A DNA stretch of 64,000 nucleotides from Owenia fusiformis (Eukaryota; Annelida; Polychaeta; Sabellida; Oweniidae). Shown here piece after piece: positions 1-64,000 of the stretch; the stretch's first letter is position 1; each line of letters begins with the position of its first letter. Below the pieces are notes generated by a model, which saw only the letters and a list, made by a program, of their open reading frames with translations, ran no database searches and had not been told where the DNA came from. A program made the translations under genes and the position numbers. The stretch spans positions 32,940,109 to 33,004,108 of the forward strand of contig CAIIXF020000002.1 in NCBI GenBank assembly GCA_903813345.2. Direction: 5' to 3'.

Positions 1-25
1 TGTTTTTATTTAGCTCATTATGTTT

Positions 26-134
26 GTTAAAGGCTCTTTAGCATAATCCTAGTCCTTTAACCCTTTTGCACAATATTTGTTAAAGGCTCTTGCACAGCAT
101 AATCCTAGTCCTTTAACCCTTTTGCACAATATTA
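26..134. repeat. Two-copy tandem repeat, about 55 bp
   Basis: The stretch gttaaaggctctt...cataatcctagtcctttaa...ttttgcacaatatt occurs at 26-78 and again at 79-134 with small differences. It lies in the intron upstream of the first visible exon of gene A. Confidence 0.85.
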
Positions 135-1422
135 TTTAATTTTGTGTTGCATGTAGTAGTCTCGTCATCACGCATACACAACAGACTCTTTTCTTTCCAT
201 GACTCATGATACTAAATAATAAAAAACTTTGTTATTTTTTGTTATTTCTTCTTTTTATCTGTTTTTAACTAACATTAATCGTGTTGATAAATATTCCCGG
301 TGATGCACTGATTGGTTAAATAACATAAGTGATGTCATAATACTTTTCTATTTTCAAGGGAAGGTGAGACAATTTTCCATTTAAGTGTTTCCAAGCTCTT
401 TAGTTGTTTTGTGCATTTATGGCTCAGAGCGAACTTTGATCTGTTCGTGCGGAGCTAAATCTAAACAGCACAAAATATGATTCTAGTAAAACGATTGGTA
501 TTTATTATTCTGTTTTAACTTTCCTTTGTTACTTCTTTCTCTGTGTTGATTTATCCCTGCAAGCTCGCTTTATATTTAAGCTTTATAAGTGGCTTTAAGC
601 TTCTCATTGGCAAAGGTACATTTACTACTACAGGGTGGGGTAAAACTACTGATACATTTCAGGGAGGGAAAATCAGATTTTTACATTTTAGCAACTGAAC
701 TTCATATTTGTATACTACAGAGGTAGATAGCCTAAATATGTTTTGATTGTAGTTCACAATGAAATAAATCATATATTATTGTACAAGGTGCCTATTTAGC
801 GATAAAATGATGTTCATGTTTTTTTCATTGTTTTTGAGCATAGGTACTCCAAATTCACGTATAGTTTGGATTATCAGCACTTGGGATGTTCAAATACACA
901 TCATATAATTAAAATAATAAATTAGTGTTAAGTTGAAGGGCAACATTGAAAAAAACATGAAAATCTTCAATCGGTTTTATGGCCATCTTGAAGTTTTTGA
1001 AAAAAAAAGATTACCAATAAATTTAAGAAACGGTCAAGTTTGATCATTATGGCTCTCTACTTACTGTAGTAAATAATGTCTGCACTGTATATGGTAAAAC
1101 TGTGATATATTAACCAGCCAGTAAATTAAAAAATCAAACGTTCTTGATTTTTGGATCGGTGTTTTCAGGAGTAGTACACCAAGCCGTTACAAAAACCGAG
1201 CACTTCAAATTCAAATTGGCAACCTGTTAAATGGCTCCAGAGAGCTAGTTTACGATAATGCTCCGAGCCATTTTTGCAGCAAAATTTCAAAATTGATTTT
1301 AAATTCAAAATCGTGGCTTTTTGGAATGGTATATATCAGACCATTGATCAGTAGCATTGACACCTTATGTACTTCTCTTGTTGCTAGTGTTTGCTAGTAT
1401 TTACCCACTACTTCTTCAACAG

Positions 1423-1555
1423 GAGAAAAGTGCTTCAAATCTCCGGAGGAATTGACGAGCCAGGAACCATAAGGTGGGACCTAGCCCTTTGCCTACTTCT
1501 GGCCTGGATCGTAATATACTTCTGCATTTGGAAGGGGATAAAATCGTCGGGAAAG
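1423..1555 (+). CDS. Gene A exon a1 (end of EL2, TM4)
   Basis: The acceptor is the AG at 1421-1422. The first base completes a split Glu codon, so the joined protein reads [13 protein letters not shown], the conserved entry into TM4. It runs through [19 protein letters not shown] to IKSSGK. The donor is gtgatc at 1556. The 133 bp length equals gene B coding exon 4, which supports both boundaries. Confidence 0.9.
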
Positions 1556-4500
1556 GTGATCATCATTGGCAATGTTTGACGGCCTACCACCAGGGGGCTC
1601 TGGTTTCAACCAAGTCTCGGTGGTTCGGTCTTCTCGTATTTGCCCATATTTTGTATTAAACCCTACTAGTTTTCTATTGTAGATTGTAAAAGCAATGATA
1701 TTCATTGCTCATTATAAAGGCCTCATGCATTTATGCATGCTTGAATATTCAAGCCCATGATTCATTTTTGATCCTACGACAGTTTGTTTTATACCCAACA
1801 AACCCTCAGGTGGTGGTTCCATAGTGCAGGGCCATGGGAATTGCCATTAGGGCCAGGAATGTGTATAAAGTGCCTAATTCACGTATAGAACTGTTGTATA
1901 CTCAAACATCTGAGTTACAATGACTCTATATGCGAATTAGAGCCACATGGTGTAACCACACATTGAAATGAATTTTTAAGTCATGTCATACTTTTTTTTA
2001 CTAAAAATTGCCATTTTCACTAAAAAATGGTGGGCTTCATTCATGGAAAATGCTATACAATTAAGAAAGCCTAACTTAGATATTCCTCAGTTCCTATTTC
2101 TACAAAATTCAATTTTTAGAGCATGACTATGAGGACATTTTATGTGAGTTCCCGATTCCTGGCAATAATGATATATCCCATTGTCACGTACTATTTCCCA
2201 CCGAAGGATTAGTTATGTATATAAAGTTACTAACCCTTTTGAAGCCGATTGTATGATTTAAATTGGTCTTTTGCAGCCTTATGTAATTAAAAATATAAAT
2301 CCAATTCAGATTTTACTCATTAACTAACGTGTGTAAAGATTTTTAAATTTGACCCCCTTGAACATTATGTAATGTATGTATTTTAAAGAAAGGCCATGCA
2401 TGATCGATACTATTTTAGAATTTTTTTTATTTTCTTAATTTTCGTGTATGTGTGAGTGTAAAGATTACTTACAGTTAAAAAAGAAAGTTTCTTGATTTAC
2501 ATATAATTTTCAAAGTATTTATTTCACTTTTAATTTAATGGAAACCTCTATTCATCTGACATTTAAAAAAATAAACTGTAAATTTCAAATACTAAATAAG
2601 TATTAATTTAACATGGCCTAGTTAAACATATGTAGTAGAAAATCTTATTCAACAGCAGTTTTGTTATATTTGTGTGATAATTTTGCAGGTTATGTATGTT
2701 ACTGCCACGAGCCCTTACATCATAATGACGATCCTGCTCATTCGTGGAATGACACTAGATGGCGCTTTGGATGGTGTCAAATTCTACCTGATTCCAGATT
2801 TCTCCAAATTGCTAAATATGGAGGTAAGAAAATCGTTTCGATGAAACTTTTTTAATAGATCACCTGTATGACATCATCATGTTGTCATGGTTATGTTGGC
2901 ATCATTCCTTCGGGAGTGATGTCATTATCATTATGTGTGTTTTATTTGAGTTTTTCAGGCCTGCAAATCCAAGTACAGACTTGGTGAGTTGTTTTTGTGA
3001 CTGTTACCTTGGTAACTAAGTCAGCCATTTTGTTGATGTCCTTATAAGGATCAGATGTCTTTACACATTAGCTTGATAAGATTGATAATTCAAGAAAGAA
3101 GTTTTCAGGAATTAAAATTTTTCTATCTGCTTATAAATATATATTTGCCATTGATTGTGAATCAAAGCCTTGTTTTTGGGTACATCATCTTACATTTGAT
3201 TTTATCTCACGAAAGGTCCTGTTTTGCAAAAATAAAAATTGAAGTATTCTAATTAATGACTTATTCAAATATAGCTGGAAGCCACGTGAAGTAAAACGAA
3301 GATAAAGTGTCGATTAATAGCGAAAATCTCAATTAGTTGTGTTGGCCGAATTAGAATCGTTTGATTAATTCAGGATAAAATTTGAAAAACTGAGTCATAG
3401 AAAAATGAGTAACACACAATATACGAGATTATGTGCTTACAGTTGAACAAGGCTTTGTAATGAAGAATCTAGGATCAATAATACAAAAAATTATTATGAT
3501 GTAGTTTTGTATCCAATGTCATTCTAACTTTAAAGGGCAATATCAGAACAATGCAGATCTGTAGGGAAACATTTTCGATGGGGTATTGTTAATTGCGAAA
3601 AAGAAAAGTTGATTAAAATCAACTTGATAATTTATGGATGAAAAGTTAGAAAATTTTGTATATGTGAATTAGGACTTTAAATTTGACGTGATCTTGATTT
3701 GATATTGTCCTATATCTATTATTAAAAAAGTAAGAATTTGTCATTGGTACTCAGGGCTGAAGTTATTCACCCTTTTTATTGGTCCAAGAAATTAGCCAAT
3801 ACATGTATTGCAATTCTTCATCTCATGGTATCATATTCAGTTTCATATCAAATTATAAAAATCTGTGTCATTGTGTTTTTGATATTCTAAAATCACTTTA
3901 AAGGGTGAAAAATTGCGAATTACACCATTGTTCATTTTTATGGAAGAAAATTAAAAAATTCTTTAAATTTGAAACTATAAGATCTAATTACACCTTATGG
4001 TAAATTTTCTCATTTCACTTCCATGAATATGATCAGTGTTTCCAAAATATAATACTGGATTTTAGGAAAATAGAAATTGTTTTTGTAACTTGTATATGCT
4101 CACAGAAGTCCTGCTTGCCTTGGCAGAGAATAAGGATATATCAATACTTCTCTGTCAATGTTTAATTAGAATTGCTTGATTACATTTCCCAGTTGTAGTA
4201 TAGAGGTAAATATTTGAGTGGAATATAATAATGTTATAATCATCAATATTTCAGATCAAATGTTCAATCAAATTTTCCCAGGGAGAATTATATTTATAAT
4301 CATAGGTATGCAGAAAGTTGAGGTTATAAGGATGAAGTGAAATCTTTGGTCCTTATAGCTAGAAAAGTTCAAGTATGAGAAATCAGTTTAAAGTGTTAAT
4401 TTACAATATGAAAACATTCATAGATTTGGATTGATTTCGACTTTTCAGAAATTGAATTTGTGAAATTTGAGAAAAACCATATCTAAATTAATTAGAAACT

Positions 4501-7500
4501 TTTATTTCAAATCCAATTGCAATTACTGAATGAAAACTTTGATCTCATCTGTAGCATTTCTTTTAAGAAAAGTATGACATCCCGAATCCCGATGGTCATC
4601 TTTTATGCTATTTACATGTTTAAGAAGACTATTTCTATATGATTTAGAGTGTTTAATATTTGTTTGCTTTATTTTCCCCGATTTCTCTTTCTTCCTCTTA
4701 TTTTTCAAATTCATCACATGACATTCGTGGTATTTAGCAAAGTGATATTTCTTTCATTAAAAATCCTCATGATTTAGAATATTTTGTTATTTTAATCTCA
4801 TTTGTTGTACTAAATTTAAGCACCCCTCTCGTTCCACTTGACTTCAAAAGATAGGCTAAGATAACGCAACTGCTATCAAATGATAAATTAATGTCTAAAA
4901 CGATAAACCAGAGATTGCTCATTCATGTACTCGAAAATAAAACGAAAATAAAACTACGAACAGACAATTTGTTGCAACTATTCCAGAACTTAAATAGATT
5001 TATATCTCATCATGAAGTAAGCCGGTTAGAGATGATAATTTTTACCACCAGGATGTTCTGTGAGCATATATTAAAAGGCCATTTTAATATAAATTGTTTT
5101 CACTTAGTGAACAGCATCTTAATTCAGAAAATATAAACTTTGCTCAAATAAGTATTTAAGATTGTAAGAAAGAAGTATTACCTGTCTAATCTGAACACTT
5201 CATGTGCAGTACCAACTAAGCAAATGTAAAGATTATCAGATTTTTTACTCATTTTTTAACATTGGAGTCTATTAGACTAGAAAATTGTGGATTAGAGACG
5301 TGTTCAGATATACAGGTTTACTGTGAATTGTGTATTGTTTTATACAAAATTCCCATTATATTGATGGTTGATAATCAGTCAAACAAACAATTAATTGGAG
5401 TGGCCTTAAAATTGCAGATCGGCAGGACTAGAATTAACGCAGGATTTTTTCACATTTCAGCGCATTCAGGAGGGACTGGCTTTTTAAATAACTCTCTGCT
5501 AGCTCTTGGTACAAAAAATTAAAAAACTTACTCTGGTGTAATTTCAAGTCAAATGAGTGACTTGTTAAGTGTTTGATTCACGTACGTGCCATTATCAGCC
5601 AATTATTGTCCAGGTCACATGACGCTCACTCATGTAGGGTTTCAATTTATATTAAAGCTATTTTTATTTTCACTCCTTCAATGTTTAAAGATGAATGAAT
5701 AAGATAATGAGCTTGTATTATTAAAGAAAAAGAATTATTGTGAATTTTGGTATGACCTAAAATGTTCTTTTTGGTCAAATATTCATAATGAACTCTTTTT
5801 TGGGTTTGAATAATCAAGCACGTCTGTGTTGCTAGGTAATAGTTGTCTTGTGTCCATTGAAAGTTCAATTATTCACAAGTTCAATTGTTGTTTATGACAA
5901 TATAAGTGTACAAGGTCTCCACCTCTGTCACACTCCCATATCCCATCCAGTTGACAGATTTATAGATTCATAAAAAGACACAACAATCAAAACAAGACTT
6001 GAACATTTCTAATTTGTTTTTAAAGCTTTTCTAATTAATTTCATGCGAGTAAAATTAAAATTTTAGCAATTTTGTGATTGATTTTAATCTCTGTGTCATT
6101 GGTTGCTTCAGAATTTTTCATAATAGGTAATACAGTTTAAGTCAAAATTGGATTGTTCAGAAGGCAGGTAGCTAAGCAATATGTTGCTAGCCGGCAACCA
6201 TCAATAATTTACACCTGAGTGTAAAATCATATATTTTGAGACGTGAAGGAGTAGTTGATCTTCATCTCACCTTGATAATGCAAATTGAAGTAATCACGCT
6301 ACTTGCATGTTAAACCCCATATTTGAAACATAGCGTTTTCTCTTTTTGGAATAGCATATTGATTTTAATCTTAATAGCAAAAACATTTGTTTTTTCATAA
6401 AAAATGTAATTTGAGATTATTACTAAAGTGGAGAAGTATAGTTGGTAAATAAATCTGTTATTATAATAAAAGCAGATATTTTTTGTATAAATTTTGTATA
6501 AATTTCTATTGTACAAAATGCCAAAAGAAAAAATAGATTTCGGTTTATAAATGGATGTTTACATTTAGGGTATTTCATTGTAATTTTTCATTCATTTGGT
6601 TTTCTTTCAAACTCTGCTCATACAGCCTTTTTGATTGAACCCAGTTCTGTACTCATTATTATAATATTTGCTCCCAAGTAAAGTATAATATTGATTTGTA
6701 TATTTCCTTGCTTGAAATACATATTTGTTCACATTTATTCCATTTGTCTCTTATTGACCAATCTGATATTTTTGTTGCTCTTGCTATTTGGAGTATTGAT
6801 TATTTTTTGTACTTCTGGTCAATTGGTTTCTTTTTCACTCCAGTTTGTAACCATGTTCACTTTTAATTTTTGGTCATAGAACTTATACAAGGTCAAATTG
6901 GATGAATCTTAATGGAAATTTCCATTAGTAAACCAGCCAACAATATATGAACTCGTCTGCCTCAAATTCATCATTTATTTATCTGGAACAGTATTGAAAA
7001 CCAGAATCCATAAATGCCTCTTGTGAACCTATTGCATGTTATTTACATTTGTCTGTTATTTTCAATAAATAGAAATTGTGCTTGGTCTTTTGTGAAAAAC
7101 ATTTGGATAACAAATCATTTATCCAAAAGATAAAATTCAAAAGTATTGATGAATGTTTTTAAGACGTGATGCAGATAACATGTAATTGATGTCATAAGTG
7201 TTATAGTTGCCAAAGCAACAGTGACCGAGAGCTAGCAATGAGGCGAAAACGTAGCTGCCATGTTTTTATACGTTTGTTCTCCACATGTTTAGGTTTGGGT
7301 GGACGCAGGTACACAAATCTTCTTCTCCTACTCTATTAGTCTGGGTGCGTTGACCGCACTCGGCAGTTACAACAAGTTCCACCATAATTCCTGGAGGTAA
7401 TTTCCCACAAGGCAATCTAGGCGAGAGACTGGTATATCTCGAGCAGATTATAGATTCGCCTGTTTCTTAAACAAAACCTCATTAGCTTGTACTTTGTGTG

Positions 7501-10500
7501 GATGTCATGTCTTATTTCTCACCTACCTTCAGCCATTTTGTTAGTCATGTGACTTAAACTTTCATTCGTCTGCATTTTTTGCAATGCATTATGGGAGTTT
7601 GAGAAGAATTATGATGACATTGGCTCATGTAGAAAGTCTACACCAGTTTAGGAGAATTAGTATAGTTTAATCAATTTATATTCAGTTCTATGTCAAATAA
7701 CAAGTCAAAAATTTAACAAATAAAAAAGATCAAAGAAATTAATAAAAAGATTAACATAAATACTGTAGTTTTACATTATTTCCTCTGGGGCGCGATTAAG
7801 AGAAGTTCAAGTTTCCTATTATGAAATTTTCATTTTCACTTGATTTGCGTCGTAGAGATTTAGAGAGCATTGAATGTAATTGTAACGTTTTCTTCTTCAT
7901 TGCTTTTTAGGGACAGTATTATCTTCGCTTGTGCCAATAGCGGAACCAGTATTTTTGCCGGTCTAGTCATATTTTCCGTACTTGGGTTTATGGCCAAACA
8001 ACAGGGAGTTTCCATAGCTGATGTGGCTGAGTCTGGTAAGAATTATTGAAATCAAGGAATATTGCTTTTTATCCCATACTTGGACGTGTTACGGGTACAT
8101 AAAGCCGGTTTGTAAAAACTTATATTTACATCAGCGGGCAGATATAGCTTTACGTCCCGCTCCGAGCGGGCAGATATAGTATATCTGCCCGCTACGTCAT
8201 AATCGCTGTTCCTGTATTGGTTCTTTTTTGTAACGTTCGCATACTGTAAACGACAATGGAGAAAAACGCAAACAATCGCGATCTGTTTGATGCTTTAGAG
8301 AAGGGAAGAGCAGTATGCCCTGTTAATAATCAAATATTTGAACAGGAAAATCCGGCTACGGACAAGGATAAAAGACTGGACATGAGATATTTTAAAATAA
8401 TTCCACGATTGGTTGCAACAATTGAACAATGTTATTGGTATGGGATAAACAGATCATCCTATAGTCGGTTCAGGATATTGGGATTATCCCTTGGCCAATA
8501 TAATATAATAATCCCAATATCCTGAACCTCATATAGGATAATCTCTATATATTTCAAAAATTGAATAAATTGAGCATTTTGAGCATTTTTTGACTGGTTT
8601 AGATAAATACGACGTTCATCTTTTTTACAGCCTTCCAATATGAATTTATTTTTATGATTTCCTTTGATTTTTCCAGGTCCAGGTTTGGCATTTATAGCAT
8701 ACCCAACTGCAGTTTCACAGATGCCAATTGCTCCATTATGGTCCATACTGTTCTTCATAATGGTGATCTTACTGGGTCTTGACAGTCAGGTGAGTTGTTT
8801 CCCTGGCAACACTCATATTGTATGTCATCACATGATTGGTGTGTTGTCAAGTTTCGATGACAGCCATTACATTTGTTGTACTGTGGGAATCTACCAGATA
8901 TGAGGAGAGGAAAATGTAAAAAGTAAAACATAATCGGCTAAGAGAATATAAAAAATTTAGCCAAATCTCAAAAATGGTTAAATCTGAAATTTGAAAAAAA
9001 TCGATGGAGAATGTTACAGCCCTTACCACTTCATAAATCAACACGTGTCACTGAACCATATGATTTAATTCACTCTATTGTTGGCTATGAGTCATATAAT
9101 TGAATGTTGGATAATGCAGAAAGCAGCATGTTGCTAAAAATGTCAATGGATAGCATGTTATCAAATGGAAAAGTAAATTGGTCTGATGTACAGTGTATAT
9201 GTACAAGTGCCAAGGAAAAAAACATTTATGAAAACAATAAGTCATAAGGAAAACAAACATCCCTAGCTCTGATCTAACATGTAACAATTGTCCACCCTCC
9301 ACCTTCCCACATTCTGATTTATCTCTCTTTATCTAGAGCTTAAGGGATGGTAGAGACTTTATGTGGACCCATTATCCCCCCCCCATTATTCAGGAACCAA
9401 TATGATTATCCAAGACCCCAAGACCATGGGACATTTCGTTCCTAATGAAGAACATTACAATATGTTGAAGAATAAATAATAAATGTCAACCAAAATCAAA
9501 ACAGTTTTGGATACTAACTAGAATTCACATGAGAGCATTTAGTCTTAAATGATGTGGGCCAAACAAAATCCAATCTCACAGCCCACTAGATTTTCATAGG
9601 AACATCATCTATTCGTAAAGTTGGTACTATAGGCCATAAAATACAATGGTCATCAGGAGAAAACTATGGCTCGTTTCAATCCTTATTTCTCAACCATGGC
9701 CTTGGCATTCTACATATTTATATCAATCATCTGCTTTTATGCATTTCTTTCTAAAAATAGAATTAATAGCCTTATGATTGACATTTTTTGAACGGGAAGG
9801 ATATCCTGATCTTGGTGTGGCGTAATCTTATTATAGAGCTGTTTCAGACAGGTTATCAATTTTTGCACAATTTTAATAATATCAACATATATATATAGAA
9901 ACTATTATTTATCGTGACTAGTGAAACCATATTGTTGTATAATCCTATCCTGCCTTACAGATTAAGTTTGTAATCTAATTGATGGTTACTTAAGGCTTTC
10001 TATTACCCTTGCAAAGAGTCTGGCTTGATTGACCCTCTTTCAACCAGAGTTACTTCTGCATTTTACCTATTATTAGACATTAGTATTCATATTCTAAATC
10101 CCATAAAAGGCCATGAACATGATGCAGCAAGAACTGTCTTAGTGAACACCTCTCTCGTGAACACCTGTCTCTAAGTGACATCCTCCATTTATACATACTC
10201 TACTGACTTTTGTATGAATTATCCTTTCTGTAATGAACACCTACCTCCTAGTGAACACATTTGTGGCTATATAGGTGTTCATATAGGTGTTCATTGTACA
10301 CACTACACAGGTTCAACTGCATTTGAGATTTTCAAGAATGAACAACATCAAAGCATTACTGTAAAATCTTCTGTGAAGGTGAGAGGGTTGTGTGGTTAGA
10401 GAATGGAGGGTCAGGGTAGCTTTCTATTTTAGGCTCATGCATATAAAGAGTCTAGTCTATAACTTTACAAGGAAATTACATTACATGGTTAATCATAGGT

Positions 10501-13500
10501 ACTGGTTGTCCACGAACATAATTAGAACAAAAATTATCAAAACAAGGAAATTACACCATGCTTATTACTCAGCTGAGCCAGAGGTTCTATACTCATAAGG
10601 CAAACATCATTGAAACAAAAAAATTATTTCTCAGATAATTTTGAAGAATTCTGTACTATTTTCTATTTGGTTATTACATGCTTAGTCATAATAGGTTCTG
10701 GTACCTGAACATAATTAGAACTGTTAGAACCACATTGAAAATAGCACTGAATTCTTCAAAATTATTTGAGAAATAATTTCTTCGTTTCAATGATGTTTGC
10801 CTTATCAGTATAGAACCTCTGGCTCTAGGTGAGAATCTTGCCCCCTAGACAGTCTAGTTGGCAAATATTGAAAATTACATCATGCGGAATATCAGACTTT
10901 TATTCAAGTTTCGTAGAGAATGAAAAGAGTGAATTGACGGACATTTTGATCCAGGGATCTGTATGCTAATAAATGCAGCGCTACAAGGTTATATAAAAAT
11001 CAATAGTAGAACCTAATATAACATAGCCTCAGAGGAGGTCTTCATATTATATAAAGTATGACTTTCTGGTGTAATTGGTTGCACTCTTTCAACACAGAAA
11101 CATTAACACAGTGCGCTAAATGTCTCAATATTCCTTGATTCTGTAAAATTAACTTTCCAAAATGGTGGAGTTTAAAGGGTACAGTTTTCCATTTGAATCT
11201 CTTTGTCTTTGCAGTCAATGTGGTAATTTGCAGTCAATGTGGTAATTTGCAATCAATGTTGTAATTTGCAGTCAATGTGGTAATTTGCAATCAATGTGGT
11301 AATTTGCAATTAATGTGGTAATCACTCAGATTGTTCATTCAAATTCTGAGCTAGTATGGATTGTATTAAATGAAAGTTCATTAACCTTTTAGTAATGAAT
11401 CCCTTATTAGGGGTCATCTCAAATATTTTTTCACTAAATTCTATATACAGGGTGTTTCATAATGACCATCACCCCATCCACAGCCAATCCAAGATTATAT
11501 GGCTCCATAATTTATTTGACATAAAATAACTGAAACCTCAGGTCATATTTCTTGATTATAGAAAATATTTATTTATTAATTTATGTTAGGAGTCTAGATA
11601 ATTAAGTAAAAAGTAACACTGGGATGCTGGGTGTATTAGTCATCCTACGTTACATTTGGACGAGTCCATATTAATATACAAATATTTTCCAAATTTATAA
11701 TACCAATGCGATTGTCATTCAGCAACAATGAATAAAACCATGTGTGTATTCTGAGTAGGAGTTGGCAGTATTCAATGTTGTTTGTTCAGTTGTTGTATTT
11801 TTTGCCAAAAGTTATATTTTCTTGATTAAACATTACAGCGTTAATGTTCTTTGCAATGTTAATGTTCTTTAAAAGCCCAACTGGTTCAAACAGAGCACTT
11901 TAACTTTAAGCTTGTGTATTATATTATGGAAATTTCCATTATATGCAGGCCCAGAGCCAGCTTTTGCCAAGGGGGTTCACATTTGACAACTCTGGCTCAA
12001 AATGACTTGAAAAGTGCTCAGAATGGTTGAAAACTGCATAATTTTGAAAAAAAATTCGTCCAAGGGGGGTTCAAATCCCCCCCCCCCCTCCTGGCTAAGG
12101 GCCTGATATGTATATGGTTATGTACCAATTTCCTGTAATTCTTATGCATAAAATTAATAACTAGACATCAAGATTTCATGCGAGGCCATGGCCATGGAGA
12201 CATTTTCAATCTTTTAAAGGCAAAAGAAAGCTCAAATTTCAAATCAAAGAATCCTTGCTGCAAGGGTATTTTAAGCATAAATGAAGTCCTTTGAAGAAGG
12301 ATGAATCAAAGGTCAGATACGAACTCAATTTGTAAATGATGTTTTATGAATGTAACCTAATAATGAAATATGAGTATATGATAATGGCAATATCAACACA
12401 ATGACATTCTTATTAAGTTTTTACTTTTTGTATTAAATTTTGTATTCAGTTCTTCAGTCGTCTAAGAGTGTCGAAGAATGAACGTTGTCCCATTGAACTT
12501 ACTCAATTCACAGTTAACCCTAATGCAGACAGGGGGGTCAGATGCATTTAAGATTGAAACAGAACAATTACAGCATTACTTCAATTTGATTGAACTATTG
12601 AAACTTTCCAGATATATCATAAATGGGATTTTAAAAAGTCATATTTAATAAGGTAGTATAGATCACAGTGGCGTAGCCAGGATTTAGTGACCAGGGGTTC
12701 TATTTTTATGTTATCCACAAATCTCCACATTCATCTGTGTACCTCACATAAAAGCATTTTTGTATTTGTCATACATACAATTTGCACCCCTCCCTTTGGT
12801 AACCGTAACACCCCCATTGAGTGTTTTTGGTGAATCTATTACTGAAAAGATATTGAAATCTGGGGGCAAAATCATACATTTTAATATAACATTTGTTTAA
12901 TGAAATACATTGAGCTAACTTTTGTTAAGGGCAAATCCTAACATATCTTTAAGGAACATGATTATTTTTAACGAGCTATTTTATTTTGAAATCGTCATTC
13001 CTAATTCATTCTTTACGGTTCATTCAAAGATATGTCAAATTCTGAAACATGCAATTCCCACACTTTAATACTGAGATAAGATGAATTTTTTGAAAAGATT
13101 CCAAATCAATATATTTTTATTTCATTTTCTAATAGAAGAGTGCTCGACCTCATTTCTTTTAAAGTTCAATGCCTTGCAACAAAAAACACCTAGTGCTGAA
13201 AACATCTATTTGTTCTTTCTTTAAATTGAAAATAAAAAATAATCTGTACTTAATAACTATCTTTTTATGGTTTGGCGAATGTAAGCAAAGGAGGTTACTT
13301 CGCTAAGGCTTTAGAACCACACTATGCCCAGGTATAGATTTGTTACCCCTGGAAAGTAAAATCAATTCCTTAGAGACTTGGCCCTCAGAAATAGCTGTGG
13401 AACATTATCTCCATTTCTGCAGGGTAAGGTCACCATTTTTACTGAAATGATCAGTTATATTTCGTGGTCATGTCAACATGTTTATTACCGCGGATTAGAT

Positions 13501-16491
13501 CATAAACGGACGGTGAAAATGTTTCTATTATCTAATATTTGCTCTTGGGGACTTATCAGCCCCGGGGACTTAACAAGAATTTTTTGTTTGAAATAAAACA
13601 AAACGGAGACGCAAAATTTTGAAAGAAAATGTGTTTTCATCAGTATTTAGACAGTTGGTTTATTTCACCGGAGATGGAGCAGCTTTTAATTAAGTTGGAA
13701 AATAATTGATATTTCTTTTTTTGCATAATGTCATGATGCTCCGGGGTCTTCCCATGATTACACAATCCCATCCCGTGTCTAAGGTTGCCAAACTTGGAGA
13801 GAAGTGTAACTTTATTATTTTTTATCTACTGGTCATATTAATTGAATATATTTTTCTGGTTATTGCAATGAATTTTTCCACAAATATCTTTTGGGGGAAA
13901 TCAAGACCGGGGGTACATGAAATCTTTCAAGTATTCCCAAGATTAATTTTTTAAAACCTACATCACACCTGCATCATTGTCTTTGCTTCAAATCGGTTAA
14001 ATATTGACATCGTACATCTAAAGTGTACTCCGGTATATTTTGTCACTGTACCTTGTCGATCGTTAGGCGTGTATATGGAGCAGAAAGAAGGAGTTTAGTT
14101 TGGCCAACATCTCCAATTTATACTGTGTTATGATCTATAGAATTATTGAGACTCTTGTCTTAAAGTTGATATTCACTTTTCACATATTCTAAATTTAAGA
14201 TATCTGTATTTGCAGTTCGTTGGTGTAGAAGGTTTCGTGACAGCTGTGACTGATATCTTCCCCTGGTTGAAGAAAGGATATCACAGGGAGATGTTTATAG
14301 CTGTCGTGTGTGCCTTCTCCTTCTTTGTCGGCCTATCCATGGTCACCAACGTAAGTAGTTTTATCATCTATGGTCACCATTGTATGTGGCTTTGCCTAAT
14401 ATATGGTCACCAATGTAAGTAGTTTTATCATCTATGGTCACCATTGTATATGGCTTTGACTATGGACACCAACATAATAAACTAGAAATATTTACGACGA
14501 TATCATTTTTAAAGTAATTCAAAAATTTGAAATCTGTCATCGTGAAGTTGTCCTTGTAGGAACATTTCATGACCACTGATGTCATTATGTCAGTATGCTG
14601 TGACGTCAGGTGTGATATCATGCCTTGTTACATGATGTCAGTATGGATACATACATACTTGCCAATTAGCTAGATTACTATTTCTACTTCAGTACCATCT
14701 GGGGATGTTCAAAATGTTTTGATAATGTTTTTTCAGGGAGGCATGTACGTGTTCCAGATCTTTGACTACTACTCTGGCAGTAGAATCATTCTCCTTGTTG
14801 CTCTGTTTGAGGTCATAGCTGTTGCTTATATCTATGGTATGTACATGTATATAAAATATGTGTAGAATTCATTTAGATGTGATAAGATTTCCACATCTTA
14901 TAATTAATCATGGTTATCCAAGTTCATGTAAAATTGTTGCTATTAAATAAGAACCTATAATTACACATTTAACCTCCCCAATGATGCATTCAGCCACAGC
15001 AAATGCATTCTATTTTAGGAAAATGGGGTCGGTAGTAATTCAATACTAAGTGTAGTTCATCTATCAGTGATTTAGTGATTTCAAATGATATATATTTTAT
15101 TTAAAGGAGGCAACCGTTTCTATGACAACATTGAGATGATGTACGGATTCAAGATCAACCCTTACATGAAAATTTGTTGGTACTTTGTCACACCTATCTT
15201 CACTATTGTAAGTACTCTATATGGTTTTTCAATGTGATATCTATTACCTTGAATTTCAACATATCCTCTGATTGTTATTGCTGATTTAATGGCTTGGTAC
15301 TATGATCTCAATGATCAAAAATGCAGCTTTTGTGGCCTAATATGTGAATTTAGATATGTATGTAATGTTGGCTACTAGGGCTTTATTGTGTTTTTGTAAG
15401 ATTCTCCGACTTCATATTCTGATGGGATAAACCTCTTACAAAAATGGCTCTACCTTTAAGAATTTTTACAGAAAATATGTAATAAAATTTGTGCATTTTT
15501 CCAAAATATATTTCCAAATTATGGACATCAAACATTGTATATTAAGACTAGAAATATTCAAGAGGTTAGAGAGTAGACAATGCTCAGCGAAGGGTAAACC
15601 AATATGACAATGAAATTCATATTTTCAGGGAATGTTTGTTATGAATGCCGTGAGTTACTCAGAGCTGACTTATAACCGTACCTATGAGTATCCTCAATGG
15701 GCTATAAACTTTGGGTGGACTCTCGCTTGCACCAGTGTTGTTATGATCCCGATAATCTCCATACTGAAGATAGCCCAGACCAAGGGAACAATCAAAGAGG
15801 TGAGAGTTTGAACTTTTTTTCTTTTTTTTAATTGCTATTTTTTGTCTTGTGATAATGGGCATGTCTGGCTCTGTCTGAGTGGGCATTTAGGGGGTCGGGG
15901 GGGCATCACATGAATCATCAAAATTCTTGGGACACTGCTTACCTGTTGAACTTTATATTACAGATGAGATCAAGCAAACTAGTGCCAAGATCTGATTAGG
16001 TTTCGGATATTCTGGGTAGATAAAAATGATTGAAATGCGATGTTTGTCGCTGTGTGTCTTGTGTTATAGTTTCTTAGGGTCTAATTCTAATTCAGATGAC
16101 CTTCATATTGATTCTTTGATTCAGCAAATTGACTAATTGTGGAAATTAATAAGTTGTTAAATCTTTTGAATGAATAAAATGAACTTTGGCAATTCATGAT
16201 TATTAATGAATGTTTGTAATGGAAATAAAAAGTGAATTTATAATATTTCTAATGTTTCAGCGCTTGCAGTATTTGATCAAACCTCAGTTGCATCCCCACC
16301 AGTTGAGGCCTAATGATGACCCCAGTGACCTCCTGAGTGATTATGATGCTGACCTTGAAGAAGTCAAGGTGCCCCTAAATGGAGAGGTCAAGATGCCCTT
16401 GGATGACACAACAGAGGTAGCAGTTGCCACAATTACACAGAACGGCGCTTGCTGTATAGCTGAACCCAATAAGACTGAATCTCAGATTTGA
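1423..16491 (+). CDS. Gene A: SLC6 Na+/Cl- dependent transporter (GABA/taurine/creatine-like), 5' partial, 10 exons
   Basis: Spliced CDS: 1423-1555, 2689-2823, 7293-7396, 7911-8035, 8677-8789, 14216-14350, 14737-14836, 15107-15207, 15629-15799, 16261-16491. All introns are GT-AG and phases agree, giving 448 residues to a TGA. The protein covers SLC6 TM4-TM12 and the C-tail; TM1-TM3 and most of extracellular loop 2 must lie upstream of position 1. Family motifs seen: [12 protein letters not shown] (TM6, chloride-site Gln and Ser), ANSGTS (TM7, chloride-site Asn and Ser), [12 protein letters not shown] (TM8, sodium site; identical to my memory of vertebrate creatine transporter here), [14 protein letters not shown] (TM10 with gate Asp). 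SLC6 proteins are plasma-membrane symporters that import small osmolytes or transmitters using Na+ and Cl-. The tail ends ESQI, a class I PDZ-ligand pattern. Gene B, 12.7 kb downstream in the same orientation, is its paralog. The substrate is not determined; the family call is secure. Confidence 0.93.
2689..2823 (+). CDS. Gene A exon a2 (TM5)
   Basis: The acceptor is ttttgcag and the donor gtaagaa. The 135 bp encode [20 protein letters not shown] followed by the loop to LLNME. It is the counterpart of gene B coding exon 5, whose start is trapped in an 18-copy array; here the junction is single-copy, so it is the natural reference for the unexpanded state. Confidence 0.92.
2824..7292 (+). other. 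Gene A intron between exons a2 and a3
   Basis: 4.5 kb of AT-rich sequence. I see no exon-like family match on either strand, and the open frames here are short and low-complexity. No strong repeat array was recognised. Confidence 0.7.
7293..7396 (+). CDS. Gene A exon a3 (TM6)
   Basis: 104 bp encoding [18 protein letters not shown] to HHNSW plus a split Arg codon. The Gln and Ser of QIFFS match the chloride-binding pair of TM6 in Cl- dependent SLC6 members. Acceptor tttag, donor gtaatt. Same size and phase as gene B coding exon 6. Confidence 0.93.
7911..8035 (+). CDS. Gene A exon a4 (TM7)
   Basis: 125 bp encoding [17 protein letters not shown] and [19 protein letters not shown], ending in a split Gly codon. 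Asn and Ser of ANSGTS are the TM7 Na1/chloride-site residues. Acceptor tgctttttag, donor gtaag. Gene B coding exon 7 matches in length and phase. Confidence 0.93.
8164..8196. repeat. Short GC-rich inverted repeat
   Basis: gagcgggcagatat and atatctgcccgct flank a 3-nt centre. An additional gcgggcagatatagc lies upstream near 8134. This local GC-richer block continues into the small open frame at 8256. Confidence 0.7.
8256..8525 (+). CDS. Unrecognised 89-codon ORF inside gene A intron (doubtful gene)
   Basis: An open frame starts [20 protein letters not shown] and contains charged, non-repetitive sequence ([12 protein letters not shown]) unlike the surrounding AT-rich intron. Its last third runs into the perfect hairpin at 8467-8528, and it has no recognised domain or signal. 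It lies just after the GCGGGCAGATAT inverted repeat, so it may be the leading end of a mobile element rather than a host gene. Low confidence that it is expressed. Confidence 0.2.
   Translation: MEKNANNRDLFDALEKGRAVCPVNNQIFEQENPATDKDKRLDMRYFKIIPRLVATIEQCYWYGINRSSYSRFRILGLSLGQYNIIIPIS
8466..8529. repeat. Perfect 21-bp stem hairpin in gene A intron
   Basis: GGTTCAGGATATTGGGATTA at 8467 is the exact reverse complement of the sequence ending at 8528, with a 20-nt loop at 8488-8507. It sits in the intron between exons a4 and a5. It may be a tiny MITE remnant or a structured intronic RNA; nothing decides between these. Confidence 0.8.
8677..8789 (+). CDS. Gene A exon a5 (EL4 to TM8)
   Basis: 113 bp encoding [20 protein letters not shown] then [16 protein letters not shown]. 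The Asp-Ser of LDSQ contribute to the Na2 site in the family. Acceptor ttccag, donor gtgag. Matches gene B coding exon 8. Confidence 0.93.
10135..10320. mobile_element. Possible pogo-type MITE, degenerate
   Basis: Sequence rich in 'tagtgaacacct' ending acacaggttcaactgca, resembling the cagtgaaacctg-type ends seen at 28.1, 35.9 and 63 kb. The ends are diverged and the left boundary is uncertain. Confidence 0.35.
10574..10826. mobile_element. Foldback/MITE, about 250 bp
   Basis: The arm at 10574 (gagccagaggttctatactc, continuing through aaggcaaacatcattgaaac) is mirrored by the arm ending at 10826 (gtatagaacctctggctc). The arms extend inward to an almost complete palindrome containing gaattc. 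No coding capacity, consistent with a non-autonomous element. Confidence 0.75.
11211..11332. repeat. 19-20 bp tandem repeat, about 6 copies
   Basis: The unit gcagtcaatgtggtaattt is repeated with single-base variation (cagtcaat/caatcaat). It lies in the gene A intron and has no relation to an exon boundary. Confidence 0.9.
11946..12106. mobile_element. MITE with CAGGCCC...GGGCCTG ends
   Basis: The left end caggcccagagccag pairs with the right end ctggctaagggcctg. The interior has ccaagggggttcacatttg and a C-run. A second member in opposite internal orientation lies at 47737-47938. No coding capacity. Confidence 0.7.
14216..14350 (+). CDS. Gene A exon a6 (end TM8, TM9)
   Basis: 135 bp encoding [18 protein letters not shown] to [10 protein letters not shown]. 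Donor gtaagtag at 14351. A 5.4 kb intron precedes it. The exon end and donor are repeated 64 bp downstream (see the duplication entry), so a second good donor at 14415 is available; using it would shift the frame. Confidence 0.92.
14341..14465 (+). repeat. Tandem duplication of exon a6 end plus 5' splice site
   Basis: The segment around atggtcaccaacgtaagtag recurs 64 bp downstream as atggtcaccaatgtaagtag, followed by a shared tail (ttttatcatctatggtcacc). This leaves donors at 14351 and 14415, and a third decayed trace (atggacaccaacataa) near 14461. The extra 64 bp is not a multiple of three. Confidence 0.85.
14737..14836 (+). CDS. Gene A exon a7 (TM10)
   Basis: 100 bp encoding [20 protein letters not shown] to AVAYIYG, with the last Gly codon split. 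Asp of FDYY is the extracellular-gate aspartate. The usual SASG after DYY is SGSR here. The following 270 bp intron is absent from gene B. Confidence 0.9.
15107..15207 (+). CDS. Gene A exon a8 (IL5, start TM11)
   Basis: 101 bp encoding [20 protein letters not shown] then [13 protein letters not shown]. The acceptor ttaaag is weak, but the reading frame and family alignment ([10 protein letters not shown]) fix it. Donor gtaagt. In gene B this exon is fused to the previous one. Confidence 0.9.
15629..15799 (+). CDS. Gene A exon a9 (TM11-TM12)
   Basis: 171 bp encoding [20 protein letters not shown] then [20 protein letters not shown] and a cytoplasmic start to GTIKE. Acceptor attttcag, donor gtgagag. 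Six bases shorter than gene B coding exon 11. Confidence 0.92.
16261..16491 (+). CDS. Gene A terminal exon a10 (cytoplasmic C-tail)
   Basis: Acceptor taatgtttcag-type at 16260. It encodes [17 protein letters not shown], a motif also found in gene B's second terminal exon ([11 protein letters not shown]), then an acidic tail ending TESQI and TGA. The last three residues SQI fit a class I PDZ ligand. A second terminal exon like gene B's first one was not seen in gene A. Confidence 0.92.
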   Translation, partial: RLQYLIKPQLHPHQLRPNDDPSDLLSDYDADLEEVKVPLNGEVKMPLDDTTEVAVATITQNGACCIAEPNKTESQI

Positions 16492-18990
16492 CCTCAGGTT
16501 TAGGTCGAACATAGTTGATATTTTTGTAAATATTGTATAATAACATACAATGGAGGCGAAATCAGTCATTGGAGTATGAGCAAGCATTTTGCGCACATGT
16601 AGCCATCCATATAAGGGCACAACCCACGAGATCCCCAGCTAGCCAATCAGGAGCAAGATTACAGTCATGTGATGTTTAGGCACCATTTAAAGTGTTGCAT
16701 GAGAGCCCTCAACACTGGGAGGTATCATGAATTTGCCATGCAGTATTATCACAGGGGATGGGATTTTGGCATAATACTTCATCCTGGGAGTATGTATTTT
16801 TGAAATGCTTGTTCCCAGTAAGAGGAAATTCTGCCTATATTTGACCAGCTATTATTGCTTCCAGGGTGGGAAAATTGACTCACCAGGTTGCTCTTTGGAA
16901 GGGAATTTCAACAGCCCAATTTTTAGTTCGTCAAATCCCCGTCCCTTTTTTGATTTGTCAAAATCCTGTCCCTTTCCATGAGAGGGCGTCTCAAGCAAAC
17001 ATTTGGATGGTGCATTCTGGGAACAACTAGATTTAGTGTCATTTGCATATTGTAAATTCAGACCAATCATGATTCCCTAAAATGTCATGTGACTGATCAA
17101 GTATATACTGAGCTAGCTTAATGGATGGGAAACTAAATTTAATAGCTGGGAAGCTTAACCGGCAACACAGAGTAAAAAAAACACACTTAAACATGAGGTG
17201 TACATTAACTTCTAAAGTCCAAATTGTTATTTCCATTTGGGATATGTAACTATTTTTCCTGTTTTATTTTTTTTCATTTTTGACACGATTTTATATTATG
17301 AAAAAATGAACTGAGGTATATGTTATTTTGTAATGGCAACTTCCAGACTTCTTTGTCAATGTAGTTTTTTAAAATACCCCCATATATATCCCAACAAGTA
17401 ATTTGGTAATTTTGAAAATTTTTAAAGTTCAAAAAATCCTTTATCAGTAAACATTTTATTCAATGATACAATGTCTAAGAATCATAAAGATAATGATAGT
17501 AAATTTAATTTTCTATTTATTGTACATAGATTATTTATGGATAGAGTAAATGTAACAAATTTCTTGAATGAGATTGGGATTTTCGAGCATCTGTGATATA
17601 TTAAAGATGTGACCGAGTGGATTACAAATCAAAAAAAGCAATCGGGAATAAAATGTATTAGGCATGAAATGAATACTCTTAAGTTGAACAGAAAAGTCAG
17701 AAAATCAGGCGCTGAGATATTCGTCAAGCCAGAAAAAAATCATCAAGGCTGAAATATTCGTCAAGGCTGAAATGGCCTTGATGATTGTGCATTCAAGACC
17801 AAGTGTTCAAGCATTTAACAAGATTATTAAGGGAAATGCTCAAAGACGTATCAAGCTCATGTTACACCATAGCATTAGATGATATGTTAACAGAAAATGT
17901 AAAAAGTGTAAATATGATAAATGTCAGTGTAAATAGTCAGCATGATTTGTTTCAAGTGTAAAGGTAACTTCTCAATTTAGATTTATTGCCATGGTAACAA
18001 ATGTGCTACTTTTCATAACAGTTTCACTTCAATTTAGAAGGATCTTGCAGATTGTGATATCTTTTGAAAAAAGCAAATTTTGAGAATGAATATTTAATTC
18101 ACATGTTTTGAGAAGTTCCCTTAACATGTTTTATAAATTGTATGTGATCATGGGGACTCATTCAAAGCCCATGATGTGATCTACAATTGTTTTCAGTTTT
18201 GTACGATGGGTCTTCTTGTATATTTACTTTGAAAACAGCATACAGCAGATTTGTAGTGGTTTTAAACCAGTCTCATGCACATCTCCAGAACAGCTCATAT
18301 TGAGCCTAAGCTTTATTTGTATGATAGTGCGTCTAGTTCCTTATTGAAATGTTTAGTGGAATTTTGCATGAGACTGTAAACATATTTAAAACTTCATAGA
18401 AATCCACGCATAGATCTCAATGTTGACTATAAAGCAACATGTTGTGCGATCATCTTGTATTTTGGTCGAAATTTATGGAGATTTTGATCTTAAAATGTAA
18501 TTATTATTATAAAGCTAAATCATGTAAGTACTAAGTAAGATATGAGAATCATGAAGAAATGAAATATGTTTTGTAAATTGTTAGAGATTAAACTAATACA
18601 ATAATGTAATAGTGAAAACTGAATTTCCTAGGAAGTTTTAGTCATTTTTACTGCATAAACTGTAATCTGGTGGATAATGTCAATGAAGCAAAATTCCATT
18701 TAATTCCCACCAAATGATCTAAATCACATCTATAAAGGTACATATATAACCTTGTATCAGTCTTGAACAAGTCCAATCATGATTTCAGATTTCAAAGTTG
18801 TATTTTCTTAACATATAAATATGAATTTACAAAGCATACTTAATTAATTAAGAAATATAGTTAAGAAAGGGTCCATTTATAGTGTACAGTTACATGAACT
18901 GACACACGACTGGAAACACTCAGATTTGTTATTGAAGTGCACACTGCACAAATTCTGGTTATTCTATATGTAAATTCACTATGATTAATT

Positions 18991-19090
18991 GATATGTGAA
19001 AATACCATATGATATGTGAAAATACCATATGATATGTGAAAATACCATATGATATGTGAAAGTACCATATGATATGTGAAAATACCATAC
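18991..19090. repeat. 20 bp tandem repeat, 5 copies
   Basis: gatatgtgaaaataccatat is repeated five times with almost no divergence, suggesting recent expansion. Confidence 0.92.
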
Positions 19091-19810
19091 AGGAAACAAA
19101 AATCCACCTTTGATAAATTCCTGCCTTGTAGGAAGGTACATATAGCTTTGTTTTATTTCGTCTAGGTTAAGATATCAGCTTTAAAAAAGTGTCAGCCTTT
19201 TATAGTAATGCTATTTGTAGTTATATTGATCGCTTGTTTCCACCATTGATTACAAGTAATTTGAACGCATTAAATTTTGTTGCTATGTCATAGAATGTGG
19301 TTTTACTGAAATACATTAATAAGTTGTTTTCGTAAAATATGGGTTTGTTTTTATAGATGAATGTGGACATTTTATGATACTCCTCTCCCTTTAACAACAC
19401 ATCATGTTTTAAAATGACACAGAAGTCTTGCATCAAACCTGCCCTTTCCAATGAAATATCTTTGTGTGTATATGGGCTTGGGGAAGCACGTGGTACGTAT
19501 GATATGGGGCATCCAAGGGCTTGATGCAAGACTCTCAATGTGCTCTTCAAATCGGGTATTTTATATCAATGTGCAGGGTTTATCACTATAGAGTTTAGTG
19601 TAAACTTCCTCCTGAGCCCCCTAATGTTCTTCCGTCAATTGTTGTTGAAAGCCTCTTTACAAGGCTAGTCCTCACTCTGTTACTAATAAGATAATGTTTT
19701 CTCGCCCATATTTTTTATATCACTTTGAGAAAGTACTATGTTGCCGTTGTCTTGTCCTCGGAGAGGTATCTGGGCAGGCAGATGGTCGGGGGCCATGCAT
19801 ATAAATAAGG

Positions 19811-20308
19811 GTTATGTACTGGGAGGTTTGGGTTCATCCCTCGTGAGATATGCACATCTACCTTCAGTCCTTACGGTCCCTCAGGTAGATATGCATATCT
19901 CCCTCTGAATAAACCCTATATCCAAACCAACCGTACATAATAACTGCTTTATCCTATACCAAGTAGAGTTTTAAGGGTCATATGGCCATTTCAATAGTAC
20001 AAGGTCTACAAATGAACAAATCATTCATATGCAAAGTCATTTTATTGCATTTCCATTTTTAAATTTTAAATACATTGATAACTTTTTGAAATACAAAAGT
20101 GTTGTTTAACAATGTAAAACTGTCTCTACAACAATATAACACTAGATTAAGGTCTCACTCCACAGTTGAAGTGAAATTACCGGAAGCAGAAAGATATGCA
20201 CCGAAGCGGGAGATATGGAGGTTCTGGATATGGAAACCTCAAAATCAGGATACGGGATATATCTAAACAGCTTATCTCCTTAAACTCTACTTGGCATAGG
20301 ATAAATCT
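19811..20308. mobile_element. Composite foldback element
   Basis: Two nested inverted-repeat pairs are visible. Arms near 19811-19835 and 19909-19941 share ttatgtac...ggtttgg, and arms 19947-19975 and 20279-20307 share tttatcctatnccaagtaga. A third local inverted repeat has agatatgcacatctacct against aggtagatatgcatatct. No coding content. Confidence 0.5.
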
Positions 20309-20573
20309 TGTTCCAAGAAAACCACTTATCGTTATTAACGAAATGGGCATGTTTCGTTTACATTGTGGCCATTTTCCTCTTTAACGTGCGATATTTTTGT
20401 GTCTATTTTTATATATTATTACACATATGCCATCTATAAATTGATAAAATGATAAATACAGCAATGCTTCTAGAATAATTCCATTCGTTGTTTGATGTAC
20501 ATGTATTTGTATAATATAGATGGCATTAACTATTGTAAATTCAATATTGCTTCAGTTAAATCTGCATGATGGA

Positions 20574-21301
20574 AAGAGGAGGGAAAACCCCAGAGCTTAG
20601 GAGATGACAGACATAAGTCTCTTGCTTACCAACTTCGTTTGTTCGAATTTTCACCAGTTAGTTCACAAATACAGCACGTTGTTGTGATGTTTAAATAGAT
20701 GTTGTTAGCATATTCCTTTCACATTTCTTTCTTGATGTGAAATTTTTTTTTATTTATTTTTTTTTTATTTTTATTTTTATTTCAGTTTATCAAGTACAGT
20801 TATACAATATTTTTACATACATATAGTACACAATAATTTCACATGACTTTTCTTATATATAGCTCTTGTTCTAATAAGTATTCTAAATTTGGATGTTGAC
20901 CATATTTATACTTGCTAATACAGTTTTTTGTTATTAATACAATATTATTTACATAATTCTCAATATATTTTTTCTTATTTGTATATTTAAGCAAAATTTC
21001 CATTTCTGTTAATTTTATAGAGCATCCAAATTTTGCATTTATTTTGTTCATTATTTCTTTCCATATATGTTTTACCTTTTTACAAGAGATGAAGAAATGA
21101 TGTGAAATAACAAGCTATGATATTGATCAAAACCCCCAATATTAGCATAATATTATTCGAATCATTTATAAAAAAATTTGAAACCAACATTGAATGATGT
21201 TATTTATTTGTCGATTTGACCAATCAGTGATAATATCATCTCAATGCACATTTACATCATAGACATATGTCATCTCTGAACCCTGGGGTTTTCCCCCTCT
21301 T
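20574..21301. mobile_element. Foldback/MITE interrupted by a LINE
   Basis: The left arm (gaggagggaaaaccccagag, then agatgacagacataag) is the inverse of the right arm (catagacatatgtcatct...ccctggggttttcccc). The LINE fragment at 20744-21098 splits it, so this element is older than the LINE insertion. Confidence 0.6.
20744..21098 (-). mobile_element. 5'-truncated non-LTR retrotransposon (LINE) 3' end
   Basis: On the minus strand an open frame reads HHFFISCKKVKHIWKEIMNK then KFGCSIKLTEMEILL, the C-terminal region after the reverse transcriptase seen in CR1/L2-type LINEs (H-F-F-x-C-x-K-V-x-x-x-W pattern). Downstream in its own sense is an A-rich tail (plus-strand T/A run 20742-20782). An 11 bp direct repeat, tgatgtgaaat, flanks it at about 20733-20743 and 21098-21108, the hallmark of target-primed reverse transcription. 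Only about 350 bp survive, so it is a dead fragment. The first His codons overlap the target duplication. Confidence 0.75.
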
Positions 21302-21490
21302 ATGATGTATTTTCATGATATCAAAAAATATCATCAATTTATGATGCAGGTAACATTTTTCATAACTTTATGTAAATAATTAAGCTTTATGGTATTAAAG
21401 TACATTTTTCAAAATCAAAATATTTTGTTAAAATAATGTTGAAATATGAAATTTATCTCCATGTATTTGTTCAGTTTATTTTGAAAGTGC

Positions 21491-22713
21491 TTAAAGGAGT
21501 GGTATCGATATGGAGAACTGAATTCAACAATGTTTTTCTCTTAAACCAATCATTGAAAACATTCTGTAAAAAACACGGTATTTTATGTAATGTTGACTGA
21601 TTGACAACAATTTAATGCGAAAATTATTTTAAAATATTTTATATAACTGTTTTTGTTAACATTTTTTGTTTTTTTAGTGCAATTGTTTTTGCTCCTTTCT
21701 ACCTATTCTTGAGAATGAAATAAAATGTCTTTCCGATCCTTGTTGGAACAAAATAGCAAAAACAACATGTTTTTAGACCTCTCAATATTATAGTTATACA
21801 AAGGAATTTTTGGTTGATTTTAAAAAAGTATTCAAAAAATTAAAACAAAATCCTCCCAAAATAGATAAAAATCAAGATAAACATTTTATTTCATTAACAA
21901 GTTACTTTTTAGAAATCAACCAAAATTTCCTTTGTACAATTTCAATATTGAGAGAACTAACATGTTGTGTTTATGTTGTTTTGTTCCAATGAGGTTTCGG
22001 AAAGATGTTTCATTTCACTCTGGAAACGGGATACCAAGAACAAAACAAGTGTTTGATGTATTTTCTTAAACAATATAGATGAAAGTATATACTGTAAAAC
22101 GGGTAAATTTGACACCGGGAAATTTTAGCGATTTTTCAATTTTAGGGGGTTTTAGCGCGGGAAATTTAAGCGAAATGAAGATTAATCTTTAAAAAATCAA
22201 ATTAGCGAAATGCATTAGAAATTTCATCATTTATGGCAGAAGAATGAATAACGGACATGACAGAGGAATTATCAAAATGTAAGACTTCTAACGCACATGG
22301 TATTGGTCCAAACTGGATGGATGGCTATTTATCCTTCAGACATTGAAAGAAACATACGATTTAAAAATATTTACCTTTTTCAAATTACAAACTGGAAGTC
22401 GAGCACTGAACGAAAAGCTCCTTAAACACGTAGTTTCCCGGGAATTTGCAAATTTTAGCGCCCGGTTTATTTTAACCCCGGTTTATTTTAGCGAATTGAA
22501 TTTTTAGCGAAACTATAGCGATCGCTAACAATCGCTAACAATTACCCCTCGCTAACAATACCCGTTTTACAGTATATATTTTTCAAATCATATTGTTACC
22601 ATTCAAAAGATGACCATTAAATTGATGATGTGTAAAATTTTTAGATTTTTTTATGACTGGTTTAAGAGAAACATGTGTTCAAAAAGTTCTCCATATCGAT
22701 ACCACTCCTTTAA
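21491..22713. mobile_element. TTAA-ended MITE (piggyBac-like ends), 1.2 kb, with nested element
   Basis: Left end TTAAAGGAGTGGTATCGATA continuing tggagaac; right end gttctccatatcgatacc then ACTCCTTTAA. TTAA at both ends is the target duplication of piggyBac-type transposons. The interior has further complementary stretches and no transposase. A second MITE (22088-22576) is inserted inside. Confidence 0.75.
22088..22576. mobile_element. Nested MITE with TACTGTAAAACGGG ends (TA target)
   Basis: Begins tatactgtaaaacgggtaa and ends tacccgttttacagtata, flanked by TA, as for Tc1/mariner/pogo-type elements. The interior repeats 'tttagcg' motifs (gaaattttagcgatttttc, gaattttagcgaa). It lies within the TTAA element, so it is the younger insertion. 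Confidence 0.8.
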
Positions 22714-25700
22714 ATGATTCGATAAATATAGGCCTCTGTCAAACTAAATGTATTTTCTTGTACCTTGTCACTGTAAATTATTATTTTGTTTTTTCAGAAC
22801 TCATTCTACAAGATAAAGATTGAAGCTTTAAACTGTCATATTTCATCCAAAAGTTTTTGCAATAAAATCTTGTTTTAATAATCCATTGTAATTTAAACCT
22901 TTTAAATTGAACTTAAAGTTTTTACCCTCATTGGGTACACCTATGTGAATCAAATTGTTTGTTTAAAAGGAGCAGCCTATTATATCCAGAAAATATAAGA
23001 TATGTAGTATTTGCTGACTTCTTGAAGAAACAGGTTCTATCTAAAGAATTCTCTCATTGTGATACATGTACATAGAAACATTCCCGTGCTTAAAAAAATC
23101 AATCATATTTTGTTTATACATATCACATACATTTTTCTTGTGTTCTGTGTTGTGTTAGAAATATTGATAATAAGCAATATTTTATGCTTGGCTCAAAATA
23201 GAAGTTTAAAAGTGACAAATATTGTTTGATAATTCTTTAAAATTGACATATTCTATTGACCATGCTCTTCAGCTTTTTTGTTAACGCTTCTTGATGGTTA
23301 TTGAAAAGCTCACCTTTTTGTGACCAGTCGGGAATTTGTGCTTTTACACTTTCCAGATTGTGACGTGCTAAAATGTGTTTTAAAAGGTTTAGTTAAATTG
23401 ATATTTGAATTATATGTTGAATATTCTGATCTATGTTAATAAGCTAAGTTCTAATATTGCTCCCTCTATGCAATGAAATAAAAAAAAATTAAAAAAAATA
23501 ATCTTAAAAAGATTATCAACTAATAAAGTGCAAAAATGCATGTTTTTAAATCATTGGAGAAAGGTTTAAAAATTGGCTTTTTTTCAATCATTATAACGTT
23601 CAAAATTCATCAGCTTAAAGAATAAAAAACGTTTAATATACAAGTGATCCTTTCAGTGCAATATTGATCAATATTAGCAACATGTATACCTGGATCTGGT
23701 GTTCTTAATATACACAATGATTGCACGCAGAATATAGTCACTCAAAGACTAAAAAGTTTGCTTAAAGGTTAGCATATTTGTACAAATTCTATTTCTATAC
23801 ATATTTAGGATTTTGATTACAATGTTATTTGGTTCAGTTTATTGTCAAATGGCAGTAACATATGAACTTGCAAATTTTGATTCATTAAACAGGGAAATTA
23901 AAATAAGGTTACGCCTTTACATTGAATCACCCTGTATGTAATGAAACATGAGGGGATGACAATGCAAAAAATGGTAAAAAAATATAAATGTTTTCCCAGT
24001 TGGCGAGGGTTCTCTCAAAAATTATAATTAATAAGAAATACATCCTGATGACTTGGTTCTCGTTTTCTATTTCAGTTGTTGGTTATTTGAGTAGATGTTA
24101 ACTATCATAATCAACTCTATCACAATCAGCATTTTGCGACTATTAAAAGTGATTACATGATCAAAGGTAAACAGTACCGCGTTTTTTGGGTTTAAACTGC
24201 CTTATTACATTTTTATTTTTTATTTTATATAATAACCATTTATTTCTCTACAAATTGTATTTCATTTCCAAATGTTAAATATATAAACCGCACCCACCCA
24301 CCCCTTGAATCAAGTTATTATTATTGTATTATGATGAGTTATTATTTTCCTTATGAATATATCTTTACTCGGATGAGACATGTAAAGTGAAGAGGTGACA
24401 TCAATATAATAAATATAAGAAATTATTACTACAACTAAACAACTATGACATAAGGACTTGAGGAATACATTCACCAGTATATGTATACATTTATGATAAA
24501 CGGTACTCTAGTGTCTAGCCAAGGTACAGAGATGACATTGGGAGATTGTTAGATAAATCTATTTAATTGTTGTCATTCATACAGTACATGATTGTGACAT
24601 CAGACCCTGTTCTGAAGGTCAAATTCTGAGTCTCCTTCACCCCTTTCGTGATTTGTCTTTTGACGACTCTGTTTGTCAACTCCTCCAGCCAGTGAATCTA
24701 AAAGGAAACATACACTTGTTCAACAGTATTCCATAAAAGGGGGTCTTGGTTGCTTTTTTTAAATCAGTGTTTCTCTGCATCTCCAGAGTGGTGTCTCTGT
24801 TACCATGGTTACAAAAGCGAGGAACTAAAACTCTGAATTTATCACTCTGTGATGATGATACATGAATGCTCAAAAAATTTTCTTAATTACAGGTTTTGTG
24901 CTAACTGCACAAATATGATTATGGCAAAAATCATTTAAGAAATGGGTTTAAATGGAGAAAACAAAATATCTTCCTAAAATTTGCTTCTGGGAGGCAGGCT
25001 ATCCTGTTACACAGACACAGTGGCTCTGTAATACAACATGTCCCAGTGAATCAGTGGCAAATAGATAAGTGATTTGTGTTGAATATTTATTATGAGACAT
25101 AGAACTTGCTATGATGATATACTGTACTCCCAGTATTTTTTGTGTGCCATTTAATTTCGCGCTTGTGGTAATATCACGAAAATAAATCTTCGCAAAACTG
25201 TCAATTAAATTCCCGGGGATTTGTGAAATTCTTAAAATCTGGAACAATGTCTTTTACAGTGTCTTATTGGATCAAATATTGATGATGTAATAGAGGTGCA
25301 CTGAACATTAGGTTACTTTATTTATAGAGCTTGAGGATTCAGAGAATAATGAGATTTTAACCTGTGAAATCTACGAAATTTATGGGTCAGGGGTAAGTTA
25401 TACTGTGTGTTTCACAATACTTCTTACGAATTCAATTATTAATCACTTTTTTTATTTTATCAGCAATTTTGTATATTGCGTCAACTTTTCAACTTGTTTG
25501 TACCATAGACTTGAACATGGGTCTCAGTTCCGTTATATTCAATTACATCCTTTCAAAACAATAATGAATTCTGGTTTTTGAGATTACCCCTTCTTGGCTA
25601 ATTGAGTTCTAAAACAGACAATGCAAAACAACTAGCAGTTAGATTTAATACAATAAATAAATGAAAATGTCACCTTTGTGATATATAAACTTGTGCACCC

Positions 25701-27670
25701 CTGTACATGTATAAAACAGGTTTATTTTGAGAGAACCCCCTTGTGTAACACCCATTGTTCTATTGTATATGCAGGTTCTTTCTGCTGTATGTATATGCAA
25801 TACAATACCAACAATAGCTGCATACGGAGCCAAACAAACACATTGGCTGTATTACCAACAGTATAGGGACCACAGTATAGGGCTTAGCTGCATCCCTTAC
25901 CACACCTAAGGAGCACATAAGGTAAATTTTAAATTTATTAACTATCAAAAGTTACGATACAAAATATTCAAGGTAAGCTGTAATTTGAAAGTTGAAGGAA
26001 TATTACGAATGTAATCATTAGGTTTTGATTCAGGATTATATTTTATCAAATGATTTTGATCTTTCAGAAGTAAGTAGATTTTTTCATTCATCCATTCATT
26101 GAGATATTGAATTAAATCTGAAAAGAAACTTTGGTTACTTTTAATATTTCCTTCTTTATGAAAATATTTGTTGAATTTGCTTTACATGATTTACTATAAG
26201 GCAATTTGAAGAATAAATTAGTTTGATTTTTAGAAACACTTTAAAGAAAAAAGCTACCTGAATTTTAGGGTTCTGAAGTTTTGGGCCTTACATGTATATA
26301 TGGTTAAGAATATAATGTATGCTATATCATGTCCATTGATTAATACTTTTAAAATTAAATCTCCAATCTATTTTGAATTGCTACAAACATAATAAGTTGA
26401 ACTTGATCACGATGATAGTTTTCTTCCCCAACTTGACACCATATCAGACACCAAGAAATGGGGGGGGGGGAGTAGGCAGGAAGGAAACCATATCAACTTG
26501 AGGAAGGAAACAGGAAATAAGAAGATATATAAATATTATTATTAATTTATTATGTGTTCTTTATAATGTTATTAAGCTAAATTAATTAAGTAATTAGTTA
26601 ATATAAGTGACTAATATCTCTGAACTTAACTTTAAGAGACAGACTGAACATTCATATACAGTAGGTATATTGTTCAATTTAACTAAATGAGAATTTTCAT
26701 TGCCAGCAGCTCAACATCACAGGTATGTGGTACATTAAGTTATTATTTAAATGAAAAGTCGTGTTATGATAGCCAATGTTAGGCATGTTGTGATCGGTTG
26801 AATGGTTTTGTAGATATTATGTGCATCTTCTATAGTGAGAACTTTGTAAGTTATAACATTGAATATAAAAGGATGTTAAAATTGTGAATTAAAGTAGGTA
26901 AGGGTTCCCTGATTGATTTTTCAATTCAACTTATGATAATCTTATTTATTTTGCTCTTTATTTTTGTATTGTCACCAAACATAAATGGCTCGTAGATTTG
27001 AAGTTTAAATTTAAAGAGGAAAACGCTGTTTCCATAATAAATGTATATACATGTAGAGTTGTACATTTACATGAATCGGCATGTGTCTCTTTAATTATGC
27101 ACCATAATTGCTAGCTTTGGTTTATATTCCCCTTTAGCATATATACAGCTATTTTTATGATGTTCATTGCTGTAAATGGAGGATGTGAACAGCATATTCA
27201 GTTTAAGAAAGTGACTTCAAGTATTTATCTGTGACACCAGTTTTCCATTACAGTGACACCCACATGCAATGAACACTTCATCTCTGAGAAAATGACCATG
27301 TTATACTCTTTATGAAAAATTACGGTTTATTTTATCATGTAAAATTGTAATTGTGTGGTGGTCATCTGACTGGAAAATATAGTTAAGTACAGAAGTATGA
27401 CATTAACAGGTAATTTGTGTTCATACATCAACTCTCCCAAAAGAAAGAAAACTAAAGTAATAAAGTATAAGAAAAAATCTAAGGATCATCAATGCCTAAT
27501 TATATAAGAATGAAAAGAGAGGATTTACCATGACAGAATCAGAGGAAAATAGGTTAATCTGGAAAAGATGTTTACCAAAAGACAGCTGTTAACTAAAACA
27601 GGTTTGACTGTATGTATTTACCTATAAACAGTATGACAAATATAACCCTATCTCTATTGTGGAAAACAGT
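22714..27670. other. Intergenic DNA between genes A and B
   Basis: About 5 kb. Contains one degenerate MITE (25120-25260), low-complexity A/T runs (about 23480), a G-run (26460) and a possible pogo-type 3' end (acaggtttgactgta near 27600). I recognise no exon on either strand. Confidence 0.5.
25120..25260. mobile_element. Degenerate MITE with tactgta...tacagt ends
   Basis: Starts tactgtactcccag and ends cttttacagt. Interior pieces (aatttcgcgcttg, cgaaaataaatcttcgcaaaa, cccggggatttg) resemble a diverged relative of the element at 22088-22576. Confidence 0.5.
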
Positions 27671-27671
27671 G

Positions 27672-27680
27672 TATAAATAA
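27672..27680 (+). promoter_or_regulatory. Candidate TATA box of gene B
   Basis: tataaataa lies about 100 bp upstream of a good donor (ttaag|gtaagtta at 27776) and 1.5 kb before the coding start. Because the first coding exon begins at a splice acceptor (29139/29140), a 5' non-coding exon is needed; this is the best candidate I see. Inference only. Confidence 0.25.
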
Positions 27681-27701
27681 GGATTGAATGTACAATCAAA
27701 T

Positions 27702-27775
27702 TGCATTTAGTTTAAACTTAACATAAAGGAAAATAACTTAGTAGGCTGTGGACGCATTTGTGGACGCATTTTAAG
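27702..27775 (+). other. Candidate 5' non-coding exon of gene B
   Basis: The region lies about 30 bp downstream of the TATA-like motif and ends at gcattttaag|gtaagtt. It contains a small direct repeat (gtggacgcattt twice). The start is assumed from TATA spacing, not seen. Confidence 0.22.
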
Positions 27776-28120
27776 GTAAGTTAAACAGGTTTTCTTTGGA
27801 AAATGTCTACGAAATGTAAAATAAGGGACTAAAAGACAATATTTTCACGAGTTTGTGATTTTGTACTAATGCTAATTTGAACTATTGTGATAATGTTTAA
27901 GGATATATGAAAACTGGAAAACTGGAAAGAATATCAGTTTAAGGTTGTACCATTTAGAGTATTTGTGAAAAAAGGTTTATCAAATATGTAACCGTGTGAT
28001 GTTAAAAACAGATGCACATTGACATAACTTTGACCTTGGAATCATATTTAATATTTAGATTTAATTAATTGATGTGCTATGACAATAGTCATTGTATACA
28101 TACAAACTACAGTTAATGAT

Positions 28121-28330
28121 TACAGTGAAACCTGTGTAAATTAAAACTCAGTTATGACACTTTGTGTAATATGAACACTTTTCAGTCACATCATTGTCTG
28201 TCACTTCTCAATGTTAACACTTTTTCAGACACATCATTGTCGGTCACTTCTCAATGTGAAGACCTGTAATGTGAACACATTATATCATGTGAACTCTTTA
28301 TGGCATCAAAGTTGTGTTCACTTTTTGAAT
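28121..28330. mobile_element. Possible pogo-type MITE fragment
   Basis: Starts tacagtgaaacctgtgtaaa and contains repeated 'gtcacatcattgtc(t/g)gtcacttctcaatg' blocks and 'atgtgaacac' motifs typical of this family at 35.9 kb and 63 kb. The right end is unclear. Confidence 0.4.
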
Positions 28331-28826
28331 GATTAACAGTACTAAAATGTACTACTATTCACTATAGGTACACAAAGTTGACTGCTTTTGGAGAACTCAT
28401 AAAATTCCTGGTGTTAAAACTGAGAACAAGTTTTAAGAAGGTCGAAATGTTTGTTTTTAACTTTTATTGACATTTGAAAAGCTAGTAAAAGTCAATTACA
28501 ATGTTATGATCTGATATAAAATAGGTTCTGTGTATTCTAATGGTATACTAAGGTATACTTTGTGGTAAGGCAAAGCTTTAACACATATTAACATTGTATT
28601 CTTTTGGTCTAAATCACAATCATTGAAAATTCTCTGTGGTTTATTGTAAAGAGCTTAAACTACACTACTATTCATCCAGGGCTTATTATACTACCCCAGT
28701 TTTAACTGGAATTCCTTCTAATAATGTAAGAGAATGATATAGTGCAAGCCATGAGAGTTCAGCTTCACATACTTAAATTCTGATTTTGATTGATACCTGT
28801 AAGACAATGGTAAACATTAGTTCAAT

Positions 28827-28852
28827 CATGGGCTTTCAAGAGAAAGCCCATG
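28827..28852. repeat. 11-bp stem hairpin catgggctttc
   Basis: catgggctttc and gaaagcccatg flank a 4-nt loop, 300 bp upstream of gene B coding exon 1. A near-identical hairpin lies at 43792. Confidence 0.7.
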
Positions 28853-29139
28853 GTTCAATAACTTCTTCCCTTTCTGGTCAATGTTATTTAGAGCCCATAT
28901 ACCAGATTAACAGGAATTATTCTTTATACCTTACGTTTTAGCCCTTATATCCCTAGACCTATGTCTCTATAGATCTCCCTCCCTTCAAATTAATGAAGCA
29001 AGCCACGCATGTTCAAATATGTCACCTCCATATTTTTTTCTAGGTTGATTCAAAAATAAGTTGTTGAGAAATGGCATATTGTTTTGAACAAATGAAGCAA
29101 GCCAAGTGCGCTCAAATGACTCAACTTTTGTTTTCCTAG

Positions 29140-29349
29140 GTCAAATCACCATGTCTGCCAGTAAGGCTGTAGAGGCTGGGGATATGGAAGAGCCTGTCCA
29201 GGAGGAACTAACAACTGCTGACGGGAAGAAGATCCAGGCCAGAGAACAGTGGACACGCCCAATCGATTTCGTGCTTGCATGTATTGGATTCTCTGTCGGT
29301 CTTGGAAATGTCTGGAGATTCCCATACCTGTGCTACAAAAATGGAGGAG
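29140..29349 (+). CDS. Gene B coding exon 1 (N-tail, TM1)
   Basis: The acceptor ttttgttttcctag ends at 29139 and the ATG is at 29151 in a good context (atcaccATGt). The tail [15 protein letters not shown] is followed by [10 protein letters not shown] and TM1, up to CYKNGG with a split Gly. Donor gtgagg. An in-frame ATG at 29106 lies before the acceptor, so 29151 is preferred. Confidence 0.9.
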
Positions 29350-32300
29350 GTGAGGCATTATGAGATATGAATTAATTCTTATCATTCTACTTTAGAATAT
29401 ACCTGTCTAAGTGGAACATATTTGGACGGTACATCTAAAAAGTGCTTCTAAATAGTGTTCCACTTGGGAGGTGTTCCACTTCAAGAGGTTCAATTTTCAT
29501 TAAGTCAATTGTTCTTGGGACTCTGAAAAGTGTTCCACTAACAGAGGTGCTCCACTTTTAGGGTGTCCCACTTTACAGCTTTCAATGTAAGTGTTGCCTG
29601 CTAACATGGCTAAAGAGTGTCCCAACAAATGGGTTATTGAAAACGGACTATGGGTTTTTAATCCATTGAAATGGTTGAGATATAGGTTCATCTATCTGTG
29701 AATTCTGCTGTATCTCCTTATCTTGCAAATACTAGTATTATTTTTCTTATTTGAAAATGAGCCCATAAATTCTGACTTTAATCCACCTGAATCCACATTC
29801 TGAAATACAGTAACATGGACCAGAGTATATTTGCATTGTATCTGGGGTATTTAACTTTGGAGTTGCTAAAATCCAAATTAAATACTGAAATGTTTTCAAA
29901 TGTTTACAAATCTAATTGTGTTTGCTTGGAGAAATGGCTTTTAGGGGATATAATATATATACAGCCTAGATGGTCAAAAGTCAAATATAATTAGAACACC
30001 AACTTGGGCTATTGTAGAAGATAGAACTGAATCTAGAAATCTAGAAATCTAGAAAATACAGGTTTCTTCAGAAATCCTACTTCAGAATTTTTGAAGAAAC
30101 TCTTATTTTCTAGTACTTACACATGAAATAATATTGAAGTTGAGGATCTAAATGACCCCAAAATGTCCTTTCATGAGAGTTTCATTATTAAATGAATGCC
30201 AGTATGTACTTATAAAATCATAAAATTCAGTGAATACAATATTGATTATACAGTAGGTAGCTGGATTTCTATCTACCATATTGGAATTTAGGGTGGTCTG
30301 TTGAATTTCTATGTTGTCTTTGAATAAAATTCTGCAACAAATACATGGTGTAGTTAAGTTACCTGTCAAGCCTAAAATTCTTAGAATGTGGATTTAGATA
30401 CAAATACATACATTTTGCATTGCATTCCAATACCAAAAATGATGTACACTTTGCTACCTCAGTTTGAAGCAACTACCATAGTCAGGTTTGTGACTCAGGC
30501 TATAGTTGAATCAGACTGATTGTATATGTATAGCATGTACAGGTATTCATCAGGTATTCATCATGCAAAACAGCTGAGATAAATATTAATGAATCAAATC
30601 TAAATTACAGATTCCAACTCGTTAACATTATCGCTGAATAATTCAGCTTTAGCACCTCTGTTGTGTGCATACAAGTTTGATTTGGAAATTCTTCAAGTTT
30701 TAAACAGTAACATCCTGCTCATGTAGGACTGCATGTAAAATGTAAGAAGTTTAACTGAAATAAAATAAATAATACAAAAATAAATTAACAACATCTTTTA
30801 TATAACTCTAATTCATTTACTTCAGAAAATGTGATTTGTTTTCAATGTTTCATACTTCATGTATATTAATGTACTACAAGAGAGACGAATCAACACAGAA
30901 ACATATTTTATGTTATTTCGTAAAATCAAGACTAACATCCAATACTGGTGATTTGGTGATGTATTGACAACCATTTGAAATACAGAAAGTCCCCTTTCGT
31001 GACCTAGTCTGTAATTGTGAAAAGTGAGGATTGCTTAACCTTTGAAGGGGGTGTATAAATGTACTTCCACTTTTTAAATGAACACATCCATTCTTCATAC
31101 TAAAACAGTTTTCTTTATAACATTATGTTGATTTGTACCATAAAAGCAAATACCAAATATACATATTACTTATATCAAATACACACTTGAAAAGAAAGCT
31201 CCAATTTTGGTTGGTAAACATGTCTTAAAGAAAGAAAAATGTTCTTAGAGTCACAGAGTGTATATTGGGATAAATGTGGGAAGCAATGTGTTTTTTACAA
31301 TAAGCTTTGAAATCAGAGGATTACCCTAAAAAAGGTCAGAACTAAATGGACTTTTTAGAAAACAGCCATGCCATATGAAATGATGAGAACAAAAATAATT
31401 ATTGTAGTAGAATGTGATATTTTCCTAAACTTAATCTCAGTTTGCCTCTTTCCCTTAATAGATCCTTTAAATAACCAACCATTAAAGAACTATTGGATTG
31501 TGGATTAGTCCTGTGTTAATTCTAGTGCTGCTAACATAGATTCACTTTAAAGATTACATCAATAGCAAACATTTCAAATCAGGAACAATTAACGTCAAGT
31601 TTTTCTGACATTATGCTGCTGATTATCATTACAATTTTTTGGTGGTGAAAATCATCAAAAGAAGCACCTCAAATCTATGAGGTTTTTCTATGACAAACAT
31701 TTCTATCCCATTTAATCCCACACAGTTTTACTTGTAAATATGAGGTTCACCGTCTTCAATTCAGATCAGGGATTCCCAGGGGACTTTAAGAATATGGATG
31801 CAACATCATAGATTTGCAATGAGGCTTTAAGAAGCAGGATCTAGCCCCGCTTTGAAGTAGATGTTTTATGTTAAAATCTTCAATTCACACTCATTAATGC
31901 CCACTTGTTATCAACATTTATGCCTAGTCTTCATCTTTATGTCGCAATATAAATGTAGTTCTTGTAAATAGACTTGACATAATTTCAATTTGTTAAAATT
32001 TGAAATATACCAAACCTATAATATATTTGAATGAACTTTAACTAACATCAATGTATAACTGGATAACATGAACCTAAACTTGCAAATATCAGTAGGATGT
32101 ACTGTACTTTGACTTGACTTAATTGTTACATGTTTCCCAGTGGAGATTTTGTTCCCCAATCTTAATCTTTAACTATTAATGATTCAAATAAAATACATTA
32201 ATTTTGTGTCCGGGAAGGATGTATATATCTTTTAAGCACAATATTTTTTGTTTTCTGTGAGACATTTTGAAATAATATTTTTGTGGTTTGGTCTTTAAAT

Positions 32301-35300
32301 TGTTATACTGAAAATCAGAATGGTGACGTAGATGTCAGCGTGTCAGTGTAGGATGCAGTGACATTAAAGTGTTATACATTACATATTCTAATTAAATAGG
32401 ATATACTGTATATGTACGTCATATGTGCCATATCTGATCACTAGACAATTCACCATAAAATCATTCTGATATCCATCGCGTCATCTTTCCATCTCACTGG
32501 CTGAGAAGAATTGGTTCATCATGTGCTATAAACATGTAAACTCAATGCCTTTTCACAAAGTTGAATCATTACCCTCTTCAAAAAACTTCACTATAGAGTT
32601 AAGATTGTTGACTACTTTGTGTTTTTGTTTTGATTTATCCGCTATGACAACGCGTACAGTAACATCAATTTAAGATTCATTTTTTAATTAAATTTGATTT
32701 GAAAAGAAAAGTTATTATTCAACATACGAGAATGACATAACTTCTGTTTTGTCTATATTTTCATTTTCAAATACAGCAAGAGATGCATTTTATGTGAAAA
32801 TGACTACTTGTAATGCTTATCAGATACATTCATTGCTACCACTATTTCATGACATTTTATGACAACTTTATTGGCTATAAAACTTGTGTCAAGTGAAAAT
32901 CAAATTGAAGTTTAGATATTCTCAAAATTAATTTAGGTTTATGTACATATTTATGAAACAAAGGAGCAATAAAATTATAAACATCTCCGTATTTTGCAAT
33001 CTACATGTAGGTGCATTATACACAATAGTCTAAAACATGTTGCTTTTTCCTTAGAGATTTTTTTAAATTGTCCTATTTTAGTATTTGTTATCAAATATGC
33101 TACTATAGTGTATTATATAATTGTAGAGTAACTGTATTATGGTAAAATATAAACTCCTTATTTAAAATCCCTGTGATACCAAGACCTGTCAACTTATATT
33201 TGTATATATGGATACAGACACATAATTATCCCATCGAACAAAGTTCGGAGGGATATAGGGAACGCCTCCGTCCGTCCGTACGTACGTCCGTACGAACGTC
33301 CGTACGTACATCCGTACGTACATCCGTCTGTCCGTCCGTCCGTCCGTCCAGGCAATAACTCAAATACCGTTGGCCCGATTTTATTCATATTTTGTACACA
33401 TATACCCTATGGGGGTAGAAGTTCTGCTCGAAAGCTGATTTTCAAAATGGCCGCTCATTTAAAAATGGCGGCCATTTTAGTGCCGATTTTACAGTAATTT
33501 AGGTGCAATATGTCAAACTGTAATAGCAATATGTTTTAAATGTAAAAAAAATTATATAGGACATTAATAAACCTAGAAATGTAGATATTAAAAAAGCACA
33601 TGGCAGCCATCTTGAAAAATGGCGGCCTTTACTCGTTATATTACGATTTTTGCTGTAACTCGAAAAGTAGTGGAGCGATTTTGTTCATATTTGGTATGTG
33701 AATACTATAAGCATGGCACACTGTCTCATGACACTTTTGGTAGAAGGCGGCCATTTTGAAAAATGGTGGACATTTTGAAAAATGGCCGCCATTTTAACTT
33801 ATTTTACTATAACTCTAAAAGTAGTGGAATGATTTTGTTCATATTTGGTATGTGAATACGTATAAGCATGGCACACTGTCTAATGACACTTTTGGTAGAA
33901 GGCGGTCATTTTTCAAAATGGCCGCCATTTTAATGTATTTTACTATAACTCGAAAAGAAGTGGAGCGATTTTGTTCATATTCGGTATGTGAATACTGTAA
34001 GCATGGCACACTGTCTAATGACACTTTTGGTAGGAGGCAGCCATTCTGAAAAATGGCGGACATTTGAAAAATGGCTGCCATTTTAACTTATTTTACTATA
34101 ACTCGTAAAGTAGTGGAGCGATTTTGTTCATATTTGGTATGTGAATACGTATAAGCATGGCACACTGTCTAATGACACTTTTAGTAGAAGGCAGCCATTT
34201 TTCAAAATGGCCGCCATTTTTATGTATTTTACTATAACTCTAAAAGTAGTGGAGCGATTTTGTTCATATTTGGTATGTGAATACTATAAGCATGGCACAC
34301 TGTCTAATGAGACTTTTGGTAGAAGGCGGCCATTTTTCAAAATGGCCACCATTTTAACGTTTTTTACTATAACTCGAAAAGTAGTAGAGCGATTTTGTTC
34401 ATATTTGGTATGTGAATATTATAAGCATGGCACACTGTCTAATGACACTTTTGGTAGAAGGTGCCCGTTTTGAAAAATGTTCGATGGGATTCGCTACGCT
34501 TTGGCGTTGCTGTTGTTCTGGTTCTAAATGTGCATATATGATTTCTATTCAAGAATCTACACATAATGTATAAATGCATTTGTATATTAGCAAACATATA
34601 TTCCGATATAAAAATGCACACATGTATCTCTTTTTTTCAGGAGCCTTTTTGATTCCCTATGGCATTTGCCTAGTAATAGGAGGAGTGCCCCTGTTCTATT
34701 TGGAGGTTGCCCTTGGGCAGTTTATGCAGGCAGCTGGAACCAAAACATGGGAGATTGCACCCTTGTTTAAAGGTAAGAAAACATGGGAGATTGCACCATT
34801 GTTTAAAGGTAGGAAAACATGGGAGATTGCACCCTTGTTTACGGAAAGAAAACGTGGGAGATTGCACCATTGTTAAAGGTAAGAAAACGTGGGAGATTGC
34901 ACCATTGTTAAAGGTAAGTATAAAACATGGGAGATAGCACCATTGTTAAAGGTAAGAAAATGTGGGAGATTGCACCATTGTTAAAGGTAAGAAAATGTGG
35001 GAGATTGCACCATTGTTAAAGGTAAGAAAATGTGGGAGATTGCACCATTGTTAAAGGTAAGAAAAGGTGGGAGATTGCACCATTGTTAAAGGTAAGAAAA
35101 CGTGGGAGATTGCACCATTGTTTAAAGGTAAGAAAACATGCAAGATTGCACTCTTGTTTAAAGATAAGAAAACATGGGGGATTGCACCATTGTTTAAAGG
35201 TAAGAAAACATGCAAGATTGCACTCTTGTTTAAAGATAAGAAAACATGGGAGATTGCATCCTTGTTTAAAGGTAAGAAAACAAGGGAGATTGCACCCTTG

Positions 35301-38300
35301 TTTAAAGGTAAGAAAACGTGGGAGATTGCACCATTGTTTAAAGGTAAGAAAACATGCAAGATTGCACTCTTGTTTAAAGATAAGAAAACATGGGAGATTG
35401 CACCCTTGTTTAAAGGTAAGAAAACAAGGGAGATTGCACCTTTGTTTAAAGATAATAAAACGTGCAAGATAGCACATTTGTTCAAAACATTTGAGACTAC
35501 TTTACTAAGAACTAATTATTTGAGAATCTAAGTTCAGTAATACTTGATAAGGACCAGGGTCGTCTATATTTCAGTCAGAAGACTAATGACAAAACTCTTG
35601 TTTTTTCAGGTATTGGTATTGCAACAACGATCATTATATTCTTTCTCAATTGCTACTACAACATCATCCTCACCTGGGCTTTCTACTACGTGTTTGCGTC
35701 ATTCACAGCTGTCCTACCCTGGTCTAACTGCGATAATGAATGGAACACTGAAGCCTGTACTCTAGATTTTAACATCACAAGGCTGAATTCCACTGGGAAT
35801 TTCACATATAATGGCACCCTATTGGACCCAGTTACAGAATTCTGGGAGTAAGTATTCACCCTGATCTGCTTGTAACACTATACAGTAAAACCTGCCTTAA
35901 GTGGAACACCTTTGGTATCTCTAAAATGTGTTCCACCTGGGAGGTGAATCGAGGTTTATTTAACATTAAGTCAGCTGGTCTTGGGACTCTGAAAAGTGTT
36001 CCACTTAACAGAGGTTTTCCACTTCTAGAGGTGTTCCACTTTACAAGTTCCACTATACTCTGATTATTTCGGTTGATTTACATTTTGTTTTAATGTTGAT
36101 AGATCTTAATAATCTCTAATGCAGTTGCCTTAGTATGTAATTTGATGTTGAATGTGAAATTAATGTAAGCTACTAATGATTGTTATCTCAGATATTAAGA
36201 ACTGCTAAAGTAAACTACTTCCAAGGGCATATTAAAAACATTCTCTCATAAAGTTGTGACTTCCTTTGAGATTGACTCAGGGATGTTAAAAAGATAAATG
36301 AATGGCAACATTGGAAAATACAAAAAGTTAATTTAAGGTACTCAGTTTAGAGAGTCATTCAGATATACAAGTTTCACTCTATTTATATTTTCAGAAACAA
36401 AGTACTTGCTATCTCTTCTGGTATAACTGATGTTGGTACAGTCAAGTGGGATCTTGCCCTCACAATGGTGTTTGCCTGGTTGGTCATCTTCGCTTGCATT
36501 AGCAAAGGCATCAAGTCTTCTGGCAAAGTAAGTACATGTAACTTCCAGAATTTTTTTTAAATGTATATTTTTATTACGTATTTATTTCATATATACATAA
36601 TGGTAAATAATTATTAATGATTCTGTTTATTAGTGTCCATTGTCACAAACTGTATTTATTTTTATTTTAGATGTTTTGAATGCATGCTGGATCCATTATC
36701 ACTTAATATTTTTAGGTCATGTACGTCACAGCTACTTCCCCATATATCTTCATGTCGATTCTTTACATTTCCAGGTCATGTACGTCACGGCTACTTCCCC
36801 ATATATCTTCATGTCGATTCTTTACATTTCCAGGTCATGTACGTCACGGCTACTTCCCCATATATCTTCGCTACTTCCCCATATATCTTCATGTCGATTC
36901 TTTACATTTCCAGGTCATGTACGTCACGGCTACTTCCCCATATATCTTCATGTCGATTCTTTACATTTCCAGGTCATGTACGTCACGGCTACTTCCCCAT
37001 ATATCTTCATGTCGATTCTTTACATTTCCAGGTCATGTACGTCACGGCTACTTCCCCATATATCTTCATGTCGATTCTTTACATTTCCAGGTCATGTACG
37101 TCACGGCTACTTTCCCATATATCTTCATGTCGATTCTTTACATTTCCAGGTCATGTACGTCACGGCTACTTCCCCATATATCTTCATGTCGATTCTTTAC
37201 ATTTCCAGGTCATGTACGTCACGGCTACTTCCCCATATATCTTCATGTCGATTCTTTACATTTCCAGGTCATGTACATCACGGCTACTTCCCCATATATC
37301 TTCATGTCGATTCTTTACATTTCCAGGTCATGTACGTCACGGCTACTTCCCCATATATCTTCATGTCGATTCTTTACATTTCCAGGTCATGTACGTCACG
37401 GCTACTTCCCCATATATCTTCATGTCGATTCTTTACATTTCCAGGTCATGTACGTCACGGCTACTTCCCCATATATCTTCATGTCGATTCTTTACATTTC
37501 CAGGTCATGTACGTCACGGCTACTTCCCCATATATCTTCATGTCGATTCTTTACATTTCCAGGTCATGTACGTCACGGCTACTTCCCCATATATCTTCAT
37601 GTCGATTCTTTACATTTCCAGGTCATGTACGTCACGGCTACTTCCCCATATATCTTCATGTCGATTCTTTACATTTCCAGGTCATGTACGTCACGGCTAC
37701 TTCCCCATATATCTTCATGTTGATTCTTTACATTTCCAGGTCATGTACGTCACGGCTACTTCCCCATATATCTTCATGTTGATTCTTTACATTTCCAGGT
37801 CATGTACGTCACGGCTACTTCCCCATATATTTTCATGTTGATTCTGCTGATAAGAGGAGCTCTGCTACCTGGGGCTGTTGAGGGTCTGAAATTCTACTTC
37901 ATCCCAAATTTTGACCGGCTCCTAGACATGCAGGTGAGAGTTGCATTCCGTTGAGTTGATAACGTTTTCAATGGTGTATCACTTGTATCCCATTTTGTAA
38001 CACTTGTATTCCATTGTGTTACCCTTGTATTATATTGTGCTCCATTATGTCACAGTATATTCCCTTGTGTCACACTTTTTAATTATGTCACACTATATTC
38101 ACCTGTGTCACACAATATTCTATTATATCACAACATATCCACTATATTTCATTATATCACAATATATTCCCTAATGTCACACCTTATTCCATTGTGTCAT
38201 ACTATATTCCATTGTATTACATACCTAGCGAAGCATTTGTATGGAAGTCAATGGAGCTGAAGGTCGGCTATATATTCCTGTATAGCCGCCAAACTTTTTT

Positions 38301-41300
38301 ACCATGACAACTTTGTGACGTCATAACATGTAAACAAAGTGATTTCGACTGGAATCTTGTAAAATTTTGGTCTTTTTTCATGTATTTCAACATATAATCT
38401 TTGTGAAATGTTATGTAAATGTACTTTAGGTATGTAATACAACAATTATGTCCGTATCATTGAATATATGCCTTCGGTCCGTCGTCAATATATCCTTCGC
38501 AAGCTCAGGCTATATTGACGTCCAACCTCAGGCATATATTCAATGATAGGGACATAATGGCTAAATGTCACAATATATTCCATTTTGTCACATTCTGTTT
38601 CATTATATCACCATTGTGTCACACTATATTCTATTATATTATAATATGTTCCACTGTGTCACACTATATTCCATCATATCACAATATATTCCACTGTGTC
38701 ACACTATATTCTCTTATATTACAATATATTCCATTGTGTCACACTATGTTTTATTGCATTACATAGGTGTGGGTGGATGCAGGATCTCAGATCTTCTTCT
38801 CCATGTCAATCTCTTTAGGAACACTGACTGCTCTTGGAAGTTTCAACAAATTCCATCACAACTCATACAGGTAAACCATTTATATCACACATAGCCCAAC
38901 TAAGCGAAGCACCTCTTACTTGTAAAATATAACTCATACAGGTAAACCATTTATATCACACATAGCCCAACAGCTCATACAGGTAAACCATTTATATCAC
39001 ACATAGCCCAACTAAGCGAAGCACCTCTTACTTGTAAAATATGTCACCCATCAGCCCATTATTGAAAATCCAGAAAACTATGTATTTAATAAACCTTGTA
39101 CTTTAATTTAATTAACTTAATTTCATGAGTTCTTGGTTAACTAATAGCAAAGTCTGTTAAAAAAGATGTAGAAATTTTTTGAGCTCTTGTGAACATATCT
39201 CAAAGGTGACCCATTATTTTAATATCTTCCTTAAAGAGTGCAAGATGTATGAGGGCTGTTCATATATTTAGCTCACCCTGTACACATTGCCTTCAATATA
39301 TGAAAATCTCACATACATTCTTAACATGCAAATGAGAAAATTTGCTTTATTAGAATTTATTGAATGACCCTTACCTTACCTTTTCAGGGACACTATCATA
39401 TTTGCTTGTGCTAACAGTGGGACGAGTATATTTGCTGGCACTGTTATCTTCATGGTGTTGGGATTTATGGCTCAAGAACAAGGAGTATCAGTGGATGAGG
39501 TCGCTGCCTCTGGTAAGATTCTACAAAATGTCTTATCACACAGAGGAGGCAATATCCCAGAATTCCTAGATTTACCCATCTCACACAGAAGAGGCAATAT
39601 CCCAGAATTCCTAAATTAAACCATTATTAATTAACTCACACAGAGGGGGAAATAACCCAGAATTCGAAGATGATATCTCTTAGTAAAGATGAACCTTTAG
39701 AGGTTATTGTTATATGGAGATGGGTTCATTTATTATTTCTGGGGCAATCTCCCTCTTTCAAAGGATCCTAATCATGTTAGAACTTCCTGGGGTCATTTAT
39801 TTTGAAAATACTGTTCATATTCTTTTTAAATAAAGAAACCATTTAGCTTTAGATGGAATGAATAAGTAAACTTCACAGTTAAAAAATAGAGCCAAAATAT
39901 CAAATTCAGTTTAAATCAATTATTAAGATAAAGATAGCTGATGTACATGTGCGTGTAAGTGCTGAAAATATTAGGGGAAATCCAATTCCTTGAATTGTTC
40001 TTAAATGAGCAGTGCTTTTATTGAAGATGACATGTTGATATGATAACCACCCAATTGCATATTGTACTTACTATAAGATGTTCTTTAATTTATCACAGGT
40101 CCGGGACTTGCATTCATTGCTTATCCCAAAGCTCTGGCTCAGATGCCTGTGGCTCCACTGTGGTCTGTCTTCTTCTTCATTATGGTCATATTGCTGGGGC
40201 TTGACAGTCAGGTAACTATAGCAATGTTTTATGTTTCCATAGTAACAAATAACAGTGTATATAACCATATAAAAATGTTTATTAGGCAGGCAAAGCAGCT
40301 ACGTGTATATCTCCAAATTAGCAAAACTACTATTAATTTAGAAAATGTGAAATAGTCTTATGATAGTTCATGTATTTTGTCGCCTTTAACTCAAATTAGG
40401 TGCACCAATTTAAATTTTCCCCACCATTTGATATATCCCGATTTTCACCTCCATTTTTATGACAGATCCTGATGAAACTGTTACTAATTATCGTTTACCA
40501 TGATAAGTACACAAAATTCTATGAATACTCATTAGTAAAAAAGAATTTTCATAAACTTACCACTAATAAATCAATAATAGATCATTAAGTTTGTAATTAT
40601 AAATTGTACTTGTGTTTTCCGCTTCAGTTTGTCGGAGTTGAGGGTTTTGTGACAGCTATTGTTGATGCCTTTCCCCAATATCTGCGTGTAGGTCATCGTA
40701 AGATCTTCTTCATAGCATTTGCATGCTGCATCAAACTGCTGGTTGGACTCTCCATGATCACAAATGTAAGTTTAACATGCGAGGGTGCATTGCCATGTCC
40801 TATCCCTGGCACATTTAAAAATTTAGTTTCATAATTTAATTTTTTTTGCACTTTCCCCAATGATTCTTCTTTACTTAGTTTTTCATTTTTCAATTTTTTG
40901 TCCAAGAGTTCTACATTTTGCCATTTTTGCCAATTTACGTTTTGACTTTTGCCATTGAAACTAACTTGTGTATCAGAGGCAGGAATGCTACAAATGCTCA
41001 TCAACACATCATATACATGTATAGGTATCAATTTGGAGAAGACATGACAATTGAAATCCATCAATTATATAATCTTAAATCATTTTTCTTCCAGGGTGGA
41101 ATGTATGTGTTCCAACTGTTTGACTACTACTCTGGGGGTCGTATCATCCTCCTCATTGGCTTCATAGAGTGTGCTGTTGTCTCCTGGGTCTATGGCGCAT
41201 CCCGTTTCCAGGACAATATTCAGATGATGTTGGGTTTCAGAATCAACCCTTTCATGAAGTTTATGTGGTGTTCCCTCTCACCCTTGTTTTGCATTGTGAG

Positions 41301-44300
41301 TTGTTAAAATTTTAAAAAGGGAATTCACTTTTTATGAAATAAAGTAATAATTTTCTGAAAAAATATGTTCAACACTATGCTATTAGCATTGCAAAACTGT
41401 GAATACTTGCCTCATTCTTATCATCTAGTGTATTATCATTTGCTTCGGCTCTTGCTCTGTATGTAACATGGTTTTGATTAATATGATAAAAAAAACCTTT
41501 AAACCTAAATCTGCTGTTTCTTTGACATGTTTTACATGAGAGTGTATGCTTGTCTTCCAGGTGATATTCATCATGAGTATGGTCAGCTACTCTGAGTTGT
41601 CCTATGAGAGACCTACTGTGACTTACCAGTACCCCCAGTGGGCTGTGGGCGTTGGCTGGACAATGGCATTCTTCTCTATCATCTGGATCCCCATCTACAT
41701 GATATACAGTATCATCATGAACACTAACTTCATCCAGGTTTGTGTTATTTATGTTTATGGGTTGGAGGGGGACTGATGCATATGGATATATTTAGGTATA
41801 GGGGGGGGGGGGGTAAGGTCTGAGGGATGAAGTCTGGGGTGATATTTGGGGGTGAGGTATGTTTAGATGAGATCTTGGGGGTAGGGTGGCAGGGTCTAAG
41901 GGAGGTATCTGGGTGAAATATAATTGATGCATGCTTGTAGGGAAAGTACCTATACACTTAAATGTGGAGGATTGCATTTCATGTATTTTACATGTTAGAG
42001 GCACAGATTAACATGTTTGAAGTACACATTTTAACATGTTTTAGGATATCTAACATGTTTATGGACACCATTTAACATGTTCTAGGATATTTAACATGTT
42101 TAAGGATACAGATTAACATGTTTGAAGTACACATTTTAACATGTTTTAGGATATCTAACATGTTTATGGACACCGTTTAACATGTTCTAGGATATTAAAC
42201 ATGTTTTAGGATGCAGATTAACATGTTTGAAGGACACAGTTTAACATGTTTTCGAATATTTAACATGTTTAAGAACACCGTTTATATAACATGTTCTAGG
42301 ATATTTAACATGTTTTTGGATAAATATTCACATATTTGAAGGACACAGTTCAACATGTTTCAGGATAAATATTAACATGTTTGAAGGACACAGTTTAACA
42401 TGTTTTATGATAAATATTAACATGTTTGAAAGACGCTGTTCAACATGTTTTATGATAAATATTAACATGTTTGAAGGACACAGTTCAACATGTTTTATGA
42501 TAAATATTAACATGTTCGAAGGACACAATTTAACATGTTTAGGATTCAGATTTACATGTTTGAAAGACGCTGTTCAACATGTTTTATGATAAATATTAAC
42601 ATGTTCGAAGGACACAGTTTAACATGTTTGGGATACAGATTAACATGTTTGAAGGATCCAACCTCATATTCTAAGGATGCAGTCACTAACATGATTTTAG
42701 GGGATTCAAATTAACACATAACAAATGTGGCAAATTGCACAGTTAACCAACCATGACACCTAACAGCATGGAAGATAAACCATAACATTGGTAAGTTTTA
42801 CGTTTAATGTTTGTTCATTTGATGGAATTAAAGGGACAAAAAGTTTATTTATTGGAACCTTTTCTTTATTGTTTGCCCATTTGATGGGATTAAAGGGCTG
42901 GAGAATCTAAAATGTTGGAACCTATCTTTCATAAAAGTGTGCCAATAATTCCCCAACAATCATAATTTTATTTTAATGTAAAAATGATCTTTACGGATCA
43001 AATAAGAAGTTATTGATGATATAAGATACCGAAATGTCCAAATTCATTAACATGTTTGTTTGTTTTTATTTTTTATTCATAGTGGCAATCATACAAAATA
43101 AAGTCATACAAAATGAAATGTTTATGTCAAACACCCCAGCAGAAATGTCCAAATTCATTAACATGAAAAGCTGGCATTCCCTTTTTCATTTTCTGTCAGA
43201 TTACCATAAAAACTGAGGGATTTTCCAGAGGTAGAGTCAATTGTTTGAGTTTTAAAGAAAATAGCCATGACATTGAATGATTGGGAGCCAAAACCATTTT
43301 GAAACCAACTCTGAACCTGTCTCTATCCACTCTGGTCCCTTTAATTATCATTAATCACTGTTAACTTATTATAAAGTAGATGTATGTTGCACATCTGGGT
43401 TCTTTCCCTTTGTAAATGTCATTCTGCACAATTAATTCAGTTAGTAAGCATGAGGGATTGGTGCTTTCACAATTTCCTAAACTAACAAAGGATTGGACAC
43501 AACTTCATTTAAGTTTTAGAGTAGAGGTGTAGCATATATCCTTGAATTTATGATACCTCCGAAGCCCTGATATATTATATAGAACACCCTCACCCCCACC
43601 CCCTAAAGAGATGACAAAAAATATGTTCGACCAAGTGGCATTTTCTTATGAACATGGGTGGGACTATATTGTGTTTGTAATGTACCACATAACTAAATTT
43701 CAGTCATGTGCAATTGTGCATGTATATTCAGCACATTGCCTTATGTTATTTTCTCTCATTGGTAACAGATAATATGATTATTTTATACAACCATGGGCTT
43801 GCTTGAAAGCCCATGATACAACATGACCAGAATGTGATAAAAACTAGTCTTGACATTAAATATAAAAAAACACTCTTTTTTATTTTTCAGCTAGTGCAAA
43901 CTCCAAGAAAGACATTCTGGCGTCTTGTTGAGCCAAATTTGCGGACATACCAACTCCGAAAAGTTGACTACCCCAATGTGCCTGATGATGTTGTGTACAC
44001 GCTCCCTCCCTCCGAGGGTAGCTCATTGTATGATAACCCTGCATATGATGGCCCTACTTTCGTATACTACGAGACTGCGATATGACCAAGTTCTATGTCA
44101 TGAAGAATGGCCTTTACAAAAGGGGATTCCCTATATGGAATTCCCCTCAGGAAGGAATTCCCAAGGAAAGTCTTCAGAAGAAGTAGAAATTCCTGCGAGG
44201 CTTCACAATACAAATTGTGAATGCATGCGTTCTACACAGGTGCAGATTCCCAAAATGCTGTATGGAGAAAGAATACCTCAAGGCTCAGACTGTGAATTCC

Positions 44301-45488
44301 GAATTCCACAGAGATAGAATTTTCATGGAATCGAAATGAGAGTACTGAATAGAAGTGCCAAATTTAGTTCTAGAAAATAATGGAGAAAAAAACGGAAATG
44401 TGCAATATGAAATGAAGCTATTCTGGGATAAACACTTACATAGTACATGTGGAATGTAGGCTGTCTAATTTGAAAGCTTTTGAGACAGCCAATGTGTTCA
44501 CATTGGGAGATGTTGATGTGAAGAGGTTGTGATAACATGGAAGTCAATGGAACACATACTGAAAAACTGCCCATACTTCGATGTGTTGACGTTATCGATC
44601 ATGAAATGTTCGTATTAACAACTTTTAGTGTATAAAATACATGACTGTGTCCAATGAGATGGATACAACATTTTTAAGTGAGAGTCTGGTGATTGAAAAC
44701 CAACTCATATAGAAAGAATAAATGTGTTGTATAAATCAACAGAACAAGGCAAGAATTCTCATTCACTCAAGAGTTACGTAGGTTTACATAATATCCATAA
44801 AACAATACAAATCCTGCACCCATGAAAGACTTGAAATAGCTCATCTCAACTTAGTACACCACAGCATCAGTTTGGGAATTTGAATTCAACTCCACGATCA
44901 TGATGGCAAAAGTCAAAGTGAGACATAACAACAAGCATTTGTGAATATTGTAGATATACAATATTGTAGATATTTTTCAGTATTTCAGTTATTTAGAGAT
45001 AAAAATGCATCCTTCTAATTTTGGAATAGCTTTCTCAATTATGGTAGAATCTTCTTGAATTTTTTTTTTATTACTGTTAAATTATCGCATATATAAATAA
45101 ACTGTAAATAGCAGAAAAAGTAACAATATTTTAAAATGTCACCAACCAGGGTGCAGTTCCAAAAGTGTAACTATTCGTTACATATTTGAGGTTAATAAAA
45201 AATTATTGTTCAGAAAAAAGGTGGCTGTAATTATATGACACAACGTCATTGTCTTTTTGATAAAAATGTAACTAAGTGATCAATAATTTTTGTTTTTGTT
45301 TTCAGTCGGCAAAATTGTTGTTGAAGCCAAACTTGAAGGCCCATCAGCTTCGTCCCGAGGATGAATGGGAGTTAGAGACCAAACCAATAGATGACGCTAT
45401 TGCATCTGGCGAGAATCACATTATTGGCAATAATTTTGCTTATCCCAACCCAACATTTATAGATACCGCAGAAAACACAAAGTTTTAA
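29151..45488 (+). CDS. Gene B: SLC6 Na+/Cl- dependent transporter (GABA/taurine/creatine-like), complete, alternative C-termini
   Basis: Coding exons: 29151-29349, 34641-34772, 35610-35847, 36395-36527, 37799-37933, 38767-38870, 39388-39512, 40099-40211, 40628-40765, 41095-41295, 41561-41737, then either 43891-44085 or 45306-45488. Phases agree, giving 629 or 625 aa, normal for the family. Twelve TM segments are predicted. TM1 (about 39-61) has [14 protein letters not shown]: Gly50 replaces the Asp of monoamine carriers and Arg56 is the outer gate. EL2 has the Cys151-Cys160 pair and four N-glycosylation sequons (N165, N170, N174, N178). Chloride/sodium residues are Gln287, Ser291, Asn323, Ser327, Asp391 and Ser392; gate Asp is 449. 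TM3 carries YYN, as in glycine and monoamine carriers, so substrate is uncertain. It acts at the plasma membrane as a Na+/Cl- coupled importer. Splice-site arrays at exons 2, 5 and 6 are described separately. Confidence 0.94.
29396..29580. mobile_element. Pogo-type MITE fragment
   Basis: 'acctgtctaagtggaacat' to 'gtcccactttacag' closely parallels the element at 35881-36058 (shared cttgggactctgaaaagtgt and ttccactt blocks). The terminal cagtaaa is missing at the left, so it is probably degraded. Confidence 0.55.
30050..30113. repeat. Imperfect 64-nt hairpin in gene B intron
   Basis: ctagaaaatacaggtttctt pairs imperfectly with gaagaaactcttattttcta; it is preceded by atctaga triplets. The shape is like a microRNA precursor, but no conserved mature sequence is recognised. 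Confidence 0.35.
33228..34490. mobile_element. TIR-bounded non-coding element with (TCCG)n and internal 137-152 bp tandem repeats
   Basis: The ends ATCCCATCGAACA (33228) and TGTTCGATGGGAT (to 34490) are exact inverse copies. Inside are a tccg/tacg tract (about 33267-33351), then about six tandem units each carrying gtagtggagcgattttgttc, tatgtgaatactataagcat and an aaaatggcggccatttt palindrome, spaced alternately 152 and 137 bp. No transposase. It sits in the intron between gene B coding exons 1 and 2, 150 bp before exon 2. Confidence 0.75.
34641..34772 (+). CDS. Gene B coding exon 2 (TM2, IL1)
   Basis: Acceptor ctttttttcag; encodes [20 protein letters not shown], the conserved ALGQFMQA and [10 protein letters not shown], ending in a split Gly codon; donor gtaag at 34773. 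Its last 31 bases plus donor are the founding copy of a 21-copy array. Use of the next donor (34809, gtagga) would insert 12 residues ([12 protein letters not shown]) in frame in intracellular loop 1. Confidence 0.92.
34742..35490 (+). repeat. 36 bp minisatellite carrying an exon end and a 5' splice site, 21 copies
   Basis: The unit is the end of coding exon 2 plus its donor: [11 protein letters not shown] coding bases followed by gtaag (35-38 bp per copy). I count 21 copies. Fifteen keep a GT at the donor position; four read agata, and the third and last have lost it. Copies 4-10 are mostly 35 bp (ttaaag instead of tttaaag), breaking the frame; copies 11-21 return to 36 bp. Variants (catgggag, catgcaag, caagggag) recur in blocks, so groups of units were copied together. 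Read-through past the second copy stops at 34874-34876. Confidence 0.95.
35610..35847 (+). CDS. Gene B coding exon 3 (TM3, EL2)
   Basis: Acceptor ttttttcag, donor gtaagt. Encodes [20 protein letters not shown] (TM3) and EL2 with [14 protein letters not shown], the conserved disulfide loop, then sequons NIT, NST, NFT and NGT, and ends FW plus a split Glu. Confidence 0.92.
35881..36058. mobile_element. Pogo-type MITE (TACAGTAAAACCTG), about 180 bp
   Basis: Begins tacagtaaaacctgcctta and is filled with 'gtggaacacc/gtgttccact' motifs; the right end is about aagttccactata. Similar ends appear at 29.4 and 63.0 kb. It lies within the intron between coding exons 3 and 4. Confidence 0.6.
36395..36527 (+). 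CDS. Gene B coding exon 4 (end EL2, TM4)
   Basis: Acceptor atttatattttcag. The first base completes the split Glu, so the joined protein reads [15 protein letters not shown]4 is [15 protein letters not shown], then KGIKSSGK; donor gtaagt at 36528. 133 bp, as in gene A. Confidence 0.93.
36716..37798 (+). repeat. 59 bp minisatellite carrying a 3' splice site and exon start, 18 copies
   Basis: Each 59 bp unit is the first 46 or so bases of coding exon 5 ([15 protein letters not shown]) followed by ctttacatttccag, an acceptor. Eighteen units, one carrying a 21 bp internal duplication (about 36868-36889), precede the true exon at 37799; 18 x 59 + 21 = 1083 bp. The first unit is preceded by its own acceptor (cttaatatttttag) and reads cacagct where later units read cacggct. 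The units are otherwise almost identical, so expansion or homogenisation is recent. 59 is not a multiple of three, and the first 16 units contain no stop in any forward frame, which is why long spurious frames (334-402 codons) cross the array. Confidence 0.96.
37799..37933 (+). CDS. Gene B coding exon 5 (TM5)
   Basis: 135 bp encoding [20 protein letters not shown] to RLLDMQ; donor gtgaga. The true exon differs from the array units by continuing ctgctgataagaggag after gattct. It is matched in size by gene A exon a2. Only this acceptor leads to an open product: entry at any earlier copy reads into the tgttga present in units 17, 18 or the exon itself. Confidence 0.93.
37975..38220. repeat. About 20 bp tandem repeat, first block
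   Basis: Degenerate units of the type cacactatattccattgtgt. The same repeat resumes at 38565, so the intervening sequence looks like an insertion. Confidence 0.85.
38221..38566. mobile_element. Insertion splitting the 20 bp repeat
   Basis: A non-repetitive block between two parts of one satellite. It contains an inverted pair (tcattgaatatatgcc and ggcatatattcaatga) near its right side and a ctatatattcctgtatag palindrome. Family unknown; no coding potential seen. Confidence 0.45.
38565..38766. repeat. About 20 bp tandem repeat, second block, ending at the exon 6 acceptor
   Basis: Units such as cacactatattccattgtgt and tcatatcacaatatattcca run right up to the AG used for coding exon 6 (ttgcattacatag), so the acceptor's upstream tract is repeat sequence. 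Confidence 0.85.
38767..38870 (+). CDS. Gene B coding exon 6 (TM6)
   Basis: 104 bp encoding [18 protein letters not shown] to HHNSY plus a split Arg. Gln287 and Ser291 are chloride-site residues. The donor gtaaac is non-ideal, and this exon end plus donor is repeated twice downstream. Confidence 0.92.
38859..39042 (+). repeat. Exon 6 end plus donor in three tandem copies
   Basis: ctcatacaggtaaaccattt with the following tatatcacacatagcccaac occurs at the real exon end (about 38862), again at about 38932, and at about 38974. The first interval also carries taagcgaagcacctcttact, which recurs after the third copy. Donors are therefore available at 38871 and at roughly 38942 and 38983. Confidence 0.9.
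39388..39512 (+). CDS. Gene B coding exon 7 (TM7)
   Basis: 125 bp encoding [17 protein letters not shown] and [20 protein letters not shown]. Asn323 and Ser327 are ion-site residues. Acceptor ttttcag, donor gtaag. About 80 percent identical to gene A exon a4 by eye. Confidence 0.93.
39535..39672. repeat. Short tandem repeat in intron, 3 copies
   Basis: Units built on cacacagaggaggcaatatc then ccagaattcctaga repeat three times with some decay. They do not include the exon boundary, unlike the arrays at exons 2, 5 and 6. Confidence 0.8.
40099..40211 (+). CDS. Gene B coding exon 8 (EL4, TM8)
   Basis: 113 bp encoding [20 protein letters not shown] then [16 protein letters not shown]; acceptor tatcacag, donor gtaact. 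Asp391-Ser392 belong to the Na2 site. Confidence 0.93.
40628..40765 (+). CDS. Gene B coding exon 9 (end TM8, TM9)
   Basis: 138 bp encoding [20 protein letters not shown], then [20 protein letters not shown] and TN; acceptor gcttcag, donor gtaag. One codon longer than gene A exon a6. Confidence 0.93.
41095..41295 (+). CDS. Gene B coding exon 10 (TM10, IL5, start TM11)
   Basis: 201 bp encoding [38 protein letters not shown] and SLSPLFCI; acceptor cttccag, donor gtgag. It equals gene A exons a7 + a8 (100 + 101 bp) with no intron. Arg455 follows DYYSGG where family members usually have small residues. Confidence 0.93.
41561..41737 (+). CDS. Gene B coding exon 11 (TM11-TM12)
   Basis: 177 bp encoding [38 protein letters not shown] and the start of the tail, NTNFIQ. 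Acceptor tgtcttccag. Donor gtttgt at 41738 is weak, which suits a junction choosing between two alternative last exons. Confidence 0.92.
41762..41920 (+). promoter_or_regulatory. G-run-rich intronic tract, quadruplex-capable
   Basis: Repeated G runs on the coding strand (ggttggagggggactg, a run of about 13 G near 41802, ctggggtg, tttgggggtg, cttgggggtagggtgg) lie just after the weak exon 11 donor. G runs are known intronic splicing enhancers and can form G-quadruplexes; a role here is inference. Confidence 0.4.
42005..42665. repeat. AACATGTTT minisatellite
   Basis: About 30 occurrences of aacatgttt spaced 20-30 bp, in larger units such as cagattaacatgtttgaagg and acacagtttaacatgtttta. The core aacatgtt is itself a palindrome. 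It lies in the intron before the alternative last exons. Confidence 0.93.
43031..43166. mobile_element. Short T-rich insertion flanked by 24 bp direct repeats
   Basis: gaaatgtccaaattcattaa with the following catg occurs at 43031 and again at 43143, bracketing about 88 bp that begin tttgtttgtttttatttttt. Read on the minus strand this is a short segment with an A-rich tail and long target duplication, as left by LINE machinery. No family recognised. Confidence 0.45.
43792..43815. repeat. 9-bp stem hairpin catgggctt
   Basis: catgggctt and aagcccatg flank a 6-nt loop, 75 bp before alternative last exon 12a. Related in sequence to the hairpin at 28827. Confidence 0.65.
43891..44085 (+). CDS. Gene B alternative last exon 12a (C-terminus ...YYETAI)
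   Basis: Strong acceptor (cactcttttttatttttcag) at phase 0 after exon 11. It encodes [20 protein letters not shown] then [26 protein letters not shown] and ends ETAI-TGA (64 residues). [10 protein letters not shown] parallels [10 protein letters not shown] of exon 12b, so the two are duplicated exons. TAI fits a class I PDZ ligand, and NPAY and YDGP tyrosines could be sorting signals. A poly(A) signal aataaa lies at 44717. Confidence 0.85.
   Translation, partial: LVQTPRKTFWRLVEPNLRTYQLRKVDYPNVPDDVVYTLPPSEGSSLYDNPAYDGPTFVYYETAI
44717..44722 (+). terminator. Candidate poly(A) signal for the exon 12a isoform
   Basis: AATAAA 632 bases after the 12a stop and before exon 12b, placed as needed for an alternative last exon. 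Confidence 0.35.
45306..45488 (+). CDS. Gene B alternative last exon 12b (C-terminus ...TAENTKF)
   Basis: Acceptor tttttgttttcag at phase 0. It encodes [37 protein letters not shown] and TAA (60 residues). It is closer to the gene A tail ([14 protein letters not shown]) than exon 12a is, so 12b is probably the ancestral last exon. The end TKF is a PDZ-ligand-like tripeptide. Confidence 0.88.
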   Translation, partial: SAKLLLKPNLKAHQLRPEDEWELETKPIDDAIASGENHIIGNNFAYPNPTFIDTAENTKF

Positions 45489-45904
45489 ACATTAAGTTTT
45501 AGAAAAATGCCAAGTTTTAGCAAAAATCTTTAGAGATCCATGGACTTAGAAAAACACTTCATTTTACAAATATGATTCATAAGAAAGTTCACCAATGGAA
45601 CTGAAGAAACACATTTGTCAATATATAAACATCTTAACATTCCAACTAGGACATTCCATAAGACCTTATATTTTGAAATTAATATATAGTTAACATAATA
45701 ACCTGAATAGATGGAACAATTTTGAATCTTGAGCAGTATGTATATATGTGTACTTGAGGGGCTTGCATCCCTCCTTTAGTTTGGCAAATCTTACTCCCAT
45801 TGGATAGCACGTTAAGGCTTTTATTTTATGACTTTGATGGTTTCTAAATCACCGCACATAAACAGGCTTGAACATGTGATCCAATATCAGAGATTGGATT
45901 TCCA

Positions 45905-46125
45905 AACTTTTGGAGAGGAGTGTATATTTAAAATAAAATGATGTCACACATTTACAGTGATGCAAGGATATTGTAAGCTTTTTTCCACCAAAACCTCATA
46001 AGCTCAATGCTGAAATTTTCGTTCTTTTGGAGAGCAGTGTACATCTAAAATAATGATTCACATTTACAGTGATACAAGATTGTAAACTTTTTTTCACCAT
46101 AGGCTCAATGCTGAAGTCTCTTACT
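45905..46125. repeat. Two-copy repeat, about 115-125 bp, in gene B 3' flank
   Basis: ttttggagaggagtgtata...tttacagtgatgcaagg...ctcaatgctgaa is repeated as ttttggagagcagtgtaca...tttacagtgatacaag...ctcaatgctgaa. The stretch lies within a probable 3' UTR; an AATAAA is at 45932. Confidence 0.8.
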
Positions 46126-46425
46126 TTTTGAATAACAATTTTAATCTTATACTGCATTAATATGTATATATATTATGACAGCTTTATTATGGACACATAA
46201 ATGTATATTTTTAATTCATGAAGAAAATATTTGTACATTTTAGGATCACATGATTTTCTAATCTTTAACAATGCACACATGTATATTGTAATATATTTTT
46301 CAATTTTGATAGATTCTATTTAGATAATATATATTTTTAAAGCTTGTAGAAATACATTCAGGACCTTTATGCAGTTATGCCATATAAGGAACTATTCTGT
46401 CAAAATCATTAACTGATTTCACTTA

Positions 46426-46524
46426 AAACATGGGTCATTTGCTCAAAACTTGGGTTAATTGCTCAAAACTTGAGTTAATTTGCTCAAAACTTGAGTGGAT
46501 TTGCCCAAAACTTGAGTGGATTTG
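46426..46524. repeat. 21 bp tandem repeat, about 5 copies
   Basis: Units of the type atttgctcaaaacttgagtg, slightly diverged. Confidence 0.9.
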
Positions 46525-47132
46525 CTCAAAACCTGACAGAAATGATAATTTACCTTTGGCTTTATCAAATCAAAAATTTATGTACACTGTATTGAGTGTA
46601 CAGAAATTATTTAAAAGGTAGACTCTTCATTCAAGTTTTAGAGAGAAGTATTTTTTAAAGAGAAATGAGCTTGTTCCTGTTGAGGTTTTATCTTCTGGAT
46701 ACACTGTATGTAAATTCATCCAAGGACCCTGTAATGTAGACTTTACATAAAGATACAAATAAAAATCCTGAAACCATTGCAAAAGTTGTTGAAAAAATAT
46801 CAAAACAGGTATTTTTAAAACTGGGTGTATATAAAAGATGTCACTGGGTGCCATTCTAAAATCTTAATCCTGATCGCACCATTAATATCCATCCTAGATT
46901 GGTCCTTCACTGATTTCATGGGAGCTCATGTACCATTGACATTCAACCATTTGATGTGACACATGATGAAACTTCTGGAGAATTGAACTAAACCCTCTGA
47001 CCAATCCTCCTTTAATGCGGTCAATGTAGTACAATGAATTACTCTTGGGCCAAGGATGTCAAAATCCCTCCCTTGCTTTTTTGTTTTTTCCTCAACACCC
47101 CTACTGTCAATCAAAATGCTGTAACATAGCCC

Positions 47133-47420
47133 AAATTCAAATAGGTGAGGAAAATTTAAATTGGTGAGGCAAAACTAAATAGGTGAGGCAAATTTAAATA
47201 GGGAAAGTAAAACTAAATAGGTGAGGCAAATTTAAATAGGGGAGGCAAAACTAAATAGGTGAGGCAAATTTAAATAGGGGAGGCAAAACTAAATAGGTGA
47301 GGCAAATTTAAATAGGGGAGGCACAACTAAATAGGTGAGGCAAATTTAAATAGGGGAGGCACAACTAAATAGGGGAGGCAAAAATAAATAGGGGAGGCAA
47401 AACTCAATTGGTCAGGCAAA
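47133..47420. repeat. 38 bp minisatellite, about 7 copies
   Basis: Alternating aggcaaatttaaatagggg and aggcaaaactaaataggtg half-units make a 38 bp period. The copies are close to identical. Confidence 0.92.
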
Positions 47421-47736
47421 TGTTCACTTGAAAGCCCATACATGGGCAGAGCCAACAATGAGGCACCAACATTTTACAGTAAATAGACATTTTTCAATTG
47501 AAACCATGAAAATGCAATCTTAAAAATGATGGATAGTCATTAAAGGCTATGGCCCACAATATTAAGACTAATGTATTGCAACAACACCTCAGTTTATGAT
47601 TCTAGTTTATTTCATTATGATTCTGTACATATACTTACAAATAAGTATACATATATAATTAATGATTTCCAGCTGATGTGCACTATGACTGCACTAGACT
47701 AACCACTAGCCATAATTTTCAGCCGATTACACTAGA

Positions 47737-47938
47737 CAGGCCCGTAGCCAGGGGGGTTCGAAAGGTTCGGGCAAACTCCCCCCCTGGCCAAAAACTCTTT
47801 CTAAATCATGCAGTTTTTCACCATTTTGAGCACTTCTCAAGTGATTTTAGCCATATTGGGGTCAAAATTGTCAAATGTGAACCCCCCTTGGAAATTTTTG
47901 AAAACTGAACCCCCCTTGGCAAATCCTGGCTCGTGCCT
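47737..47938. mobile_element. MITE with CAGGCCCGTAGCCAGG end
   Basis: Starts caggcccgtagccagggggg and ends ttggcaaatcctggctcg. It shares its interior (caaatgtgaacccccc, gcagtttttcaccattttga) in reverse with the element at 11946-12106. No coding content. Confidence 0.65.
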
Positions 47939-49023
47939 TCTAGACTGCACTAGAATGTGAGCTCCATATAACTGGACTCCCTACAATCACCAATGCCATC
48001 TTTTTCAAAGAAAAAAAGTTATCATTGAAACATATTACTCACACACTCACTCAAATATGACACAAAGTTTGATTTGCCTTAATATTGAACCAAGAAAAAA
48101 ATAACTCACGTAGAAAAAGTTGAGAGATCATAATGCATGCACATGCTTAACAAAGTGCATGTTTTTAATTACTTTTGATTTAAAAGATGGCGATACTTCT
48201 ATAAAAATGAATGTATCATGCAATACAATCAACTTCGCCATCTTTCAGTGACATTGATAAAAACTTGATATAAAAGCTTATATAAAGCTTGACAGATCGA
48301 AATAATTTTTGATTAATTATTGTAAGCTTTGATGTGGTCCGTTTGAGCTGTTGTTAGTGTCAAATGAAAAATAGGGTTCTTATCAATACATTGGGCATTC
48401 TATAGAATTCAAATAAAAGTCTTTATTTTGCCCAAAAACATTGAAAATACGCAAAGTGGACCTTTAAGGAAGGTCTAAGTGAAGAATCATTACATAAGAT
48501 TTAAAAATGTTTATTTTCTATCTGTGTGCAGTCGGCCAATTGTTTTTCATTCAGTGAAATGCTAAATATATCTTGTTCAACTTTTTAAAATTTTCTTTGA
48601 ATTGGTTGTGGTATGTGTAGACATTTTGGATACATCTTTTTTTAAGAACTCCCTTACATACACTCCCCTACAAAAGTTTGACAAAACTGACTCTACAGTG
48701 TTGGAAAGCATATTCAAAACATATTATGTTTCAATTCTATTCTTTCCTAAGAAAGGGTTGTAAATTTCTGATGAATTTTTGAAAATCACCTGACATAAAC
48801 AGGTTTTTTAACAAATGATTGAATTGGTGAGTTTGGGGTTAACAAATTTGGGGGAGAGTGTCAATCTTGAATAATGACATACAGTGTAGCAAACCTGGAC
48901 TTGGAGGGGGGGGGTGTACGTTGAGGACCAAGTCACAAGGCAGAACACGAAATGATTAACAAAGACCCAGGTTTAATAGTACATCCTTATAAGTCTACAA
49001 TAGACACTGCTATAAACCAAGGT

Positions 49024-49224
49024 GCTGTACTTCTACTTAATTTGGTGGCCGTTTTAATTTGGTGGATTTGCCAAATTATTAAAGTCCACCAAATTCCCCG
49101 GTAATTTTCATACCATGTAAATAATACCGTAAGTACTTTATAATATTGCAAGTCTGCCAAATTAAGTATCAAAAACATCAAATCCGCAAAAATAAGTGGC
49201 ACCAAATTAAGTAGAAGTACAGTA
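49024..49224. mobile_element. MITE, about 200 bp, with ctgtacttctacttaa ends
   Basis: The left arm ctgtacttctacttaatttg is inverse to the right arm ending ttaagtagaagtacag. The interior consists of caccaaatt/aatttggtgg repeats. Confidence 0.75.
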
Positions 49225-49302
49225 TCTGATGATTACCTGGACAGTTTTATTAACCTGCCTATAATGTTTATTATATTAACCACATACTCCTTAAAATCTA
49301 TG

Positions 49303-49564
49303 TTTCCTAAGTGACATCCATACATTCAAGTAGATTTCATGTTAAAGGATTGGGTGAAATACATATTTAAGTGAAACCCACCAGAATGTACAGCCTCAGG
49401 AAATGGGTTGGGTGGGAGGGTAACTTATTTTTCAATCATTTTTCATCCAAATTTCATGATATGTAAACTATTATCCATTCCATTCGCTAATGACTACCTC
49501 CCTCGAATTCCCTATTTAGAATAAACATTCACTCTACTCAATAATATAGATGTCACTTAGGAAA
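49303..49564. mobile_element. MITE with TTTCCTAAGTGACATC ends, 262 bp
   Basis: Begins tttcctaagtgacatccata and ends gatgtcacttaggaaa. It is separated by only tctatg from a second element with the same ends (49571-50922), sharing its left 70 bp and right 60 bp. Confidence 0.7.
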
Positions 49565-49570
49565 TCTATG

Positions 49571-50922
49571 TTTCCTAAGTGACATCCATACATTCAAGTA
49601 GATTTCATGTTAAAGGATTGGGTGAAATACACATTTAATTTTACCCTTTACGGTGTATTTACATCCTGAATAATGTGATTTGTTAATTTTTACTACTCCC
49701 AATCCTCAAATCTTTAATAAAAAATTAACAAAAAAAACTAACGTGGACATCGGATTTGAGAGCAATCTCTCCCAGTAGTTCTAGTAGATGGTTTTCTATG
49801 ATGTAATTATGAAGCTAATAAAACCTAAAATTAACCTCATATCAATGTTTTTCATGAATTACCGGTGGGGAAAAATCAGTCCCCTAACATGAGTAATTAA
49901 CCTCAATTGCCAATTACCTCCTACTGTGGAGAGACAACTCTCACATCCGAAGTCCACGTGGTTAAAACCACTAAGAGATCAGTGCTACCGGACTTTAGAT
50001 GTAAAGAGAAGCCAATTGTTTATCAGACTTCACTAGTTTCAAATGTTACAAACTCAAGTCATTTTCAAATTAGTTTACAAGAGGGTACATGGAATTAAAC
50101 CATTACATAACCAATCACTTGCATATGTTATCCAGTCATGTCAAAACAATTCAACCTACTTTCTATTGAGTAAACCCCAGTTTTCATTCAATTGCCAATT
50201 ACCAGATTATACCTGAGTGTCATTATTTTCGTCACACTGTATTATAACGTACTGTATAATGACCTCTAATTTTACTGTGTTATTAACACGTTGAATTTCC
50301 AGTGTTCATTATAAGGCCATGTTATCAAGATTTTTCATGTCATCAATGTTCTATTTTTCTTTGTTTCTGTCAAATATTTGCCTCTCAGAAAACTTCTCTT
50401 ATATTGTCTCATAGTTATATTTAATAGCCCCTTGCTCTGGCATATATCTCTGTATCTCTAGGCTCTCAAGGCCTTTTATTCATTACCCCTCATGGTTCAT
50501 ATTTTTTGCCCCCTGCTTGCGCATATATTTTCAGGCCCTTGGAGCCTTTTATTTTAGCCCCTTGCTCGGGCATTTATAATCTAGGCCCTCAAAGCCTTTT
50601 GTTTTAGCCCCTTGCTCGGGCATTTATATCTAGGCCCTCAAAGCCTTTTATTTTTAGCCCCTTGCTCGGGCATTTATATCTCTAGGCCCTCAAAGCCTTT
50701 TAATCTCTAGGCCCTCAAAGCCTTTTATTTTAGCCCCTTGCTCGGGCATTATATCTCTAGGCCCTCAAAGCCTTTTATTTTAGCCCCTTGCTCGGGCGCC
50801 CCTTGCTCGGGCATGTAAATCAAAATATGCTTACCACTGCTGAATGTACGTCTTGCCACTTCGAATTCCCTATTTAGAATAAACATTCACTCTACTCAAT
50901 AATATAGATGTCACTTAGGAAA
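49571..50922. mobile_element. Longer relative of the 49303 MITE, 1.35 kb
   Basis: The same left end (tttcctaagtgacatcc...attgggtgaaatac) and right end (tcactctactcaataata...gatgtcacttaggaaa) as the 262 bp element, with a longer interior that includes the 50 bp tandem repeat at 50422-50817. No transposase recognised. Confidence 0.6.
50422..50817. repeat. About 50 bp minisatellite
   Basis: Units combine tagccccttgctcgggcatt, tatctctaggccctcaaagc and cttttatttt, with partial units. Seven or so copies, degenerate at the left edge. Confidence 0.9.
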
Positions 50923-51204
50923 GTGTGTGTTCTTTGATAAAATCTAATAGTATATAAAGTCAATGAGCAATAAGAAATCCAAGTCTCACATCGGAATAGC
51001 TAATCAAAGGTATCATAAAAATGAACTTGTTACAACTATTTCAATTTTAATACAGCTATGAAAGAGTTAAATAGAATACTGAATATCCTTGGTCTTTGAT
51101 GAATAACAGGAGATTAGGAATGTAAAAAGTGCATGTAAGTAAAGTTTTTATTTTATATAATATGAAACCATGAATTTCACATTTATAGGGTCCTTCCTCC
51201 ATTT

Positions 51205-51810
51205 TAGAAGGGGAGGCTTAGCTGATAATATCAGCTAAAATTGATAATTATCAAAACTATCGCTTTTATTGCTAAAAAATTTGGGGTCTGGAGTCAATGT
51301 TAAGAAGAAAAGGGTACTTATGAAGTTAGCATTATCTGATAATATTAGCTAAAATTGATAAATTTGATAGTTATCAATAAAAGGGCAGAAGTGAAATTAG
51401 CATTAGCTGATAATATCAGCTAAAATCGATAATAATCAAATTTATCTGATATTATCAGCTAATGCTAATTTTATGTGTGCTATGTATCAAATTTATCAAT
51501 AAAAAAATCAATAATTGATATTTATCAAATTTATCACTTATTGATAAAAATTATCAATAATTGATAATCATCAAAATCGCTAATTGATAAAAGTGAAAGG
51601 TGCATAAGAAATTAAGCATTAGCTGATAATATCATCTAAAATTGATTTTGATATTTATCAAAACTGTCACTTTTATCGCTAAAAAATTTGGGTCTGAAGC
51701 AACTCTTACGTAGAAAAGGGCCCAAGTGAAATTAGCATTAGCTGATAATATCAGCTAAAATTGATAAATTTGATAATTATCAAAACTATTGCTTTTATTG
51801 CTAAAGAATT
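51205..51810. repeat. Dispersed palindromic repeat block (gctgataatatcagc)
   Basis: Several copies of the palindrome gctgataatatcagc within units holding aaattgataaatttgataat, tatcaaaactatcgctttta and ttgctaaaaaatttggg. Spacing is irregular, so this is not a CRISPR array. Confidence 0.8.
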
Positions 51811-52124
51811 TTGGGTGTGGAGTCAATGTTAAAAAGAAAAGAGTTTTAAAGATATCCATTATGGGTGACCAAAATTAGGTGAAAGCAATGGATCGCATAA
51901 GTTTTCCCTAGGGAAAAATAATGTGGGAAATATTGTTTGCCACTTTATCTAAAAGGAATCACTTATTCCTTTAAAGGGGTTGACTGTGTGTCAAAACACA
52001 ACATATTGATGCAAGAAAAATTAATAAAAAGCAGGGATGGAAGTGGGTAAAAATCAGGAAAACATTTCTGAAAAACATGTGGGTGGGTTGTTTGCATCTT
52101 CCCTGTCTCAAAGTTGAAATTATT

Positions 52125-52258
52125 TTATCATCTCTATGAGTGCTTTTCCTGGAGGTAATGCATTGATCTAACATATGCACCTGTTTAAATCCTCAGAAAA
52201 TAGCCAAAATCAACATATGACTGTCCAAAATTTGTTGTGATACTTTCCCTCCTCCTTT
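52125..52258. mobile_element. Partial copy of the 60204 foldback
   Basis: aacatatgcacctgtttaaa through atactttccctcctccttt matches the right half of the element at 60204-60436; only one arm is clear. Confidence 0.6.
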
Positions 52259-53647
52259 ATTGCTAATTGATAAAAGTGAGTTTCTGCTCCTAAAAAAATT
52301 CATCGGTTAAACAGCAGTTTCCCTCCCTAGGTTGGGCCCAGAAAAAAATTTGGGCACAAAACATTTTTGGGCTCAAGAATTTGTTAAGACCCCAATTAGT
52401 GGGCCCTTGTAGACATCACTGGCCCTTTTTTGGCCTGAATTTTTAGTTTTAGGCCAATTATCAAGAAAAGTGCCCTCAACTTTTCAAAATTAAAATTTGA
52501 GCCCAAACTTTGGTTCTAGGGCCCCAACATTTTTTCAGACTTAAAATAAGGCCTCCTGCTTTTCATAGTTTTCAGATCCTCCCCTGGTTATGATCTTTAA
52601 TTAGCATCTTTCTAGGCAGAAAGATGTGATGAGTATCAGAATGCTTGAGACCTGGATGTTTCAGGAGAGTTGAATATGTAGAGATTACCACCCAGTTTTG
52701 TAATGTTAGGGTGAGCTTAGTTCATTATATAGGTAGCAAAATTGTAACATGAAAAGGTGTCTTTGTGAATGAGCATAAACCTGTTACTTGTAAGTTATCA
52801 CTTTTGCTTTACTTATCGATTTCATCTACCTCTTTTTTATTCAACTGAAAAACTTTCAACTGACTTTGAACACGGGGTAAACATGTGGTTTATTGAATAC
52901 ATTTCAATACATTACTTAAAGTTAGTACTGAACTAAATGCCCATGATAAACCGTCTAAAATATTGATTTCATTAGTTATTTCAGTTTTTACCTTGTACCA
53001 CAACGTTTTAATTTGCCTTTACCTTGATATCATTAATTAGCATTGTAGTCAAGCATTTAGTTAATAGTGTAGTATTGTCTTGAGTCAAGACAGCCTAGTT
53101 TGTACATAGACTTATGTGTCATGTTTTGATACAATTGTCAATAAAAGAAATATATATTAACTGAGTAAACAAAACAAAGGTCAATATTAGATCAAGGCTG
53201 CTAGAGTTAAATATCCTTTTCTAGGCTATCATTTCCTGAAAAATGGCAATGAAGGTCTTGAACTGCAATAATGTTATCTTGAGTATGTGTGGATAACAGG
53301 GCTTCCCTACAAAAAACATGTCAAATGAAAAACACACAAGACTTCTACTAAGTTATTTTTATGAGGATGGTTAGTGATATATGTATACCTCATATATACA
53401 CATAAACTGGCCACAGCCCCAGAGTGAACTTTTGAGGCTATGCTATTTTGTATCTCTAGGCCCTTTGAGAGCTAAACCTGACATAGTTTTCAATGCCTAA
53501 TGCTAATGGAACATCTTCAGCGATGCTAATTTCTTCAAAACAACATTAAACTGACAGTGCTAGGTTGTATATCTGATATCAACATAACAGAGTGCTAATT
53601 GAATCTCTCAAAGCAGACTACGCAGGTAGAACGTTCTGTGATTTAAG

Positions 53648-53952
53648 TTTAATATCTAGATATTGTCAGAGGTTGAATATCTAGGGATTTGGGTTTAATA
53701 GGTCATTTTAAGTTGAACATCTAGTTATTCAAGGTGAATAGCTAGGGATTTGGGTAGAATATCTGTCATTAAAGTTGAAAATCTAGTAATTAAAGGTGAA
53801 TAACTAGGGATTTGCGTTAAATATCTTGTCATAAAGTTGAACATTTGTAATTAAAGGTGAATAGTTATTTAAGTTGAACATCTAGTAATTAAAGGTGAAT
53901 AACGAGGGATTTGGTTTGAGTGTATATGGATTTGGCTTGAATATTTAGAGAT
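53648..53952. repeat. Degenerate tandem repeat (gttgaatatctagggattt)
   Basis: Units of the type aagttgaacatctagtaatt and aaggtgaataactagggatt alternate over 300 bp with considerable divergence, so it is older than the gene B arrays. Confidence 0.85.
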
Positions 53953-54650
53953 TTCTACAGGGTGGGCCAAAAATGTACACTTTTTTATGATGCATAGATT
54001 TCAATATTTTCAAAGATGATGTAACTATCAATTAAAGCCATTTCTAAACTGCATAATTATGTATGTCACATTGGTATTTAACTGAGTAATTAACACTAAA
54101 TAGAGCGTAAATCCAAAGTCCAGGTTTGAAACGCATAAGGAATCGATAAGAGAAACACATAATGCAAAATGCTTTCAGTATTGTAGTTTATATTTCTAAA
54201 AATATTAATGCATTGGGAGTGTATTGAGACCAATATAAGGGTAAGATGGACTGGTTCAACATCAAGATAAATGGAACTGGTATACCAAATCATTTGGCAT
54301 TATTGTTTTTATTTAAACCATTCTTTGTCAGAAAAAGTCAAGAGTTTTGACTTATTCAAAGTCTTCAATAGCCTTGTATTTCATCAGATATCTCAAATCT
54401 TTATTTGAATATAAAATTTGGGTTTTGCTGTTACTTTACTTATGGATCATATCAAGTCACCAATATCTGGAAATACTTATATTTACAATTTTATCTTTGC
54501 CATTTGAAAATTTCATTTCAACTTGGGCATAGGCTTTTCACCTGGATAATTCACAAGGCAATAACATGCAAAATGTCACCACCTGACATTTGTTACAAAT
54601 ACCAAATGTTATTACCCCTATAAATAAAGCTAGATTTGAGCTATGGCAAA

Positions 54651-54926
54651 TATAGGGTGTCACAAAAAATGGTAACCAAATGAGATGGAAACAACTATTT
54701 TTTTCCTCAAAGAATATCCCTTCATCACTCACAGAGTTTCTCTCGATACAACATTGAAATATAGGTGGTGGTTCTAAAACCATTTTTTCTCTAAAACTGA
54801 ATTTAGTTACCTGGTGAAACTTTTAGATGTAATGATAATTGAATTGTCAGTCAGATGTCTAAATTTCGAGAATATTCCTTTGTTCCTCTGTTCCTATGTC
54901 GGTACATTATTTTGGGACACCCTATA
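54651..54926. mobile_element. MITE with tatagggtgtc ends
   Basis: tatagggtgtcac at the left and gacaccctata at the right, with aaaatggtaacc against ggtacattatttt beyond. About 276 bp, no coding content. A similar unpaired end (acagggtgggcc) lies at 53957. Confidence 0.65.
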
Positions 54927-55769
54927 TATAGAGGTTACTCAACATGAGTCAATGAATGTGGATTTTATTCCAAGAGACAATACAAATTGATGGAGGAGTT
55001 TCAAATCTGAGTGTAAGTTTGATATTTTCTAGGTTAGAGTGTAGGAAAGCCACATAAAGTTTTATATTATAGATCCAATATAGCTAATTGTGGAAAAGGG
55101 TGGTTTTATATGCACAATGGGATGAAATCCACATTCCTTTCAGAAAGTCAATAACAGATCCATACCAAAAATTTTCCTTCTAGTAAATACATCTTTATTT
55201 TATCTTTATTTCTAAGGGAAAAATCATTATTCAAATTTAATTCATGTATACTATACCATATTCACATTCAACTAGATATCAGAAATATTCACTGATATTC
55301 TTGATTTTCAAAACAAAATTTCATAGCATTATAAAACACTTCTAACCTCACTAATTAACATACACATTGAGTGAATAAAAAGCATATTCACCAGGGAAAA
55401 AATCATATCCTCGAAGATAAACCAATACTAATAATGTGAACAATTTCCAATCTGTGACAATAACACTGCACTAGTTTTGTTCAATTTTTGTCACATCCTG
55501 ACATTTATAGGTGGATATTACCCATATTCACTTGGATATAAACCATATCCACTTGGCAATTCCTTTCTTGATTCATATCAGCTTTAAACTGCACTTAACA
55601 ATTGATATAATTTACGAGAACATACATCTTCCCAGAATGCGCTATTCCCGTGACTGGTAAAACAGAATATATCCAGATTCAGAGTTTTTCTGTAAATCTG
55701 ACGTTAGTCCATAGAATTCCTCAATTGCAGAAGCATCTATTTTCTGAAAATACACAAAGGTAAAGCATA

Positions 55770-56383
55770 TACAGGGTGTCAAATAAGTCCCGTCCCTCCC
55801 TCTACAGCCAAAACCAAGATGCTAGTTCCAAGTGCAATATACCATTGGAAAGGTCTTCCAAAGTTACGTTGATTGGTATATATCTGACACATGTCAATCA
55901 ATCTCACAATTTTTTATATTGTATCAATTGAGGAGACCATAGGCCTAGAAACATGGCAATTTGGCGTATTTGGCAGGATTTTAAGAATCAGATATAAGAA
56001 AGGTCATAGAGCCAAAAGTTGATTAAACATGTATATGGCAATGAATTTAACCAATTTCTGGATAGGGTTAGATAAGTAGAAAATAGAGGTACAAGGAAAG
56101 TGGTGAAAACCTTTTTGTAACAAGTGGAATGCGAAAAAGATTAACTTTTTGACGTATTTCTGAGGTCATATCCATGTCATTTTGACTCAAAAATGCTGCT
56201 TAAAGGAGGGTACATTAGCCATAAAGGACATCATAAAAATATAGGTAAATTTCATCCAAAATACTTGAGAGTTGGGGAGTTAACATAACTTTGGATGATC
56301 TTTCCAATGGTATATCACACTAGGTACCATTTATTAAGGTTTTAGCTGTAGCAGGGGGGACGGGACTTATTTGACACCCTGTA
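55770..56383. mobile_element. MITE with TACAGGGTGTC ends, 614 bp, long arms
   Basis: The left arm acagggtgtcaaataagtcc-cgtcc is inverse to the right arm gggacgggacttatttgaca-ccctgt. Complementarity continues inward (ataccattggaaag against ctttccaatggtat). TA is found on both sides, suggesting a Tc1/mariner-type target. Confidence 0.8.
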
Positions 56384-56850
56384 TAACTACATGTACATGT
56401 AATTCACATTATGTGGCTAGAGGAACAGAGGGGGTTTTTAGCAAGGAAAGCATTTTTGCACTTGTTCTCAAAAGATTAATCAATCTCCTATGTATCTCCT
56501 TTATATAAAGGGCAGTAAATATATACATACATACAACACTAAACTCCTAAAAAGACCCTCACCAGAAGGACGATTCTCAAAATATTCATTTACTCTGACA
56601 TCATCGTTGACCAAGAAACAACCAATATTGAAACATCGTTGAAAAATGATCCTTTTCACGAAATCAGAAGGGCGATGGCTCTTACTTTTAACAACAATGA
56701 AAGGTACCATCACAGCATTCTCAAAAGGATTTTTTTCTCAAGTTGGTGCAAATTCTCACTTTCACAATTCACACCATGATCATGATTTTTCTCGTTTTCA
56801 AGTGAGGGCAAATGGATTTTCAGGTGGGTGTAGCACCAGACAGACTTGCT

Positions 56851-57150
56851 TTAACCTCTTGAATCCCAGGCTCTAAAATTGGTTGAAACCAGAGAATTTT
56901 TTCATTTTTGCCACCTTTTGACATTTTACCACATACCTTTACAATTTTAGATGCTCAACTTAGTAAAATTAGATGGCAGAGATCATTTCTACACATTTTA
57001 AAACAATTCTTATGTAAATTGGATGGAAATTGTTCAAATAAGAGCAATTTTTGTGAACAATTTTGTGACGGATTTTCTCGTCCCTCTGGGTTTCAAGGTC
57101 ATTTCTGAGGTGACGAGAAATCTCGTCATTCTGGGTAGTCAAGAGGTTAA
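56851..57150. mobile_element. TTAA-ended MITE, 300 bp
   Basis: Starts ttaacctcttgaatcccagg and ends ctgggtagtcaagaggttaa; TTAA at both ends suggests a piggyBac-type target. The interior includes the palindromic ttctcgtc...gacgagaa. Confidence 0.7.
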
Positions 57151-58289
57151 TGCAGGGAGATCGCTGCATCAGGTGTACTTTGAATACAATAATCTACTTC
57201 CAAATTATTCCAGTGAGATTGATATAGTATAAGTACAGAAAAATATGTTATCAAAACACCATTCATATGGGCTAAAAGTGTTCAGATTAGGCAGTGATCA
57301 CATTTCGAGATTTTTGCATTTACTGGATTCTAGATTTTGAACACTTTCTCAATAAATATCTAAAGTTGGATCGACCAAATAGGTTTATGTTATTTCAAAA
57401 TTTTGAAAATCAGATTCAAATCTATTAGTCATATTAGAAAGACACGTTATGATTACTGATTATAATTCTTAGATTTCAGCAAATTTCAAGGGTGGGGGTA
57501 TCTTCATTAAAGAGTATAATCACTGTATTGGCCATCCTCTAAGACCAAAATTGGTCAAACTTTTCAAGGTTTGTGCATGCTATTTATAGTCCCTAAATGC
57601 CAACATTTGCACACTCTAAGTTGTTTCTTATACACTTAAAGATACCTAGATTTAAATTGAATATATAGATAAATAAACAAGATTTTTGTTTACAATTGAA
57701 GCTGTTCACGGTTTTGCTCTGACAATTACACATTGAAAAATAATCAAAATTCAATTAAAACCTTTTGCAAGGGTTTTCCCAGGGTCGCATTTTAATCCCA
57801 TTAACCCAAATTTTCTCCTTATTAGGTTTTTTCAATATATTTATTGTAAATGGATCCATAACATAAATAGGCTTATTCCAGTTCAGTTCAGAGTACTACA
57901 GAAAGGAACCAGAAACCAGACCCAGTTTGTAATTTTGGAATTTTGTACTCCCTAATTTTCATAAAAATGTAATAAATTCACATTTTTTCCAACAAAAAGT
58001 TATTCAAAAACATCGTCTTCAGGAATAAAAAATACTGATAGAAGGCTGAGATCGGTTAAAATTAATTTCGATTTAGGCCAATGCAGATTTGCCTGAATTA
58101 TGAGGACCAATCAAATCAACAACAGATTAAGGTACGAGTATGTTAAAAATCTGATGGCTCAGATTGGATACAATTTGAATTTGAGTCCTCAGGCGCTGTC
58201 ATCAAAAAATGGGTTTATTAATTTATGTATCTGTTCCCATAGTGTTCCCATAGTAGATAGAACAACTTATGATAGTTGCATTAGATATG

Positions 58290-58390
58290 TATGTTGAGGG
58301 ATATCATTTTTATTCACGAGTTGATATCAATATCTGGACGAGTGAGTGTTGCGAATGAGGGCAGATATTGATATTAACGAGTCAAATTTC
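58290..58390. repeat. Palindromic block (gatatcaatatct)
   Basis: ttcacgagttgatatcaata and agatattgatattaacgagt flank a central ggacgagtgagtgttgcgaa. It is probably a short element or a MITE remnant. Confidence 0.45.
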
Positions 58391-58740
58391 TTTTTTACAT
58401 CATAATTTTTCATGGATTCTTCATATAAAACAGAAGAATGTACTTTAATTGCATCAAGGATATATTTGTGTCACTCTCCGTGATCAGTCGTGTGACCCTG
58501 CTTCCCTACCTAGTTTATACGAGGGCGGGAGGGTGGTTGGTTTGAAAAATGTATGGTTTCAGAATGCCTATATGACTTTTGTAATGTTATGTCTAAGAAA
58601 CTATTCATTGGAATCGCTCCATATTAGACAGTATGCATGTTTGAGATGGAATTCTACATTAGAGTGAAATAAAAAGATGCTGTATGAGTAAATAGGTGTG
58701 ACAATTAAGGTCAAAGGTCAAATATTTGGCTTGATGGCAC

Positions 58741-59350
58741 TTAAAGGAATATTCCTTGCCAAACCATCTCTCTCCTCATATGGTAGCTATAACCATATAT
58801 ATGCTTGCCATGTTTAGCAAAACACGCAAAAATGTTTTGATATGGTCACATTTGATCACTTCGAAATGTGATGCTCAATTCCAGTAAGCTGCCATCTTTT
58901 AAAATTTCACACAGGAAGTGATGTCATCGACTCTCAACTTTGCATATAGCATTAGGTGAGGAGCTATTAAGAATTACAAAACCAGCTAAATATTCTTTTT
59001 CAACTTTGTATCTTATTTAATCCTTCTAAAAATCTCTTCTTTTATTCTAAGTTGACAAGCCCTAAAAATATTTTTGCACAGAAAGTAATGATCACTTGTC
59101 TAAAAGTGATTTTGTGCTACTTTCCTATACTGTTATGGGCAAGGTTATAGAAGTTGAGAGTTGATGACATCACTTCCTGCAAAAAATCTTAAAAGATGGC
59201 AGCGCACTGGAAATAAGCACTAGATTTTTAAATGATCAATATTGACCATATTAAATTATTTTCAAATGTTTTGCTAAATATGGAAACTATATATTTGATT
59301 ATAGCTACCATATCAAGAGAGAAAGGGTCTGGCAAGGAATATTCCTTTAA
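58741..59350. mobile_element. TTAA-ended foldback MITE, 610 bp
   Basis: The left end TTAAAGGAATATTCCTTGCC and right end GGCAAGGAATATTCCTTTAA are exact inverses. The arms extend through atggtagctat/atagctaccat and agctgccatcttttaa/ttaaaagatggcagcg, so most of the element folds back on itself. Confidence 0.85.
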
Positions 59351-60203
59351 CCTTGATATGTAGTGAATGCCTCATACAACTTGGTAAAACTGTGTGTAGT
59401 GCTCCTTTGGAATTAATTATATCATTGATAAGTTAACTTATGAGGGTATATTTAAAAAGATGATATTAAGGTCAAAGGGTATGATTATACGCAATGTTAC
59501 GTCAGTACACGCTTGCTGCAATATTTTTCTCAGGAGAAAATTAGCAATTTTTATTGTACATTCCTAAATACCCAAATTACACATGAAAATACATATCATT
59601 TTTCAAATATAAAATCTGATTTCTACCGAAAACAAAAATTCTGACACATTTTGTAGCATTATGGGGTCACTGCACTTAATGACCCCCATCTCAGCCTATC
59701 TGGGTTCAAACTCTTAAACTGTCTCCAAAGTATAATTAGACACTGAATTAGTAATTGTAAACCTAAAAAATAATCCATTCTGGTCAAAGGGGTATTTGTC
59801 ATTTTGAAATTGATTTTCATAAAATTATAATAAATGACCCCTTAGGGATGAAAGGATTAATATCTAATTTTGCATTCACTCAAATTTCAAACGGATGTCA
59901 GATTCTTCTTAAAGCCAACCCTTTCAACTTTCCAATGGTTATTGGAACCTTAGTTCGGGGGTAGTCATTTATATCACCCTAGTTTGCTCTACTATATCTA
60001 ATGAGCCAGTTTTAGCATATCATAAGAAAGTTTGCCACCTTAGTGACATCATCATTTCTCACTTATTTATCAAACAATTTTTTAATTTTCAACAAAAAAC
60101 ATGGCTGATGAATTTATGTATTGGCGTGAAGTACTGCTTTTTAAAAGATACCTGAGACCTCTAAAATTTAGTTTACTCACTGATTTTATATACTTTCTTT
60201 TTT

Positions 60204-60436
60204 AAAGGAGGAGGGAAAGTATTGCAACAGATTTCGGACAGTCACATGTTGGTTTTTGGCTATTTTCTAAGGATTTAAACAGTTGTATAGATTTGGCCAA
60301 TGCATTATTCCCAGGAAAAGCACTCATAGAGATAATGCACTGGTGTAACATATGCACTTGTTTAAATCCTCAGAAGATAGCGAAAATCCAACAAATGACT
60401 GTCCGAAATCTGTTGCGATACTTTCCCTCCTCCTTT
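60204..60436. mobile_element. Foldback MITE, 233 bp
   Basis: aaaggaggagggaaagtatt and its inverse aatactttccctcctccttt-type right arm, with long arms including cagatttcggacagtc against gactgtccgaaatctg. The terminal motif aaaggag resembles the TTAA families at 21.5 and 58.7 kb, but clear TTAA duplications are absent. Confidence 0.75.
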
Positions 60437-60555
60437 GAATCACTTTCTGTGTTTTATGCATTTCTGTACGATTTAGAGTATTAACAATTCAATTGAATTT
60501 TATTCATAAATTTTTCATGTATTATTCAAACTTCTACTATTATGATGTTATATAA

Positions 60556-61156
60556 AGCCCAGCATGTCACCTATTCTTTAGGAAAATTGCTGAAGTGATT
60601 GAACTCAAGCACAAACAATAAACATGTAGGATTGTAGGGCGAGGTTGTATTGAGAATATCTAAGGTAAAATGACATATGTAGTCTTTTAACATACCAGGT
60701 AATCATGTTCTACATCTTAATTTACTAAACACAACATGCTACCCTCTGAATAAGAGAAATAAATATAAATTGATTTATTTTATTTATTTGGAAACTACGC
60801 TTTTACAACACAAAATTGATGAGTCCATTTAAGATAACACTATTGTCAGTAAAAACCTCATTTCAAAAGGCAACAAATGGCTGGAGGACATGCTACCTTT
60901 TCTGAGAGATAATTGCTAAAGTGAATGAACCAAACTATATACAATATAAGCATATTGTACATCCTTGGCCCAAGAGTATTCCACTTCCTTCCATAGCTGC
61001 TGTTCACAGGTTAATAACAGTGAAGCCCAATCTTGAAGGATGAGCATGTGATCCAGGTTGCATATGTATTGAGAATATCTAAGGTAAAATGATGTATGTT
61101 TAGCCTCCCACTGTTAACATCCTAGCTGGATAATTATGTTCTACTTCTTGATTTAC
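60556..61156. repeat. Diverged two-copy duplication
   Basis: tattgagaatatctaaggta followed by aaatga(c/t) and later ttctac(a/t)tctt(a/g)atttacta occur at about 60647-60727 and 61070-61155. Upstream pieces (aattgctgaagtgattgaac and aattgctaaagtgaatgaac) match too. Confidence 0.7.
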
Positions 61157-62443
61157 TATTTATGTACTGTCACCTGGGATTTGGTTTTGGTAAACGATGG
61201 TCTATTTTTTGACAACTTAAAATATATTGGGCCTCGATCTTTTTGGGGCCCTAGACCTCCCCGTATCTGCCAAATTGATTCTGTAGCAGAATTCCACACC
61301 CTGTTCAGAGACATCTGTAACTTTTACACAATCGCTGTTTAACCAATCTCTTATATTTAAGATCACTTTACTAACAACATAGAGGGCCAACATACATTCA
61401 CACACTAAACAGCTATAATAGTCACATTAAAAAATGTAATATGTTGTGAAAAAAGTGAGAAATCAGCAAGGAGTAAAATGATTCGTCATGAAATCAAATG
61501 TTCAGTATAATATCTCTCAATGCAAGAAATGCCGAGAAACTTCATTAAAATGAAACAGAAACCAAGAGAATTTTGTACAAGTTCAGCATGAACAAATAGG
61601 GGCGTTCAGTGATACTTCAGTGATTTATTAACTCTCAAAAATGTTAAAGGAGAAAAACCTCACCTTGACATAAAATATTCACTTAAACAATTTATCATAG
61701 AAATTATAACCACGAAGCTCTTTAAAATCAAATAAATTGTTTTAAACACTTATTGTCATAATGCAACTATAATTTATGTAGTTCTAGTGCAGTATTTATC
61801 AGAAATATTTAGTCCCGATTTATAATTCAAGTAAGTAATTTTATCTAAGGTCTCTAAGGCCATTTAGATTCTGTGATTTATTTATTTTGACTTTTACTCA
61901 TAAAACATCATTAACTCAAGATACATTACTAAAATCTGCTACACATAGAATTAAATTCTCTAGCCTAAGGTCATTCTCCTCTGAGAAGTAAGTTTCTATT
62001 GTACTTGTTAGCAAGCATATAAGGTCATAATGATTGTGAAGGAATGTAAAACCAACCATATATGGGTAATATCTGGGTATGAGAAGTCAAGGTAAGTCAA
62101 GGTAAGGCTAATTAATGACATCAAAAATTAAATGTAAACATTTGTATTTATTTCTTTGGTATTTATTTTTATCATTATTATATAATATGGATAAATTTGA
62201 AGAATTACTTTATATGTACTATTTACTGTTGTTTGATATACCTCAGCTGATACACATATGTACCTTGAAGTATTTGTCAATATTGGTATAGGGCGGGACT
62301 AGGCATTTCCTTTGATAAGATTTCAAGGTTAAACTCCATTAGTTCAAAATAAATTGTTTTCGAGGCATAATGCTTGCGAGGCATATCTGTAAATCTGTTG
62401 AAATAAGGTTATTCTTTCCAAACCACATTTTTGAAAATATTTC

Positions 62444-62799
62444 TATACCTGCACATGTTAATTTCTGGAACAAAATAAAGTGTGAAGGCATGTGTGTATT
62501 TCCTTGCTTTTTTCAGGAAAGTATCCTTGCAATGTCTTCTTTTAGTAAACCTGCTAACAGATCAATGGCAACTCCAGGAAATGCTGATATTTCAAGAAAG
62601 ATCATTCAAAATAGCCGCCTTTTCAATTTTCCAAATTTCTTCTCCAAGTTTCTCAATAACACTGGATTTCCAGTGGCCATTTACTGCTGTAGGGTTACAT
62701 AGAGAAGACAGTGTAATGATACTTTCCTGAAAAAGGCAAGGAAATACACACATGCCTTAATACTTTATTTTGTTCCAGAAAATAACATTGGCAGGTATA
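62444..62799. mobile_element. Foldback MITE, 356 bp, with tatacctgc ends
   Basis: The left arm (tatacctgc...ttctggaacaaaataaagtg, aaggcatgtgtgtatttcct, aggaaagtatc) is mirrored by the right arm (gatactttcct...aggaaatacacacatgcctt, ...gcaggtata). The small open frames across it are by-products. Confidence 0.8.
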
Positions 62800-63015
62800 G
62801 CATTTTTTTAAATGTTGTTTTGAAAGAATAACCTCAACACCTGTCCAGTTCCAGTACCTATTGTTGACTTTAAATCAGAATTAAGTATTTCAACTGAGGT
62901 ATTAACAATATATATCACTAAAACACCAATCACTGTAGTAATGATTTGTTATCATACTCATCCAGATCAGCAGATCTCTAGTGTATAGCTACCTTAATCA
63001 TACATGTTTTCTTTA

Positions 63016-63874
63016 TACAGTAAAACCTGCGAACAGGGAATGCTCTTGGGACTGAAGGAAAGTTTCCTTGTTCAGAGGTTTTCCCTATAGAGAGGGGCCA
63101 CACTTTCAGCAAACTCAAACTTGCCGAATAAGCATATTTGTATATATATTGATTAATTGCACAAATGCCGGCTCCATACTTGGTTACGTTCTCCCCATGT
63201 TGATTTTAGCTGCTGCTAGCATCTGATGATGTCTAGTTGATGTAATTATTGATATGATATGTAGAGATATATTGCTAAGAACTGAATTTCAAGTTTTATC
63301 AACCCCATTTTATATCACTGATAATCTAGAAGTTGGATCAGTAAAAGATTTAAAGAGATTTGGCTTGACATGACCATGTACTTACTATCTGTTATCTCCA
63401 TAAAACAATTGTGTCAGTCTCTAGATTATCACAACTGATTTGATGCAATTAGGTTTTTGAAAGGAAGAATTAGTGTCATGATAATAAGTAACAAACAGAT
63501 TAGTACTAGTTTTAAAATAAATCAGGGTAATTAACAGTGGGTGGGATGCTACATCATGTAAACAATTGGCTTAACTTAATCTCAATCATATTAATCCAAG
63601 CTTTTTATATTCAGATATTGGCTTAAGACTTTCACACCTCTGAAAAATAATGGAATATACAGTGTCACCAATATTCCATATTCCTTGTTCACAGGTGAAT
63701 TTTCATAATTTGCCCCAAAATAGTGTTCCTTGTTCCCTGTTCACAGGTTTTCCCTACAGAGAGGGTCCGTTAACATGTAAGTCAATGAAAAAATATTCGG
63801 TTCTTTTCAAAAGCATTCCTTGTTCATAGGTTTTCCCTACAGAGAGGTATTCCATCGGACAGGTTTTACTGTAT
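63016..63874. mobile_element. Pogo-type MITE with TACAGTAAAACCTG ends, about 860 bp
   Basis: The left end tacagtaaaacctgcgaac and right end gacaggttttactgta are inverse, flanked by TA. Internal motifs (ttccttgttcacaggttttc, cctacagagagg) are repeated near both ends. No transposase frame seen; non-autonomous. Confidence 0.7.
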
Positions 63875-64000
63875 ACAATTTCTCATTATTAGTACATTTT
63901 TGTTTTGTAGCTTCACTAATTCTACCTTAGGTGAAAAAATATTAAATTTTATTTGGGGTAGATGTAGTCCATTGGCAACACTTATTTCATCCTTATACTC

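Follow-up and report, generated by a model that had tools for sequence, protein, structure and literature searches.

An array of 18 acceptor-bearing units in front of coding exon 5 of an SLC6 transporter gene of Owenia fusiformis, a boundary minisatellite of the lancelet 'mirage' kind

How can the right acceptor be chosen when the end of an intron and the start of the following exon lie in 18 tandem copies in front of that exon? The question is raised by an SLC6 gene in the window analysed here, a stretch of 64 000 nucleotides of Owenia fusiformis DNA with a G+C content of 33.1%. The parts of the locus concerned are the following (here and below a slash marks a splice-site or unit boundary).

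29151..44085, plus strand: the focal SLC6 gene from start codon to stop, with 12 coding exons and 629 amino acids
36395..36527, plus strand: coding exon 4, with the donor AAA/gtaagt
36698..36715, plus strand: acceptor 1, the non-array sequence before unit 1, ATCACTTAATATTTTTAG
36716..37798, plus strand: the exon 5 acceptor array of 18 units, defined by TRF, by pattern count and by comparison of the units with the exon
37740..37798, plus strand: unit 18, the last of the array, with TTCAT (A at -23) and TTGAT (A at -17)
37799..37933, plus strand: coding exon 5, 135 nt, phase 0, directly after the array and open from acceptor 19 only

The acceptor and the start of exon 5 have indeed become a minisatellite immediately before the exon at 37799, as the earlier note on this DNA had proposed. 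Its count of 18 units also holds, but the length of 59 bp that it gave for all of them applies to 17; in unit 3 a duplication of 21 bp within the unit (TRF row 36849-36890) brings the length to 80 bp. A 59-bp unit is made up of 47 nt from the start of exon 5 followed by a 12-nt acceptor tract, TTACATTTCCAG, a division that follows from the comparison with exon 5, to which the unit is alike over 47 nt except at positions 33 and 41 before the two diverge. The sequence AGGTCATGTAC has 19 plus-strand matches in the whole window, every one of them at the array or the exon, and 18 near-perfect copies by chance are impossible. The consensus sequence is found in 12 of the 17 units of 59 bp, and units 1, 7 and 10 each carry one private substitution; this near-identity implies a recent expansion, as was originally supposed, and suggests that the array may be unstable in length between haplotypes and in the soma. 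Where units 1-16 read TCG, the last two units, 17 and 18, read TTG as exon 5 does, so that the units at the edges of the array differ from its homogenised middle; the authentic boundary stays at the exon. The consensus unit contains a single, terminal AG (unit 1 has a second one from its private A), no AG has been lost across the 18 units, and every unit-unit boundary reads AG/GT. The acceptor before unit 1, which had been taken for a unit acceptor, is a different sequence, ATCACTTAATATTTTTAG, and is probably the ancestral acceptor of intron 4. Homology between it and the unit acceptor was considered and set aside: 10 of their last 14 nt are alike, a level that is equalled or exceeded by 4 of the window's 19 other acceptors. 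The 32-mer of the unit is absent from viral_contigs and genome_contigs, both of which by design contain no animal genomes. The predicted RNA fold of the array amounts to -162 kcal/mol over 1083 nt, a value to be read without a shuffled control.

With acceptor 19 and the first of the exon 2 donors, the 12 exons can be joined across GT-AG introns into one intact reading frame of 629 aa. The focal protein matches Pfam SNF with an E value of 4.9e-209, and this full SNF domain, together with the intact frame, bears out the SLC6 assignment. Its best solved relative in the PDB is the taurine transporter (E 2.7e-156 for the first 439 of 629 aa, the part that was searched), to which exon 5, which we take to be the TM5 region of the transporter, aligns without gaps. 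All 11 introns are at least 265 nt long and the coding exons span 104-238 nt. Two candidate last coding exons, 43891-44085 and 45306-45488, both continue the frame of exon 11. A second SLC6 gene lies on the same strand of the window, forming a tandem pair with the focal gene.

1423-16492, plus strand: the SLC6 paralog, 10 exons found, frame open to the stop
2689..2823, plus strand: the paralog counterpart of exon 5, array-free, used for comparison
15107-15207, plus strand: a paralog exon that gives an open frame

The first exons of the paralog presumably lie outside the window. It has an additional intron, 14837-15106, within the counterpart of focal exon 10, and over the five exons compared dN is 0.20, dS not being computable.

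What happens when the spliceosome enters the array too early can be read from the frames. Acceptors 1-18 all lead to a TGA, at 37721 (unit 17), 37780 (unit 18) or 37839 (exon) depending on the register of entry, in agreement with the claim that upstream entry meets a stop; the reading-frame check likewise leaves the 19th acceptor as the sole open entry and the only source of the full protein, as claimed. The unit of the TCG type is stop-free in all frames and the TTG variant carries one stop, so that the TTGs of units 17, 18 and the exon provide one stop for each entry register and, since the TCG units are open, entry at a decoy ends in a stop for any number of middle units. An open unit is in itself unremarkable, as 6.2% of mononucleotide shuffles of the unit are also stop-free. 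The array frame was also considered as Deltaretro_Tax (Pfam 2.3e-07, 31.7 bits for a cut-off of 25) and as two weaker families; no single stretch passes, and we take the match to be a sum over repeats.

We may then wonder whether anything in the vicinity of acceptor 19 sets it apart. With a matrix built from the annotated acceptors of the window, 37799 being left out, the 19 exon 5 acceptors score 9.49-9.52, a level reached by 1.4-1.5% of plus-strand AGs; because these scores are the same, the local signal cannot separate them. Each unit carries, beside its acceptor, the yUnAy-like TTCAT pointed out in the earlier note (A at -23 listed for unit acceptors 2, 18 and 19, the sequence being the same in the remaining 59-bp units). 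AG scanning from a branch point, which the note regarded as the deciding step, therefore does not decide: in every unit such a motif precedes the unit's AG by 23 nt, and the choice is rather which pair of branch site and 3' splice site is recognised. Of the 20 annotated acceptors, 14 have a yUnAy motif 15-45 nt upstream; that acceptor 1 lacks one is thus of little significance. TTGAT (A at -17), restricted among the 18 units to units 17 and 18, was considered as a stronger branch signal that could flag where the array ends; it is common to acceptors 18 and 19, yet acceptor 18 leads to a stop. These two acceptors are spaced 59 nt apart with no AG between them. There is no sign of selection against decoys in the AGs of the units (18/18 kept) or in the unit donors of the exon 2 array described below (15/20 kept). 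A purine-rich AAGAGGAG at 37852, immediately after the stretch of exon 5 that was copied, is missing from the array. It could act as an enhancer, but a comparable run occurs in 6 of 21 exons, and we regard it as a lead only.

Repeats spanning a splice junction, which do not figure in the finding of the earlier note, are found at three other places in the window.

34641..34772, plus strand: coding exon 2, from the gene model
34742..35486, plus strand: the exon 2 donor minisatellite, about 20 copies of a 36-bp unit, from TRF, pattern and BLAST
38862..39022, plus strand: the triplicated exon 6 donor, with donors 38871, 38942 and 38983
14339..14462, plus strand: the donor of paralog exon 14216-14350, duplicated once over 64 bp, from TRF and BLAST

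The exon 2 array is the mirror image of the exon 5 acceptor array in the same gene. Its unit consists of the final 31 nt of exon 2 plus gtaag, and its copies number 17 by BLAST or 20 units by pattern, including the real one. A donor is kept in 15 of the 20 units (15 intact GGTA(A/G)G sites, the real one counted) and three of the five losses belong to one copied subtype; with TRF matches of 89%, it is more diverged than the exon 5 array. Only the real donor and one located 36 nt further, which adds 12 codons, are in frame and open. Read-through of the exon 6 donor meets an immediate stop at 38872, and one of its three donors keeps the frame open. There are 18 extra copies at the exon 5 acceptor, two at the exon 6 donor and one at the paralog donor.

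The frequency of such events was assessed with 80-bp BLAST queries (plus strand, E up to 1e-3) from both ends of 21 exons: four of 42 junctions (22 acceptors and 20 donors) in the two paralogous genes have nearby junction-spanning copies. Of the 42 exon ends queried first, 39 were splice junctions, and three junctions were added afterwards. BLAST found no nearby copies at the junctions of paralog exon 15107-15207 or at the acceptor of the alternative last exon. For three of the four repeats the counterpart junctions of the paralog lie in the window and show no junction-spanning copies (that of exon 2 lies outside), so that at least three of the four arose separately. Four junctions of 42 do not exceed what the local minisatellite density predicts; in the two SLC6 genes, 17% of the intron sequence and 3% of the exon sequence lie in TRF arrays. 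An enrichment of arrays at junctions was also considered and not retained, with three of 39 junctions inside TRF arrays against 5.0-5.8 expected at random positions in the two genes; this count required at least 5 bp on each side and left out the exon 6 donor (BLAST only) and the three later junctions. Other repeats of the window include 20/40-bp minisatellites in intron 5 (37967-38763) that reach almost to the acceptor of exon 6, an acceptor whose intronic flank resembles 38185-38223 (87% over 39 nt); tandem repeats of 135-289 bp with GGCGGCCATTTT-type motifs in intron 1 (33648-34479); and a 38-bp array at 47139-47421 with a donor-like GGTGAGG in its unit, tied to no exon.

Judging from the genomic sequence, we consider it fairly probable that the exon 5 array is a mirage-type boundary minisatellite, recently amplified, in which acceptor 19 is chosen by exon definition with a branch point in the last unit. 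The end of intron 4 and the start of exon 5 would first have been duplicated in tandem, possibly at breakpoints sharing a 2-nt CT match, which by eye would yield the observed length, and later amplified to 18 copies. All the copies of the array would be intronic in the productive transcript. The exon 5 donor (37933) would pair with the nearest acceptor, giving an exon of 135 nt as opposed to 194 to 1218 nt otherwise, and acceptor 19 splicing would work because the gene appears, from its intron and exon lengths, to be in an exon-definition regime. A single rule, the use of the site adjoining the exon body, would also pick the right donor at exons 2 and 6. As a rule, the first AG after a branch point is the one that is used. 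If this holds, the branch point of acceptor 19 must fall within 37740-37798, where 47 of the 59 nt are copied coding sequence. The upstream acceptors would probably leak, giving some nonsense transcripts.

The units with their frames and stops, the intact SLC6 frame, the three further junction-spanning repeats, the lengths of the introns and exons, the weak donor at the unit start, the spacing of acceptors 18 and 19 and the lancelet mirages argue for this reading as a whole. Against it stands the fact that the 19 acceptors score alike and that no local feature singles out the 19th. The proximity rules for competition between identical splice sites, reportedly set out by Reed and Maniatis in 1986, would favour the sites on the intron side, the wrong site in both arrays, and count against it too, as do the array-free lengths of introns 4 and 2, 188 and 123 nt. 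Introns of these lengths are short enough for intron definition.

The splicing of exon 5 might instead be largely broken by a recent deleterious or near-neutral expansion, early acceptors being used and a paralog or another allele covering the function. Equal choice among the sites would leave only about 0.2% of transcripts open (1/19 acceptors, 2/15 exon 2 donors and 1/3 exon 6 donors), the paralog upstream is open, and the expansion, with only three private substitutions among its 17 units, may be so recent that decay does not yet show. Yet none of the 12 coding exons or of their splice sites is damaged, and divergence is greater in the exon 2 donor array, so that the gene has probably lived longer with an array. 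In addition, splicing is described as undisturbed by the mirages of lancelets (PMC3087553, PMC3902484). We hold broken splicing to be rather unlikely.

That the assembler made the array or its length is, in our view, quite unlikely. Assemblies do fail at near-identical units, an error in copy number would weigh against the mirage interpretation, and one mirage is reported to look wrongly assembled in the lancelet draft genome (PMC3087553). However, units 1, 3, 7 and 10 have private differences, one base is common to units 17, 18 and the exon next to them, and the same kind of event is seen at the three other junctions of the window.

The AG/GT at every unit boundary could in principle serve as acceptor and then as donor, the units leaving in turn by recursive or nested splicing, and the frame would be regained by a second splice joining the start of a unit to acceptor 19. 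The start of a unit is nevertheless a poor donor: CAG/GTCATG scores 2.6, a value that 17% of the plus-strand GTs of the window equal or surpass, and the regenerated AAA/GTCATG scores -2.0, compared with at least 3.1 for the 19 annotated donors. Removal of the units one by one is unlikely on this ground, and we give this stepwise scheme very little credence. It is equally hard to credit that the arrays form a length-tunable rheostat, in which the nonsense fraction would depend on how many decoy acceptors stand at exon 5 and how many decoy donors at exon 2, and allelic or somatic changes in copy number would tune the dose of transporter.

The locus amounts to a natural competing-splice-site experiment in one gene, with 19 acceptors that the matrix cannot distinguish and 15 intact donors three exons upstream, where a functional protein needs the site adjoining the exon body in both arrays. 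If the transcripts are mostly correct, exon definition is strong enough to single out one of 19 acceptors, and branching takes place within copied coding sequence; if they are mostly incorrect, the locus gives the level of mis-splicing that a gene can bear while its frame stays intact.

How does the array compare with known systems? Intron gain by tandem duplication of AGGT has reportedly been proposed by Rogers in 1989 and Zhuo in 2007. The AG/GT at each unit boundary recalls this process, but GTCATG, on the GT side, makes a poor donor (judged by matrix score, it falls below the 19 annotated donors and would offer no usable site at the boundary) and the copies lengthen an existing intron, no gained intron being seen. 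Closer to our case are the 'mirages' of lancelets, which the earlier note does not mention and which were reportedly also treated by Canestro in 2002. These minisatellite-like duplications of exon-intron boundaries affect the globins Gb6 and Gb9, Adh3, troponin C and PGBD5 (PMC3087553, PMC3902484). Globin Gb6 has the 3' end of an intron and the start of an exon copied in 6 and 3 units on two haplotypes, Gb9 has a 3' boundary copy, the earlier Adh3 cases have units of 10-72 bp, and mirages are unstable in length (PMC3087553). PGBD5 is given 2 or 7 copies of 60 bp and 3 or 6 of 108 bp, by assembly, in a report that also treats troponin C (PMC3902484). RT-PCR is presented as suggesting that regular splicing is kept even though many mirage copies hold splice signals (PMC3087553), and the puzzle of splice choice raised by the earlier note, which stands, is partly answered by these lancelet data.

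Internal tandem repeats at exon-intron boundaries of human duplicated genes are linked, in one study, to novel introns and alternative splicing, the variable repeats studied having on average about 4 units of 30 bp (PMC2812944). As described there, they too are minisatellites at boundaries that alter gene structure, whereas here the full-length protein needs all the copies to lie within an existing intron. A search of the open-access literature for boundary minisatellites with tandem splice-site duplication, made with no lancelet term, returned PMC3087553 as its sole match; the name 'mirage' was combined with 'amphioxus' in a separate search, which gave two papers. The G+C content of the window lies below the roughly 41% of Branchiostoma, and the exon 5 array may be a case outside lancelets. 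The tandem units here span the boundary, on the acceptor and donor sides and in more than one gene, AG and GT are kept in many copies, the authentic boundary is kept at the exon and the edge units are unlike the homogenised middle, all as in the mirages described. On the other hand, the 18 and about 20 copies found here contrast with the 1-7 repeats of the globin and PGBD5 cases, and 18/18 intact unit AGs and two arrays plus a triplication in one SLC6 gene also set this case apart from those mirages. The exon 5 array is a new and unusually large case of the boundary minisatellite already known from lancelets.
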